A DNA stretch of 64,000 nt from positions 41,571,366-41,635,365 of the forward strand of contig CAIIXF020000001.1 in the NCBI GenBank assembly GCA_903813345.2, in the 5' to 3' direction. The position numbers and the translations under genes were made by a program. Below the pieces are notes generated by a model that saw nothing but the letters and a program-made list of their open reading frames with translations, was not told where the DNA came from and did not search any database. This stretch comes from Owenia fusiformis (taxonomy: Eukaryota > Annelida > Polychaeta > Sabellida > Oweniidae). Positions 1-64,000 of the stretch are shown here, one piece after another (position 1 is the stretch's first letter; every line of letters begins with the position of its first letter).

Positions 1-1
1 C

Positions 2-1486
2 CTTGGAAACAGGCCACCAACGAGACCTCCTTCTGACCGTAGAAGCCCGTCTTCAAGCTATTTACACAACTCGGAATACTCGCTTCCGAGAGAGCAGTCC
101 CCCCGGAGCAGTAAGAAGGCCGTAGAGACGGGAAAACGAGGTAACGATTCGCACCGAAATGACACCAAATTTCGTGACTACAACTATTCCGCCACACACC
201 ACGTGGACGTAAGTAGGTCAACTTTTCGAAATCGTTCAAGATCTCCCGTTTCTCAGCTTAGAAGCCCTTCTAGATTGTCTCACCACTCCTACTCTCACAC
301 TAATAGACCCTCTGATAGTTCGCCGAGTAGGATTTCCGGGACTTCACGTCAGGGAACTCAGAATTCACGATCCATTATCAACAATTTTAGTTCCAAAATT
401 TCACAATCTCAAAATTCAGATTCTAAACCTCGTATTTTGGATTCTGATGACAACGAGCCGTCTAAATCTAAGTCCTCTGAAGAAGAAACGGTCTTGTTAG
501 TTCGTTCCTTATGGGATTCAACCATATCAGCCTTAGAAATTGACCAAGTCAACAGCTCCACTAATTCTAAAGAATCTTTGACTAGGGTAGCTCTCCAGAA
601 AGTTGATGAATCTTCAGTCACTAAAGCTTCATTACCTTGTCCCCCAGTGTTCCATCAGTTGGTGCAGAATATCAATAATCAGATCTCATCTGCCACTTCC
701 GGTTTCAACACAAAGGGAAAACTCTTCAGAATCAAATCTTCAAATTATAGATTAGCCAAGGGAGATGATTCAGTCGTACGGCCCCTCAAACTCAATAATT
801 CACTTGGAAACTTAGTCCCAAATGATAAAACCTTCAGTGATTTCTTCAAGAATGCTGATACTAAAACTCAACTCTCCAATAAAAACTGGAAGGGTCTCGA
901 AGAGAACTTGAGGGCTGTCCTTCAACCTTTGGTGTACTCAGAGTGGTATATAGGTTCTGTTTCAAAGTTAGTTACCCAACTCACAGCACACTTATCCAAC
1001 AACACGGATCCACTAGTTACCCAGTTGTTAGATTCCATGGGCGATTTACTCCTTAGGGGTTCGACAGCCTCTGTTACTGCTACTGAAGGTATTCTCAAGA
1101 CTCTCACCAACTCAGCATTACTTCAACGTGATCTGATTCAAGAACAAGTACCAACACGCTTCCGCGAATCTATGAGGGTACTACCAGTTGAGCATACATC
1201 TACCACTTTGTATCCAGAGTCACAACTTAAAGATTTGGTTGACTCAGCCTCCTCAAATCTGACAAACCAAGCACTAGTTACCTTGGCCCAGTCCAGTTCT
1301 AGATCTAGTAAAGACAAAGACAGGTCCCAACGCCAATCCAGGTCTGACTACAGGAAGAAATCTTCTAACAAAGATTGGTCCAAATCACAAGACAAACCCA
1401 AGTCAGATTTTCGTGATTCCAAGAAGAAATACGACAATAAAGGTGGTAAGCACTTCAACAAAGACAACAGATTCTCCAAGAAGTGA
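2..1486 (+). CDS. DIRS gag-like ORF1, left end outside window
   Basis: A long open frame that runs to the left window edge, so its true start is not seen. The product is rich in Ser, Arg and Lys at both ends: RS-type stretches near the start, and a basic tail with many K, S and D residues ending in NRFSKK. The middle third is a more ordinary globular sequence with several predicted helices. No zinc knuckle is visible, which is usual for DIRS ORF1. It lies just upstream of the reverse transcriptase region in the same orientation. The role as nucleocapsid-like RNA-binding protein is inferred from position and composition, not from a recognised domain. Confidence 0.6.
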   Translation, partial: LGNRPPTRPPSDRRSPSSSYLHNSEYSLPREQSPRSSKKAVETGKRGNDSHRNDTKFRDYNYSATHHVDVSRSTFRNRSRSPVSQLRSPSRLSHHSYSHTNRPSDSSPSRISGTSRQGTQNSRSIINNFSSKISQSQNSDSKPRILDSDDNEPSKSKSSEEETVLLVRSLWDSTISALEIDQVNSSTNSKESLTRVALQKVDESSVTKASLPCPPVFHQLVQNINNQISSATSGFNTKGKLFRIKSSNYRLAKGDDSVVRPLKLNNSLGNLVPNDKTFSDFFKNADTKTQLSNKNWKGLEENLRAVLQPLVYSEWYIGSVSKLVTQLTAHLSNNTDPLVTQLLDSMGDLLLRGSTASVTATEGILKTLTNSALLQRDLIQEQVPTRFRESMRVLPVEHTSTTLYPESQLKDLVDSASSNLTNQALVTLAQSSSRSSKDKDRSQRQSRSDYRKKSSNKDWSKSQDKPKSDFRDSKKKYDNKGGKHFNKDNRFSKK

Positions 1487-1499
1487 CCATTCTATGATC

Positions 1500-4474
1500 C
1501 CAATCTTCACAATTCCTCCATTTCCAGGACCTGTAGGGGGAAGATTGATGTTTTTCCTTCCGAATTGGAAGCTGTTAACGGAAGATCCGTTTATACTGAA
1601 GATGATCCAGGTAGGATACATCCCACAGATGAATTCAACTGTGACGTTATGCACCGAACCAAACCAGTTCGAGTCTTCAACATCGAGCAAAGCAGCTCGT
1701 TTCAGCAGAGTGGTAGAGGACCTTCTGCAAAAGAATGCTGTAGAAGAAGTTCTAAACAGACATTCCCCAGGGTTTTACAGCAATCTATTCTTGGTCAAGA
1801 AGAAGAATGGAGAAGACAGACCCGTCATCAATTTGAGAACTTTAAATCAAGTCTTAATAGTTCCCAAATTCAAAATGGAAACAGTACAGCAGTACATGAC
1901 CTCCTTCCAACAAGGCGAATGGGCAGTATCCTTGGACCTTCGGGATGCTTATCTTCATATAATGATGAAAGAGAACTTCCGGAAGTATCTCCGTTTTGTC
2001 GTCAACGGAAAAATTCTGCAATTTCGAGTCCTGCCTTTCGGTCTGGCAACAGCACCGATGATATTCACCAAGATCCTGGAACCCCTAGCCTCGTTCTTCC
2101 ACAAGCGCGGGATAAAACTCCACCGGTATTTAGACGATTGGTTAATCCGAGGAGCATCGCCACAGGAAGTCTCAGATCACCTATGGATTGTGATGACGGT
2201 GACGGAAAACCTTGGCTTCATCATCAATCACAAGAATTCGCAGTTGATTCCGTTGCAGATCTTCGACTATGTAGGTGTACGGTGGGACCTTCATCTAGGG
2301 ATGTCCTATCCCCCCAGGACAGAATAGACAAAATTCTACACCTAACAGACTGGTTCCTCACAGAAAGTCGAGCAACAGCCAAGCAGTGGATGTCTCTTCT
2401 GGGATTACTGGCATCAGCAGAGAAACAAATCCCACTGGGGAGATTACACATGAGGTTCCTCCAACAATGCCTGTCTCAGAATTGGTCTCAACTCAGAGAT
2501 CCATTGGACAAGATGATAACAGTAGATTGTACTGCAAGATTGGACCTGTTGTGGTGGAATCAAGGCCAGCATCTGGAGAAAGGGATGACTTTAGCTCCAT
2601 TTTCACCAGAAGTGACAATATTCACAGATGCTTCAACAGCGATGTGGGGTGCTCACATGGATCGGAACATATCGAAAGAGTGCTGTGGAAACTGGTCCCA
2701 ATCAGAATCCAACAACCACATAAACTGGCTGGAACTAAAAGCCATTCAGAAAGCCCTTCAACACTTTCAGACTCACCTCCAAGGAAAGATGGTGTTAATT
2801 TGTGCAGACAACACAACTGCGACAACCTACCTCAACAAACAAGGGGGAACACAGTCAGCAAAACTGACAGAGTTATCTCGACAGATATGGTTATGGGCCG
2901 ATTTACATCAAGTCGCTTCGCGCAAGACATGTGCCAGGTCGACTGAATCGAAGAGCAGATCTGTTGAGCCGGGGAAACCAGATAGTGGCGACAGAATGGT
3001 CCTTACATCCAGCAGTTGTCAAACAGATGTTCAAGATATGGGGAACTCCAAATCTAGACATGATGGCGACATGCTACAACAACCAACTACCAGTGTATGT
3101 CTCACCAATACAAGATCAAGCAGCTTGGGCAACAGACGCTCTATCCCTAAGCTGGCAAAATCTTCATCTGTACATCTATCCCCCCACACCAGTGATAGGA
3201 TTAGTTCTACAAAAGATAAAGGATCACGACTGTTTAGCTCTAGCAATCCTTCCAAAATGGCAGAATCAGCCGTGGTTCCCAGAACTATTGGATCTTCTAG
3301 TGGACTATCCAAGGGAAATCCCCCCATGGGAGAAACTTCTCAAAATGCCAAGAAGTCAGATCTTCCATCAAAATCCAGAACTTTTCCATCTTCACGCTTG
3401 CAAACTCTCACGAAATCTCTCACTCAGAAGGGTTTTTCAACACAAGTGTCAAAAAGAATCGCATCAGATGCTAGAAGACCTTCCACCAACAGAGTCTATG
3501 ATGCCAAATGGAAGAAGTTCTCTATTTGGTGTTCTGAGAGGAATCTGGATCCCTGCACAGTCTCTGTTCCAGAAATAGCTGACTTCTTACTTTATCTTCA
3601 TTCAGTAAAGAAGTTAACAGTGAGTACCATTGAAGGTTATAGAACTGTCATCAATCAAGTCCTTCAACAATCAAGTGGCACATCACTCTCGTCGACTCAA
3701 GAAATCTCTGATCTGATCCATTCTTTCAAATTAGAAGATGCTCAGCCTAAAGATCTGATGCCTAAGTGGGATCTAGTGTTTGTACTACACGAGTTAACCA
3801 AACCTCCCTTCGAACCAATGTCGACAGCTGATCTCAAACACGTATCGTGGAAGACACTTTTCCTTCTACTGTTAGCTTCAGGGAAAAGATGTTCTGACAT
3901 CCATGCCATAGACATTAGGCGTATACAATGGACTAGAAACAACTTGGAAGCGGTACTTTTCCCTTTTGTTGGTTTCCTGCCGAAATCATTGAATTGCGCA
4001 GAAGGACAGTCCAGATTCCAACCAATCACCATCAAGGCTCTAGCTAATTTCGTTGGAAATGAAACGCCAGATAAATTCTTATGTCCTGTGAGGGCCCTAA
4101 GATATTATCTTCAAGCCACAGTTCCTATCAGAGGATCCAGAAATAGACTTTTCATCCCCTTCAAGAAAGGATGCAGTTCTGATGTACACCCTAACACTCT
4201 CTCTAGTTGGGTGAAACAACTGTTGAACTATGTCTACAAGAATGCCTCAGAAGAAAGCAAGTTACAAGGGAAGATACGACCACACGAGACAAGAGCCATA
4301 TCTTCCTCACTAGCTCTACAAGCCAATGCCTCATTAACAGCACTCTTCAAGACCTGTTCATGGGCATCCCACAACACCTTCACAAGTTACTACCTCAGAG
4401 ATGTGACAGTAATGGAGAAAGGCATGCACAAGCTGGGCCCGGTGGTACTAGCTGGCACTCTCTGCAACTTTTAG
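1500..4474 (+). CDS. DIRS pol region: RT, RNase H, tyrosine recombinase
   Basis: Reverse transcriptase signatures include LVKKKNGEDRPVINLRTLN, SLDLRDAYLHI, LPFGLATAP and YLDDWLIR. RNase H shows FTDAS, a WLELKA segment and CADNTTA. The C-terminal part is a tyrosine recombinase of about 330 residues: an N-terminal SAM-like DNA-binding region (NRVYDAKWKKFSIWC), then a catalytic domain with GKRCSDIHAI, RPHETRAISSS (the H-x-x-R box) and SYYLRDVTV (the likely nucleophile tyrosine region). Such recombinases integrate a circular double-stranded DNA intermediate. Frames overlap and the copy looks broken; the domains are given only as approximate parts of the element. Confidence 0.8.
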
Positions 4475-4870
4475 ACGTAAGTGTTTCTTCACTCACTCTA
4501 TATCTGCAGATGGATTCACGTGGGAAGCTTGGCCTCGACTGTTTTGCAGAAGGGTTAAACTCAACTAGCTTGTGACCTGGACCCTTGAAGAACTGCAACG
4601 GTTACCTCGTTTGGTTTAAACGGCCCTTTCTTGGTTAACCAGTCTCTATTCATAGGAGTTGGTCATTACCCTTAAATGGCTAAGACTGCTCACTCTGATA
4701 GGACATAACAGTCTCCAGTTGGACATGTAACAGCCTCCGTCTTGGATCCAACTAGCAGATGGGGGTAATGGTACATGTACTATTCTTTGGGTGACATCTC
4801 ATTAGGATGGTAATATAGTTCTTTTGTACTTTTAGTAACGAGGTCCCCACCTCCTTAACTTTTTATTCAG
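4475..4870. other. DIRS 3' non-coding region
   Basis: Sequence between the recombinase stop and the inverted-repeat block. No coding potential or RNA gene is visible. It is taken as part of the DIRS element because it lies between the recombinase and the terminal-type repeats. Confidence 0.5.
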
Positions 4871-5205
4871 CATATGTCATGGAATAGGTTGGATTGTATG
4901 TAATTGAGAAATTTTACCAGTAAATTTTCTATTAATTACAATACAAACCTATTCCATGACCAGAGGCCCACCCAGCCTCCCCGCCTTTGGGAAAATGGAG
5001 GTTATTTTTTTGTTAGCGTATTAAATATGAATACATAATGAGTTGGGGATCGATATTGGCCACTTGGGCCAGTCCACTTTTTTATAAAGGGGTGTTTTTT
5101 AGACTTGCCAATTACTCCAAATAAGGGGAGTAAGCATATGTCATGGAATAGGTTTGTATTGTAATTAATAGAAAATTTACTGGTAAAATTTCTCAATTTA
5201 GGATA
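4871..5205. repeat. Inverted and direct repeats at the DIRS right end
   Basis: About 4871-4960 is an imperfect palindrome whose two arms of about 40 bp each begin or end with GTCATGGAATAGGTT or its complement. A third arm at about 5135-5200 repeats the complement of the right arm almost exactly. Between them lie about 170 bp of unrelated sequence. DIRS elements carry inverted terminal repeats plus an internal complementary region, and this fits that plan. The exact roles cannot be assigned because the left terminus is outside the window. Confidence 0.6.
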
Positions 5206-5347
5206 TACAAACATTAATCGTGTATAATATGAATATATTTTTCCATCTATCATTGTACGGGGCTCCAACCAAACACAAATACAACCGCAAGAGGTTTCTC
5301 TGTAGATTATTTAAGGCAATACCTGTGGAGTCCATACTATTATTATT

Positions 5348-6557
5348 ATCCCATCGAACGAAGTTCGGAGGGATATAGGGAACGCCTCCGTCCGTCCGTA
5401 CGTACGTCCGTCCGTCGGTCCGTCGTACGTCCGTCCGTCCGTCCGTCCGGGCAATAACTCCAATACCGTTGGCCCAATTTTGTTCATATTTTGTACACAT
5501 ATACCCTATGGGGGTAGAAGTTCTGCTCGAAAGCCGATTTTCAAAATGGCCGCTCAATTCAAAATGGCGGCCATTTTAGTGCCGATTTTACAGTAATTTA
5601 GGTGCAATATGTAAAACTGTAATAGCAATATGTTTTAAATGTAAAAAAATTATGAAGGACATTAATAAAGCTACAAAGCTACATTAAAGAAGCACATGGC
5701 AGCCATCTTGAAAAATGGCGGCCTTTGCTCGTTATTTTACGATTTTTGCTATAACTCGAAAAGTAGTGGAGCGATTTTGTTCATATTTGGTATGTGAATA
5801 CTATAAGCTTGCACACTGTCTAAAGACATTTTTGGTAGAAGGCGGCCATTTTGAAAAATGGCCGCCATTTTAACATATTTTACTATAACTCGAAAAGTAG
5901 TGGAGCGATTTTGTTCATATTTGGTATGTGAATACTATAAGCATGGCACACCGTCCTATGACACTTTTGGTAGAATATGGCTATTTTGAAAAAAAATTTG
6001 AAAAATGGCCACCATTTTAATGTATTTTACTAAAACTCGAAAAGTAGTGAAGCGATTTTGTTCATATTTGGTATGTGAATACTATAAGCATGGCACACTG
6101 TCTAATGACACTTTTGGTAATGACACTTTGGGTAGTAGGTGGCCATTTTGAAAAATGGCCACCATTTTTACGTTTTTTACTATAACTTGAAAAGTAGTGA
6201 AGCGATTTTGTTCATATATGATATGTGAATACTCATGAGCCTTGCACTCTGTCTCATGACACTTCAGATAGTAGGCGACCTTTGGGGAGTAGTCAGCCAT
6301 TTAAAAAAATGGCCACCATTTTTATGTGTGTTATTTTACAAGTACATGTATGCGATTTTTCAAAAATTTTATAGGTGGCTACTTAAAAGCATATTATTTC
6401 TTCTGATGACAACTTGGCTAGTGAGCAACCATTTTGAAAATGGTGGCCTTTCTGGTGTGTTGTTTTATGATGTTTGCTATATATTTCGTTTGTAAAAATG
6501 CCAGCCATTTCTGTTCGATGGGATTCGCTACGCTTTGGCGTTGCCGTTGTTCTGGTT
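5348..6557. mobile_element. CCGT-rich interspersed repeat, copy A
   Basis: Starts ATCCCATCGAAC and carries the complement GTTCGATGGGAT at 6513-6524, about 30 bp before its right end. After the left end comes a CGTC/CCGT tract (about 5390-5450), then several tandem units of about 130-145 bp, each holding a hairpin of the type GGCGGCCATTTT / AAAATGGCCGCC and the phrase CTATAACTCGAAAAGTAGT. There is no coding capacity. The same layout recurs at 54289-55767 and, more diverged, at 8303-9057. Probably a non-autonomous DNA element, but the class is unproven. It ends about 60 bp before the predicted geminin start codon. Confidence 0.7.
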
Positions 6558-6620
6558 ACTATATATTATACAGCTGAGCAGAATGTTCAGTGACTGAAGA
6601 AGTATAGAAGTAAACTTATC

Positions 6621-9600
6621 ATGTTCCCCAAAAAGGTGAGCAAAGGGGAGATGCCTCAGCCCATGAGATCAAATGGGCCACCCAAGTGTCTGGAGAGGTC
6701 ATGCCAATCACTCAGGTCTAAGAAGGAGAAAGCACACAAGACCACAAACGAAGAGAAAAAATTCAATGCTTTCGGCAACAAAGCACAGAATATTTTGTGG
6801 AGATCAATTTATCTATCCGAATGACGATTTTTCCACAATAGTTATAAAAATAATTAAAAATTCAATTATTTTCTTGGAATTTGTTTTAGAATCACCAAGA
6901 AAAGCCATTAGCATCAAAATGACAAGGCTAGCTTTCTTTATAAAAGCCAATTGCATAATTTCCCTCCTTACACCATTTATTCTTTTCTCTGTGTATTGTA
7001 TTTTATATCCAGGAAATTGAGCAAAATATAATGGCTATTGAAGATAACTTCTACATGTAGTAAATATAGATAGAGTGCAGTTGAATAATAAACAAATTCA
7101 GTACCATTACGAGAAAAATCTTACCTTTTGAGATTACTACAATGTAGTTGTCATGTACTATGAATATTGATATGTTTTTTCATTGTTTGTTTTCAGACTA
7201 TAGTTCCTGGACCAAAGAACATAATGGAACAAAAGCAGGTTTGTTAAATATATTACTCTTATCTATTTAATTAACTGTATATTTGACCACCAATGATTAT
7301 GGTGCATAATTAATATATCAATGATTGTTCATAATGTGATTGTTGAATCAAAAAAATCAAAAGAATAATAGGTTAAACAGCCTGCTCATATAAATGTCTG
7401 TTTAGTAGGATTTGCAATACTAATTTCCAAACACACTGACAGGGCCCCGTCAGTCAGAAGCATTAAGTGACCAGTATCTATGCAATAGTCTTGCATGAAG
7501 TCAGTGGATACCTCCCTCTTTTATATATTACAGAAAACTACAGCACAATGGCTTAATGCAAGACTAAGGGTGACACAAAAACATGCATTGTAACAAGATT
7601 ATCCAGTGAATTTCACTCGAAAAATATGAGGGCCATATGTTAATGGAGAAAACTGATCCACGAACAGCAAACTTTAATGCATGTTCTGTTGTCGGTTAGG
7701 TAACCTGTTAATAACGTCACATATTAATATAGAATCGACAGAGATGTGTGACATTATGATTATTTGTTTATAGTTGCTCGATGGAGTAAATATGTGACTG
7801 ACTTCATAGTTTTATGCGATATGTCATATCTTGAATCACAATCACATCATTTGGTGACTTGACAGTTGCCTTGATGATTTGCCATATAAGCTAATAAAGG
7901 CGGGACTAAGGTCACATGAATGGTCCTACCCCGGTCCATAGAATGAAGGGTACAGCCCACTTTGGGGGGGGGGGGCTTTGTAAAAACTTAGTCTTGCTTA
8001 AAGTCTCTGGAGTTACAAGTGTCTGAATGCTACGAGTTAAAACTGTACAACAGATATTATATATACTACTATTTTCACAGTACTATTTTGTTTGACAGGT
8101 AGCTGCAGCCAGAAAGTCTTTACAGACATTGCAGCCATCCTCTACATCTGGGCAACTAGTTGGCAACAATATAACTATTTCACAGGTAAGTTTGCACAAT
8201 GGAACTACACCACGACTTGTTAAAAAGAAACCATGTAGTTCATTAATTGCAATAGGACATTAAAATGAGGACCCTTGCTGTATTTATCCACCTTGTTTTG
8301 TTATCCCAACGAACGAAGTTCGGTAGGGATATAGTGAAGCCCTCCATCCGTCCGTCCGTCCGTCAGTCAGTCCGTCCGTCCGGAAGATAACTCAAATATT
8401 AGTAGACGGATTTTCTTCATATTTGGTGGAAAGATGTATATTGGTGAATAGTTTTACGCAAAAAATAATTTTTTCAAGATGGCCGCCGCCTAAAAAATGA
8501 CGGGACTTTTTCGCAAAAATCATAAATTTTTCATTCTAAACCAAAGTAATTAATATTATTGTTTGAAATTCTGGTAGTTTATTCGCAACATCTATCTATT
8601 CCACATATATTCCGTGTTTTTCATCCTGACCCCCAGGGGCCGTGTATGGGGGTCAGGAAAACACAAATATTCGCTAATTTTAAGATCTTTCTGAAGTATA
8701 GTTTTATTATACTCAAATGAAAGGCAATTAAGAGTAAATATTGTATCTTTTTTCTGATTCGAGCCTCGTAAAATTCAAAATGGCCGTCTAATGTACGATT
8801 TCACAATCATTTTTCGATCCCTTCAAAGTATGGCTATATTATACTCAAATTGAAGGAATTTTGGAGTAGATCACAATTATGCTATTATTTTTCAGATTTG
8901 TACCTCAGAAAATTCAAAATGGCTGCTTTGCAGGAATTCGCAATTCTAAAATCTAAATTTTTCAATTTTAACCAAAGTAATGAGTATAATTGATTGGAAT
9001 TCGGTAATTGATATTTTGTTCGTTGGGATTTGCTACTCCGCGGAGTTGCCATTATTTTATCTTACCTTATCGATACTTTTTTTTAGAAAAAGGGTAAAAG
9101 AAAACGTGATGCGGTTTTTGACATTGAGAACCCAAAATCATCAGCCAAGCAGTTTAAACCTGCGCCACTAGTCAACCCTCAAGCAGTAACGAAAGACATT
9201 GTCATATTTGCGGACCCAATCAGTAGTAATAAACCAGAGACAATCAAATCAAGTGAAAAACCATGTGAAAAGTGTTTGAATAGAAAAAATGCTGAGACTG
9301 TTAAGAGAGATGAGAAAGAAACACAGACAAATGTAACTGGTGCTACAGGTGTGAGCAATTCAGTGAAACAGGATGGTGACACAGAGCAAATTGATGGAGT
9401 GGATAAAGAAGCCCATGAGCTACTAGTGCAAGGTAAATTCATTCAAACATCATCATTTATGGAAACCTGTAATAAAAGTAGTTTTTGATTGTTCAGTCAT
9501 TGAAAGATGGCAGCACTATATAATATGTAAGATTTCCCATCTTTGGTCATTCCAGAATTGATAAAAGCATCATATTCAAACTGAAGGTTTTATACTTACT

Positions 9601-12600
9601 GTATACATTCAAATATTATACAAATATTTTACCTTTTTGATTGAGGTGAATAATGCATCTTTCATCCTTGCATTTCTTAAACCTTAAATTAAGCTTAATT
9701 CCTGGGAACTGTGAATATCGAGCATATCAACCACTCCAAGGAATTTCTGATGTTTAATTTGCATGAACAATGCATAATCTTTAATTCTGGCATTTGAACA
9801 TGACCTATTGTATTTCCGCAAAGTGTAAATCACTGTTAGTCAAAACATTTTTCACACCATTTGATTTTAATTCAATAAGATGTTCAATGAGTGTAACGTT
9901 TTTTGGCAAAAATCTATATACTATAACCTCAAAACTGTTGGAGATACACTTCAATATTAAATCTTTTCTTTTTTGTTTCCAAAGTATGCTGCTTTCTCCA
10001 TGTTGTTTTCCTGGCTCAGTTTTTCTCAATAGACTGTTAAAAGACAATTTTAACTATTTCGTTCAAACTATCTCAGTATTCTGACAGAGTGCAAACAGAA
10101 TTTTAATGGGATTGGTTGTATTTAAATATATTTTCAACAGGCAGGGAACAGGACCCCATTGCTCTTATGCTGGGGAGACTCCTGTTCAGTTTTACAAAGG
10201 GACTTTAACTAGTAGACAGTTTAAATGGATTAAATTTAATATGTCTTTTATTTATATATTTATTGCTAAAAAATTTCTGTGTTATCTCTTTTTTCTTGAA
10301 ACAGTGTTGTTTGATTCTTTATTGTTTGGCAAATTTAATGAGTTTGAAAGTCAAAGTCCTATTTTTCAATACATTTAATTGTGATTTTGTTCATTTCTGC
10401 CTTGTAAATCTTAAATAACATCTGTGTTGATCAGATCGCTGCAATTTTTTTCTCAGATAAGTTTATGAAACTAACGGAAGCATTTGTTTGCATTTTGAAA
10501 AGATTACTTTCAACATCATCGTCTTTTATTATTGCTGAACGTGAGTGCTATTCACTTGAGTTCAGTGTTAATAAAGAGGTATACCAATACCTGTTGGCAC
10601 ATTTTTATTAATCTCATAAGCACAGTACTACTAAACTAAATAAATCAGTACAAGTGAACTACCTCATTGTTTAAAATCCACAGCATGTACTATCTGTGCA
10701 AGGTCCTCCAAAGCATTTCATTAGATTAGGAGGGATATGATAAATCATAATAGGACTAACCAAAACATATTAAAGCACAATGATTATGGGACTACATGCA
10801 TGAGAGATAAGCAATTATGGATGTCCTTTATTTATTTGATACAAGTTTGATATCCCCAGTTTTTGACACTGGGCTTCATGCCCTCATTGGCAAGGTTTGA
10901 TAATCTTGAAATTTTGAATTGATACTGTGAAAAGCAAATTTTTATAGACTTTAAGAGTGTTATGACTCAAGGGAACAGACACAATCATAAAAAAACCATA
11001 ACAGTTATTTACATACATAATTAATTATTAACCCTGTACTGCCTGAACCTATGACCCTTCTTGCACTATGACATTGAATATTCATTTTACTTACCGTTGA
11101 CCTAACATCTTAAACATTCATAAGGCACTGGCCATTTACAATAAAATATATAAGGAACGGGAACTGGTCTCTAGGGAGTTCTCGAGGTAGCCAGGCAGTA
11201 CAGGGATCTAATCTGTATATTGATATCACATTAATTTACAACGAAATAAAGAGATAGAAATTATTTATTGATTTAAATCCTGAGTTGGTTGATAAGTATT
11301 TCGAGTAGGAAACAAGATTGTAATCACTAAAAAGTGATTACAACATTGGTGCCGTTGCCAGCCGAAACCTAAGGTTTAATATTTTCTATATCACGACAAA
11401 TGAAATTGAAAGTACAAAATTAATCAAGACTTTCAATCTTCAAATTCAAATAAATTAACAAACAGATAAAAATTAGATCCCTCGTGCATGTACAGACGAA
11501 TTAACGGGAGATTGAATAGACAACATCCAGACATGGCGGATGAAATGAATGATCAATTATTAGCGCGCCTTCAGGCGCTGGAAATGAATCAGGAACAAGG
11601 ACCTCGCGCAGCTTCGGTTACGCGACCAATGATTTTTTCACACTCTTCTTCAGTAAGTAACCCACGCTCGTGGATTGACAAATATCAGCTTTATGCTCAA
11701 ACACAACGATGGGACGCACAGGGCACGTGCGACTACCTGAAAATGTTTTTGAGTGGCATTGCTGAGATTTGGTTTGACAATTTAGAGGAAGAAACAAAAC
11801 AAGATTGGGACGCCCTACGCGCGGCCTTTGTTCAAAAATTTATAGAATCCACTCCAAAGTGGTCTCTCGAAAGCAAACTATTGCAACGCGTGCATCAAGC
11901 TGGAGAACCCATTGACGCATATCTTAATGATGTGTCTCTCCAATGTTCGCGTCTTGAAATAGGTGACGGAGAACACATACGCATATTAATTCGCGGCCTG
12001 TCACCTAAAATGAGAAGTCATGTACTGAGTCACTCTCCCGTTACCGTCGCCGATGTGGAACGCCTTGCAAAACTTCATGAAAGTATCTCATCAGAGGACA
12101 GAGTGCCCAAATCTATTAATGCCATCGTCCCTGACAACCAATTGAAAACCCTAATGGACAAAATGGAAGAACAACGTGGAATGTTGGAGGAAATGTCCGA
12201 CAGGATAAGGAGGAACGAAAGGAGACCTCCACGGGACCTGTACAATGGCCGCACGAGTACAGGTAGACCCTACTGCACAAATTGTCATCAGGTAGGTCAT
12301 CTTAACGTAGTATGTCGAAGGCCAACATTTGATCCTAATCCCAATGGTCGAGGTAGACGATTTTCTCCTAGACCATCACAAAGCAATAACTCCTTCAGAG
12401 GTCGCCAAATGCAATCAGATCGTCCATGGTATCAAGATAATAGACGGGTCCACTTTCAAGGTCAAAATACCTTTCAAAATCAAAATAATCAGAGATCCTT
12501 CCCACAAGATCGTCGAAATGATAGATACCCCGCTCCTCGATCTCCACAATCCTCAGGGCCCAGCAGACCGAATCATTTAAACTAATAACTCCTGCAGATA

Positions 12601-15600
12601 CCGAGGTCCATGCAGGAGCTGATTTTCAAAACCCTCAACATATGTATGCTATTTCTGGGTTACACTCATATGATGATCTGGATGTACAAGACTCAAACTC
12701 GTGTTCGAGCGAGACATTGTCTTTAGAGAATTTGAATGATGCTCAATCATTTGGGGATCAAAGTAGGTCTTGCCCCCGGGCAACCCCCCCATTGAGCATG
12801 AATCCTTACTGTGCCACAATATCGTCCATTGGCGATGTGGTTGATGAACTTGGCATGACCATCGCTGAAACATGTTCGGGTGTCAGCAACGGCTCTCATA
12901 GTTCTGATAAACGGTCGGCATTCGCAATGACTCCTAACGGAGCTGGGGACCAAAGTAGGCTTCGCCCCCGGGCAGCCACCCCATTCAATCTCGTATGCAA
13001 ATCATCATCTGACCAATGTAAACCAGGGGAGCTTCCTCCATCTGAAAAAGAACAAGAAAATGAAATTAACAATTCTGACGACGTCACATTCGACGAATAT
13101 ATACCATCGGAAAATCGGGCCCCAACATATGAATACCCACCTCCTGAAACTATTCCCCAGAATAATCATGCAGATCGGCTAGAACCCACAGTTAATCTAC
13201 TCAAGGCCCCATACCCCAACCATGTACAATCAGACCACAACTATGCATGCCAAACCAATGACAACTTTGTTCTTTTCAACGAGGATTGTGCAGAGGAAAC
13301 GATCGAAAATGCAAACAATAACCACATAAATCACAATATTAACAACGAACATGAAACAATATCTCATTCCAATCAACATTCATTCTCTGTCAATATGGAA
13401 CCTATCTTCCACGATAATATAATACGGGTCAAACTATTGGGTCAACATTGCTACGCCTTACTTGACAGTGGCGCAACAATAAGTGGAATTAATAAAGATT
13501 GGTTCGAAAAATTCCCCTGGGCTCAAAACAACCTTCAAAAATCTGATTGTGGGGGAGTGGAAATAGCAAACGGAACTTCCATGAAAATCACAGGCCTCAT
13601 TAAACTACCCATCATAATAGGTCAAACAACGACAGCAGTTGAATTCCACATAATTGACAATTTAGCTCACCCTGTGATTCTGGGTACCAACTTTTTAACG
13701 GAACACCAAGCAGTAGTAGATTTCTGTAAAAACACTTTAAAATACTCCGTTCCCCGTTCCACTGACATCATTGCCGGAACAAAAGTGACCATACCCGCTA
13801 GATCGGAAGTAGTCCTAACTCTTAACCTCAAGAGAAAAATGCCTGATAATGTACTAGGCATATGCTCACAGCCAGAAAGTGCCGCAAAAAGACCCCTGCT
13901 AATGGCAATTTCATTATCAAAAACATCAAATCAAATGGTCCAAACCAGGCTAGTAAATGCCACTACGGTGGACCTCACAATACAAAACAATGAGAGAATA
14001 GGAAAGTTTGAGTGCATTGATTCCAAGGCTAAAATCATTCCCCTTGATCTTTATACCTCTAAGGGGGAAAGGAAATATCAAACCGGTACTTCAGGTCACA
14101 CTGAAAATAAACAAACAAACCCTGATTTGCAATATGGTAACACTCAATTCATTAATCAACAATACGATGGTTTAAGTGCAAGACCTTTGGAGATAAATGC
14201 CATAAACTCCTTGAACCCTGAGGCCGTACCAACAAAGGGAACATCCGAGACTCTAACAGACAGGTCAAACTGGTCTATTCACTCAGAATTAGATTTCAAA
14301 GATTCAATACTTTCTGAAAATCAAAAATTGGAACTTACCTCCGTTTTAGAAAAGAATGTGGAAGCATTCTCCTCGCCAGGAAATGAATTGGGATTCACGG
14401 ATTTAATTGAACATGAAATCAATTTGAAACCCAATGCGAAGATTTTTAGACAGAGACCATATCCATGCTCCCCTGCAAAAAGAGCCCTTATAACAACTGA
14501 GGTAAATAAACTATTAGACATGGGAGTAGTCCAACCCAGTAAATCAGCATGGAGCGCCCCAATAGTCCTGATCAAAAAGGGTGAAAAGGTTAGATTATGT
14601 GTTGATTGGAGGGGCCTCAATTCAATGACTCAATTCGACGCGTACAGAATGCCAGATTTACAAGAATTACTTGATAGTATGGCCCAAACAAAAGGCCGTT
14701 ACTGGTCGTGCCTCGATATGTTTAAAGCATACTTCCAAGTAAAACTCGCCCCTCAATCTAGGGAACTTACAGCTTTCTCGACTCACGATGGGCTATTCGA
14801 ATTTACACGTTGTGGACAAGGGCTTGTGGGGTCACCTAGTACATTTGTTCGTTTGATGGACCAATTGTTCAGGGGCTTACAATATCAGAATCTATATATC
14901 TACCTAGATGACCTCATCCTGTTCTCCCCCACATGGGATCATCATCTTGCCTTAATTAACGAAACACTGTCCAGGATTAAAAAGGCAGGCCTAAAAATAT
15001 CACTATCAAAATGTCAATGGGGTAAGGACGAAGTACTCTATCTAGGGCACATTCTATCTGAACATGGCTATAAACCAGATCCAGCCAAATGCAAAATGGT
15101 ACGTGATTTCCCTACCCCTAATTCAGTGAAATCAGTAAGAATGTTTCTTGGACTGTCCGGATATTATCGGAGATTCCTCAAAGATTACTCGAGAATTTCA
15201 CGGCCTCTCACAGAACTGACCAAGAAAGATATCGAGTTCGTCTGGGGACCAGAACAACAACAAGCCTTAGACACACTCAAGGCAGGTATTTGTGAACATG
15301 CCATGCTACTCTACCCTGATTTTTCTCTTCCTTTCATCCTGGAAACAGATGCATGTAACAAGGGTCTAGGTGCGTGCCTAACTCAAGAAATCGATGGAAA
15401 GGAGAAAGCCATTTCGTTCAGTGGACGAGCTTTGACTCCCACAGAAGCAAAATACGCCACCATTGACCTAGAACTACTCGCCATTGTGTACGGAGTCAAG
15501 AAATTCAGACACTACCTAGAGGTATCCGAATTCATCATCAGAACAGATCACGCTCCCTTGAAATTTCTGATCAATACAAAGCAATTGAGCGACTCCAAAA

Positions 15601-18600
15601 GAGCGAGATGGATATTGTTTTTGTCACATTTTAGATACACATTAGAGGTCAGGAGCGGTAAATTAAATGCGAATGCAGATTTTGCCTCCAGAGTAGAACA
15701 CACTCCAGTGCAGGATTCAGATCTACAGCAGGAACACCACGAGGAGATACGTAGAATGGTAATGCCAGAATGTCAGCCACAAATTCACGCTGCGATAGGG
15801 AAAACCCCACTATCCCTAGGTAATTTACCCTTCCAGCCTCCCGGCCCAATATCAAAATTGCAGCCAGAAGATTTGAAATTCTTCGATCCACTAGCTAGGT
15901 ACACAGACCAACAGGAAACGTCAACACAAGCAAACACACCCACGCTAGAAGACCTGTGGGACACGTACGAAACCGACCCCGACTCAACAAAACAGTATCA
16001 TACCCAAAGTCACTCAGCCAAACAAACTACGGATGTTGATATGGACCAAACAACTTCAGAAGTATTGAACCCCATACCGAGCGATATTATCATGGAAACC
16101 ACAGACACAGAGGCCACAGCAAACCCCGTTCACAAAATTACTACGGATAGGCCTACGCAAAGAACGACAAATCTGAATAACCATTCGACGGCTTCGACAA
16201 GTGAAACCGCTAACGAACCGGGAACTCCACCCGCGCCTGACGAACAGCAAGATGAAATGGCAAATATCCAGGAAACTGACACGATAAATAGCCAAGCAGA
16301 CCCGTACACCAATACACCCGAGATGGAGGAATTAAGGCAGCTACAACTCACCGACCCTTTCTGCAGCCCATTAATTCAATATTTACATACAAATGTACTA
16401 CCAGATAACAACAGCGAGGCCAGAAAATTGTTGTTACAGGCAGATAGCTTCCTTATGATTGACAACGTCCTGTATCACAAACATTACGACCATCACTCCC
16501 ACGCCATGATAAATAGGCTAGTTATACCCAATTGTCTAGTTGACACCATTCTCTTCGCATCCCATGATCAGATTCTTAGCGGACATCTAGGCATCCTTAA
16601 AACAAAGGCAAGGGTATTACAAAAGTATTACTGGCCGAAACAATCACAAGATGTTGAAAATTGGGTGAAATCATGCGTACCATGTAATTCACGCAGAATT
16701 CGGAGAAAACACGAACAACCAATTCAGCCTATTCCAGCGCCATCGGCAGTCTGGGAAATGATTAGTATTGACACATTAGGGCCCCTGACAATAACACATG
16801 ACAAAAACAGATTCATTATATGTATCTCTGATCATTTATCCAAATACTCCATAGCACTAGCAACCCCAGATCAACAGGCTGCAACAGTGGCGACATTACT
16901 CTTTCACCGAGTAATATGTATTTTTGGCTGCCCAGAGGTCATAATATCCGACAACGGGACTAATTACGTGAGTCAACTCGTCCAAGAGCTATGCAAAATG
17001 TTCCTCATTGATAAAAGACAAACTCTACCGTATAACCCCCGTGCAAACGGCCTCATTGAAGCAGGGAACAAAATCCTCGCAAAAATGCTCTCCATATATG
17101 TGTCACAACACCACAAAGATTGGGACGTCTATCTACCTTCCGTTGTGTTTGCCTACAATGCATCGGTTCACGCCTCCACCCAGATCATACCATCGATGCT
17201 TGTATTTGGTAGGGTACCAAAACTCCCTATCGACACCCAATACAAAATACCCTCAGACGCCCCCAGAGACATACAAGATCATCTCAAAAGCACCCTCAGC
17301 CAAGTGGCAGAATGCGAACATATGGCCACAAAAATACTACAAAGCCAGAAGGAGAAAATGAAAGCAGACCATGACCGCCGGACAGAACATAAGTTCATTA
17401 AATTCCAAGTAGGCGATTGTGTGTACTTAAAGGTCCCTCCCAAAAATAAGGCACTGTCACACAAACTAAACTTCACACATCAAGGTCCATTCACAATAGT
17501 GCAAATAACAAACAATGAGCTAAATGCTACATTACGCAGACTAAGCAATGGTACACTATACCCCAAATCTGTACATGTGGGCAGGCTCAGTAAAGCGGAG
17601 TACAGATGGCCCCGCCCAGAACCGCCAGATAATTACGAACCACATACAGAAACCCCCGGGCCAGACACAGTTGCCCATAATCTCGAAGATGCACAACCCC
17701 CCGCTCAGACAGACAAATATCCAATCGGGAATACCAAAGCGACCTCCAAGCCGAAGACCGACAATCAAAAAGAGACATCTCGGAAACTCACAAAGAACGA
17801 CTTGCAGGGAACACCAATTCCTACACCAATACCTACACCTCAGGACATCGACAGTGAGAGTGACGAGGATACAGAAGACGAATTCTACGAGATCGCCGAC
17901 ATATTAAAGTCAAGGAAACTCAAGAATGGCACTAAACAATATTTTGTCAGCTGGAAGAACTATGATCCTTCCCACAACAGCTGGGTCGATTTCAACGATC
18001 TCTCAGAAGACATGAAGTTATGGGCTTTACAAGAATTTCAAGATCCCAAGAAAAAAAGGCAAACCAAGAAAAAATACAAACGCCGACACTAAATTAAAAT
18101 TATAACGTTGACCTTAAAATGTTATATTCTCCCTCAATCTAAGACCAATATCATCAAAGCTGTACCAATCGCAAACCAAAGTATTAACATATTATGCACG
18201 CGCGCATACCATCCAACACAATTCACATTCTCCATTCTATCTTATCCCCATAACATTCACATACAAATATTTGAATGTAATAGAATCAAAATTAATACTT
18301 ATAAGAAACACCCCTGTTATCAAGTCGCAAGTCACGTTAGCGATAATCAACCTGATATTGTGGAATATTACCTAATGATACCTATAAACCAACAAATATT
18401 ATTCGGGTCACAATACATTTCGGATCTGCACGGATTCAACAACACTTAGGTAAGAACTAATCTCGTACTTCATTACTATTTAACCAAGACCGCAATTCAG
18501 ATAATTCACACTCAAAGCGGCTTGTTAAATCCATATTTAATACCAAATTATTTAATCTATATGAATACTTAAAGAGGGCAATATATATTTCAAGTTTACT

Positions 18601-21600
18601 ATTAAGCCTCTAGAATACAATTGATTAGCAAAAATAAGTTCTTCCTAATAAGCAATTTGTATCATGCCTGGAATCACTCTCATCTTTGGAAACCAGGGTT
18701 CTATACCTTTGACTGGTTTACAATATAATTTCATTAGAAGATCAAACCTTCTCGCTGATACCTATGAACATATATGCAAAGAGAAATTGGCGGAAGCCAC
18801 CATCATAGTCCCAGATCACATCAGATTAAGCGAATTTCACCTTTTTCGGACCAGATACAAATCCTACACTGAAAATGGTTTTGTCAGATATAACCTTGGC
18901 ATTATTCAAAGGCTACAAAAAGAATGTAGAGACATAACAGATTTCTTTGAATTTAGAGATATACCTTCCACGCTTCAGTCAAAATGTCTCGTAACAATCC
19001 AAAACCAAGTGACATTCCCTGATATTAGTAATCTACCCCTTCCAATATCCCTCCAACAACGGTTGAAATTCGCGGATTTTTAAATTTATTTCTCATCTCA
19101 ACATTCAAAAATCCACATGCAACAATAAGCTTCTTTTCTATTCGAAAAAAAATGGCTTAAAATATACAAACAAAGAAAAAAATTGATAATGGACTCATTT
19201 TAACTAGGGAATATTTAGAACGCTCCACAAGTAACTCATGGGTCGAAGATAAACGGTATTAAAAGGCCCATATAGATACAAATAAACTTGAAAATGACTC
19301 TCACACTTCAGTAAAGACGCATCGGTACTCGTACATCACTTTGTTCTTGAACAAGGACCTACTTCACCTAGCCATAATTGCATGTAATCTCGACGCAATC
19401 AAACTCATCTTTCTATTACCTAGTTCAAACTATTTCTAGTCAAACGGCTGCTCAACTGTCCCTCAAAAATAATTCAATATTGACATGAAACAAAACAAAA
19501 TGAAAACAAAAAGAAAAAAAAAAAGAAAGAAAATAGAATGAGTAAATGATAAGGAGAAGAACCTCTTTATATACAGATATATTTAGAATTTTAATAAACG
19601 ATATACCATTAACATATCCCTGTTCGCGGGTCTAAAAAGTGAATAATGCGCATATAAAATGTAATAGGTGGCCACCTTCATATCATATGGATGCTTCATA
19701 TAATTATCTACTTTCCTTCAAAAGGACAGATTCACTCTCCGCGCGGAGAATTATAATAAACAATTATTTAAACCCAAGCATCCTAAGAGAAACGAGGTTA
19801 AAACAAAACAGCAAACAAAAGAGACCGGCCATTAGATATACAGGGCCCGATATTTAAAATCTACTTTATTGCCCAAGCTAAAAACCTGCGCGAAAAATCA
19901 CTGCGTCCCTATCGACCCATTGTGTCAAATATTTAAGGAATAAAATACGAACATGCATTACACACACACACACACACACACACAATTGAGCAGCCTACAC
20001 GATATTGAAAATCCCAGGCCCACAAGGTCAAAAAGAAGAAACTCTATAATAAACAAAAAAAGCCTAAAATCTAACCTCATGACGCAACGCCAGCATCACG
20101 TGACCACAGTTCATGCAAGACTCATATATTTATTGCCCAACCCAAGCCACTTCAACATTGCTCCTCGGGATCACCACCAAGACACATCTAAGCCACTAAC
20201 ACATTAATTCTTTGAATCAACACCAAGACACGTCACGCACCATGGACACAGCAATGGACAAATTGGTAAGTCTCTGTTTAATTTTACTTACTACTACAAG
20301 TACTCATTGCCTAGACCTACCACCCTCTATGCAAATTAGCCAAGACACTTCTATGCCTACTAGTCTTTTAAATAGATTGAATTTTGGAGTTATAATTAAG
20401 CGACAAGGACTTATGACACCGTCAAACGACGATTATTGGCAACATAGTTTCGGGCTCAAAAGATTTTCGCTTCCAAATATACTACGAAGAACTCCTAAAG
20501 TCAGATGCAATACTCTTTTTCACAAAGAATTCTATAATGACTGCGAACAAATAGCATCCCTTTTAATTGATTATGCACCGCTCATCCAACATACGGCGGA
20601 CAAAATTCATTCCTGTACTTTGGATATCGATAATCTACTCCCAAAAACTCACAAAGTCACTCTTAACACTAATCGACGACATCGTCGAGGATTATTAAAC
20701 TTCGGCAGTGAAATACTTTCAGCGCTAATTGGAACACCTTCACGCAAAGAAATATCAAATGTTTGGAGACATCTCCAAGAAATTGAAAAGGTCATTAACT
20801 CTACTTCTGAAAACACGGTACAATACAGACAACACCTCTCCTCATACATGATCACCAATAATAAGCGACTAGATAACTTGAACCATGCAACTGCCAATAA
20901 CCACGCAGCATTTCAAAACATTTATAATACCATAACAAATTTAACTTCAGTTCTAGCCTCGCAGGGCCGCTACTATGATAAACTCTCATTGGCCTTACAA
21001 ATAAACTCTGAATTACTAAAAATGATCCTTAGATTCTGTGTGCTTCAACTTTCAGCCCTCCAGCAACACGAAATTGAATGTAATCAACATCTAAGTGCAA
21101 TATCCCAATTAGTACAAGGTAGTCTGCCACCCCATTTAATTTCTCCCTCAACACTGAAATTGGCCCTGTCAGATATCCAATCTACCCTTCGCTCCTCACA
21201 TCCCAATTTTCGAATATCCTACTTGGATCCCCATTATTACTACAAAAATAGTAACCCCACCTTTCTGGTCACCGAGAATACAATAACAATTTCGATTAGA
21301 GTCGCCATTTCAAGCTCCGATTATCTCTTCAATCTATATCAGATGCACCACATGCATATGCCAATTCCGCTCGATTTAAGTAATAAACGGACCCCAAACC
21401 ACTCCACGTCAATTTCAGACCTTTCCCCTTATTTCGCCATATCTCATGATTTAGATTTCTACATAGAACTAAATTTGCAACAATTTTCTGACTGCACCGG
21501 ATCTCACCTACTACATTGTACAACCGTCTTCAATCTAAAACAAATTTCTACTCAGCCCTCGTGTAACTCAGCACTATTCTTTAATGATCCCATTCAAATA

Positions 21601-24600
21601 AATAAACTATGCTCGTTTATGTACCATATTAACGCCCCACAATCAGATCAAATAATCACGCTAACGCCAACTAAATCGCTTATACATTCTAATGATAAAT
21701 TCTGGACCATTAGATGTGATGATTCAATGCCGAAAAGGGTTCCAGCGTGCAGGGGGGTTTGTATTATAACCAGGAAATGCCATTGCTCCTTGGAAGGTCA
21801 AAATTTCATCTTACCCAAAACCCTCTCAAGCTGCAATCACACCTCGAAGTCATTCGTTTCAAGGGCACACCACTTCAATTTAGCCTTTCTACAGACTTTC
21901 GACTACAATTTAACCTCTTTAAAGAAACTGTCAGCATCATCCCACTTGACTTCAGATCTATCAGTACAACTACCCAACCTTACTTTCTACTCTGCGGACT
22001 GGAATAAGGTCTTAATGACTTCCAAAACAACTTCATTTAAAATGTCACGACTAACCGAAGCCCTTAAAAATACGGATGTACCATTTTTGTCACCTATCGA
22101 TCAAGTACAACATGTCCAAACGGACTTATCAGGATTAAGGGAACCACTCAGTTGGCTATCAGACAAATCACTATCATCCATTACCCTGATCTCAATCATC
22201 TTGGCTCTAGTATCGTTTGTAATGTCATCTTATTTATTCTGTCGTATAGTATGTTGTGTTGCACTCATACCGCAACCAGCCAAGGCGGCCACATTGTTCC
22301 TACCCACGGATCACCCAGTATTCGCACCAACAGTTCCCCTCCCACAGCAAGCAGCCTTCCCTTCTAATATTCTGTCTATTTTAAGCTTTATACTATCCTT
22401 GTATATAACATACAAACTCTTCAAAAAGCTGACTGGTATCATAAGGGCCTTCCGTAGATACTTCTGCCTCAGGAATATCGCCTCATGTGAACTGAAATTA
22501 TTGATGATGTGCCCCACCAACTATTGTATTGTATCGGTGACCAACATTCCACTGGATTACGTAAGTAACATCAAAAGCTCTACTGGAGGACCCGTAGACT
22601 GTAGCGTAAGTACACATGTACTCTGGCCCCACCTTGATATAGATTGGGCGGACATGACTATTCAAACTCTTGATCCAAATCTTGCAATCCAACTTCCTAC
22701 TTCAATTCGAGTCCCACTCACTACGATATCCAGTCTCAACCAGGTCCTGAAACAAAAGCCAATATTCAGAATTATTATCAAGATTGATGGCCAACACTTA
22801 TACGTACCGCACTTATAATTGTAAAGTAGACATTTACATATATTTAGGGGACAAACATCACAAAATAAGCATATAGAAAGGACCTGCGTTCCGACAAAAT
22901 TTGATATCTACAACATAATGCCGAAACAACACATTTCATGCCCCGTTTCAAGTGAACATATTTATATATCAAACTAAAACAAAGTCGTTCACATGGTTTA
23001 TTCTCTTTACAGTGCACAATACTGAATGCTGCTTTGCCCGAGGAAGTCTGGGACGAGCTCGCCCAGCTACAATCCCAAGACGAAAATCAGACATCGCAAG
23101 TTGAGTTGCCCGAGCTGTGGCCAGCACCTTCAACATCAGATAACCCTCCCATCCTCGAGGCCTTTACGACAGTTAACCAGGGAGCCACTCAGTGGGCCTC
23201 AACATCAAATGGCCCTCCTATCCTTCACCAAGAGGCGATGGGAGATGATCTAAAACTAACACAGCAGAACGACCAAGAAGCGGCGGTACAACTTCTTGAG
23301 CTGGGGTCAGTTACCTCACTAGACCCATTGGACGAGCTGATGAGGGACCTGGACTCGTCCCTGGAGGCCACAAACCGTATACCAATCGATGGGGCGTGGG
23401 ATAGTACCCCCACTATCTCCATCCCCTTCGGAACCCCAGGGACGAGAGTAAATGCAATGTGCACTTTGTGCACAAACCCCACAATTCGTCAACGGGTAAT
23501 AACCGACGCGGCCCCAACCCCTGGACAAACGCAGACGGCGGTACTCTTCGCAGTACACCCTGGTACCAACTACCAGGCACTGTACTGTGAGGACTGCCGG
23601 TACATCACCATGTTTTCTATTTTCCCGTCTGCATAAATTCACTTAACTTCACAAACCCTACAGTCATATGGCCCAATCTCCCAAAAAGTAATCAGTTCAA
23701 CATCGTCATAGAAATCATGCATAATCACGTCAATGAATTTTTCAAGTCACCCCTCAAAATTAAAATTAATCATCCCAATTTGCATGGCATTACACAGCTT
23801 ATACCATTCCAGTTTTCATGCATAAAACCTATCAAATCCAGTTTAATGATGCCCCTTACTTCCTGAGATACATTCGCTAAATCGGTCATAAATAGCTACG
23901 AATATTACCGAGGGCCATTTTGACCTGTACTTCCTGATGTTTACGTTCTACTTACGACTCACTTTCTTCTTTGACATTAATCAGACAAATAGGGCCTCCT
24001 CTGGAAATTGTTCGCCGCTCTTTCAGGAACACAACTCTTTATATTCATTCTAGCTTCATTTGTACTTCAATGCAACGTATAGTTGATCCTTCGCTACTTT
24101 ACACTGTTCTTACTGCTTAAATTAAATCAAATAGGATAAATTCATCTGACCTATGTACTGTTACACCCACCAATTCGCGTTGTTATCACCTTTACAATGT
24201 GCTAAACTTATACCGCACTCGATAAGTACAACTTATCGCGTGTCTCTTCAAAACTTACACAGTCCAGAGCCGAAATTATGCACTGTTAGAAAGTTCCGAC
24301 CCGAACTATTCTGTTCATAAGTATTTGTTACAATGTGTCTGACACACCCCATACATCGTGATGTTCATCTCCCGTATATTTTCCAGGATCAATTCCGATA
24401 TTCTTATTTTTCAATGGCTTATGTTGGTCCCCTGTGGGATTCCCAAGTATCAAATTGTTACACTAAAGCGATTTTATATTGACCATTCTAGATACTTTTA
24501 TTCCGTTCTTCCTGACCCGTTATCTCACTTCTCATTTGCTGGCTCTGGACAAATTTGCTTTACATTAGATTCCATAATTTGCCTTACTGGAAACAAGACT

Positions 24601-27600
24601 CAGGTCAAACGCTCCATAATTTACCGGTTCGAATATCGAAATTTCTTCAACCATATTACGTTATAAAATAGTGCCACTGCAGTTCATGCTTTCGGAACCA
24701 ACAAGGGGCAATATATATACACCTGACTCTTGCTTCATTTTTTGTGTCGGGCAGTTGCAGGCCCCACGGCAAATTATTATCTGGTAATACTGTACCACAC
24801 GCCCATTATTGCAAAATGGGATTACAAATGAATCAACTATTAGTTCGGCTTGGTCTTCCCACCACGTCTGATTATTTTATAATTACAGCCAATCAGTCAA
24901 CGGGGCCATACGCGGTGGGAACACCATATTCGTACTTTAGTTCATGCTTTGAGATTCAGCTCAGAGCCATAATGTAAGTTAACTTAAGCATACGAACTAT
25001 ATTTACATATTATTGTACATACAGAACTAACATATATATTACGAGTTTTAATGCAACAGGAAACGAGTTGAAACTCATATTTTCACTACTTAACGTACTA
25101 TATTTTCACTTCATGCTCAGTTTATGTACCTTATGTCTCCACAATCATGAGTTTATCAGAATGCACGACAACCATAGCTTATTATATTTCAAGCATTCTG
25201 GGCTTCTAGTTATGAACACCAGTACCCTTAACAGAAATTGTTTATTCTCTTTTAGTGATTCTCGTGATTCTCCTATCGTTGAATTTGTTTGCCGTTTGTG
25301 CATACTGTTAATCTAAATTGTCACTCCATTCGACAGCAGCAAGTTATCATATAATACGTTAGGCGGTATTAAATCTAATCTAACCTCATGCCATCTCTTA
25401 AGGGTTCCATATGTGAACTGCACGTAAGTCAGTCTATTCTGAAATTATTCGACGTGGTCGTATCATCATTTACATTATGCCACGTGATGCAACTTAGGAG
25501 CATGCTATTATTCCACTTCTTCAGTATCATGGTCCAATCTATGAGTAGCCAATTATCACTTGGTAGCCTATTACCCTCTTAAACACCAACTACAACGTTT
25601 GAAATCACCGAATGTTCAGGGCACCGGGTGTGCACCATACAGACATTGTGCTCAGTGATGCAATATATTCACGGCCATTACCCTCAAACTCCGGCTTGCA
25701 ATCAGGACACATAACGCCTTCAGGAAGGAGCGATTTCCGGGCTAGCACGACAGACCATCATCGTGCATGAACGTGCCTTTTCCTGAACTCCAACCGAACT
25801 CTATAAACGTTATCTTCTACAATTTACGCATGATATGCGTGATGAACGACTCGACAAATTTATTGTGCAGGACACGGTTGTAAGAACTTATATATATCAA
25901 CGACACTACGAATTTATTGTGCAGGGCACGGTCGTAAGAACTATTATATTTATATACGACACTACAAATTTATTGTGCAGGGCACGGCTGTAAGAACTAC
26001 TATATATATCAATGTACTCAGTCCAGAATACGCCTAAGGATCAATCCCGGATCAATTGCGTTTATCGTATGTACAGCCCTCGACCACCACGCTGTACGAC
26101 ACGCAGGAGTCTCTCAGTGATATCCCATAATGAACATTATATCCAGGCGTATATCCATGAACAATACTAGGACAATTCGTAATGTCCAGTGTGTATAACC
26201 AACGATCATCCAGTTATACGCCACACAGCCGTCCGACAACTTACATCCTCTGCCACAACTAGTTATACGGAACTCTGACACTTACGTCGTTGTGCATTCC
26301 GAGCTCGACGCTATCCATCTGGCGAGTGACTGTCGTCCTATCCCCATTACCACACCGTTCCGGTCCAAATACTGTGTCAGCTAGAACTTTACTCATTTGC
26401 CATCATGGGTAACATATACGCAGACCACTATCCCTAGTACTGGCTATCAATTATTCCAGAACTGCTCAATGGACTATTCTAATCTGCAATTATTTCTGTT
26501 GCATCACGGGGGCTAGTTTTCAATAATAGTATTCACATACTTTGCTATTGCTCAATAACAGTGTTCACATACTTTACTGTTGCTCAATGATAGAGTTCAC
26601 ATACTTTACTATTGTTCAATAACAGTGTTCACATACTTTACTGTTACTCAATAATAGAGTTCACATACTTTACTGTTATTCAATAATAGTGTTCACATAC
26701 TTTACTGTTGCTCAATTACAGTGTTCACATACTTTACTGTTATCTAATAATAGTGTTCACATACTTTACTGTTGCTCAATAATAGAGTTCGCATACTTTA
26801 CTAATGCTCAATGATAGTGTTCACACATTTTACTGTTGCTATATATATATATATATATATCCATTGTATTTTATTTGTATATTACCAGAGGTACATGCTG
26901 TCTAATATTCCGTAAGGTTATACCATTGAATATCCCACGGGGCTTAGCTTATATAAAGATGGCTGCACCCGAGCCCAGTATTTTCTTCTGAATCCAAACC
27001 TATTAACACGCCAACTTTGTCTGGAAATTTGTTCCAATCATCTTGGCCCATGGTTTATTCAATGGAATAAAAAATAACAACTTATTCGCAAGATGAATAA
27101 GCTGTAATTATGGAATGTCTCTAAAACTATACATCCATTTCATATATATATACTATTACCGGTCACATTCCATTTAATACCATAGGTGTCCACCTCTCTT
27201 GGGTCATCTCATGCGCTCCTTGCACACGGGGCCGTGTGCCACCAACGGGGGGGCGTATGTTATGACTCAAGGGAACAGACACAATCATAAAAAAACCATA
27301 ACAGTTATTTACATACATAATTAATTATTAACCCTGTACTGCCTGAACCTATGACCCTTCTTGCACTATGACATTGAATATTCATTTTACTTACCGTTGA
27401 CCTAACATCTTAAACATTCATAAGGCACTGGCCATTTACAATAAAATATATAAGGAACGGGAACTGGTCTCTAGGGAGTTCTCGAGGTAGCCAGGCAGTA
27501 CAGGGATCTAATCTGTATATTGATATCACATTAATTTACAACGAAATAAAGAGATAGAAATTATTTATTGATTTAAATCCTGAGTTGGTTGATAAGTATT

Positions 27601-30600
27601 TCGAGTAGGAAACAAGATTGTAATCACTAAAAAGTGATTACAACAAGAGGAAATTTCCATACAGTGTATGATGATTGAATGTTATAAATTTTGATTTTGA
27701 TATTCAAGAGGATTTTTGTTAGGGAGAAAAAATGGTTGAACAGATTATAGAATGAGCAAAGGAATGTTCTTTGATAGAAAAGATTCCAATGTTTTATAGC
27801 AGCCCCTGGATGGCCATGAATAAAAACTGCATGTATGGAGGTCAACTTAACTTTCAGGAAATGTCTCTCTCTATTGAAAATTCAGGAAACTCATATTTTG
27901 TACTATTACAGCCATTGTTTTCTAACTGATCAGATATCAATTGATTCCATTGTAGGAATTTTTGTATGCTTTTTATTAATCTCTGAGTCGTCTAATGAAT
28001 TTTAAATAAAAAGTGCAATGTACATGTATTCTCAAATAACCAAAAACCCTTGTCAAGTAGGTAGTTTATTTAACAATCATCATGTGATAGTTAAAACGTC
28101 CCTGAGTTACTTAGATTGATTGACTATAAATAGCCTGCTATTAAGCTTGTTAAGTAAGATTTTTAAGCACACAATGACAAAAAAATTTCCACCAAACTAA
28201 ACTAATTCAATTTGGAGATCGACATTTTGTTCATGAATTGTTGTTACTCATGTATAAAAATCATCTCATATGTAAATAAATACAGTACTTTTAACAATGG
28301 ATTTTAATGGATTAGCCCTGTTGAATGGAATGCGTGCCAATAAAACAATCATAATGAATGAATTGATATTTGTTGTAAATTGTAAATCCTTTATCTAAAG
28401 ATTATCATTTTCAATAAATTAGAGAGTAACTTGTCTCAATTTCAATATTTGATACTGCGTTATCATGTAAGTAATTTTCTGCCCTTTATTGCAATAAAAA
28501 AATTGATAACAACTTCTCAATTGATATCTATCTACGGTAGATGCTCCAAAACAAATCAAATTGAAAAGATCTGGTGATATATTTTGTACAATCTATATAA
28601 TGCAGAGCTCTCACCAGAATTTATCCATGTTACTAGGTCTAAAATTCTAGTTACCACAGTTCTGACCAAAGGTAATTGGAATGTTCCAATTTTCTTTGTG
28701 CAAGCCAGTTTTTAAAATCTCATTTAATTAAACCCTTGGCTCAAGCACCCAGAGTGACAGATATTATCAGTCTCAGAATTTCTCATTATTTGACAAAGGA
28801 CGATTCTCGGTTTGGAGAACGAAGTTCATCAATCTAAATGAGCATTATCCCTGCTTCAGACAAATTTGATTTTTTTACATAATATAGATTTGAATGTCTT
28901 CTTTTGAATAGTCATAATTTAATTTGGGTAATATTTCTAGATTTTTCGCAAAAAAATATTAGCGCAGTACACTGATGAACTTCTTTCCCCAAATCGAGAC
29001 TTGTATTTTATTGAGTCGGTCTATTTGAGCATTATCCCTGCTTCAGACCAATTTGTTATTTTTACATCTTGTAGATTTAAATGTCCTCTTTTGAATATTC
29101 ATAGTTTAATTTGGGTAATATTTCTATATTTTTCATGAAAAATTTTTTAGCCCAGGAGGCTGTTCTCCAAACCGAGAATCGTCCTTTTGTTTATTTCACA
29201 CAAAATATATATAAAAATGTGTAATTTTTCTATGTTCGATAGAATTATCAAAATGAATACGAAACATTCATAAACATTCACGAAGCATATTAAGATAGAC
29301 AAGAATAAGTAAAAATGAAAATTGCTCTGGTATCCAAGAAGTAAAAGGCAGAGGAGATCATTGAACTGCATCATTGGATCTTAAAGGGAAAACAGGTGGT
29401 TTTCAGGCAGACCAGGCTTACCCAGGCACCTAGGCATCATGGACCTGTTGCACTTTTATTTTCCTAAACACCAAATGAAAATATGAAAATATATAAATTA
29501 CAGGTGGCATACTCCTATAAAAAGCCTGGAAACGAGCAACCACCCTGTCAGGGTATGACATTAACACCGGTCTAGGGTTTCCTCTAATCTGGACCAGCTG
29601 ATTTTTCAGCATGTGTAGGGAAATAACATTGGTCTATAAGAACTTGATTTCAAAAAGGTTGTCTTATTCATTCGATTTTTGTTCTGATATCATGAAATTG
29701 TGCCATATTTGAAAACAAAATATCATTAAAGCAGCCTTTGTCCATATATCTGTTTTCTCTACGTCCTGCTTCAATTGCTTCATTTTCCTTTATGACAATG
29801 TTTACATTTTAATTTCAGAGGTGGTCCCTGAACATTATTGGAGAGATTTGGCAGAAGAGAGAAGAGCAGCATTGAATGATTCACTGATTGAGAATGAACA
29901 GGTAAACAAGGAATATGAACTTATTTCTACAGAATTGATTTTCTTTAGTGGGTAGGTGGTAAACAGTTGTTTTGTTAGCTAAACTATTCGAAAATATTAT
30001 CTGGAGTACCTTGTTTTATTAAAAAAATGTTTGCGTTTCCAAAAAGTAAGTATTATTGAAAAAAATCAGATGGGTGATGTTGCAGTTGACAACATGCAGA
30101 ATTTATCAGAAGAAACATTTCTAATAAACGTTTCTAATAAACTTATAACTTGGAGTGGATAACATAGAAATCTGGAATGTGATTGGAGTAATGAATACAA
30201 GTCATTTCTGAACAGAGAACAGATAACAGAGATCTGCTGTAGCTATAGATTTAATGTATAGAACTGAACCCATCTGTTGTATCATGCCTCCCACAAATAC
30301 TTATATCAATTAGAACTAGGTAACCCTAATAGCCACCTGTGTTCCTCAATTCCATTCTCACAGCATCATCACAGCAGAAAAATTGCAGAATTTACAAAAT
30401 ATTGAAGCATAGCTGAGCAATCTTACTTCAAAATAGGATATAACCTAAAATGGTAAAAAATTCTGATTTTCCATGTAGAATTTTGCCAAGATTTGCTCTT
30501 TTCATGCAGAAAACAGGAATCAGTGAATGGTAATTGTTAATTTTGGAATAATGTTCAGCACTACGCTGTCCTTGAGGATTTTTTTTATATCATTGGAATG

Positions 30601-33600
30601 GCTACATGGGTTGATGATGTTTTTGTAAATATCTGGAAAGAGCAGACAAAAGTATACATCCGTGTCGGTGTAGGTCACTGAATGTCAGTTGAAACCTCAA
30701 AAATGCACAGATTTCAATATGTATTAATTCCAAATATTTCGTTATTTGTCAATTCTCGCAATTTTAACGTGAAACGCAAAGTAAAGGCATAATGACCCAA
30801 AAATCATTGCTTGGGAGTTGAACATACAGGTTTTTAGCCCAGCTGTCTTAGCCTCCTTCGCCCCTACCCCTCAGGGAACCAAAGGGACATATTAGTTAAA
30901 TTACTGCATTAAAGACATATGTTAAACCACATAATTGTGCTAATTTCTGGGTGGTATGGGTGGTATTACTAAAAAAAATTACTGACACATTTTTTGAGGT
31001 GTGACAAATCCAATTAAATATGAAAATGCAGTATTTCGGTTAAAAAAGGTGTAAGAAACATGGCTATTATGATAAAAAAAAAATACCACATCGAAGCGGG
31101 ATAGTCAGATAGGCAAAAATAAACTCCTATTTTCGGAAAAAGAAGTGACATATTAGCAGTGAACGGGAAATTTTTAGGCACTATGACATCATTGTAGTCT
31201 AAGCTATGATTTAATTGGCCAATCTCCATTTTTGGGGTTTGGAGATTTGATATAGAGGGAAAACATGACAAAAATATCCATACATGAAATAATTCAGTAG
31301 CATATGCACCCATGGTAAATAGAAATGCTCTTGTATTTATCACATTTGAAAAGTGCTATATTGTCACCTTGTGCTGATGCGTGCATCCTCCTATCACAGG
31401 GCTTCAACATCCAGAATATCTTCTTTCTTTTTACCCCCTGCGAAAAGCAGTTAGCATTTCCCCGATTAAGAACTCGCAATTTGATTCGCTGTTGCAACAT
31501 TGTGACAGCAATCATGTATACGTCATCGGCGCATGATTAGATCACGTGATTCAGTTTTATCGGGCGAAATTCCAAATTGGTTATTGCAGGGGGAAGAAGG
31601 AGGTCAAGATTCTGGACACCTGTTTTGGAGGATGTGATGGATGTGAACGAGGATGTTTGGAAGGCTTGAATTACTTGTCCTTTTAACTTGAAATTTTTAC
31701 AGATGCAAGAGCTGACCGTGTCAAGATCTTAATATGTTTTGGGCATGCTGGGTAATTTACAAGGTGGCTAATTTGAATTTCAATTGCGATATTCATCACT
31801 CTGTGTCTTGTTGAATATGTACAGAACAACTCATTTTATTTTTGTTTTTATAAGTATTTGTTATTTCATAACAGTATCAATTCAAATATACATAATATTG
31901 CATGAAAACAATGAAACAGGACAGAGAACCTGATATTAGGATCTAGACACTAAAATCATTAGAGATATCATATAAACGTCATTATGATATTTTGTTCATC
32001 ACATATACTGTAATTTTTATATACTTCCAGTTGCACCAAAAAGTTGATTTGCTGAAAGTGGAAAACCAGAATCTACAAAAGATGGCAGATGAGGCAGAAT
32101 ACTTGGCAGGAATTTTAAAGGTAACCACTTGCTCGCAACAATGGCCAGGGTGTCCTGTATAACAGAAAACTATAATCTTCATACTAAATTATACATATAA
32201 TATTGATACTAGTGTTTTGAATTGAAGTGAATGGGACACAATGGTGTATATCTGTTAATGTTTTGATAGAGACTATTATTGTGGAAATAGTGTATTATTT
32301 GTGAGGGGCTTAATGAGGTGGTTATTAGGTATCATAGATGCACTTTAGATTGATGCATATTGCCTCACTTCCCTTTCTAGAATAGCAGGAAAAACAGTCT
32401 GCATGGTGCATTCCTATAAGTGTTATTTTATTGTTCTCTGTAAATAGACAATTCACATTTAGGTAGGATGGCGGGTTAAGGGCCATTTTATTTAAAGAAA
32501 ACATTAATTTTAGTTGCGGAAAAGTACTAAGTGCAGAATACTCTTTCATGAAACTTGACATATTTCTGACTTTTTTGAAATATTTCAAGACTTAAAACAA
32601 TTTAGATTAAAGATATGATATGAAAAAGGCATGCTGATTTTTAGTTATGCCCTTTTTTCTTTGCAGATCTTAAGACTAGACTTCAGGCATGACCACGATT
32701 ACATATTTGTTGGGTTGAGAAATTCACTTTGGTCTATTGATTAGTTATTTATGTTGGAGTTAGGTATGCCTAGTTCTTTGATATCAGCGAGGGTCACTTT
32801 TGTTTAAAGGAACTTACTTGTTTCATGTTTGACTATTTGAACAAAACACATTTCATATTATATCTGTTAACGGTGAATTCAGGTCAGTTATGTGTAGAAA
32901 ACAATGTATGGTATTCCATGTATGCTTCTTAAGTTGTAATTCCAGCCCTCTTTCATGTATGTAGCATTCAAAACAAGTTAAACTTACATTTATCTGATCT
33001 TATTAGATCCAAGAAAGGATGAAATACATCACTGTCATTCAGTTGTCTATCTGTCTGGTTTTGTCTTTGATTTGTGCCCTGATACAAAGTTTCATAATTT
33101 TGATTGTTCAGTTGAATATAACTTAAGGAATGATGTCCAAATTTTGACACATGGAAATGAAAAGTTAATTTCTTAATAGGTTACTCGGAAAATGTTTTTT
33201 GCCATTTTCTTTATTGCAATTTTTCAACAAATAAAAATAAATAAAAAATATGGCATATACTTTAATCGAAAATAACTTAAAAACCCGATCAGATTCTCAT
33301 TGGCTTCCTCAGAGTTTACCTCATGTCAAGTGACGGTGATTCCCTTCAGCGGAGGAAAGCTCAAATTGTGTTCAATTCTTATAATTGTTTGGTCCGTTGA
33401 CTGGTTTGTACTCACACCTTTGCTATGTAAAGTACACCCCAAAAATCATTAATAGATGATGTACCTTTGCTGTGCATACTTAGCTTGGAATAATACTCTC
33501 CCGATGAGGGGTATGACAAGAGCAAATTGCAAAATATGCATGGAGTTCTATTCAGAAGTCCATTGTTTTAGCTCTCACGTGAGCCAATATTTTTTCTTTG

Positions 33601-36600
33601 TTTTGTGAACTTGGAACAGTTTCTTTCTTATTCATGATTCACAACGAGATATCATCATTTAGGTTCAGTGAGTTCATCTTGCCAAGTGAGAATTACTTTG
33701 CTTTTGAATTCCTAAAATTGCCTCATGTGCTTACCATTCTGGAAGAACCCATATCTTATTTTAGGAAAATACCTACATACGAAAATTCATGTGTTTCGTA
33801 ACTGGATATCCATTTTTTTTATTTTCATCCCTTATCTTCCATAAAATGGAATGGGATGTTTCTAGTAACAGAATGAGGTGAAAAGTATCAGAATGAGATG
33901 TTATGGATTATTTTGAGTATTATATTGGTTAATGAGAGAAACACAGAATGAAAATTTGTGCTGTAATTATGAAAATCTGTGCTGTAATTGTGAATAACTA
34001 CATTCATATCCAGTCATTCAACCCCCCCCCCTCCCCCTGTTGAACAGAGCTTGTCAAATCTGATGATTATGTGGCAGTTAAGATGAATAATGCTTATTCT
34101 TAATTACTCTGAATCAGTCCATTGTTATCACATTTAGTTAATTGTAAATAACAATATGATACATTATAGGAAATCATTATTAATTAAACTATGGTGAACC
34201 ATTGAACTGCATTGTATGATTCATGCGTGAACTGGACCCCAGGCATATCAGAGAGGTGTGGTGGCTACCCATTTGAAAAATACCACAGATATCATTGATA
34301 ATGCAAATAAAATGGGAAAAATGCAATTTTCATGGAATTAATGTAACAACTTTGTAGTTTACACTCCAAATTATTAAGAAATATTAGAAAATCATATAGT
34401 GCATTGGGAGATTTATAGAGAAATTAATAGGGAAAAATCTGGAAAAATATTTGGCACGGGTCTAAGATACCCCCGGGTTGTTCCAGGCTAGTTCCAGGTA
34501 CTTCCTTTTATAAATCATGCAATATGAGTTCATTGTTATGATTGTTGTCACTCATTGTTCTGTTTGAGATACATAATAAAACCACATGGACCCCAGGATA
34601 GCAGGAAATTGAGAACAAGAGCTCACAGCAAGTCGCGGAAACAATTGTTGTTGCATACGAATGGACAATAAGAGTTATTGTTTGATATATACCTGAGAAT
34701 TATAGATTATCCCAGGGTATAGTGACAGATTAGTCAAGTTCAAAGACAGATGTTCTTAATTGAATAGTTTTAATCAAGATTTATTTTACTGATTTTCAAG
34801 AAAGGTAGTTTAGCAATGCTTGATGTGCTTTATGATGCCTGGGAACTTAGTAATATTTAATACTTTTTGTAATGCTTGATGCACTTTGCATATATCTGTG
34901 AAATGCAATCTACAAAACAAGAGCAGAGCATTGCAATTTTGCAAAAATTTTGCAGATTTATCAATGAAATAATGTCATTGTCTTGCTTGTACAAATTAAT
35001 AAATTTATAATTAATAAATATATTCAAGGTAGTTCAAGATTATAAGAAGCATGTCGACTGTCGAGAGGTATTTATTTTTTGAAGTATGGTAAGATTGGAT
35101 CCATTTTATGAAGTATACTTAGATATGTATTTTTTTAAATCTGGTCTGATAAGGATCCATTTTATGAAGAATGGTCAGATTGAATGCACTTTATCGAGTA
35201 CAATGCATGGTAAGATTGGATGCATTTTATGAAGTATTGTAGGATTGATTGCATTTTATGAAAAATGGTAAGATTGAATGCATTTTGTGAAGTATGGTAA
35301 GATTGAATGCATTCTATAAAGTATGGTACGATTTGATCCATTGATGAAGTTTTGTAAGATTGGATGCATTTTATAAAGTATGGTAAGATTCAATGCATTT
35401 TATAGAGTATGGTAAGATTTAGATGCATTTTATGAAGAATGGTACGATTGGATACATTTTATGGAGAATCTTAAGATTTGATGAATTTTATGAATCATGG
35501 TAAAATTGGATGCATTTTATAAAGTATGGTAAGATTGAATGGATTTTAAAGAGTATGGTAAGATTGACTCCATTTTATAAAGTATGGTAAGGTTAATTAT
35601 GTTTTTATCTCAATAAATATCTCAATTTTTTAAATTTCCCAACAGTGTGCTCACTTGTTACACCCTTTGCTTCAATTTTGAGGTAATCACTAGGGTTGTT
35701 ATGTCTTTTCTTTATGCAAGTGTTACCTGATGTGCCTTCTTGATGCTGAAGCTCTCAGACCCTGTGAAATATGTATAATATTTCCTTTCAGTATGTGTTT
35801 ATATGGCTATAAAATATCAATGCATATTGTACCTAAGAACTCCTGAATGTTAAAAGGCAAGAATTCTTGTGATCTTTGACTGAACTGGTGTTGTAAGTAC
35901 TATAGATATTAACCTGGGGAAACCTTCCATACTTCGGTTTAAGGACATTCTCCCAAAATACCCTTTTCAAAATCAATAATGATTGACTTTGCCTCATGCT
36001 CTTTACAAGTACCAATATTCACGTAAACTTACTGAGCCTATCAGAGGTTGTCATACCTCAATGATGGTTATTTCCAAGCATGGCTCTTCAGCTCTCTCTG
36101 ATTACTTGAATGCCAAATTATATAATTATCCATTCTAATCAGAGTGTAGTATTTTAACTATAAGATCAGTGGAATACCAGAAGTATCCATGCAACAGGTG
36201 CTTGCAACATGAGGAGCATGCTTACTAAGAGTGAGCCAGTGCCCAGTATATCAAAGACACTGAATTACCCTACCCTGGATCTGCTTAGCTGATCTACCCT
36301 CTGACTTTGTAAAGGATTTACATACTTAAAAGATCTTAACAGTCTTAACTCTCGAGTTGAGCTGTCGTGGACTTTTATATAAGTCTAAAAGTGAAATGAA
36401 TATCGTTATTTTAAAGATTGCTTACTACAGAAAATTTAGTTTGATTATCTGACGAGCACTCAGATTAGATATGTAAGTTCAAAGAAAAAAGTTTCGCAAA
36501 TTTAAAGATTGGAGATAAAACTCCTGTGCAGGGTTGAATTTCCCTTGTGCCAGGGAACCTTGTTTCAGGGCATGTTATTGGAATCTGATTCTTTACAGAA

Positions 36601-37189
36601 GAATTTGTTTTCTAAATATTTAGTACAGGTCATCCAAAATCAGTACATTTTATCTCAACTACAAATCTGTAATAATACAAGTCTGGTCAATTTTTATTTC
36701 TGCATATTTTTTAAAAATGTTGCCCCTATTCATTTTGTTTGTTACATTTGTTCAGGTTGAATAAAACTTAATAATATTTTGTTTTGTCCTTTTTATCACA
36801 ACATATTGAAATGTTTATATGAAAAGGAAAGTAACAATAAATGTATTTATTTATTATTAAGATATGCTCTTCTATATGAGGAGCAATCTTAAATCTATAT
36901 TAAGGTGTGTCTACAGTCAGTTACACACTGACATACATCCATGTTAAAATTTAAAGTATATTTTCAGGAATTGACGGAAGAAGCATCTGACGACTCAGAA
37001 GAACCTGCTGTTAAACAAAATGAAAATAAGGACTCCGTAAAAGATATTAACCAATTAAAAGATCTCGAAACTACTAGTGAATCTGAAACTGATTCTGAAA
37101 AAAGTGATTTCAATTTCAAGACAAAGGACGGTTCAACTCCAAAAGCTGATGATATCGAATCAACCCAGGAATCTAGTGGAGAACTTTAG
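6621..37189 (+). CDS. GMNN: Geminin, DNA replication licensing inhibitor (7 exons)
   Basis: Coding exons: 6621-6635, 7197-7238, 8099-8185, 9087-9432, 29819-29901, 32031-32120 and 36968-37189; all junctions are GT-AG with consistent phase, giving about 294 residues. Geminin binds Cdt1 to block re-licensing of origins and also acts in chromatin and differentiation control. Residues 24-32 (RKSLQTLQP) match the human destruction box, followed by a matching SGQLVG stretch; 49-55 (KKGKRKR) is a basic NLS; 170-224 is the coiled coil, opening YWRDLAEERRAAL. An acidic, Ser-rich tail follows. The linker encoded by exon 4 makes it longer than human geminin (209 residues). The coiled coil is seven residues shorter than the human one. 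The first exon, only five codons (MFPKK), is the least certain part; the ATG at 7224 is an alternative start. Confidence 0.9.
6636..7196 (+). other. Geminin intron 1
   Basis: AT-rich intron with donor GTGAGC and acceptor TTTTCAG. Open stretches of up to about 115 codons here have no homology that I recognise. Nothing else seen. Confidence 0.6.
7239..8098 (+). other. Geminin intron 2
   Basis: Donor GTTTGT, acceptor TTGACAG. Holds a run of about 11 G near 7967. No gene or RNA recognised. Confidence 0.7.
8303..9057. mobile_element. CCGT-rich interspersed repeat, copy C (diverged, short)
   Basis: Lies in geminin intron 3. Left end ATCCCAACGAAC and near-right-end GTTCGTTGGGAT (9018-9029) are complementary, with the same one-base change relative to copies A and B on both sides. 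It has the CGAACGAAGTTCG hairpin, a CCGT tract and hydrophobic-coding-like AT-rich body with AAAATGGCCG words, but lacks the clear internal tandem units of copies A and B. Its right end lies about 30 bp before geminin exon 4, close to the branch-point and pyrimidine tract of that intron. Confidence 0.6.
9433..10957 (+). other. Geminin intron 4, part left of the retroelement
   Basis: AT-rich intronic sequence after the donor GTAAAT. Short open stretches are present but none looks like a protein family. No RNA gene recognised. Confidence 0.7.
10958..11345 (+). repeat. 5' LTR
   Basis: Begins TGTTATGACTC and ends GATTACAACA, identical by eye to the 3' copy. A TATA box (TATATAAG, 11147-11154) and a polyadenylation signal (AATAAA, 11245-11250) suggest transcription starts near 11180. 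The last 27 bp hold a perfect 10-bp stem (TGTAATCACT / AGTGATTACA, 11319-11342) with a 4-base loop. Confidence 0.95.
11347..11363 (+). promoter_or_regulatory. Primer-binding site of the retroelement
   Basis: TGGTGCCGTTGCCAGCC begins one base after the LTR end. TGG pairs with the CCA tail of a tRNA, as expected for minus-strand priming. The tRNA was not identified. Confidence 0.7.
11488..12585 (+). CDS. gag: Ty3-type Gag
   Basis: A 365-residue Gag opened by the ATG at 11488; a second ATG at 11533 (MADEMND) is a possible start. Residues about 50-200 match the retrotransposon Gag capsid type, with W-rich motifs (WIDKYQLYAQ, WFDNLEEETKQDWDALRAAF). A single CCHC zinc knuckle (CTNCHQVGHLNVVC) lies near residue 260, followed by an Arg/Gln/Asn-rich basic tail suited to RNA binding. 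It forms the particle shell and packages RNA. It ends right after a TTTAAAC slippery site, and pol lies in the -1 frame. Confidence 0.9.
   Translation: MYRRINGRLNRQHPDMADEMNDQLLARLQALEMNQEQGPRAASVTRPMIFSHSSSVSNPRSWIDKYQLYAQTQRWDAQGTCDYLKMFLSGIAEIWFDNLEEETKQDWDALRAAFVQKFIESTPKWSLESKLLQRVHQAGEPIDAYLNDVSLQCSRLEIGDGEHIRILIRGLSPKMRSHVLSHSPVTVADVERLAKLHESISSEDRVPKSINAIVPDNQLKTLMDKMEEQRGMLEEMSDRIRRNERRPPRDLYNGRTSTGRPYCTNCHQVGHLNVVCRRPTFDPNPNGRGRRFSPRPSQSNNSFRGRQMQSDRPWYQDNRRVHFQGQNTFQNQNNQRSFPQDRRNDRYPAPRSPQSSGPSRPNHLN
12576..12582 (+). promoter_or_regulatory. -1 ribosomal frameshift site (TTTAAAC) between gag and pol
   Basis: The heptamer reads T TTA AAC in the gag frame, a canonical slippery sequence, and is followed at once by the gag stop. 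The pol frame is -1 relative to gag and is open back across this point. Frameshifting of this kind is known in Ty3-type elements and retroviruses. A downstream stimulatory structure was not folded; CTGCAG...GCAGGAGCTG just downstream could pair. Confidence 0.75.
12642..18092 (+). CDS. pol: Ty3-type Pol: protease, RT, RNase H, integrase, chromodomain
   Basis: Numbered from the ATG at 12642 (1816 codons), though Pol is more likely made as a gag-pol fusion by frameshifting. An unusual N-terminal region of about 250 residues precedes the protease and holds two copies of a GDQSR-type motif. Protease DSG is at 275-277. Reverse transcriptase has SCLDMFKAYF (D692) and YLDD (754-757). RNase H has ETDACNKGLG (D903). 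Integrase has an HHCC zinc finger (H1308, H1315, C1345, C1348) and a DDE triad D1377, D1437, E1473 with the usual 35-residue D-E spacing. The C terminus carries a chromodomain (about 1747-1790: FYEIADILKSR, YFVSWKNYDPSHNSWVD) and a Lys-rich tail, expected to steer integration to chromatin marks. Confidence 0.95.
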   Translation: MYAISGLHSYDDLDVQDSNSCSSETLSLENLNDAQSFGDQSRSCPRATPPLSMNPYCATISSIGDVVDELGMTIAETCSGVSNGSHSSDKRSAFAMTPNGAGDQSRLRPRAATPFNLVCKSSSDQCKPGELPPSEKEQENEINNSDDVTFDEYIPSENRAPTYEYPPPETIPQNNHADRLEPTVNLLKAPYPNHVQSDHNYACQTNDNFVLFNEDCAEETIENANNNHINHNINNEHETISHSNQHSFSVNMEPIFHDNIIRVKLLGQHCYALLDSGATISGINKDWFEKFPWAQNNLQKSDCGGVEIANGTSMKITGLIKLPIIIGQTTTAVEFHIIDNLAHPVILGTNFLTEHQAVVDFCKNTLKYSVPRSTDIIAGTKVTIPARSEVVLTLNLKRKMPDNVLGICSQPESAAKRPLLMAISLSKTSNQMVQTRLVNATTVDLTIQNNERIGKFECIDSKAKIIPLDLYTSKGERKYQTGTSGHTENKQTNPDLQYGNTQFINQQYDGLSARPLEINAINSLNPEAVPTKGTSETLTDRSNWSIHSELDFKDSILSENQKLELTSVLEKNVEAFSSPGNELGFTDLIEHEINLKPNAKIFRQRPYPCSPAKRALITTEVNKLLDMGVVQPSKSAWSAPIVLIKKGEKVRLCVDWRGLNSMTQFDAYRMPDLQELLDSMAQTKGRYWSCLDMFKAYFQVKLAPQSRELTAFSTHDGLFEFTRCGQGLVGSPSTFVRLMDQLFRGLQYQNLYIYLDDLILFSPTWDHHLALINETLSRIKKAGLKISLSKCQWGKDEVLYLGHILSEHGYKPDPAKCKMVRDFPTPNSVKSVRMFLGLSGYYRRFLKDYSRISRPLTELTKKDIEFVWGPEQQQALDTLKAGICEHAMLLYPDFSLPFILETDACNKGLGACLTQEIDGKEKAISFSGRALTPTEAKYATIDLELLAIVYGVKKFRHYLEVSEFIIRTDHAPLKFLINTKQLSDSKRARWILFLSHFRYTLEVRSGKLNANADFASRVEHTPVQDSDLQQEHHEEIRRMVMPECQPQIHAAIGKTPLSLGNLPFQPPGPISKLQPEDLKFFDPLARYTDQQETSTQANTPTLEDLWDTYETDPDSTKQYHTQSHSAKQTTDVDMDQTTSEVLNPIPSDIIMETTDTEATANPVHKITTDRPTQRTTNLNNHSTASTSETANEPGTPPAPDEQQDEMANIQETDTINSQADPYTNTPEMEELRQLQLTDPFCSPLIQYLHTNVLPDNNSEARKLLLQADSFLMIDNVLYHKHYDHHSHAMINRLVIPNCLVDTILFASHDQILSGHLGILKTKARVLQKYYWPKQSQDVENWVKSCVPCNSRRIRRKHEQPIQPIPAPSAVWEMISIDTLGPLTITHDKNRFIICISDHLSKYSIALATPDQQAATVATLLFHRVICIFGCPEVIISDNGTNYVSQLVQELCKMFLIDKRQTLPYNPRANGLIEAGNKILAKMLSIYVSQHHKDWDVYLPSVVFAYNASVHASTQIIPSMLVFGRVPKLPIDTQYKIPSDAPRDIQDHLKSTLSQVAECEHMATKILQSQKEKMKADHDRRTEHKFIKFQVGDCVYLKVPPKNKALSHKLNFTHQGPFTIVQITNNELNATLRRLSNGTLYPKSVHVGRLSKAEYRWPRPEPPDNYEPHTETPGPDTVAHNLEDAQPPAQTDKYPIGNTKATSKPKTDNQKETSRKLTKNDLQGTPIPTPIPTPQDIDSESDEDTEDEFYEIADILKSRKLKNGTKQYFVSWKNYDPSHNSWVDFNDLSEDMKLWALQEFQDPKKKRQTKKKYKRRH
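18093..18663 (+). other. Retroelement spacer after pol
   Basis: An ATG-less open stretch of about 113 codons (18108-18449) resembles nothing I know. The rest is AT-rich and non-coding. Confidence 0.5.
18664..19083 (+). CDS. Accessory ORF of the retroelement, 139 residues, unknown
   Basis: Opens with ATG at 18664 and ends at 19083. The product (MPGITLIFGNQG... to ...LKFADF) is mixed alpha/beta-like with no signal peptide, no membrane segment and no recognisable metal site. It lies between pol and env in the same strand, 570 bp after the pol stop. Accessory genes in this position are rare in Ty3-type elements. Function is unknown; it may be expressed from a subgenomic or spliced RNA. It could also be a chance open frame, but 139 codons in AT-rich sequence and an otherwise intact element argue for a real gene. 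Confidence 0.5.
   Translation: MPGITLIFGNQGSIPLTGLQYNFIRRSNLLADTYEHICKEKLAEATIIVPDHIRLSEFHLFRTRYKSYTENGFVRYNLGIIQRLQKECRDITDFFEFRDIPSTLQSKCLVTIQNQVTFPDISNLPLPISLQQRLKFADF
19084..20241 (+). other. Retroelement spacer between ORF139 and env
   Basis: AT-rich, with A-rich runs (19500-19530) and a (CA)n tract at about 19960-19984. No recognised coding region. A splice acceptor for an env mRNA would be expected in or upstream of this stretch, but none was assigned with confidence. Confidence 0.6.
20242..22818 (+). CDS. env: Envelope-like glycoprotein, baculovirus F type
   Basis: Start chosen at ATG 20242 (CACCATGG context), giving 858 residues. A signal peptide (LVSLCLILLTTTSTHC) spans about 8-24. 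A furin-type site RRHRR ends at residue 149 and is followed at once by GLLNFGSEILSALIGT, the conserved start of the fusion subunit in baculovirus F proteins and errantivirus envelopes. A long helical region, many Cys and several N-glycosylation sites follow. A membrane segment lies at about 646-675 (ITLISIILALVSFVMSS). Unusually, about 190 residues follow it, including a second hydrophobic stretch at 709-728 and a Cys-containing tail. The protein would mediate membrane fusion and cell-to-cell transfer. Known errantiviruses express env from a spliced RNA. Confidence 0.85.
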   Translation: MDTAMDKLVSLCLILLTTTSTHCLDLPPSMQISQDTSMPTSLLNRLNFGVIIKRQGLMTPSNDDYWQHSFGLKRFSLPNILRRTPKVRCNTLFHKEFYNDCEQIASLLIDYAPLIQHTADKIHSCTLDIDNLLPKTHKVTLNTNRRHRRGLLNFGSEILSALIGTPSRKEISNVWRHLQEIEKVINSTSENTVQYRQHLSSYMITNNKRLDNLNHATANNHAAFQNIYNTITNLTSVLASQGRYYDKLSLALQINSELLKMILRFCVLQLSALQQHEIECNQHLSAISQLVQGSLPPHLISPSTLKLALSDIQSTLRSSHPNFRISYLDPHYYYKNSNPTFLVTENTITISIRVAISSSDYLFNLYQMHHMHMPIPLDLSNKRTPNHSTSISDLSPYFAISHDLDFYIELNLQQFSDCTGSHLLHCTTVFNLKQISTQPSCNSALFFNDPIQINKLCSFMYHINAPQSDQIITLTPTKSLIHSNDKFWTIRCDDSMPKRVPACRGVCIITRKCHCSLEGQNFILPKTLSSCNHTSKSFVSRAHHFNLAFLQTFDYNLTSLKKLSASSHLTSDLSVQLPNLTFYSADWNKVLMTSKTTSFKMSRLTEALKNTDVPFLSPIDQVQHVQTDLSGLREPLSWLSDKSLSSITLISIILALVSFVMSSYLFCRIVCCVALIPQPAKAATLFLPTDHPVFAPTVPLPQQAAFPSNILSILSFILSLYITYKLFKKLTGIIRAFRRYFCLRNIASCELKLLMMCPTNYCIVSVTNIPLDYVSNIKSSTGGPVDCSVSTHVLWPHLDIDWADMTIQTLDPNLAIQLPTSIRVPLTTISSLNQVLKQKPIFRIIIKIDGQHLYVPHL
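23034..23636 (+). CDS. Accessory ORF with two CxxC pairs, about 200 residues, unknown
   Basis: An open frame 215 bp after env without an ATG at its beginning; an acceptor-like TTCTCTTTACAG ends at 23012 and a donor-like GTAAGT lies just inside the env start (20266-20271), so expression by splicing, as for accessory genes of complex retroviruses, is plausible. The N-terminal half is acidic and rich in Pro, Gln and Leu (EEVWDELAQL, LDELMRDLDSSLE). The C-terminal part has CTLC and CEDC pairs about 50 residues apart, as in a zinc ribbon. Acidic region plus zinc site would suit a transcriptional activator, but this is inference. The stretch is richer in GC than its surroundings, in keeping with coding. 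Confidence 0.55.
   Translation: MPEEVWDELAQLQSQDENQTSQVELPELWPAPSTSDNPPILEAFTTVNQGATQWASTSNGPPILHQEAMGDDLKLTQQNDQEAAVQLLELGSVTSLDPLDELMRDLDSSLEATNRIPIDGAWDSTPTISIPFGTPGTRVNAMCTLCTNPTIRQRVITDAAPTPGQTQTAVLFAVHPGTNYQALYCEDCRYITMFSIFPSA
23637..25854 (+). other. Retroelement 3' non-coding region, first part
   Basis: No convincing gene. An open stretch of about 100 codons at 24361-24666 resembles nothing I know and is taken as chance. Confidence 0.6.
25855..26014. repeat. Three tandem copies of about 56 bp inside the retroelement
   Basis: Each unit contains AATTTATTGTGCAGG, then CACGG and GTAAGAAC, then an AT-rich part ending in CGACACTAC. The copies differ at a few positions. Confidence 0.8.
26015..26516 (+). 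other. Retroelement 3' non-coding region, second part
   Basis: No coding potential or repeat recognised. Confidence 0.5.
26517..26839. repeat. 32-bp tandem array inside the retroelement, about 10 copies
   Basis: Unit TGCTCAATAACAGTGTTCAC followed by ATACTTTACTGT, with A/G and A/C variants at fixed positions. An (AT)10 tract follows at about 26841-26860. It lies about 400 bp before the 3' LTR. Confidence 0.9.
27247..27257 (+). promoter_or_regulatory. Possible polypurine tract before the 3' LTR
   Basis: A run of seven G, then CGTA, immediately precedes the LTR. It is in the place of a plus-strand primer but is short and interrupted, so the call is weak. Confidence 0.35.
27258..27645 (+). repeat. 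3' LTR
   Basis: Same 388-bp sequence as 10958-11345, with no difference seen by eye. Followed by AGAG, the target duplication. Confidence 0.95.
27650..28794 (+). other. Geminin intron 4, between retroelement and MITE
   Basis: AT-rich intronic sequence. Nothing recognised. Confidence 0.6.
28795..29187. mobile_element. 393-bp MITE-like element with perfect 26-bp inverted ends
   Basis: Left end AAAGGACGATTCTCGG (28795-28820) is the exact complement of the right end (29162-29187) over 26 bp. Inside, a segment with TGAGCATTATCCCTGCTTCA and AATTTGGGTAATATTTCTA occurs twice in direct order (about 28838 and 29028), and a weaker copy of the right end sits in the middle (about 28973-29012). It has no coding capacity. 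The target duplication is not clear. Confidence 0.8.
29188..29818 (+). other. Geminin intron 4, last part
   Basis: AT-rich, ending in an acceptor TTTCAG before exon 5. No gene recognised. Confidence 0.7.
29902..32030 (+). other. Geminin intron 5
   Basis: Donor GTAAAC, acceptor CTTCCAG. No coding exon or RNA recognised on either strand. Confidence 0.7.
32121..36967 (+). other. Geminin intron 6
   Basis: Donor GTAACC, acceptor TTTTCAG. Contains a C-rich run near 34021, a palindromic GCTCTCACGTGAGC near 33573 and the 29-bp minisatellite listed separately. No gene seen. Confidence 0.7.
35081..35595. repeat. 29-bp degenerate minisatellite in geminin intron 6
   Basis: About 18 copies of ATGGTAAGATTGGATGCATT followed by TTATGAAGT, with many substitutions and small length changes, so the array is old. 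Every unit carries a GTAAGA donor-like word. Confidence 0.85.
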
Positions 37190-38394
37190 AATTGATCATC
37201 TCTTTTTATCATCCTAAATCAAATCCATGAAACCATTATCAATTTATGAAAATGAAATATTGAATGGGTTTGTTTTTTGATTCAAGGTGGGGTGACCATT
37301 ATGAAAGATGTCTCTGGCGAGCAAGCCATATTTTAATCTAAGGGTATTTGTATATCAATAATATTAGTTGAGTTGTTTATCTGATGAATTTACGAATGTT
37401 TTGATATATGAGTGTAATGCGTTCATGTGAACTATTTGGTTCAACGTCACAACCCACTGTGCACTGTACACCATGTACAGATAAAGTCATTCAAAAACAC
37501 CATATGACGTATGTAACACTAGATTAGGATCAAAACAAATTAATCTAGTGATGACGTATTGATTTGTTGATATTTTGCAATTTGGATTATGTAATAGTTT
37601 TGCAATTTTCAACATTGCATTTATTACCCTTAATTCACTTTGCACATGCTTCTAGGATTTGAGGGATTACATATGATGACTAATATTTGTTTTTATTATT
37701 CATTTGTTTAATATATGTTTACTTAATTATACATGTAAAACATTTTGTAACAAACATTTGACAAAAATTGCGATTTTAAATGCGATTTTTAAAAATTAAT
37801 TTGTCAAAATTATTTTTCGTACCAATATATGAACTTTTATTCACCTATTTTTTTTTAAAAAAGACATGATGAATTTAGATTTTTTTCTTATTTGCAAGGA
37901 ACATTTGTTTGTTACATAGTGTTCCAATTACCCCATATACTAGAAATTCCTAATGCACTGATCCATGTTACCTGTAATTTGATAAATCATTAATTGTTTT
38001 AGTCAATTACGTGAGATACATTGCATACATTGAAGGCATACCTAATGGCAACGAAACTCAGTGAACCTGTTACACACCTCTACATGCATTCCCTGAATAT
38101 TTGCTGTCAATCAGAAAATTCCGCAATAACAGATATTTTACCAGAGATACTTAAGGAGCGATTTGCATTCTTTTTAAAAATAAAGTATGTTTACTCTCTT
38201 GTAATGAAACTACTAATTTGTCAGTCACATGTCACATTCGAAATTGGAATTTAATTTAATTTGATATGGTTTTATCACTGACACATTGGTTTTAATCTCC
38301 TAAATGCGATACAATTTAAGTATACTATTTCTTTTATAATGAAAGAAATCTAATCTGGTCTTTGAAATAGTAAGGAATACCATCCAGTGTGAGT

Positions 38395-38965
38395 ATTTGT
38401 AAATATTACGGCCAAGGAATGTGCCAGCTTTGCTAATTGGATTCTGGAATTTTTGACCAGAAACAAATTGTCCTGAATCTGGAAAGTCTGCACTGAGAAA
38501 TCAGAGGTTGTGGTGGTTTTACCGAGAATTTTACTTGTGAGATTGACATTTAGGTTGACGTGAAATATCAAAAATCAGGAAAGTCAATTAGGGAGGATGT
38601 AAATTAGTTTGGGAATATTTTGATCAGAAACAAATTGTCCTTACTATGGTAAATCTGCACTGAAATCAGAGGGGGGGGGGGGTATTAAATGAAGTTGACA
38701 TGCAAATCAATTGGGAAATATTTTTAGATTTAAATTTCGATTGCAAATTGGATTCCTAAACATTTTGACGTGACACAAATTGTCCAGATTTTGATAAACC
38801 TGCCACCAAGTGTCCAGATTTTGATAAACTTGCACTTGGTACATAGTGGAGGGGGGTAGTTTTTATCAGGATACCAACTTGGGAGATCCTTTAGTGCTGA
38901 CATGTAGTATTTAAAATCAGGCCAATCAATTGGGAAATATTTTTAGATTTGAATCTAAATTCAGT
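38395..38965. repeat. Degenerate tandem repeat, about 190-bp units
   Basis: Phrases such as AGAAACAAATTGTCC, AAATCTGCACTGA and TCAATTGGGAAATATTTTTAG recur three or four times in the same order, with a G run near 38672 in one unit. Units have drifted strongly. Confidence 0.6.
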
Positions 38966-39687
38966 GAAATTCTAGGTGCAGATGCCTGGATAGTGCGGTC
39001 AATGTACATGATAACCTGTAGATTGGCGGATATCTATACGATACCAGATTTTTATTTAAAGATGGTGCTCCGAGCTGTACTGTTAAAAATGCCAGGAATT
39101 TCATTTGAAATCTAATCCTGTTTTCTTTGGCTGTGGTTGGTGAAAGTGTCAAAAGTCAGTATCACGGAAACCACAAACCATTCACCTGTACATACTTTCA
39201 CTGTCCAATATTGACTTCACACAGTCGATACATTTCATTTTGTATCACTAATATTATTTTTAATCTTGTTTACCTTCATGTCAAATATGATATTTTCTAT
39301 TTTAAGCTAAAACTGGCAAATTAAAAAAAATTGGTTAATATTTTTCTTCGGTGCACTGAACCTTAATTAACCACAAGTACAGATTTCAAATGGAATTTGT
39401 GTCGGTCGAAAAAACATGTAAATTTTATTGGTTGTTTTTGTAGATTAGATTAAACTATGTGTGGAGTATGCGATTTTATGTCTAAATTTCAGGATTATTT
39501 TGATGTGATTCAACCACTGAAAATTTTATTTACAAATGGGTTAGGTATATTGACGTGCATTTTGTATAATTACTAGGAAGTTATTAAGTCAAGTGTAACG
39601 AAAGAAGAGATCTTAGATTATCTTGTATCCTAATTCAGTGCTACTGTTGGTCAACAAACAATATGCTGTAATTTTAGTTTTTTACGT

Positions 39688-39693
39688 TTTATT
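39688..39693 (-). promoter_or_regulatory. Likely polyadenylation signal of the sulfotransferase gene
   Basis: AATAAA on the minus strand, about 250 bp after the stop codon. It is the first such hexamer downstream of the gene and lies left of the geminin candidate at 39733, so the two 3' ends would overlap. Confidence 0.45.
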
Positions 39694-39732
39694 CAATATT
39701 GTATTCTCGTTGAATGTACTCAAAATGAGTGA

Positions 39733-39738
39733 AATAAA
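39733..39738 (+). promoter_or_regulatory. Possible polyadenylation signal of geminin
   Basis: AATAAA followed by a GTGTGTTTT tract. It would give a 3' UTR of about 2.5 kb. The earlier AATAAA at 38179 is an alternative. Confidence 0.4.
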
Positions 39739-39945
39739 CAATGTGTGTTTTCTATTTACAATATGTACAGTCTAGCCTTAGTGGCTTATAATTTAATCTA
39801 GATGATGAAAATGTATATATTAATTATGTACAGGGTGACTCTTAGTACATGTACATCTGTTATGTACTATTGAAAATGACAATTTACATGATGACAGATA
39901 TTTGCACTGTTTACTTTGATTTTGGCTCAATCTTGGATGGAGCGT

Positions 39946-42900
39946 TTAACTGATATTGAAATACTCTTTATATTCTTTGAACGCTATGTTTAATGAGTCT
40001 TGAGTGAGTCCATACTCTTGCAATGAGTATATATGCTTCCCGTGTTTGTTGTTTGGTCGAGATATGAGGTATTGTTTCATGTTCTTTTCAAATTCAGGTG
40101 TAAATTCCAGATTGAAAAAGTCATAAATGTTTTTCACAACTTTGATGGGGTCTTTTATAAGGTCATCGTACATGACATCTGTGAAGACTCGCTGAGGTGC
40201 ATTGTTGTTTTGTTCACAGTCAAAGCTCTTTCGAACATTGATAAATGTTTTGTTGGATTTTTCAATGAATTCTAAGCTACGTTTTCCAATCCCGTGTGGA
40301 TCCTGTTGGTCTTCTGTGTAAAATATTTTTGAGAGTGTCGTGAACATACTAGCTTGGGAGGGCGTAATTGTTTCTGGACGTCTCACCGTGTTCACTATAC
40401 ACGCATCCGGGAAAATTTCCAGCAAACTGTCTGTAAACAGCATATGTAGGGAATCTTTGCGAACAAGCCGTTTGTGACCGTTGCCTGAAACAGAAGAAAC
40501 CAGGCTCATGAATTATAAATACATTCAAAGGATATTTGAGTGAGAGATAGCAAACATTGATCAATTAAGAATCTACTTGAGTTATTTGGTAGTTGGTACC
40601 CAGTTAGGTCTAGAGTAATTAATTACTGAATGAAATGGCACTGAATTGGCAAAAAGCCCATAGTTTACCACCAGCATTGACATTGAACTGATTATCAATA
40701 TTTACATAATTCAGCCGGGGATTGTGTCATACTTTATAATGCTATATACCTGGATGGAATATCTGATAATTCTCACGTTAATAAAAAGTTAATGAAACAT
40801 TTTATATTATGATTCTTACCTTGATGGTATGCGAGAAGCTGCATTTCCCGGTTGAAATATTCATACATTTTGCGTGCTTTTTCTTTTGGCATGTTTTGGT
40901 ACCAGGTTGCGTAAGGTTGCATTGTTTGGCATACAAGTGGTTGCCACTTTGAAAGAAATATTCGGTCCATTGCGACGCAACATTCTTCGCTATCTGTAGC
41001 CTCGACCTGGTGTTGCTTTCGAATTTCCGGCACCAATGCTTCCATGAAGCCTAGAAATACAAAAAGCAGACACATTAATTATTATATTTTATCAGAAGAT
41101 TTTTGAACTTTTTATGTTTGACATTAGTTCGCTATTTATAGTGAAAGGTCAGATATGTTTAGTTAGTGCAATTAATACAAGTTTACTTATCTCAACAATT
41201 GGCATATCATCAAAAATGTAAAACTGAAGTACTTAAAATATGTTGGTGGAGTATAATGACTGGATAAATAATCTCGAAGAATAGAAAACTATGTTGCACT
41301 CATTTTTTTGAATCGGTTAAACAGTTATGAATTGAAAGAAAAATAATATTTATTTGACTTTTGCATTGTCCTATGTTCATACACCTAGTAACATTGCGAT
41401 AGTTTATATCTGATATTTGTATTGTTCCAAGTTTCTTTCACTTTGGAGTGGTATAGAGTACAAAGCGCCATTCATTTGATTTTTTAGCTCATTTATGAAT
41501 TTATACAAATGTTATAAATGTACTGAGTAACTTTCATGATCAGGTCAACCTGTCATAAATCTTACTTTTTGAAATTTATTGCCAGAAAAAAGTATTCAAA
41601 GTAAACTCTGATGTAATATGTTAATGTCCTTCGCTCACATTCTGAACTTGTTGAATCCCAATTGAACTGATTTACTTAAAATGAAGGGCTGTTGAGTCTT
41701 GACAAAGTTGTTTTACATGCTGACTTCAAACAATGAAATCTATATATATCTTGGTGGGAGCAGTAGTAGGTTCAATGGGTACATATCATTATATGACCTA
41801 GATTAATTAACGATCCCTGATTAGAAAAGTCATCGAGTCCAAGCCAATAAATCATAGGGCAATGATTGTATTTGCATAAAACTTGCCAAATTATCTATGA
41901 TGTGTATTTGACGATTTTGCACTTGCTAGAGCATTGAAAGGTTGACACCTTTTTAGCTGGTTGACAATATGTACATAGCGCTGTACATGGCTCTACATGT
42001 ATTGTGTCATGTTGCAATGACTTGAACGAACCCTCAAGTCCACTTTGGCATACTTTGTGAGAGTTTTTTCTCGTTGTAAGATGGCACATAGCCGAGTAGT
42101 GGCAGGTCTAAGTGGGGGCCTGTTAGCAGTTTATCAGAGCCGTTTACCCGCATGCTATCTCTAAATTGTAGAGTTATTATCATTTCTTAGAACAAGGATG
42201 TGAGAATTTAACGAGGCATTATAGCAAATGATTGGACAATTGGTTAGTTTGTATGCATATTGACTATTGGCCTGAGAGCTCAACAGGATTCTGGCTAAAT
42301 TCTATTCACTCTAAATAGAAAACAAGTAAATCAAAGCTCAATTATTTGAGCATGTATCATCCGGTTCCTGTTGTTACTTTCTAAGGCTAGAGTAGCTTTG
42401 TGATCAAAAACAAAGTACTATCTTGGAGTAATTAGCACTTGACTGAATAACTTGTTGATTTGGCCTGCCACCCTCCCAAGTTGCAAATAGAGTGATGAGT
42501 TGCATCTTGACTTGTCTTTTGCATTTCGATTTTCAAAATAGAGGCAACAAGTGCTTAGGATGGATTTGTTACTTACATCGGTCTTTCTTTGACTGTTCAA
42601 GTCTTCTATCAGGTGTCCCTGGCACCGGAGGGGCTGGCTTACGAAGCTGCCAAAGGGGTGGACCGAAGTTTGCAGGGTCGCAGGTCAAAAGGTTAAGCAA
42701 CAGAGTGCTTCCAGTTCTCATATGGCCAGTTATGAAGATGGGTCTTTTTAATGGCACCTGAAAATGTCAAAATTCAAACCTAATCAGAATTTTTGTGGTA
42801 GTTGGGTTTAACCTTCGGTTAATTAACACACAAAGTGCCTAAGGTTCTAATAACCAGAAATCAGTGTGAAGATCATTAATTTGTCAGTGGTAGATTAAGA

Positions 42901-45900
42901 AAATAAATCAATATTAGATCTTTATGGCATTTTAAAATTTTGAGAGTGACCATAAATTCTAAACCAGAGGTAGATTTTAAGTGCACTTTTTGCTCGGCTG
43001 TTGCCATTGAGAACCCAAACAAATATTTATATTTTCACTTTTTAACTCAAAAGAAATATACCGATGATTAATCCCCCAGGTAATCATTCCAAATAGTTTT
43101 CCTTCAATGCAAACCAGAAAATGATGTTTGGCCAAAATCTGACCACTTTGGTTTTATATTTTGTAAGGGCAGATTTGTAAATAAAGACCCTGGGGCAAAA
43201 GCAGGTAACCTGACCAATATCATATTGATATCCAACCAGGGCAGGTAAGTTCTCTGGGATTTCCACAATATTTGTACAGCTGTTTGTACAGGTCTCTAAT
43301 ACTCCTCTCCAGCCCTTGGCATTCCCACTCTAAGGCATGCGGAAACGCTAGCAAATTCCCATTCCCCATATTTCTGGTGTATCATGTTTTGGGGGGTATT
43401 TTAAGAAGCCTATTTTTTCTTCAAGTACTGTTTAAGTATTCTCAAAATATTGATTTTGATTTAACATTTGATTAATATATTGGATTGGTGAATAGGGAAA
43501 TATGAGATTTTCTGCAGTGTTTACTATTTGTATACAATATAAAGCACTTCAGAAACGAAGGATCATTGGGCTTTTTCATGAAATTGAGGAAGTTGAACAT
43601 TTTACTGTTCAAAGAAGAACAATCAATAATTTTTTACTTATAAAGGCCCGAAATGAGGTAATTCACCTTGTTTTGAACTATATCATGTTCAATAGCAAGT
43701 GTACATACCGTGAGAATATCGGGTTGTGCAGCAATGCAATTGGCCACATTCTCTAAATTATCCACATACTCTTTGGCTGTATTGTAAATGTGGAACCTCC
43801 CAAGTGGAGAGAGGGCTGTGTCTTCTGCCCAACAGCTGAAAGCACATAAACCATACAAATTAATAATCATATTTGGTGGGCTTTTTGATCTTGTTTTGCT
43901 ATTGTTTTGTACTTGAGTTCCATTTGCATATAAGTTTAGTAATAAAATTGTTTTGTGATTGGAGGAATTTAGTTATCACTGCTTTTGATTTTGTGGTCTA
44001 GTATTGCACTTTTACAGACTTTCATAACCATCATTGAAATGAGAAGTTGGCCCCAATGTCTAAGATCTGGTTATTAGACAGTAAATGAATATAACACCAT
44101 AGTCCCTTGTAAATCTCTCTTTATTTTTAGCTATGCCTCGAGTGACACTGTAAATAGATACAAGTTTTGACATTTGACTCAGGGAGGGAGATATTGTTAC
44201 TATTGAATGTATTCAATAAAAAAACAAACATTCCTTTGTCGAGTAATGATTGAGTTTAGCAGATTTGACGTTGTAAATAAATGCAAGTTTTGACATTTAA
44301 CCAGGGAATGTTATGAAAATTGAACACCCAGGAATTAACATTCCTTTGTTAATAGTACGAGCTGATCGATTTTAACAGATTAAGAAATTGTGCAATTTTT
44401 GTATATTGGATTATTAATAATCGTAACTGGATTACATCTACCTGAAGTGTAAGATCATTCATAAGATTTCACGCTTCTGATACCAATATTTTCTGCATTG
44501 TTTAATCGCCAACAACTAAACTATAATGTTTTAGTGTGCAATTACATCAGAACAAATTGAGTAAAATGGAATGCAATTCAGGTTGGACTGATCTAGTTGA
44601 TATTAATTCAGTGCAAAATTGATTATCTTCCAAAAATCATATTCACCGCTGACAGTATAAAAGTATGACATATATTTCTTTTTAATGTTCAATAAAATAG
44701 TGAAGATTTTGATTGGCATGTTTGAAAGCTTCATCTAAGTTTTTGAATGATAGTTGTAGCTTAAAGTACTTGGTGCTCTTAAAAGACCCTAAATGATTTC
44801 ACCAAAGATGATAACAGTCAATGAATGATGTTTTCCAGTATATCTATCAAAATAATTTGTTCTAGTATTGGATGTATTCAACATGAATGAGGAATGTGTA
44901 ATTTTAATCAGGTTATTAGGCCAAACTTCTCAGAGGTTATTTTTCCTGTTTTCTGTGTCAACGTCAATTTTCATCAGTTTAAGTGCAAAAAATTGATTAT
45001 TGAATTAGACAGGGAAAATCGACATCATTAATATACACACAAGAAGATATCCTGTTTTTGGAAAAATGTTTTTTAGGGTTCTTGTAGTAATTAAAGATTA
45101 TTGCCCCAAGACATTTCTCAGATCCTTTATTGAGACAAATGACATGCTGTTTTAAAGGATGAATGTTGTTTAAGATCATACGAGTGATCGACTCTGAAGT
45201 ATATCTTGCTTGTTTGTGGTAAGCAAGGTCCATTTGGGGACCCATTTCTAGTGCATTTTAGGTCCTGCTTTCTATTGCACCCTGTGATAACCTGGTCAAG
45301 CTATAACTTAACTAAACATCACTAAATCACACTCCATAGATTTCAACTTTTACATTCATAAAAATTCAAATCCATATGATATCATTAGTATAAATATTAT
45401 TCAACTCCAAAGGTACACAATGTGTATAATTTTGAAAACTGTTTCTGCACTATTTAAATTAAATAATAGGCAAAATTTGGTTTCTACTGCTTATTTATGG
45501 ATTATATAGCTGGATCTGCCAAGAAAATTTGAATACATGGTATTTGATATCAAATCCACACGAAATGGTGTTTGAATATTAGTGTGCACGCAGACATGTT
45601 ATATTTGGCCAGCTTTTTGGAATGTTGGCGGTTATATTTAGAATTAAGGACCTCAAATCCTCTTGAACTTGGAATAATCTCTGAACCAATATTTATAATT
45701 GTCATGTTTCAGTGTTTAGTTAGGTTAAATTCTGGCAATAGGCCTACCCCATTCCCAAGCTTCATTACACTATTCAACAACACATTCTATTAAAGTAAAC
45801 AATACTGGGATTGATTCTTTATTATTTTGACTAGTTTATGTAAGTTAAACCAATATAAGCATATTGTGTACAATTGAGCATTATATTTTTGCAAATACTC

Positions 45901-48625
45901 GTAGCATAATGAAATACTGACAAATCGATCTCGACAGCTTATTGATGTTATTATCGGCTTTCTTTTTTATGTTGAATTGTGCTAGATTTCTGCAAAGAGA
46001 AGGAAGGGGAATGCCCCTAATGCCCTTTTGCATATGCTAGTATATATATATTAGAAAATAAGTGTTTATTAATATAAGTATATTATGCAATGTCATCCTC
46101 ATATATGGTGTCAGCAGGATATCCTCTCATGTACCCATCATTATATAAACATTATCCTAATTTCATAGCATGTGGTCACACAGTGGAATGTTGAGCTAGT
46201 TGAACTTGAAAAGTGATAAATTAATAGAACATCATTTGATAGTAATGCAATCCTTGCCAATTGTTTCATTTGTTTTGGCTAGGATTACTGCATAATTGTG
46301 GATTGCGGTTAGTCAGTCGTATTCTTGCCGTGTGTTTATAACACAGTCCAAAGTGACATTACTCTCTAACTAGCTCTATGGGTTTATTGTTATGATTTTG
46401 TAAGTATATAAGTCAATGTATGCACTGCCTTGTTTGGGGGTTTTCTCAAACCCCTTGTTAGTGTCAGGACATATGTACTGATACAAGATAAACAGAGATA
46501 ACAACCAATCATGTTAATGATGATGATAAGGGGGCATCGGGGATGATCTGTCCCTTAGGTCTTTAGAGCTCATTAGTCTAAATGAGAAAGTGATAATCTG
46601 GTGATTATTAAGAGATTAGCCATGATACCAAAGACGTTTTCAATGTGTATTTCTTTGTAAATTGGAATATTTTGCACTGGAGATTGTTCCCAGGGTTTTG
46701 GCCGAGTGCATGTGTCAGTTGCTGTTAATTAATAATACTGAGGATTTGATTAACCAATTTAATGGCATTTGAACATAGCTTACCCTGCCAGATAGAAATG
46801 TTAAAAAAACTTGACACATAAAATATCAGTGCTTTTGGTCAGTATTCAAACAAATGTCAAGTCTGAAATTATTAATATTTTCCCATTTTAGTGCAGATAT
46901 CGATTTAAATAAAATGTAAAGTTATTTTAAGGATAGTATGCAAAGTAGGCATAAATATATTACCATTATGACCATGGTTGTCAATGTCATTTGATATATT
47001 AAATTGTATGTTATCATATTTTGAGGTGGATCGGTGCTTCAGCAGCCTAGGTTAGGTTGGCACAAGCAACTCAAGTGTTGACAATCAGAGCTATGGCATC
47101 TTTATTAATTGACTTGATTTAGACAGCCTTGACAGTATCAAGTGGCAAATTGAAAAAATACACAAATCTTCCGATAACATCCCAAGCTTATTTCATAGGA
47201 TAAACTATTGACAATAACACCGGTATATCTTAATTGAATTGATTAATTGTAGGGGTATCTTGAATGAGCACATTAATAAGAGTAAAGTCCTTGGCATTTT
47301 TGCTTTCTGTCCTTAGGAAAATTTCATCTCAATGTTATTGAGTGCATTTGAATAAAATCCCCAATGCCAGTTGTTGAGGTGGGGGGTGTTATCCCACAGT
47401 GTGTAGAGCAATTTCACAAAAGAGGTGTTGTAGGTTTACTTACAATTTAATTATGTTCAAGTATTGAGCTTTATTGCATTAAATGACTTTGACAGCCCCT
47501 AAATACAATCTTATTTAACTATTACACTTTGCGCAATTTCTTTAATGATAAACTGATTTAGAGGTTTATTAAGACCTAATGAAGGATTTATGTTACATTG
47601 AGAAAATCATTGCATGTGGTCATGTGTGGACGCCAACCTAACTTGAGGGGGGAGGTGATCAGCAGATCATCCTCAATCCAATATCATAAATTCTAAAGAA
47701 ATACAAAGTACTATCTATTTATATCAAACACTATGTTATGTATAGCTTAACCCGGTTGTGTGCTTTTTACACCTTTATAATGCAAACTACAAAGTAAAAC
47801 ACTTCCTGAAGCTAAGCACCTGTTATTAATGTGTCTATTAAACTAGTAAATCCGGCTAGTGGTTGTTCCTCAATACTTCAAAAATACATTATATTTCCCC
47901 ATTCTTGCCTTTATTTATTTAATACAGTTACAATCCAATTACTAAAGATAAACCTATGTAGCCCCATGCAGTGGTCAAGAAAATGTCCCTGGCTCAAAAT
48001 ACACAATTTTGATTTTTGCAAAAAATGTTTTTTATATATATTATTAATTTTGATATTTATTTATCCAAAATCTGTGGTTTATTTTTATGTCTGTGTTTTT
48101 GAAAAAATGAAATATTTTTTTGTTATTGTTTTCAGTTAAAGGAATGCAATAAATTCATTTTCATATAGCTTAATAGCCAACCTCCATTCACCTGTCATTA
48201 TATATTATTTTCAAAAAACATTTTTATTTTTACAAATTAAAATTGCTGTCATGCAACTTAGTTAAGTATGTGAACAAAACATCAACAGCTAACTGAGCAA
48301 TGTGCATGTCAACACAAACAAAAAAGCCATTCATCATAATTATACAGGAAATGCATATCAATTGAATGTCAAAAAATGTAAACAATGAAAAAATTATTAA
48401 AGAAATTATTCCTTACTTCATATTCATATACATGGCATCGGTCCAGTTGTAGACATCTCCATGTTTCTTTGCAGTCTCCTCAATTCTCTTTCCAAGTTTT
48501 TCAATTTTTTCTTCTGTCAAATTGAAACATTTTTTCTGAGTACAATACTCTATCAGCTGGCAAATTGTATTAATAATGACTGTTATTGCTCTAATGAGGA
48601 ATTCTAGAGGCTTAGAGTATGCCAT
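39946..48625 (-). CDS. PAPS-dependent sulfotransferase, Sulfotransf_3-like (5 exons)
   Basis: Exons in transcript order: 48625-48417, 43835-43709, 42757-42577, 41050-40820 and 40484-39946. All have GT-AG borders and matching phases, giving about 428 residues. The ATG at 48625 is chosen because the upstream in-frame codons follow a TATA box by too short a distance to hold more. A hydrophobic N-terminal segment (EFLIRAITVIINTICQLIEY, about 8-27) suggests a signal anchor and a Golgi location. PAPS-binding motifs are visible: the 5'-phosphosulfate loop RPIFITGHMRTGSTLL (117-132) and the 3'-phosphate site IVNTVRRPETITPS (about 279-292). A segment SEECCVAMDRIFLSKWQP is typical of the Sulfotransf_3 type. 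The acceptor substrate cannot be told. Convergent with geminin. Confidence 0.85.
40819..40821 (-). other. Sulfotransferase exon 4-5 boundary (intron 40485-40819)
   Basis: The last intron of the gene runs from 40819 down to 40485, with donor GTAAGA and acceptor TTTCAG on the minus strand. Nothing else is seen in it. Confidence 0.7.
41051..42576 (-). other. Sulfotransferase intron 3
   Basis: Donor GTAAGT, acceptor TTCTAG. No gene or RNA recognised. Confidence 0.75.
42758..43708 (-). other. Sulfotransferase intron 2
   Basis: Donor GTATGT, acceptor TTTTCAG. Nothing recognised. Confidence 0.75.
43836..48416 (-). other. Sulfotransferase intron 1
   Basis: A 4.6-kb AT-rich intron with donor GTAAGG and acceptor CTTTCAG. 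It holds a degenerate duplication of about 125 bp (see below). No coding exon recognised on either strand. Confidence 0.7.
44142..44385. repeat. Degenerate direct duplication, about 125 bp
   Basis: Two successive segments share GTAAATA, CAAGTTTTGACATTT, CAGGGA, ACATTCCTTTGT and a TTTAACAGATT/TTTAGCAGATT ending in the same order. Confidence 0.5.
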
Positions 48626-48706
48626 AGTGTTGTCTTCCCTCCAGTGCTTATGGTCTTTACTCACCGAGAATTAATTGAAAAGTGAAGTTAGAGGGTTGTA
48701 ATTTGT

Positions 48707-48713
48707 TTATATA
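48707..48713 (-). promoter_or_regulatory. TATA box of the sulfotransferase gene
   Basis: Minus-strand TATATAA lies about 85 bp upstream of the ATG at 48625, so transcription would start near 48680 and the 5' UTR would be about 55 nt. Confidence 0.5.
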
Positions 48714-50033
48714 CCCTTGTGAGTTGTAATGCAAATCTTGGCTTACATTGGTATTTATTTAAATATACTTGAATGCACTTGGCTCAACCTCTCTTTGGCC
48801 TCTTGGCTCTGTGAAGTAGCTATTTGTAAGTACTACTCAGTGCTCAGTTACTGGAGTGAGTAGATCTCTAGCATCATTGGTTGGCTACTGCGTACTGTGG
48901 CGGGAGAAATCAGGCATGCATGTATGTCACACAGTGCACCCAGGATTTTCAACATTCCTGGGGGTGCCAAACATGCCAACACAATATTACTAGCATCATT
49001 TCAATGATAGGCTATTTTGGTAACGTAATAAATTAATTTAGTAGGAAGTTCGCCTGTTATATTTAGCGATGTTTAACTCCTTTTTAGAACAGATTGTTTA
49101 CTAAAGCCTACTAAAGAAGTGATTTATTATATTGTTGCTGAATCCATTGCTCCCATTGACAGGTTGTCTTTTTGCGGCTTTTTATTCGTTAAGAGATACT
49201 AGTTTATCACCCGCAGTACAAATATGTTGACCTTCTATGGAGGGTGACTTAATGACCTGACACTTTAAGTAGCCATTTTATATAATGTTTAATTTGTATT
49301 TTAATTGACTATACATAGGTTTATTCTTCAATGGGTTGTTACTGTGGAGTAGTTTGCACCTGAGAGATAGATGTAGTGACTTAAGGAGTCAGGTATTCAT
49401 TGATAACTTTGACACTCTACTACTAATTTAGCATTAATAAGCTCTCGTACAAAACACCGACTTACACCTTTAATAACACATAGTAATTAATAATGAATAC
49501 TTAGTGGTTTTTGCTCAATTTATTATTTATAAAGTAAAGTTATCTTGTAATTGATTCAGTATTTTGGCTTATAAGAGCGTCAAAGTTCTTATAGCCAATC
49601 ACTCAAAAGTTACACACATAAAAAACTGAAAAGGAAAATATAACGACCATAATACAAAGGCTGACAGTTTCATTATGATAATAGAAATAATCAAGAAAGG
49701 CACTGGATGCCCCGTGATTTTAAATTCTTTTATTGTTGATTTATCCTATTTTTAACTCCCAAAGTGTATTTAGGAATCATTTTCTCATGAAAGTCATTAG
49801 GATGGGATTGTTTGAAAAGACTATTGGTGTGAATTTCGGCAAATCACTTTTTGGCTGTCAAGTCAGGTAGAATAATGACGTGCTGCGTATCGGGAAATAA
49901 AAAAGATCAACTTATCTTTGAAATTTAATGATTTTAAGAAGAATTGAGAGTTGAATGATACCATTGTTGGCATTATTAATTTAGTTCAATTTGTCATTCA
50001 TATATTCCCAGGGCTGTAAAAGTTTAACAAGCG
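48714..50033. other. Upstream region of the sulfotransferase gene
   Basis: AT-rich, no gene or repeat recognised. Confidence 0.5.
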
Positions 50034-50279
50034 CTACACAAACAAGTGTTTGAATGCATTCTTGACAAGTGCATGCTTTTCTTTATATAGCTTTTCTATG
50101 CACTTATCTGACTCCTTTATTTTTGCTGCGCATATAAAGTCTAAAACATCTGTCATTGGTTCATTTTTGGGTTTTCCAAATGTAAGAGTTGTTGGAATTG
50201 TAATTTTAGATGTAGATAGGTGAACCCAAGGTCGGGTAGAGTTAGTGAGTGTGTATAGTGAACCTAAATGACATGCCAT
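50034..50279 (-). CDS. Possible small ORF, 81 residues, unknown
   Basis: The ATG at 50279 sits in ACCATGG, an ideal vertebrate-like start context. The product begins MACHLGSLYTL and ends in a Lys-rich, probably helical part (KIKESDKCIEKLYKEKHALVKNAFKHLF). There is no signal peptide or known domain. It lies on the same strand as the sulfotransferase, 1.4 kb upstream of it, and its stop shows that it is not simply a 5' exon of that gene. It may be the last exon of another gene, a small gene, or chance. Confidence 0.3.
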   Translation of the reverse strand: MACHLGSLYTLTNSTRPWVHLSTSKITIPTTLTFGKPKNEPMTDVLDFICAAKIKESDKCIEKLYKEKHALVKNAFKHLFV

Positions 50280-53200
50280 GGTCAAATACAAGCATCAGGC
50301 ATGGGGTGGATCAATCTCCGTTTCTCTAGGCCAGCTATTGTAACCATTCCTTCAGATAAAACTCACAAATTATTCCCTCAATCTTTGGGAATTGTTTTAA
50401 TTTGATCATCAACAGGTGGGTCAAGGTGCACCAAACAGGTTGTTGTTGTCACATAGGTGTGTATGTACCTGACACGTGACATACTGTTACATGTGACAGC
50501 ATACATGTTAATATACCTCAGTTGCTGGTTGTTTCTGGACACGCTGTTTGAACATATAAAGGCCAAAGCAGGCCTTTGCTCTTTGCCTTTGATGTATATA
50601 ACTTCAAAGAAAAAAGCATATCTTTTGTCTTTGATAAGTCAAGGATCAAAGTATAGAATAAATACTTGTTTTTGTCTTTGATACCTTAAACTTCAAAGCA
50701 AAAATGAGCATGCCTATGGTATGCATCTGCCAGTAGATATTTTGGTGGGTAGGGGAAGAAAGGAGAATAAGCATTTCATATTGGTCATTGTCTGTGTAAT
50801 TAGCTTCACTAATTCTTTCATCTACAGTATATGTTCAAGAACATGTGCTTATTTGTGTCCCTCACCCTAGAACATGCGTGTTACCACAGCACATTGAGCT
50901 CTGAACAGCTTCACAAAATCCAGCTTTAGTACCCACTCGTGTGATTACAATCGGGGAATTTTACTTATTTTCGTTTTATTTCCAGATAAATTTAGCCACT
51001 TGTAATTTGGAAGTTATAAGTTATCCATTTAATACAAAATTAGAATTATTCTAGATAAAAAAAGCAAAGATGCATGAGATGAGGAAGTCAGTGTGCCATA
51101 AATATGACATATTGGAATGCCTAGTTTCTCAGGCTTTACATATAATTGCGCTTTGGTGGTTCAAGAGCTACTCCCACACAAAGACTTATCATCATTAAAA
51201 GATTCATTACCAAGGCCTGAACTGATAATTTCTCACAGTAGTTTCACAAAAAAATGACAGCTTTCTATGACTCCTGTCACTGTTTACTCTTTTGAAAAGG
51301 ATTGTTTGCAAGTTTAGACTGTGACGAATCATAGAATATGACGTATGTATCATTGAATAGGGTGTGATTTGTTATTTGTGTTGATATTTAGTTACCCTCA
51401 GTGTCATTTAGTGCTGTATGTATATGATAAAAACTTCTGTGACTGTGTTTGTTTATTCTTTAATAAAGGATCGTAAGCTAGACACGTCAGAGACAAAGTA
51501 TTATGCACTTTAAAACAGACAATCCTTACTATCTTGCCTTGAAAAGGTAGGTACCCGATATGTCATTTGGTACTTACAGTATTTCATAATTCTAGAAGTC
51601 TGCGGTAACTTTTTTCATTAATTCGTTCTTTTCAACCCTGTCAGCTCCGAGTAACATGCTACACTGCGATGTTTACTTACGAAAATGTCATCTGGTGCTT
51701 ATGATCTATTTCTTTAACTCGGTGAACTAGAGCAAGTACAATATTATTTTGGGATATCATTTCATAATTTACACATATTTGTGTCTGAGGTTTAATTCTG
51801 AATTGACTTGATACTCTTGAATTCCTCGAATGCTTGTATCTCTGTGGTAGACTGGTTCAAACTTTTGGAACACTGCCAGTAATAAGTTTGTTATAGGTGA
51901 TCATGAACTTGAAAATTACTCTTGTAACAAAGTTTATAGATTCGAAGTGATATACATGATATATGCCACACTTAAGCTTGATACTACAGACATTTGCAAT
52001 AAACATATCACTGCTCTAGTATAGAATTGCACTCAAAACCACTTTTTCATAATTTTACAGGTTTGAAATTGTTTTAAAAGTAATATTTAGTACTATCAAT
52101 CATGAGTAAGTGACCCTTGTAATGTTGAGAACTATATGATTGCTTCTTTGTCTAGGGCCAACATACAGGTAGCAGTATTTACTATTAAACGTGCAGGGGT
52201 TTTTCACATGTTCCATTTCAAACTTGCCTTGTACCGAACTTGCCTTGTACTGAAAAAATGTAAAATATTCAAACTATGCCAGCTTAGTGCAGTGCCTGAT
52301 AATGAAATCGTAGGGTTACATGGTTATTTCATTGGATTATACAATTCAAGTTAATTACCTTATGCTGGCTAGTGGATAGCGTGTCTAGTAGAATATGTTA
52401 TAAATAAAATGCCACAGATGTCTATTATCGCACATAAACAAACTAGTGTCACTTTCGTTATTTCCACTGATTGGCCAGTTGTCACCTTCCCGGCATAGAT
52501 GCCCCTTGTTCATTCACTTGATTAAGTATTTGGCATTTACTAATTCTTCAAATGAATTAAGATTGGCAGGATCTGTCTGTCAGTCTGTCTGTCTGTCCAG
52601 GCAATGAATTAAAAACAAATGAGTTCTGAATTTCTGAATTTTTGAATAGGAATGATTTTATTCTTCAGTTCAGTTGAAATGTGTTCTGTTATACATACAT
52701 ATATTTCAAAATGAATTAATTCAATTTGAAAAATTCTAATTAGTTCATTACTCAATTCATATGGATCATGCGGGATCTCTATAACATTATCATTATTGTG
52801 TCAAATCAGGTTTTGGTATGCAATATATGTTCATATATAATAGTCGTATCATTACTGTCAGTGTCAGGTCCATTTTCACCTAATTATAACTCTAGGAATA
52901 TGGTGCAGTTGGGGCGGTCAGTCACTTTTTGGCCAAAGGTCATTGTTTGAATTTAGATACAAGTATGACAGCAATGATAAAACCTAATGTAGGCTTCAAC
53001 CTGACCCCCTCCTCTCTTTTTGTTTTCTTAATTTTGATTAAGGATATGCCTCAGTATAATCTACTCAAATTTGATTTGCAGCACTTATGTATTAATACAT
53101 ATATGTTAATTAACGTGTTCAATTCAAGGACCTTCACCTATTTTTGTATGGCAGTGAGTGCAAATGGTTCATATATAGGTAGAGTAAGGTTGAGGACTGA

Positions 53201-54288
53201 CCTCCTTCAGCTGACAACAAATCAAAACATCAGTTTTTAATTGATCATCTCAGATTACACAGATATATATGATATTACATGTGATATATCATCGAAAAGT
53301 ATATATCATTTTGAAGGTGTGTAACTGTCATCTCAGTATTGGTGAGTCCTGTCTTAAAATCTTGGATGAAGTTATCTTTTCAATTCTCTGACACTTTGAG
53401 GTTTGGTAAAATGTGGATGCATTTGGAAGTCACTAAATTTTAGGTTATTGTTATTCTATTGTCAAAAGCTTGCAGGATTTTCAGATAAACCACTGCTTGT
53501 ACATTGTACCATGAAGTTCTATTTTACCATAGGTCTAAAATTATTGACTTGATTTGCGTTTTCAAATTATTCAAGATAGCATGAACTCTTACAATATTTT
53601 AAAACATCCAAACATCATTTTTGGCTCATTTGAAAATGACCATCACTCATTGTCCAAAGATTACCATGGTACAGGCAGCCCATTCATGGTGTTGAATTTT
53701 GGTAAAGAATGGTTGTATTGATTTGAAAGGGATATCATATGTTATGACCATGTCTATTGTTCTATTTTTGTAGCATTTTGTTTCTAGTGTTCAAAAAATA
53801 AACCAGGAGAATGTCAGTAAAATAAAAATCGTCTAGTTCGGATTTCAGTGAAAAGATGGTAGTTTTGTAGTGCTTTTTACATCTTACATTGGAAATATGT
53901 TGCCTATAGAGGTGCATTATTTCTCAAATCTAGCAAAATGATTTCTCAAATCTCTTCCCATGGAATCACCAAAAGAACACCATGAAGTCCTATGTGAAAC
54001 TTGTTACCTTGCACCGGAAGATGAACAATGTGACGAACAAAAAATGAATTTCTGCAAGATTCATTTTAAAAGTGACAATGCATTTTCAGTTTTCATCTTT
54101 GATTCCAAAATATTATTTATTTGTCCATATCATTCAACTGCAGAGATGATGAACATTTTATGACATTCTATTTTGGGCTTCTGCATTTAAAGTTTGGTGA
54201 ACTTGTTGGCTGCACCACATTTACTGCACATAGATCTACATTTATAAAAGTGCAATAACATCAAAAGTGGAGCACTTGGTTTTTAATT
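50280..54288. other. Intergenic region, no gene recognised
   Basis: AT-rich. Contains a short GTCT microsatellite at about 52570-52597. A 67-codon open stretch at 53960-54163 is not supported as a gene. Confidence 0.5.
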
Positions 54289-55767
54289 ATCCCATCGAAC
54301 GAAGTTCGGAGGGATATAGGGAACGCCTCCGTCCGTCCGTCCGTCCGTACGTACGTCCGTCCGTACGTACATCCGTCCGTACGTACGTCCGTCCGTCCGT
54401 CTGTCCGTCCGTCCGGGCAATAACTCAAATACCGTTGGACCGATTTTGTTCATATTTTGTACACATATACCCTATGGAGGTAGAAGTTCTGCTCGAAAGC
54501 CCAAAATGGGCGCTCATTTCAAAATGGCGGCCATTTTAGTGACGATTTTACAGTAATTTAGGTGCAATATGTAAAACTGTAATAGCAATATGTTTTAAAT
54601 GTAAAAAAATTATAAAAGACATTAATAATGCTACAAATGTAGATAATAAAGAAGCCAATGGCAGCCATCTTGAAAAATGGCGGCCTTTACTCGTCATTTT
54701 TACGATTTTGGCTGTAACTCAAAAAATAGTGGAGCGATTTTGTTCATATTTGGTATGTGAATACTATAAGCATTGCACACTGCCTTAAGACACTTTTGGT
54801 AGAAGGCGGCCATTTTTAAAAATGGCCGCCATTTTAACACATTTTACTATAACTCCAAAAGTAGTGGAGCGAATTTTGTTCATATTTGGTATATAAATAC
54901 TATAAGCATGGCACACTGTCCTATGACACTTTTGGTTGAAGGCGGCCATTTTGAAAAATGGCCGCCATTTTAACACATTTTACTATAACTCGAAAAGTAG
55001 TGGAGCGATTTTGTTCATATTTGGTATGTGAATACTGTAAGCATGGCACACTGTCCTATGACACTTTTGGTAGAAGGTGGCCATTTTGAAAAAAAATTTG
55101 AAAATGGCCGCCATTTTAAAATATTTTACTATAACTCGAAAAGTAGTGGAGCGATTTTGTTCATATTTGGTATGTGAATTCTATAAGCATGGCACACTGT
55201 CCTATGACACTTTTGGTAGAAGGCGGCCATTTTGAAAACAATTTTGAAAAATGGCCGCCATTTTAACGTATTTTACTATAACTCGAAAAGTAGTAGAGCG
55301 ATTTTGTTCATATTTGGTATGTGAATACTATATGCATGGCACAATGTCTATTTCTAATGACGCTTTTGGTAGAAGGTGGCCATTTTAAAAATGGCCGCCA
55401 TTTTAACGTATTTTACTGTAACTCGAAAAGTAGTGGAGCGATTTTGTTAATATTTGACATGTGAATACTTTAAGCCTGGCACATTGTCTAATAAAACTTT
55501 GGGGAGTAGTCGGCCATTTTGAAAAATGGCCACCATTTTTATGTGTGTTATTTTACAAGTACGTGTGCGATTTTTCAAAAATTTTAGAGGTGGCTAATTA
55601 AAAGCATATTATTTCTTCTGATGACAACTTGGCTAGTGAGCAACCATTTTGAAAATGGTGGCCTTTCTGGTGTGTTGTTTTATGATATTTGCGCTTCGTT
55701 TGTAAAAATGCCAGCCATTTCTGTTCGATGGGATTCGCTACGCTTTGGCGTTGCCGTTGTTCTGGTT
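54289..55767. mobile_element. CCGT-rich interspersed repeat, copy B
   Basis: The longest of three copies. Left end ATCCCATCGAAC, complement GTTCGATGGGAT at 55723-55734, and the same right end as copy A (GGCGTTGCCGTTGTTCTGGTT). It has a long CCGT/CGTA tract (54330-54413) and about six internal units of 130-145 bp with AAAATGGCCGCCATTTT hairpins, against about four in copy A. Apart from unit number the two copies are close to identical over long stretches, so they are young or kept alike by conversion. Confidence 0.75.
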
Positions 55768-56149
55768 TACTAACAAAATATTATGAACAAAACAATCCCA
55801 CATAAGTTTATATAACCCTACGTGCTGAACTTATGTTTTAGAGTATGTTGTGCACTGTTTTGAAGTGATTTATCTGCAAGGCATCTGAATTCAACAAACA
55901 TTACTTCAATAAGATAAACATTATTCAAGAATAGCCATATAGAATGTTAATTTGCTTTACTGAATTGCCTTAAATGAACTGCATAGGAAATAGTGATGTA
56001 AAAATAATATTCTGGAATAATTGTCTTTTGAAGAGACATTGTCCAGGTTTTTCAGAAGTTAAAAATATTCGATAGCAAAGTAGACCTAAGTGGTTAAACC
56101 AAGGGCAAGCATATTCATGAAAGACGATTCAGACAGGGGATGTGTCCCT
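55768..56149. other. Intergenic spacer
   Basis: AT-rich, nothing recognised. Confidence 0.5.
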
Positions 56150-57600
56150 CTTGGTAGAATGAGTCTTACTCATGAGGAATGAGAAAATATTGTTCCCCTC
56201 TTGGTAAAACAAAACCTACTCATGAGGAATATGACATAGAATGTTCCCTTCATTGTAGAACAAAACCTACTCATGAGGAGGAGTATGACAGAGAATGTTC
56301 CCTTCTTTGTAAAACAAAACCTACTCATGAGGAGGAGTATGACAGAGAATGTTCCCTTTGTAAAACAAAACCTACTCATGAGGAGGAGTATGACAGAGAA
56401 TGTTCCCTTCTTTGTAAAACAAAACCTACTCATGAGGAGGAGTATGACAGAGAATGTTCCCTTCTTGGTAAAACAAAACCTACTCATGAGGAGGAGTATG
56501 ACAGAGAATGTTCCCTTCTTTGTAAAACAAAACCTACTCATGAGGAGGAGTATGACAGAGAATGTTCCCTTCTTGGTAAAACAAAACCTACTCATGAGGA
56601 GGAGTATGACAGAGAATGTTCCCTTCTTTGTAAAACAAAACCTACTCATGAGGAGGAGTATGACAGAGAATGTTCCCTTCTTGGTAAAACAAAACCTACT
56701 CATGAGGAGGAGTATGACAGAGAATGTTCCCTTCTTGGTAAAACAAGATCTACTCATGAGGAGGAGTATGACAGAGAATGTTCCCTTTGTAAAACAAAAC
56801 CTACTCATGAGGAGGAGTATGACAGAGAATGTTCCCTTCTTGGTAAAACAAGATCTACTCATGAGGAGGAGTATGACAGAGAATGTTCCTTTTTTATTGT
56901 AAAAAAACAAAACCTTCCAATGAGGAGTATGACAGAGAATGTTCCCCTCTTGGTAAAACAAAACCTACTCATGAGGAGGAGTATGACAGAGAATGTTCCT
57001 TTTTTATTGTAAAAAAACAAAACCTTCCAATGAGGAGTATGACAGAGAATGTTCCCCTCTTGGTAAAACAAAACCTACTCATGAGGAGGAGTATGACAGA
57101 GAATGTTCCTTTCTTGGTAAAAAAAACCTTCTCATGAGGAGTATGACAGAGAATGTTCCCTTCTTGGTAAAACAAAACCTACTCATGAGGAGGAGTATGA
57201 CAGAGAATGTTCCCTTCTTTGTAAAACAAAACCTACTCATGAGGAGGAGTATGACAGAGAATGTTCCCTTCTTGGTAAAACAAAACCTACTCATGAGGAG
57301 GAGTATGACAGAGAATGTTCCCTTCTTTGTAAAACAAAACCTACTCATGAGGAGGAGTATGACAGAGAATGTTCCCTTCTTTGTAAAACAAAACCTACTC
57401 ATGAGGAGGAGTATGACAGAGAATGTTCCCTTCTTTGTAAAACAAAACCTACTCATGAGGAGGAGTATGACAGAGAATGTTCCCTTCTTGGTAAAACAAA
57501 ACCTACTCAACCTTCCTCATAAGAGACGTGGGTATTCCCCTCTTTATTAAACAAGATTTACTCATGAGGAGGAGTCAGAAAGGGGATGTTCTCCTCTTAA
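56150..57600. repeat. 54-bp minisatellite, about 26 units
   Basis: Unit ACTCATGAGGAGGAGTATGA, then CAGAGAATGTTCCCTTCTTG, then GTAAAACAAAACCT. Units differ mainly by CTTGG/CTTTG, which alternate over parts of the array, and by a few shorter units. A 110-bp higher-order unit with TTTTTTATTGTAAAAAAAC occurs twice in a row (about 56885-57105). Edge units are more diverged than central ones, the usual pattern of unequal exchange. Because 54 is a multiple of three, long open frames arise on both strands; I do not consider them genes. Confidence 0.9.
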
Positions 57601-60600
57601 TATAAGGCCTATGTTTTCTGTTGTAATTCAATGTTTTTGGCCTTGGACTTTGATGCAAGTTCTCCTTTTTCACCATATCTCTCATATTAAGCTAATCATT
57701 GAAATGAATATATTGCATGTGCGGTATCACATGTGGCTTTGTGTGGTACATAATGTGAGATATCATCTTCACATATGTCAGACTAGATAGCAAATATTTT
57801 TGATAAACCCTTTCAATTCTTCACCCTTGCCTCATTTGACCAAATGATAGTAGCGATTATTGACGTCATACCCCTAGGACGGCAGATTGGCCCAACTTAT
57901 CAAAATGTATACAGTCCACTTGAAACAGGCCTGCAATCATGCTTGTCTTAGGGTCCGTCCATTAGATCTATTAGTTCAGAAACATTGTTCTGAGTTTGAA
58001 TAATGAAGCAATAATTACATGTTGTTTAGGTTTTGGTTAGACATTAAACTCTATGTTGATATGTGATTGGTTGAATGGGGTTCTAGGTCCAGTTGTTTCA
58101 AAATAGTTCTCTCAAAAGCTTTAGGTAAAGAGGGGCTCTGATAAATCAGAATGGTTGAATGGGGTTCTAGGTCCAGTTGTTTCAAAAAATGTTGTGAGAG
58201 TTTATCAAAAGACTTCATTCAAATTCTGTTTGCCAACTGCGACAGTAAATTTAAAACTTCCGAAGCAAAACTTTGTGCATTTTGTTCATGGTACACCCCT
58301 CATTGAGAATTTGGTGCATTCATTGGGTTTGTTTGGTGCAAATTACATAAAAAGACTTATGTAAGGAGATTGTGTTGATGAAAGCTTGACATATATCTCA
58401 ACCAACCCTTGGGAAAACATCCATTGTTGTCGTACACTTTCTACACTTTTCTCCAAAAACTCTGAATGAACTTTCTGATTTTTTGGAAATTATGTATAAT
58501 TTGGAGTGTTAACTTCCAGACTTTATGCCCATTTAGTTCTTTTACAGTTTCAATTTCCAAAATATTTGACATTTTGAAATGGGGCGATTTTGAGATTTCT
58601 GTTGGAGTCAGATATCTCCATATTTGTTCTGACTGACACTGCCCATTGATTTTCCCACAGAATCAAACCAATATTAGCACTGGGGCCCAGGTCACGTGTT
58701 CGGCCAGCCTGGGACTTTCTAATCAAGATAACATTTATCCAAATCACAATAACTAATTGAATTAATAGAATGAGGGATCATGTCCAAATATCAGCTGTTG
58801 TGGAAAAACAAAAAAAGATAATTATTTCACCACCACAAGTGGTTACATAATGTTGTAGTCTTCAACTTTTTTAGGAATGATTTTCGACAGGTGGTGTTTG
58901 GCATCTGTAAGAAATGGCAGGTTGTGACATTTTGCATGATCATGCCTTGTTTTATTATAGTTTTCACCCTCCCTCCATAGAATTTGGAGCCAAAAATCAT
59001 TATTTTACACTAACAGTCATCATTAACTCCCCTGTTAATATTTTGACAGCTTCCCTGAGCCTCTATTCAACTGATAAAAACAGTTTATTTTTGCTAGGCC
59101 TATAGGGGTAATACTTAAAGTGAATTAAATTATCTGAAATGAAATAGCAAAATACCTCCTTTAATTTGCTTTGGTACTTTAGAAATACACTTAAAGATTC
59201 AAATAATTAAGAAGTAGATCATTGTTACAAATGCATCAATTTTGAGATTATGCAATGTTATGTCTCTCTACTGTGTACTTTTGTGCAGTCGATTGCATTT
59301 GGACAACAATTGTGTTGTACTGATAATAACAACATAATAATACTCTGCAGTAGTACATTTGATATTTGCTGTTGACATTCTTGGGATCACTTCACAGAAT
59401 ACCTTGCCCTTTATCTCAAACATTGACTTGAGAACTATTAACAGATAAAGGTAATGTACTCCTTTAACCTTTTATACTACATGTATGTAGAATATTTGAT
59501 TATGTTTTTGTTTACGCCATTCTCGTTATTTTTGATTGAACAGGTTTATGTTTTTTGAGTATTTTTAATCATGTTGTTTTTTAGGACCACAATAAAGCCA
59601 GCGTTACGCATATTCTAGCATGTCCGCAATGAGTAAAGGTTGATGAACCCCTTGCCAATGTTGGTGTTTGGTGTTTGTACCCTTTTTCTTCTACCAGGAA
59701 TGCATCACACCATTGAATATGTCTTGGTTTTGATGTCATTCATTATTTTTATCTGATGCTACAATTTTCAACTTTCAGTGGCACACTTTTGCTATAATTT
59801 TCTTTTATTTGATATTAAAGCAAAATCAATTTTGCTCACCCCCAGGGAAAGCTCTTGATGCAAATAGCATTTGTAAACAATGAATCGAACTCTTAAGGTT
59901 TATGTCAGTCTATGTCATATATTTAACTGACAATAGAGTCAAGAGTTGCGTGAGATAAGTCATGTTAGAGTACACTATATCATGTAAGGTGTCGACTTCT
60001 TGCATGTACATGTATCCGGTATTGTTGCCAACTTATTGCCCCCCTTATCATTTGATTATATTATCAAATCCGTATTTCCAAAAATACACCCAGGGTTGTT
60101 TTATTAATTTTTTTGTCGGAATGTTATGATTGGGAAATCCAGGGTCTCATTAAAACAAGAATAGCGATAGAACTACGCATGTGGCTCATTAATGACTAAT
60201 TATTATCCTTTTGTTATTGAAATCTAGGGTGTCAATCTGAGGGTTGAATTGTTATACTTTTAAAAGATTTATAAATCCAATTCTTTTATGAAGTATATTT
60301 TTGTGATATCGAGGCCCTATCACTTTTAAATCATTCATTAATATTCATATACAGACCTCCCCAGGACATGCAGGAGATGATTGAGGATCAATGTGAATTA
60401 AACACCAACCAATAAAGCAAAATAATTGTTATATATGATTTGGTGAATTAAAATTTGATGTCTTGTCACAATCGCACTTATATCTTTTATTAGAATATGA
60501 ACTGGCATTCAATGGGGATCAGACCATAAGCCATGCCACGGACCCTCAAATATTTGGACAAAAACTGGTCATTGCTAATCCCAAAATTGATTTCTCGGTT

Positions 60601-62052
60601 TAGAAAAGCCTAGTTTGATAAATTCGAAAGGAATAGTTCCTAGTGTTTTTCCTATGCTACACTCAGATGTTCACTCTTTGCAACACCTTCCCTGTACTAT
60701 GAATTCCCAGGTCTGCCTCTTTCAAATGTATTTGCCATTTGCATTATTGGATATTGAAATATTTGTACTTTGTGTGTGTGAATTTGTTTGAATTATCAAC
60801 CAAAGATGTCACTCTTGTTGCTTGTTCAAACATGGTGCCTGGATTCTCCACATTTCAAACTGATAGTGATAGCCACTTCAATCCAAGGCAAACCAAATTG
60901 AGAATATCAGCATTTCATTCATTACATCTAATAAAACTAAATATTGAAAACATTATGTAGAGAGATTATCTCTAAAAGTCCATTATTTTTTATTGTCTTT
61001 TAAGTCTTTATTGTATTCCCAGGATTGTATGGAACACAATGAATTCAACCGTGTTTGGTATTGTGGGATTCTAAATGATGTTGCTTTTACTGACATCTAT
61101 ATGCAGAAACTATACATTAATGCACAAAGCAGACTCGTTAATCTCATTTGATTAATACCAGTCTTCCATCTTTTATGTAAACTGTTTCAATATAATCCAC
61201 TGGGAGAACATAAAGATATTTGGAAGTTTACACCATACACCTCAGGATAGCTCTATATGTCTACTTTTAAACCAAAAGGTAATAGAGAAATGAAATAAAA
61301 ATTATTACCAGATAATTGTTTTGTCATATGTTTTATTTCATTTGATAAAATAAGCAAAGTAAAATAAGCACTTTCATTGATGATGTCCCTGATAAAAGTT
61401 AAAATTCAGATTTTACTTTTCAGCAGCGCCCTCCGTGGAGTAACCCCTGTGGTCAGATTATGTTGGAATGGTTGAAGTGAGTGATGCAGAAGGTTGGGAA
61501 GGTAACCTTGTGACTGTGGTTGATGGACTTGATATTAAAGTCTATACAACTATTACTTAAATTGCTGACCAAAACATGAGAAATGGTTGAACTGAAAGCT
61601 AATTGATTGCAACTTATTGCAAACCATGGTGAATAGAATTTTTATATATTCATTTATTAATGAAACTTTATTTGATGGCCAAATGATTTAAATGATGGCC
61701 AAATAATGATTTGAAAATTTCAAGATTAACTTTGTGATCTATTTGTGTTCTTTAGTGCCCCAATATAAAGTTTAAACCACTTAGAACTGTATTTTGGTAG
61801 ACTGTTAATCTAGTCTAGTAAATCTTGTAAATTTGCACTGTATGGTGGATTATTTGGTGATTAAAAGATTTCAACTTTTATTTGAAAATATGGCGATAAA
61901 CTTGAATATTTGAGAAATGAAAAGCTGACAACTTTTTTCCCCAATTTTCTTGTTCAAAAATCTCTAAAATAACTTTTAAAGTCATGACAAATAGTAACTG
62001 AATGATCAAAACATAACATGGTGATTTTAACAGGAATGGTTCAGGTGGTGTG
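57601..62052. other. Intergenic region, no gene recognised
   Basis: AT-rich sequence with one exact 35-bp duplication (listed separately). A CAGCGCCCTCCGTGGA word follows an acceptor-like TTTTCAG near 61423, but no exon could be supported. Confidence 0.5.
58069..58187. repeat. Direct repeat of 35 bp, 84 bp apart
   Basis: GGTTGAATGGGGTTCTAGGT and the following 15 bases occur at 58069-58103 and again at 58153-58187 without change. Confidence 0.85.
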
Positions 62053-62365
62053 CCTTGGCTGGTGTGTTTCAAGTGAGATGCTTGAAGAGGTCTGCTTCAA
62101 ATGGAGTGCTTCAACAGGTGTGCTTCAAATGGAGTGCTTCAACAGGTGTGCTTCAAGTGGTCGCTTCAATTGATGTGCTTCATCTGGTATGCTTCAAGTG
62201 CTTTCATCACATGGTTTGCTTCAACTTTTGTGCTTCAAGCGGGATGCTTCACTGGTGATCTTTAACAGTTGTGATTAAAGTTTATGCTTCAATTGATGTG
62301 ATTCAACTGGTGTGCTTCAAGTGGGATGCTGGAACTGGTGTGCTTCAAGGGGTTTGCTTCATCTT
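62053..62365. repeat. 14-bp minisatellite
   Basis: About 20 diverged copies of TGCTTCAAVWGGTG-like units (for example TGCTTCAAATGGAG and TGCTTCAACAGGTG, which alternate at 62091-62150). Confidence 0.8.
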
Positions 62366-64000
62366 GTCTACTTTAACTTGTATTGTTATGTCACCACCAA
62401 AAATTTAAGATGATTTCTTACAACTTCCAATAACTTAACAAATACTGTTTAGACTGACTTCAATTTTTTTCAAAATCAGTGACATGTTTTCAGAAGTTCA
62501 AATATGACTTTATATTTAAGAGTTGACCTTAGATGACCTTTTCATCTGATGTGCTGAATTTTTTCGGTTGGAATATTTTAGGTCAATTAATAATGCAAGA
62601 TAGGATAGGATTGTGAGTGGGTTTTATCCCGGGGAATATGATATCACATTGAGACACACTGAACAAACAAGTAGAAAAGACGAAGTCCTTGTTGTGTCCT
62701 ATCTTTTATTGTGGCATCAACCATGAGACTAATTAGTCTCCATGTGTCAGTTGTAATTTATGAGCCTTGACTTGCATTGAATAAAAACATCCATGTATAA
62801 TAGAGATCTTTAGAAAACAATGAAGTTATCAATGGCAGATTCAATCACTCATTACTAATGTCTTTTAGCGTGTGTGTCAGGAAAAAATGAAATGATAAAA
62901 TTCAAATCATGTTCCATCCTTTGTGATACAAATATATTATACCTTGATTTATAGTCATTAATTCCAATAAAACATGTTGATTTTAATATGGGAAAGTTTA
63001 CTCGAGAATAACAGTAGTTCATTTTATACATGACTTGAATGATAACTAAATATGATAATGGAAATCATTTGTTATTTTTCTTTCTGTATAATGTAACTTT
63101 TTAATTCCCTTTCAGTGAATACTGGTGACGCAAGGCAGTAGGCATCAAGCAAGTCAAATATCAATGGATGACGGAAGATGCAATACCAGTATAAATACAA
63201 ACAGAACACCTATCCCATACGTTCACAAGAAGTAACATAGGATAATGGCAAACATCAAATGGTGAGATTTATTCAAAAATTGTTATCTTTTAAGTTGATT
63301 CGGCGTAAGCATATCAGGAGCAGGTATTCAGATCAGGTCTTCAAGGTAGGTGTTTTGGGCAGGGACATTTTTATGTCACCAATAATAAGTGGCGATATAT
63401 TCTTAAAGCCAACAGATTTTATGATCAGTGTTTCGTGTTTACAACCAAGTGGCTGTATTTTCTGTAATTTTGATGCCTCGTTTCTTTCTATATTTCTACA
63501 TTTTTGACAATATCCCAAATTGCTGTCTTTCAATAAATTGAATGGAAGTACATGTATGATGAAATTGTTTCGTGATATCCTAATGGAAGATTCTCAATTT
63601 TCATATCAAATTTCAGGATATACTAAATGCTGTAAAGATGTACCTTACTGTCCATAGAAATATATTTCAATCAGTTCACTAGAAAAAATAGAACTGCATT
63701 TTTCTTATGCAAATGAGTGTCTATTTTTAAGTGTGGTTATCAAGTGCAACAGCTACTGTGATAATAACTCCACTATAGAGGTTGTACCCTTCAATGAAAC
63801 ACTTTAATTGCTATTTCATTTCATTCTTTTCTCCACTTTTTGTATCTACTGTATGTGTTGTTTGGATGGTTCTCCAATGTTGGATATATATGCGTTAAAT
63901 GAAAATTACTTGCGTTTACACCTTTACGCACTACATCAATAGACGTGTATATAATCTGGGTCGAATTTTTCTTTGATTGGTTTGGCCAAGTTGACAAGGG
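62366..64000. other. Right edge, no gene recognised
   Basis: AT-rich. An acceptor-like CCCTTTCAG near 63115 precedes a stretch with no clear reading frame, so at most a UTR exon of an unseen gene. Confidence 0.4.

What the first reader, a model, noticed from the sequence alone, without database searches (positions are those of the whole stretch)
10958..27645. Very large, apparently young Ty3-type element with extra genes inside the geminin gene
Typical Ty3-type elements are about 5-8 kb; this one is 16.7 kb. LTRs look identical over 388 bp, a 4-bp target duplication is intact, and the main frames are open, so it looks whole and recent. It carries accessory ORFs between pol and env and after env, plus a long 3' non-coding region. 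That makes it a strong candidate for an undescribed lineage of env-bearing Metaviridae in a marine invertebrate.
Basis: partly seen in the sequence, partly recalled or inferred. Interest (0 to 1): 0.88.

Follow-up and report, generated by a model that had tools for sequence, protein, structure and literature searches.

The report
Complex retrovirus-like Ty3 provirus with accessories
A large, recently inserted virus-like jumping element in an animal genome carries, besides the usual gag, pol and envelope genes, two extra genes that look like the accessory genes of complex retroviruses: one that may hijack the cell's protein-destruction machinery and one, probably made by splicing, that may regulate gene expression.

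Summary
A 16,688-bp Ty3-type (Metaviridae) provirus lies in what looks like an intron of a geminin-like gene. Its 388-bp LTRs are identical, the 4-bp duplication is intact, and gag, pol and env are open. Six further loci have two or three LTRs of this family. In 6 of 6 copies with two direct LTRs (window included) the pair has no substitution, yet copies differ by 0.2-1.2% in env, so several source lineages moved recently. Pol ends in a chromodomain; Env has a furin-type site and fusion-peptide-like stretch, though no family model recognises it. The real news is the accessory genes. The 139-aa ORF between pol and env ends in a SOCS-box-like module (Elongin BC box plus Cul5 box), kept in a second element family at 53% identity: a Vif-like design. 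The ORF after env (~207 aa, acidic, two CxxC pairs) shows purifying selection against one diverged copy and starts at a splice acceptor in phase with a donor just inside env; an element with 32% identical Env has the same arrangement. Another env-bearing lineage carries a Maf-type bZIP gene. All functions are inferred; statistical support for the SOCS box is modest; no RNA or protein data. Host species not identified.

The parts
10958..11345 (+). 5' LTR
   Evidence: 388/388 identical to 3' LTR; TG..CA; AGAG duplication
11346..11363 (+). putative primer-binding site next to the LTR
   Evidence: TTGG-starting stretch directly after the LTR; the matching tRNA was not found because the pattern search did not complete
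11488..12585 (+). gag, 365 aa
   Evidence: PF03732 2.5e-10; CCHC knuckle
12642..18092 (+). pol, 1816 aa: protease, RT, RNase H, integrase, C-terminal chromodomain
   Evidence: RVT_1 2.1e-30, RT_RNaseH 1e-33, H2C2 2.7e-18, rve 4.2e-07 (bits below its cutoff), Chromo 1e-08
18664..19083 (+). accessory ORF, 139 aa, SOCS-box-like C-terminus
   Evidence: second family at 52-53%; motif counts; SOCS_box the only Pfam family matched by a chosen 4-member alignment, best E 0.012; that profile finds SOCS4 in PDB at E 0.45
20242..22818 (+). env, 858 aa from ATG: furin-type site, fusion-peptide-like stretch, two TM-like stretches, 6 N-glycosylation sequons
   Evidence: purifying selection
20242..20265 (+). 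putative first coding exon of the post-env gene, shared with env start, followed by donor GTAAGT at 20266
   Evidence: kept in 8 of 8 copies looked at, window included
23013..23636 (+). putative second exon: acidic, two CxxC pairs, preceded by a TTTATTCTCTTTACAG acceptor
   Evidence: acceptor in 8 of 8 copies looked at; against C308 pS > pN and two indels, both of three bases; 9 of 11 matches in own genome cover nearly all of it. C11 has a one-base deletion near its end
23637..27257 (+). long 3' region without a long conserved ORF, with 56-bp (25845-26009) and 32-bp (26520-26840) tandem arrays
27258..27645 (+). 3' LTR
10954..10957 (.). target-site duplication AGAG (left)
27646..27649 (.). target-site duplication AGAG (right)

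Best explanation
It is a young endogenous provirus of a chromodomain- and env-bearing Metaviridae lineage with the layout of a complex retrovirus. Shown: structure, copies, conservation. Inferred: full-length RNA makes Gag-Pol; a spliced RNA makes Env, a class I type fusion protein that could allow cell-to-cell passage; a further spliced RNA joins the start of env to the 3' acidic, zinc-type exon and makes a nuclear regulator (transactivator or RNA-export factor), perhaps acting on LTR or 3' repeats; the 139-aa protein uses its SOCS-box-like end to load a host antiviral protein onto Elongin BC-Cullin5 for destruction; the chromodomain steers integration.
For: LTR/TSD/frames. Env: 5 of 52 genome matches, window included, are full length, open and 99-100% identical. 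LTR pairs: 0 substitutions in 6 of 6 copies. Uncorrected rates against the C308 copy: env .072 syn/.010 non-syn, 139-aa ORF .122/.043, post-env ORF .239/.060 with two 3-base insertions and no stop. 139-aa ORF: second family, 5 of 7 fetched places open, pS .935 vs pN .282 to one of them; strict BC+Cul5 pattern in 0 of 121 public pol/env relatives and 0 of 200,000 shuffles; SOCS_box the only Pfam family for the C-terminal alignment; SOCS4 and PCMTD1 among 5 PDB hits. Splicing: donor and acceptor in phase 0 in the window and, read by eye, in C244, whose Env is 32% identical. Sister elements: bZIP_Maf E 1.9e-11, at all 4 places of that env type plus a 53% relative beside another env.
Against: No transcript, protein or functional data. 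Pfam SOCS_box scores shown are 13-14 bits against a cutoff of 23.5; five whole second-family proteins and C308 give no SOCS_box match, and the full-length 7-member profile finds no SOCS protein in PDB. The pattern was written after seeing the sequence; the 42-aa alignment holds 4 sequences, three near-identical, and leaves out C308 and L054, which have lost part of the Cul5-box pattern. Among close copies the post-env ORF shows weak or no constraint (e.g. 3 syn/9 non-syn in C2b, 4/8 in C8) and C11 has a one-base deletion near its end. Window and C244 post-env proteins align only at E 0.13. Env matches no Pfam family significantly, nor do three relatives; both structure models failed (pLDDT 35.5 and 29.5). 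Copy C2b has a frame break in the 139-aa ORF and lacks part of gag.
Confidence: 0.58

Rival explanations
1. An ordinary env-bearing Ty3-type element whose extra ORFs are chance or passive remnants; size comes from non-coding cargo.
For: The 3' region is long and repetitive; giant Ty3-type elements with cargo exist (PMC6431247, passages); Pfam gives no significant hit for either ORF; little constraint on the post-env ORF among close copies.
Against: Against C308, non-synonymous rates are well below synonymous ones in both ORFs and the two indels in the post-env ORF are of three bases; the 139-aa ORF is open in a second family at 52-53% identity with saturated synonymous sites.
Confidence: 0.12
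2. The accessory genes are real, but act otherwise: the 139-aa protein is not a Cul5 adaptor, and the post-env protein is a Rev/CERV-type RNA-export factor rather than a transactivator.
For: Cer1, a C. elegans LTR retrotransposon, encodes a regulator from spliced mRNA that is needed for genomic RNA export (PMC10309623, abstract and passages); acidity does not decide between roles; Pfam SOCS_box is below cutoff.
Against: BC-box and Cul5-box both present, in register and kept across two families; CxxC pairs plus an acidic stretch fit a transcription regulator, and another env-bearing lineage carries bZIP_Maf and C2H2-like ORFs.
Confidence: 0.25
3. A domesticated host locus or assembly artefact rather than a mobile provirus.
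For: Identical LTRs can arise from assembly collapse; only one assembly seen.
Against: Copies on several contigs with different 4-bp duplications (C1 AGAG, C2b CAAG, C11 GTAG, C3 TATG, C8 CAGC), with LTR variants that differ between copies but not by substitutions within a pair.
Confidence: 0.03

Closest known systems
Errantiviruses (insect env-bearing Ty3-type elements, e.g. gypsy)
   Same: LTR-gag-pol-env order, 4-bp duplication, Env with furin-type site and fusion-peptide-like stretch (likeness to baculovirus F recalled)
   Different: C-terminal chromodomain, about twice the length, two accessory genes (errantivirus features recalled); Env not recognised by Pfam; RT position unresolved
Chromoviruses
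   Same: chromodomain at the integrase C-terminus
   Different: carries env and accessory genes; free trees put it outside the main chromodomain clade, though AU p=0.18 does not exclude it
Cer1 with CERV (C. elegans; PMC10309623, abstract and passages)
   Same: Ty3-type element with a regulator made from spliced mRNA
   Different: the Cer1 ORF has no obvious homology outside Caenorhabditis (paper); no SOCS-box-like gene in the passages seen
Burro giant elements (planarians; PMC6431247, passages)
   Same: giant Ty3-type with env homology and domains tied to ubiquitination and apoptosis
   Different: total over 30 kb, env in frame between gag and pol; here env is separate
Complex retroviruses: lentiviral Vif (PMC2597746, passages); deltaretroviral Tax and betaretroviral Rem (recalled)
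   Same: SOCS-box-like gene between pol and env; regulator that would share the env start codon by splicing
   Different: no sequence relation found; no Vif HCCH zinc motif; Metaviridae, not Retroviridae
Bdelloid TelKA/Vesta/Juno (PMC5408684, passages)
   Same: LTR elements with env-like and extra ORFs
   Different: most extra ORFs there are GDSL esterase/lipase or DEDDy exonuclease

Membership tests
Metaviridae | LTRs, TSD, gag, and PR-RT-RH-IN order | tested here: met
   Ty3 is the best PDB match to RT-RNase H, 6.3e-109
Errantivirus | baculovirus-F-type Env | tested here: inconclusive
   furin-type site and fusion-peptide-like stretch but no significant Pfam match; structure model failed
Errantivirus | RT within the errantivirus clade | not tested
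   no named insect errantivirus was among the 120 public rows available to my trees
Chromovirus | C-terminal chromodomain | tested here: met
   PF00385 1e-08, above cutoff
Chromovirus | RT/IN within the chromovirus clade | tested here: inconclusive
   outside it in both free trees; AU p 0.182
Troyka | 3-bp TSD and CG...CG termini (PMC12440569) | tested here: not met
   4-bp TSD, TG...CA
Burro | env in frame between gag and pol (PMC6431247) | tested here: not met
   env is a separate ORF after pol
SOCS-box proteins | BC box plus Cul5 box | tested here: met
   motif level only, in the window and 6 of 7 fetched second-family places; lost in part in C308 and L054
SOCS-box proteins | Pfam SOCS_box above cutoff | tested here: not met
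   scores shown 13 and 14 bits vs 23.5; best E 0.012, its score not shown; no match for five whole second-family proteins
SOCS-box proteins | binds Elongin BC and Cullin5 | not testable with these tools
   needs protein work
Lentiviral Vif | Hx5Cx17-18Cx3-5H zinc motif (PMC2597746) | tested here: not met
   absent; an LPx4L match is present
Tax/Rem-like spliced regulator | start codon shared with env through splicing | tested here: inconclusive
   in-phase donor and acceptor in two lineages; no RNA data

The most novel reading that the evidence does not exclude
Metaviridae of an invertebrate-type host have independently evolved the accessory toolkit of complex retroviruses: a Vif-like SOCS-box protein that turns Elongin BC-Cullin5 against a host restriction factor, a Tax/Rem-like regulator spliced from the env start codon, and in another env-bearing lineage a captured Maf-type bZIP gene and zinc-finger-like ORFs; a non-autonomous LTR element has even kept the SOCS-box-like gene as its main conserved ORF. 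This implies an unknown antiviral factor worth degrading.
Probability: 0.4. Interest if true: 0.92.

Novelty: new variant of a known kind. Interest (0 to 1): 0.73.

Why it matters
Accessory genes that fight host restriction are usually linked with complex vertebrate retroviruses (recalled). If env-bearing Ty3-type proviruses carry a SOCS-box gene and an env-spliced regulator, that design arose more than once, and the SOCS-box protein would be a bait for finding unknown antiviral proteins of the host. Young, nearly identical copies make expression and activity directly testable. In the listings I saw (12 to 20 rows each, of 13 to 3,689 matching papers) no title or abstract opening described a SOCS-box or bZIP gene in a Ty3-type element; the library lacks most subscription papers, and I read only listings, abstracts or passages.

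Tried and rejected
Chance ORFs: held unlikely from selection counts against C308 and the second family, although close copies show little constraint on the post-env ORF. Troyka and Burro: rejected by defining features. Classical chromovirus: not settled; free trees say no, the AU test does not reject it; three further AU tests in that call did not finish. Env by family: no significant Pfam match for this Env or three relatives. AlphaFold models of the 139-aa ORF and of Env: unusable, so no fold search was run. IMG/VR scans with Env and with the 139-aa alignment: 57 and 115 stretches matched a pattern, none a relative. The profile hit of the 139-aa family to ribosomal protein eS10 (E 0.28) and the repeat chain at the top were taken as chance. 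Library dN/dS failed on saturated synonymous sites; replaced by own counts. Primer tRNA and genome-wide RT census: not completed. Host species: no search made. Rows dropped: of 123 with both tree parts, 71 kept after thinning above 70% identity; only the best 120 of 1061 pol matches were available; the 42-aa alignment took 4 of the sequences I had, leaving out C308 and L054 (pattern partly lost), L053 and two broken places. The shuffle pattern and the background pattern differ slightly; relaxed versions hit 41 of 200,000 shuffles and one unrelated stretch (L035).
Full report
OBSERVATION. The element spans 10958-27645. The two 388-bp LTRs are identical, begin TG and end CA, and sit between two copies of AGAG. 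gag (365 aa), pol (1816 aa), a 139-aa ORF, env (858 aa from the ATG at 20242) and an ORF ending at 23636 are open on the plus strand. Pfam finds Retrotrans_gag, protease, RT, RNase H, integrase and, at the end of pol, a chromodomain (E 1e-08, above cutoff). Ty3 is the best solved-structure match to the RT-RNase H. About 3.6 kb of 3' sequence carry 56-bp and 32-bp tandem arrays. Geminin-like exons lie downstream on the same strand, so the provirus appears to sit in an intron in the gene's orientation; the geminin name is recalled, not tested with a family model.

COPIES AND AGE. The window lies on a 62-Mb contig of a 498-Mb, 525-contig assembly. An LTR search gave 28 matches (a lower bound by the tool's own statement): 20 near full length, forming 7 loci with two or three LTRs (C1, C2a, C2b, C3, C8, C10, C11), two LTRs on the short contig C308, apparently solo LTRs on C12 and C8, one on C4 with a partial LTR 6 kb away, plus fragments; I did not look at the flanks of the solo LTRs. 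In 6 of 6 copies with two direct LTRs there is no substitution between them (C2b has a one-base gap), over 2,377 positions in all. The duplications are AGAG, CAAG, GTAG, TATG and CAGC for C1, C2b, C11, C3 and C8; in C10, ATAG flanks the copy together with an inverted LTR piece. For one 388-bp pair, zero changes puts the 95% upper age at about 0.8-3.9 My for assumed rates of 5e-9 to 1e-9 (my arithmetic, rates assumed; the script line for it failed). Copies differ from the window by 0.16-1.21% in env (a partial C10 piece 1.41%, C308 2.42%), while their own LTRs do not differ by substitutions, so several diverged source elements moved recently rather than one. Not all copies are whole: C2b lacks part of gag and has a frame break in the 139-aa ORF, C10 has a one-base deletion in env, C8 lacks more than half of env, C11 has a one-base deletion near the end of the post-env ORF, C308 has a stop in env. 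C2a has three LTRs and an inverted arrangement with a 4-bp overlap at the junction, which I read as autointegration.

ENV. Env shows a basic furin-type site followed by a fusion-peptide-like stretch, six sequons and two TM-like stretches. This resembles baculovirus F-type Env (recalled), but no Pfam family matched this Env or three relatives significantly, and the structure model failed. The public protein search scored the 7,990 candidates sharing most words and gave one relative at 22% identity, with a similar motif layout by eye. In the own genome 52 matches include further lineages, several with open frames at about 22-25% identity, and a broken one (C244) at 32%.

THE 139-AA ORF. Against the C308 copy it has pS .118 and pN .044 and no stop. 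The own-genome search gave 21 matches: 7 at 90-100%, the C2b copy in two pieces, a second family at about 52-53% with six open 143-aa frames, and decayed pieces. I fetched seven places of the second family, five of them open; window and L051 align without gaps, synonymous sites saturated (pS .935), pN .282. At one site (C2:35212300-35221300) this ORF lies between direct repeats of 1,101 bp, 99.3% identical; no plus-strand ORF of 70 or more residues in the stretches read beside it matched gag, pol or env of the window, and one looks like a gag remnant by eye. I read it as a non-autonomous LTR element. The C-terminal 42 residues carry a BC box and a Cul5 box. A strict pattern for both occurs in the window, in the window-type copies other than C308 whose stretch I held, and in 6 of 7 second-family places; it occurs in 0 of 121 public pol/env relatives (180,294 aa) and nowhere else among 1,137 six-frame stretches; a near-identical pattern occurs in 0 of 200,000 shuffles, a relaxed one in 41. 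The patterns were written after seeing the sequence. For an alignment of 4 C-termini (window and three near-identical second-family members; C308 and L054, which depart from the pattern, left out), Pfam SOCS_box is the only family matched, in 4 of 4, best E 0.012. Its profile gave five PDB chains: a repeat chain (2.7e-06, from a repeated short stretch), the SOCS4 SOCS box aligned ungapped over 35 residues (E 0.45), PCMTD1 (E 1.4; recalled as Cul5-binding), and two WD-repeat chains. The full-length 7-member profile found no SOCS protein, and whole second-family proteins gave no SOCS_box match. Each score alone is weak; with conservation of both boxes in two families I hold a SOCS-box function at about 0.65. 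Vif has a BC box and an LPx4L Cul5 motif (PMC2597746, passages); the ORF has an LPx4L match but not Vif's zinc motif. No relative was found among public proteins at E up to 10 (172 candidates).

THE POST-ENV ORF. Against C308: 39 synonymous and 31 non-synonymous differences (uncorrected .24 and .06 per site), two insertions of three bases, no stop. Among close copies the ratio is much less telling (C2a 3/7, C2b 3/9, C11 5/6, C3 5/6, C8 4/8, C10 4/6 synonymous/non-synonymous), and C11 has a one-base deletion near the end. Indels in C2b and C10 near the frame's beginning lie upstream of a strong acceptor ending at 23012; a GTAAGT donor lies at 20266, 24 bases into env. Both are phase 0, and 8 of 8 copies examined (window included) keep donor and acceptor (C308 and the C2a donor were found only after changing the search string). 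The plus strand has 7 GTRAGT sites and 26 loose acceptors in 15.9 kb. The same layout, also phase 0 by eye, occurs in the C244 element (Env 32%, Gag 41% identical), whose post-env ORF also ends with two CxxC pairs but aligns to the window's only at E 0.13. The protein is acidic (24 D/E vs 3 K/R in its first 140 residues). No distant relative turned up in the own genome: 11 matches, all 67-100% identical. I infer a nuclear regulator; transactivation is a guess from composition and from sister elements.

SISTER ELEMENTS. Another lineage (C4, C5, C7, C11b, C8 cluster) has, in the C4 copy tested, a chromodomain (9.1e-09) and a cysteine-rich ~110-aa post-env ORF that resembles a RING by eye but not by Pfam (E .72); like ORFs were seen beside several of these envs. 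A third (C6 type) gave no chromodomain match and has a Maf-type bZIP gene between pol and env (E 1.9e-11); the bZIP lies near the env match at 4 of 4 such places (one with a stop) and, at 53% identity, beside another env match on C4. It has two post-env ORFs with C2H2-like stretches (best zf-C2H2 E .0075, below cutoffs).

PLACEMENT. In a 124-row RT tree and a 71-row RT+IN tree the window is a long branch with no supported close kin; the main chromodomain clade excludes it, but forcing it in is not rejected (AU p .182).

KNOWN THINGS. Cer1's CERV is a regulator made from spliced mRNA of a Ty3-type element (PMC10309623, abstract and passages); Burro elements are larger and carry env homology and ubiquitin-linked domains (PMC6431247, passages); bdelloid elements carry other extra ORFs (PMC5408684, passages); Troyka lacks env (PMC12440569, passages); several env gains in Metaviridae are reviewed in PMC5962544 (passages). 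So env capture, giant size and spliced regulators are known; a SOCS-box-like gene in the Vif position, an exon shared with the env start, and a bZIP_Maf gene in Ty3-type elements did not appear in the capped listings of my searches.

VERDICT. A real, young, structurally whole provirus; a new variant of a known kind. The accessory gene set is the interesting part and is testable.

Noticed in passing
L047:6410-6808 (C6:18658409-18658807) and C8:16912400, C6:18634358, C8:17621187, C4:1191094: Maf-type bZIP gene next to env of other env-bearing Ty3-type elements; 4 copies, one with a stop, and a 53% relative
   Followed up: partly
C2:35212300-35221300 (L059, L051, L058): Apparent non-autonomous LTR element (repeats of at least 1,101 bp, 99.3% identical) with the SOCS-box-like gene
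   Followed up: partly
C8:13.88-14.15 Mb (L035-L037): Dense cluster of env-bearing elements and fragments, some env frames about 5 kb apart; possible graveyard or piRNA source
   Followed up: partly
C2:10556046-10573239: Copy with three LTRs (-,+,-) and a 4-bp overlap at an internal junction: likely autointegration product
   Followed up: partly
C10:27511463-27512066: Inverted 200-bp LTR piece after the 3' LTR, inside the target duplication
   Followed up: no
window 1278-4474: ORFs resembling a DIRS-type element (RT and tyrosine-recombinase-like stretch, by eye)
   Followed up: no
window 56191-57509: 54-bp tandem array, about 25 units, open in several frames
   Followed up: no
L050:891-1334 and 1351-1944: Two post-env ORFs with C2H2-like stretches in the bZIP-bearing element, one with an acidic stretch
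   Followed up: partly
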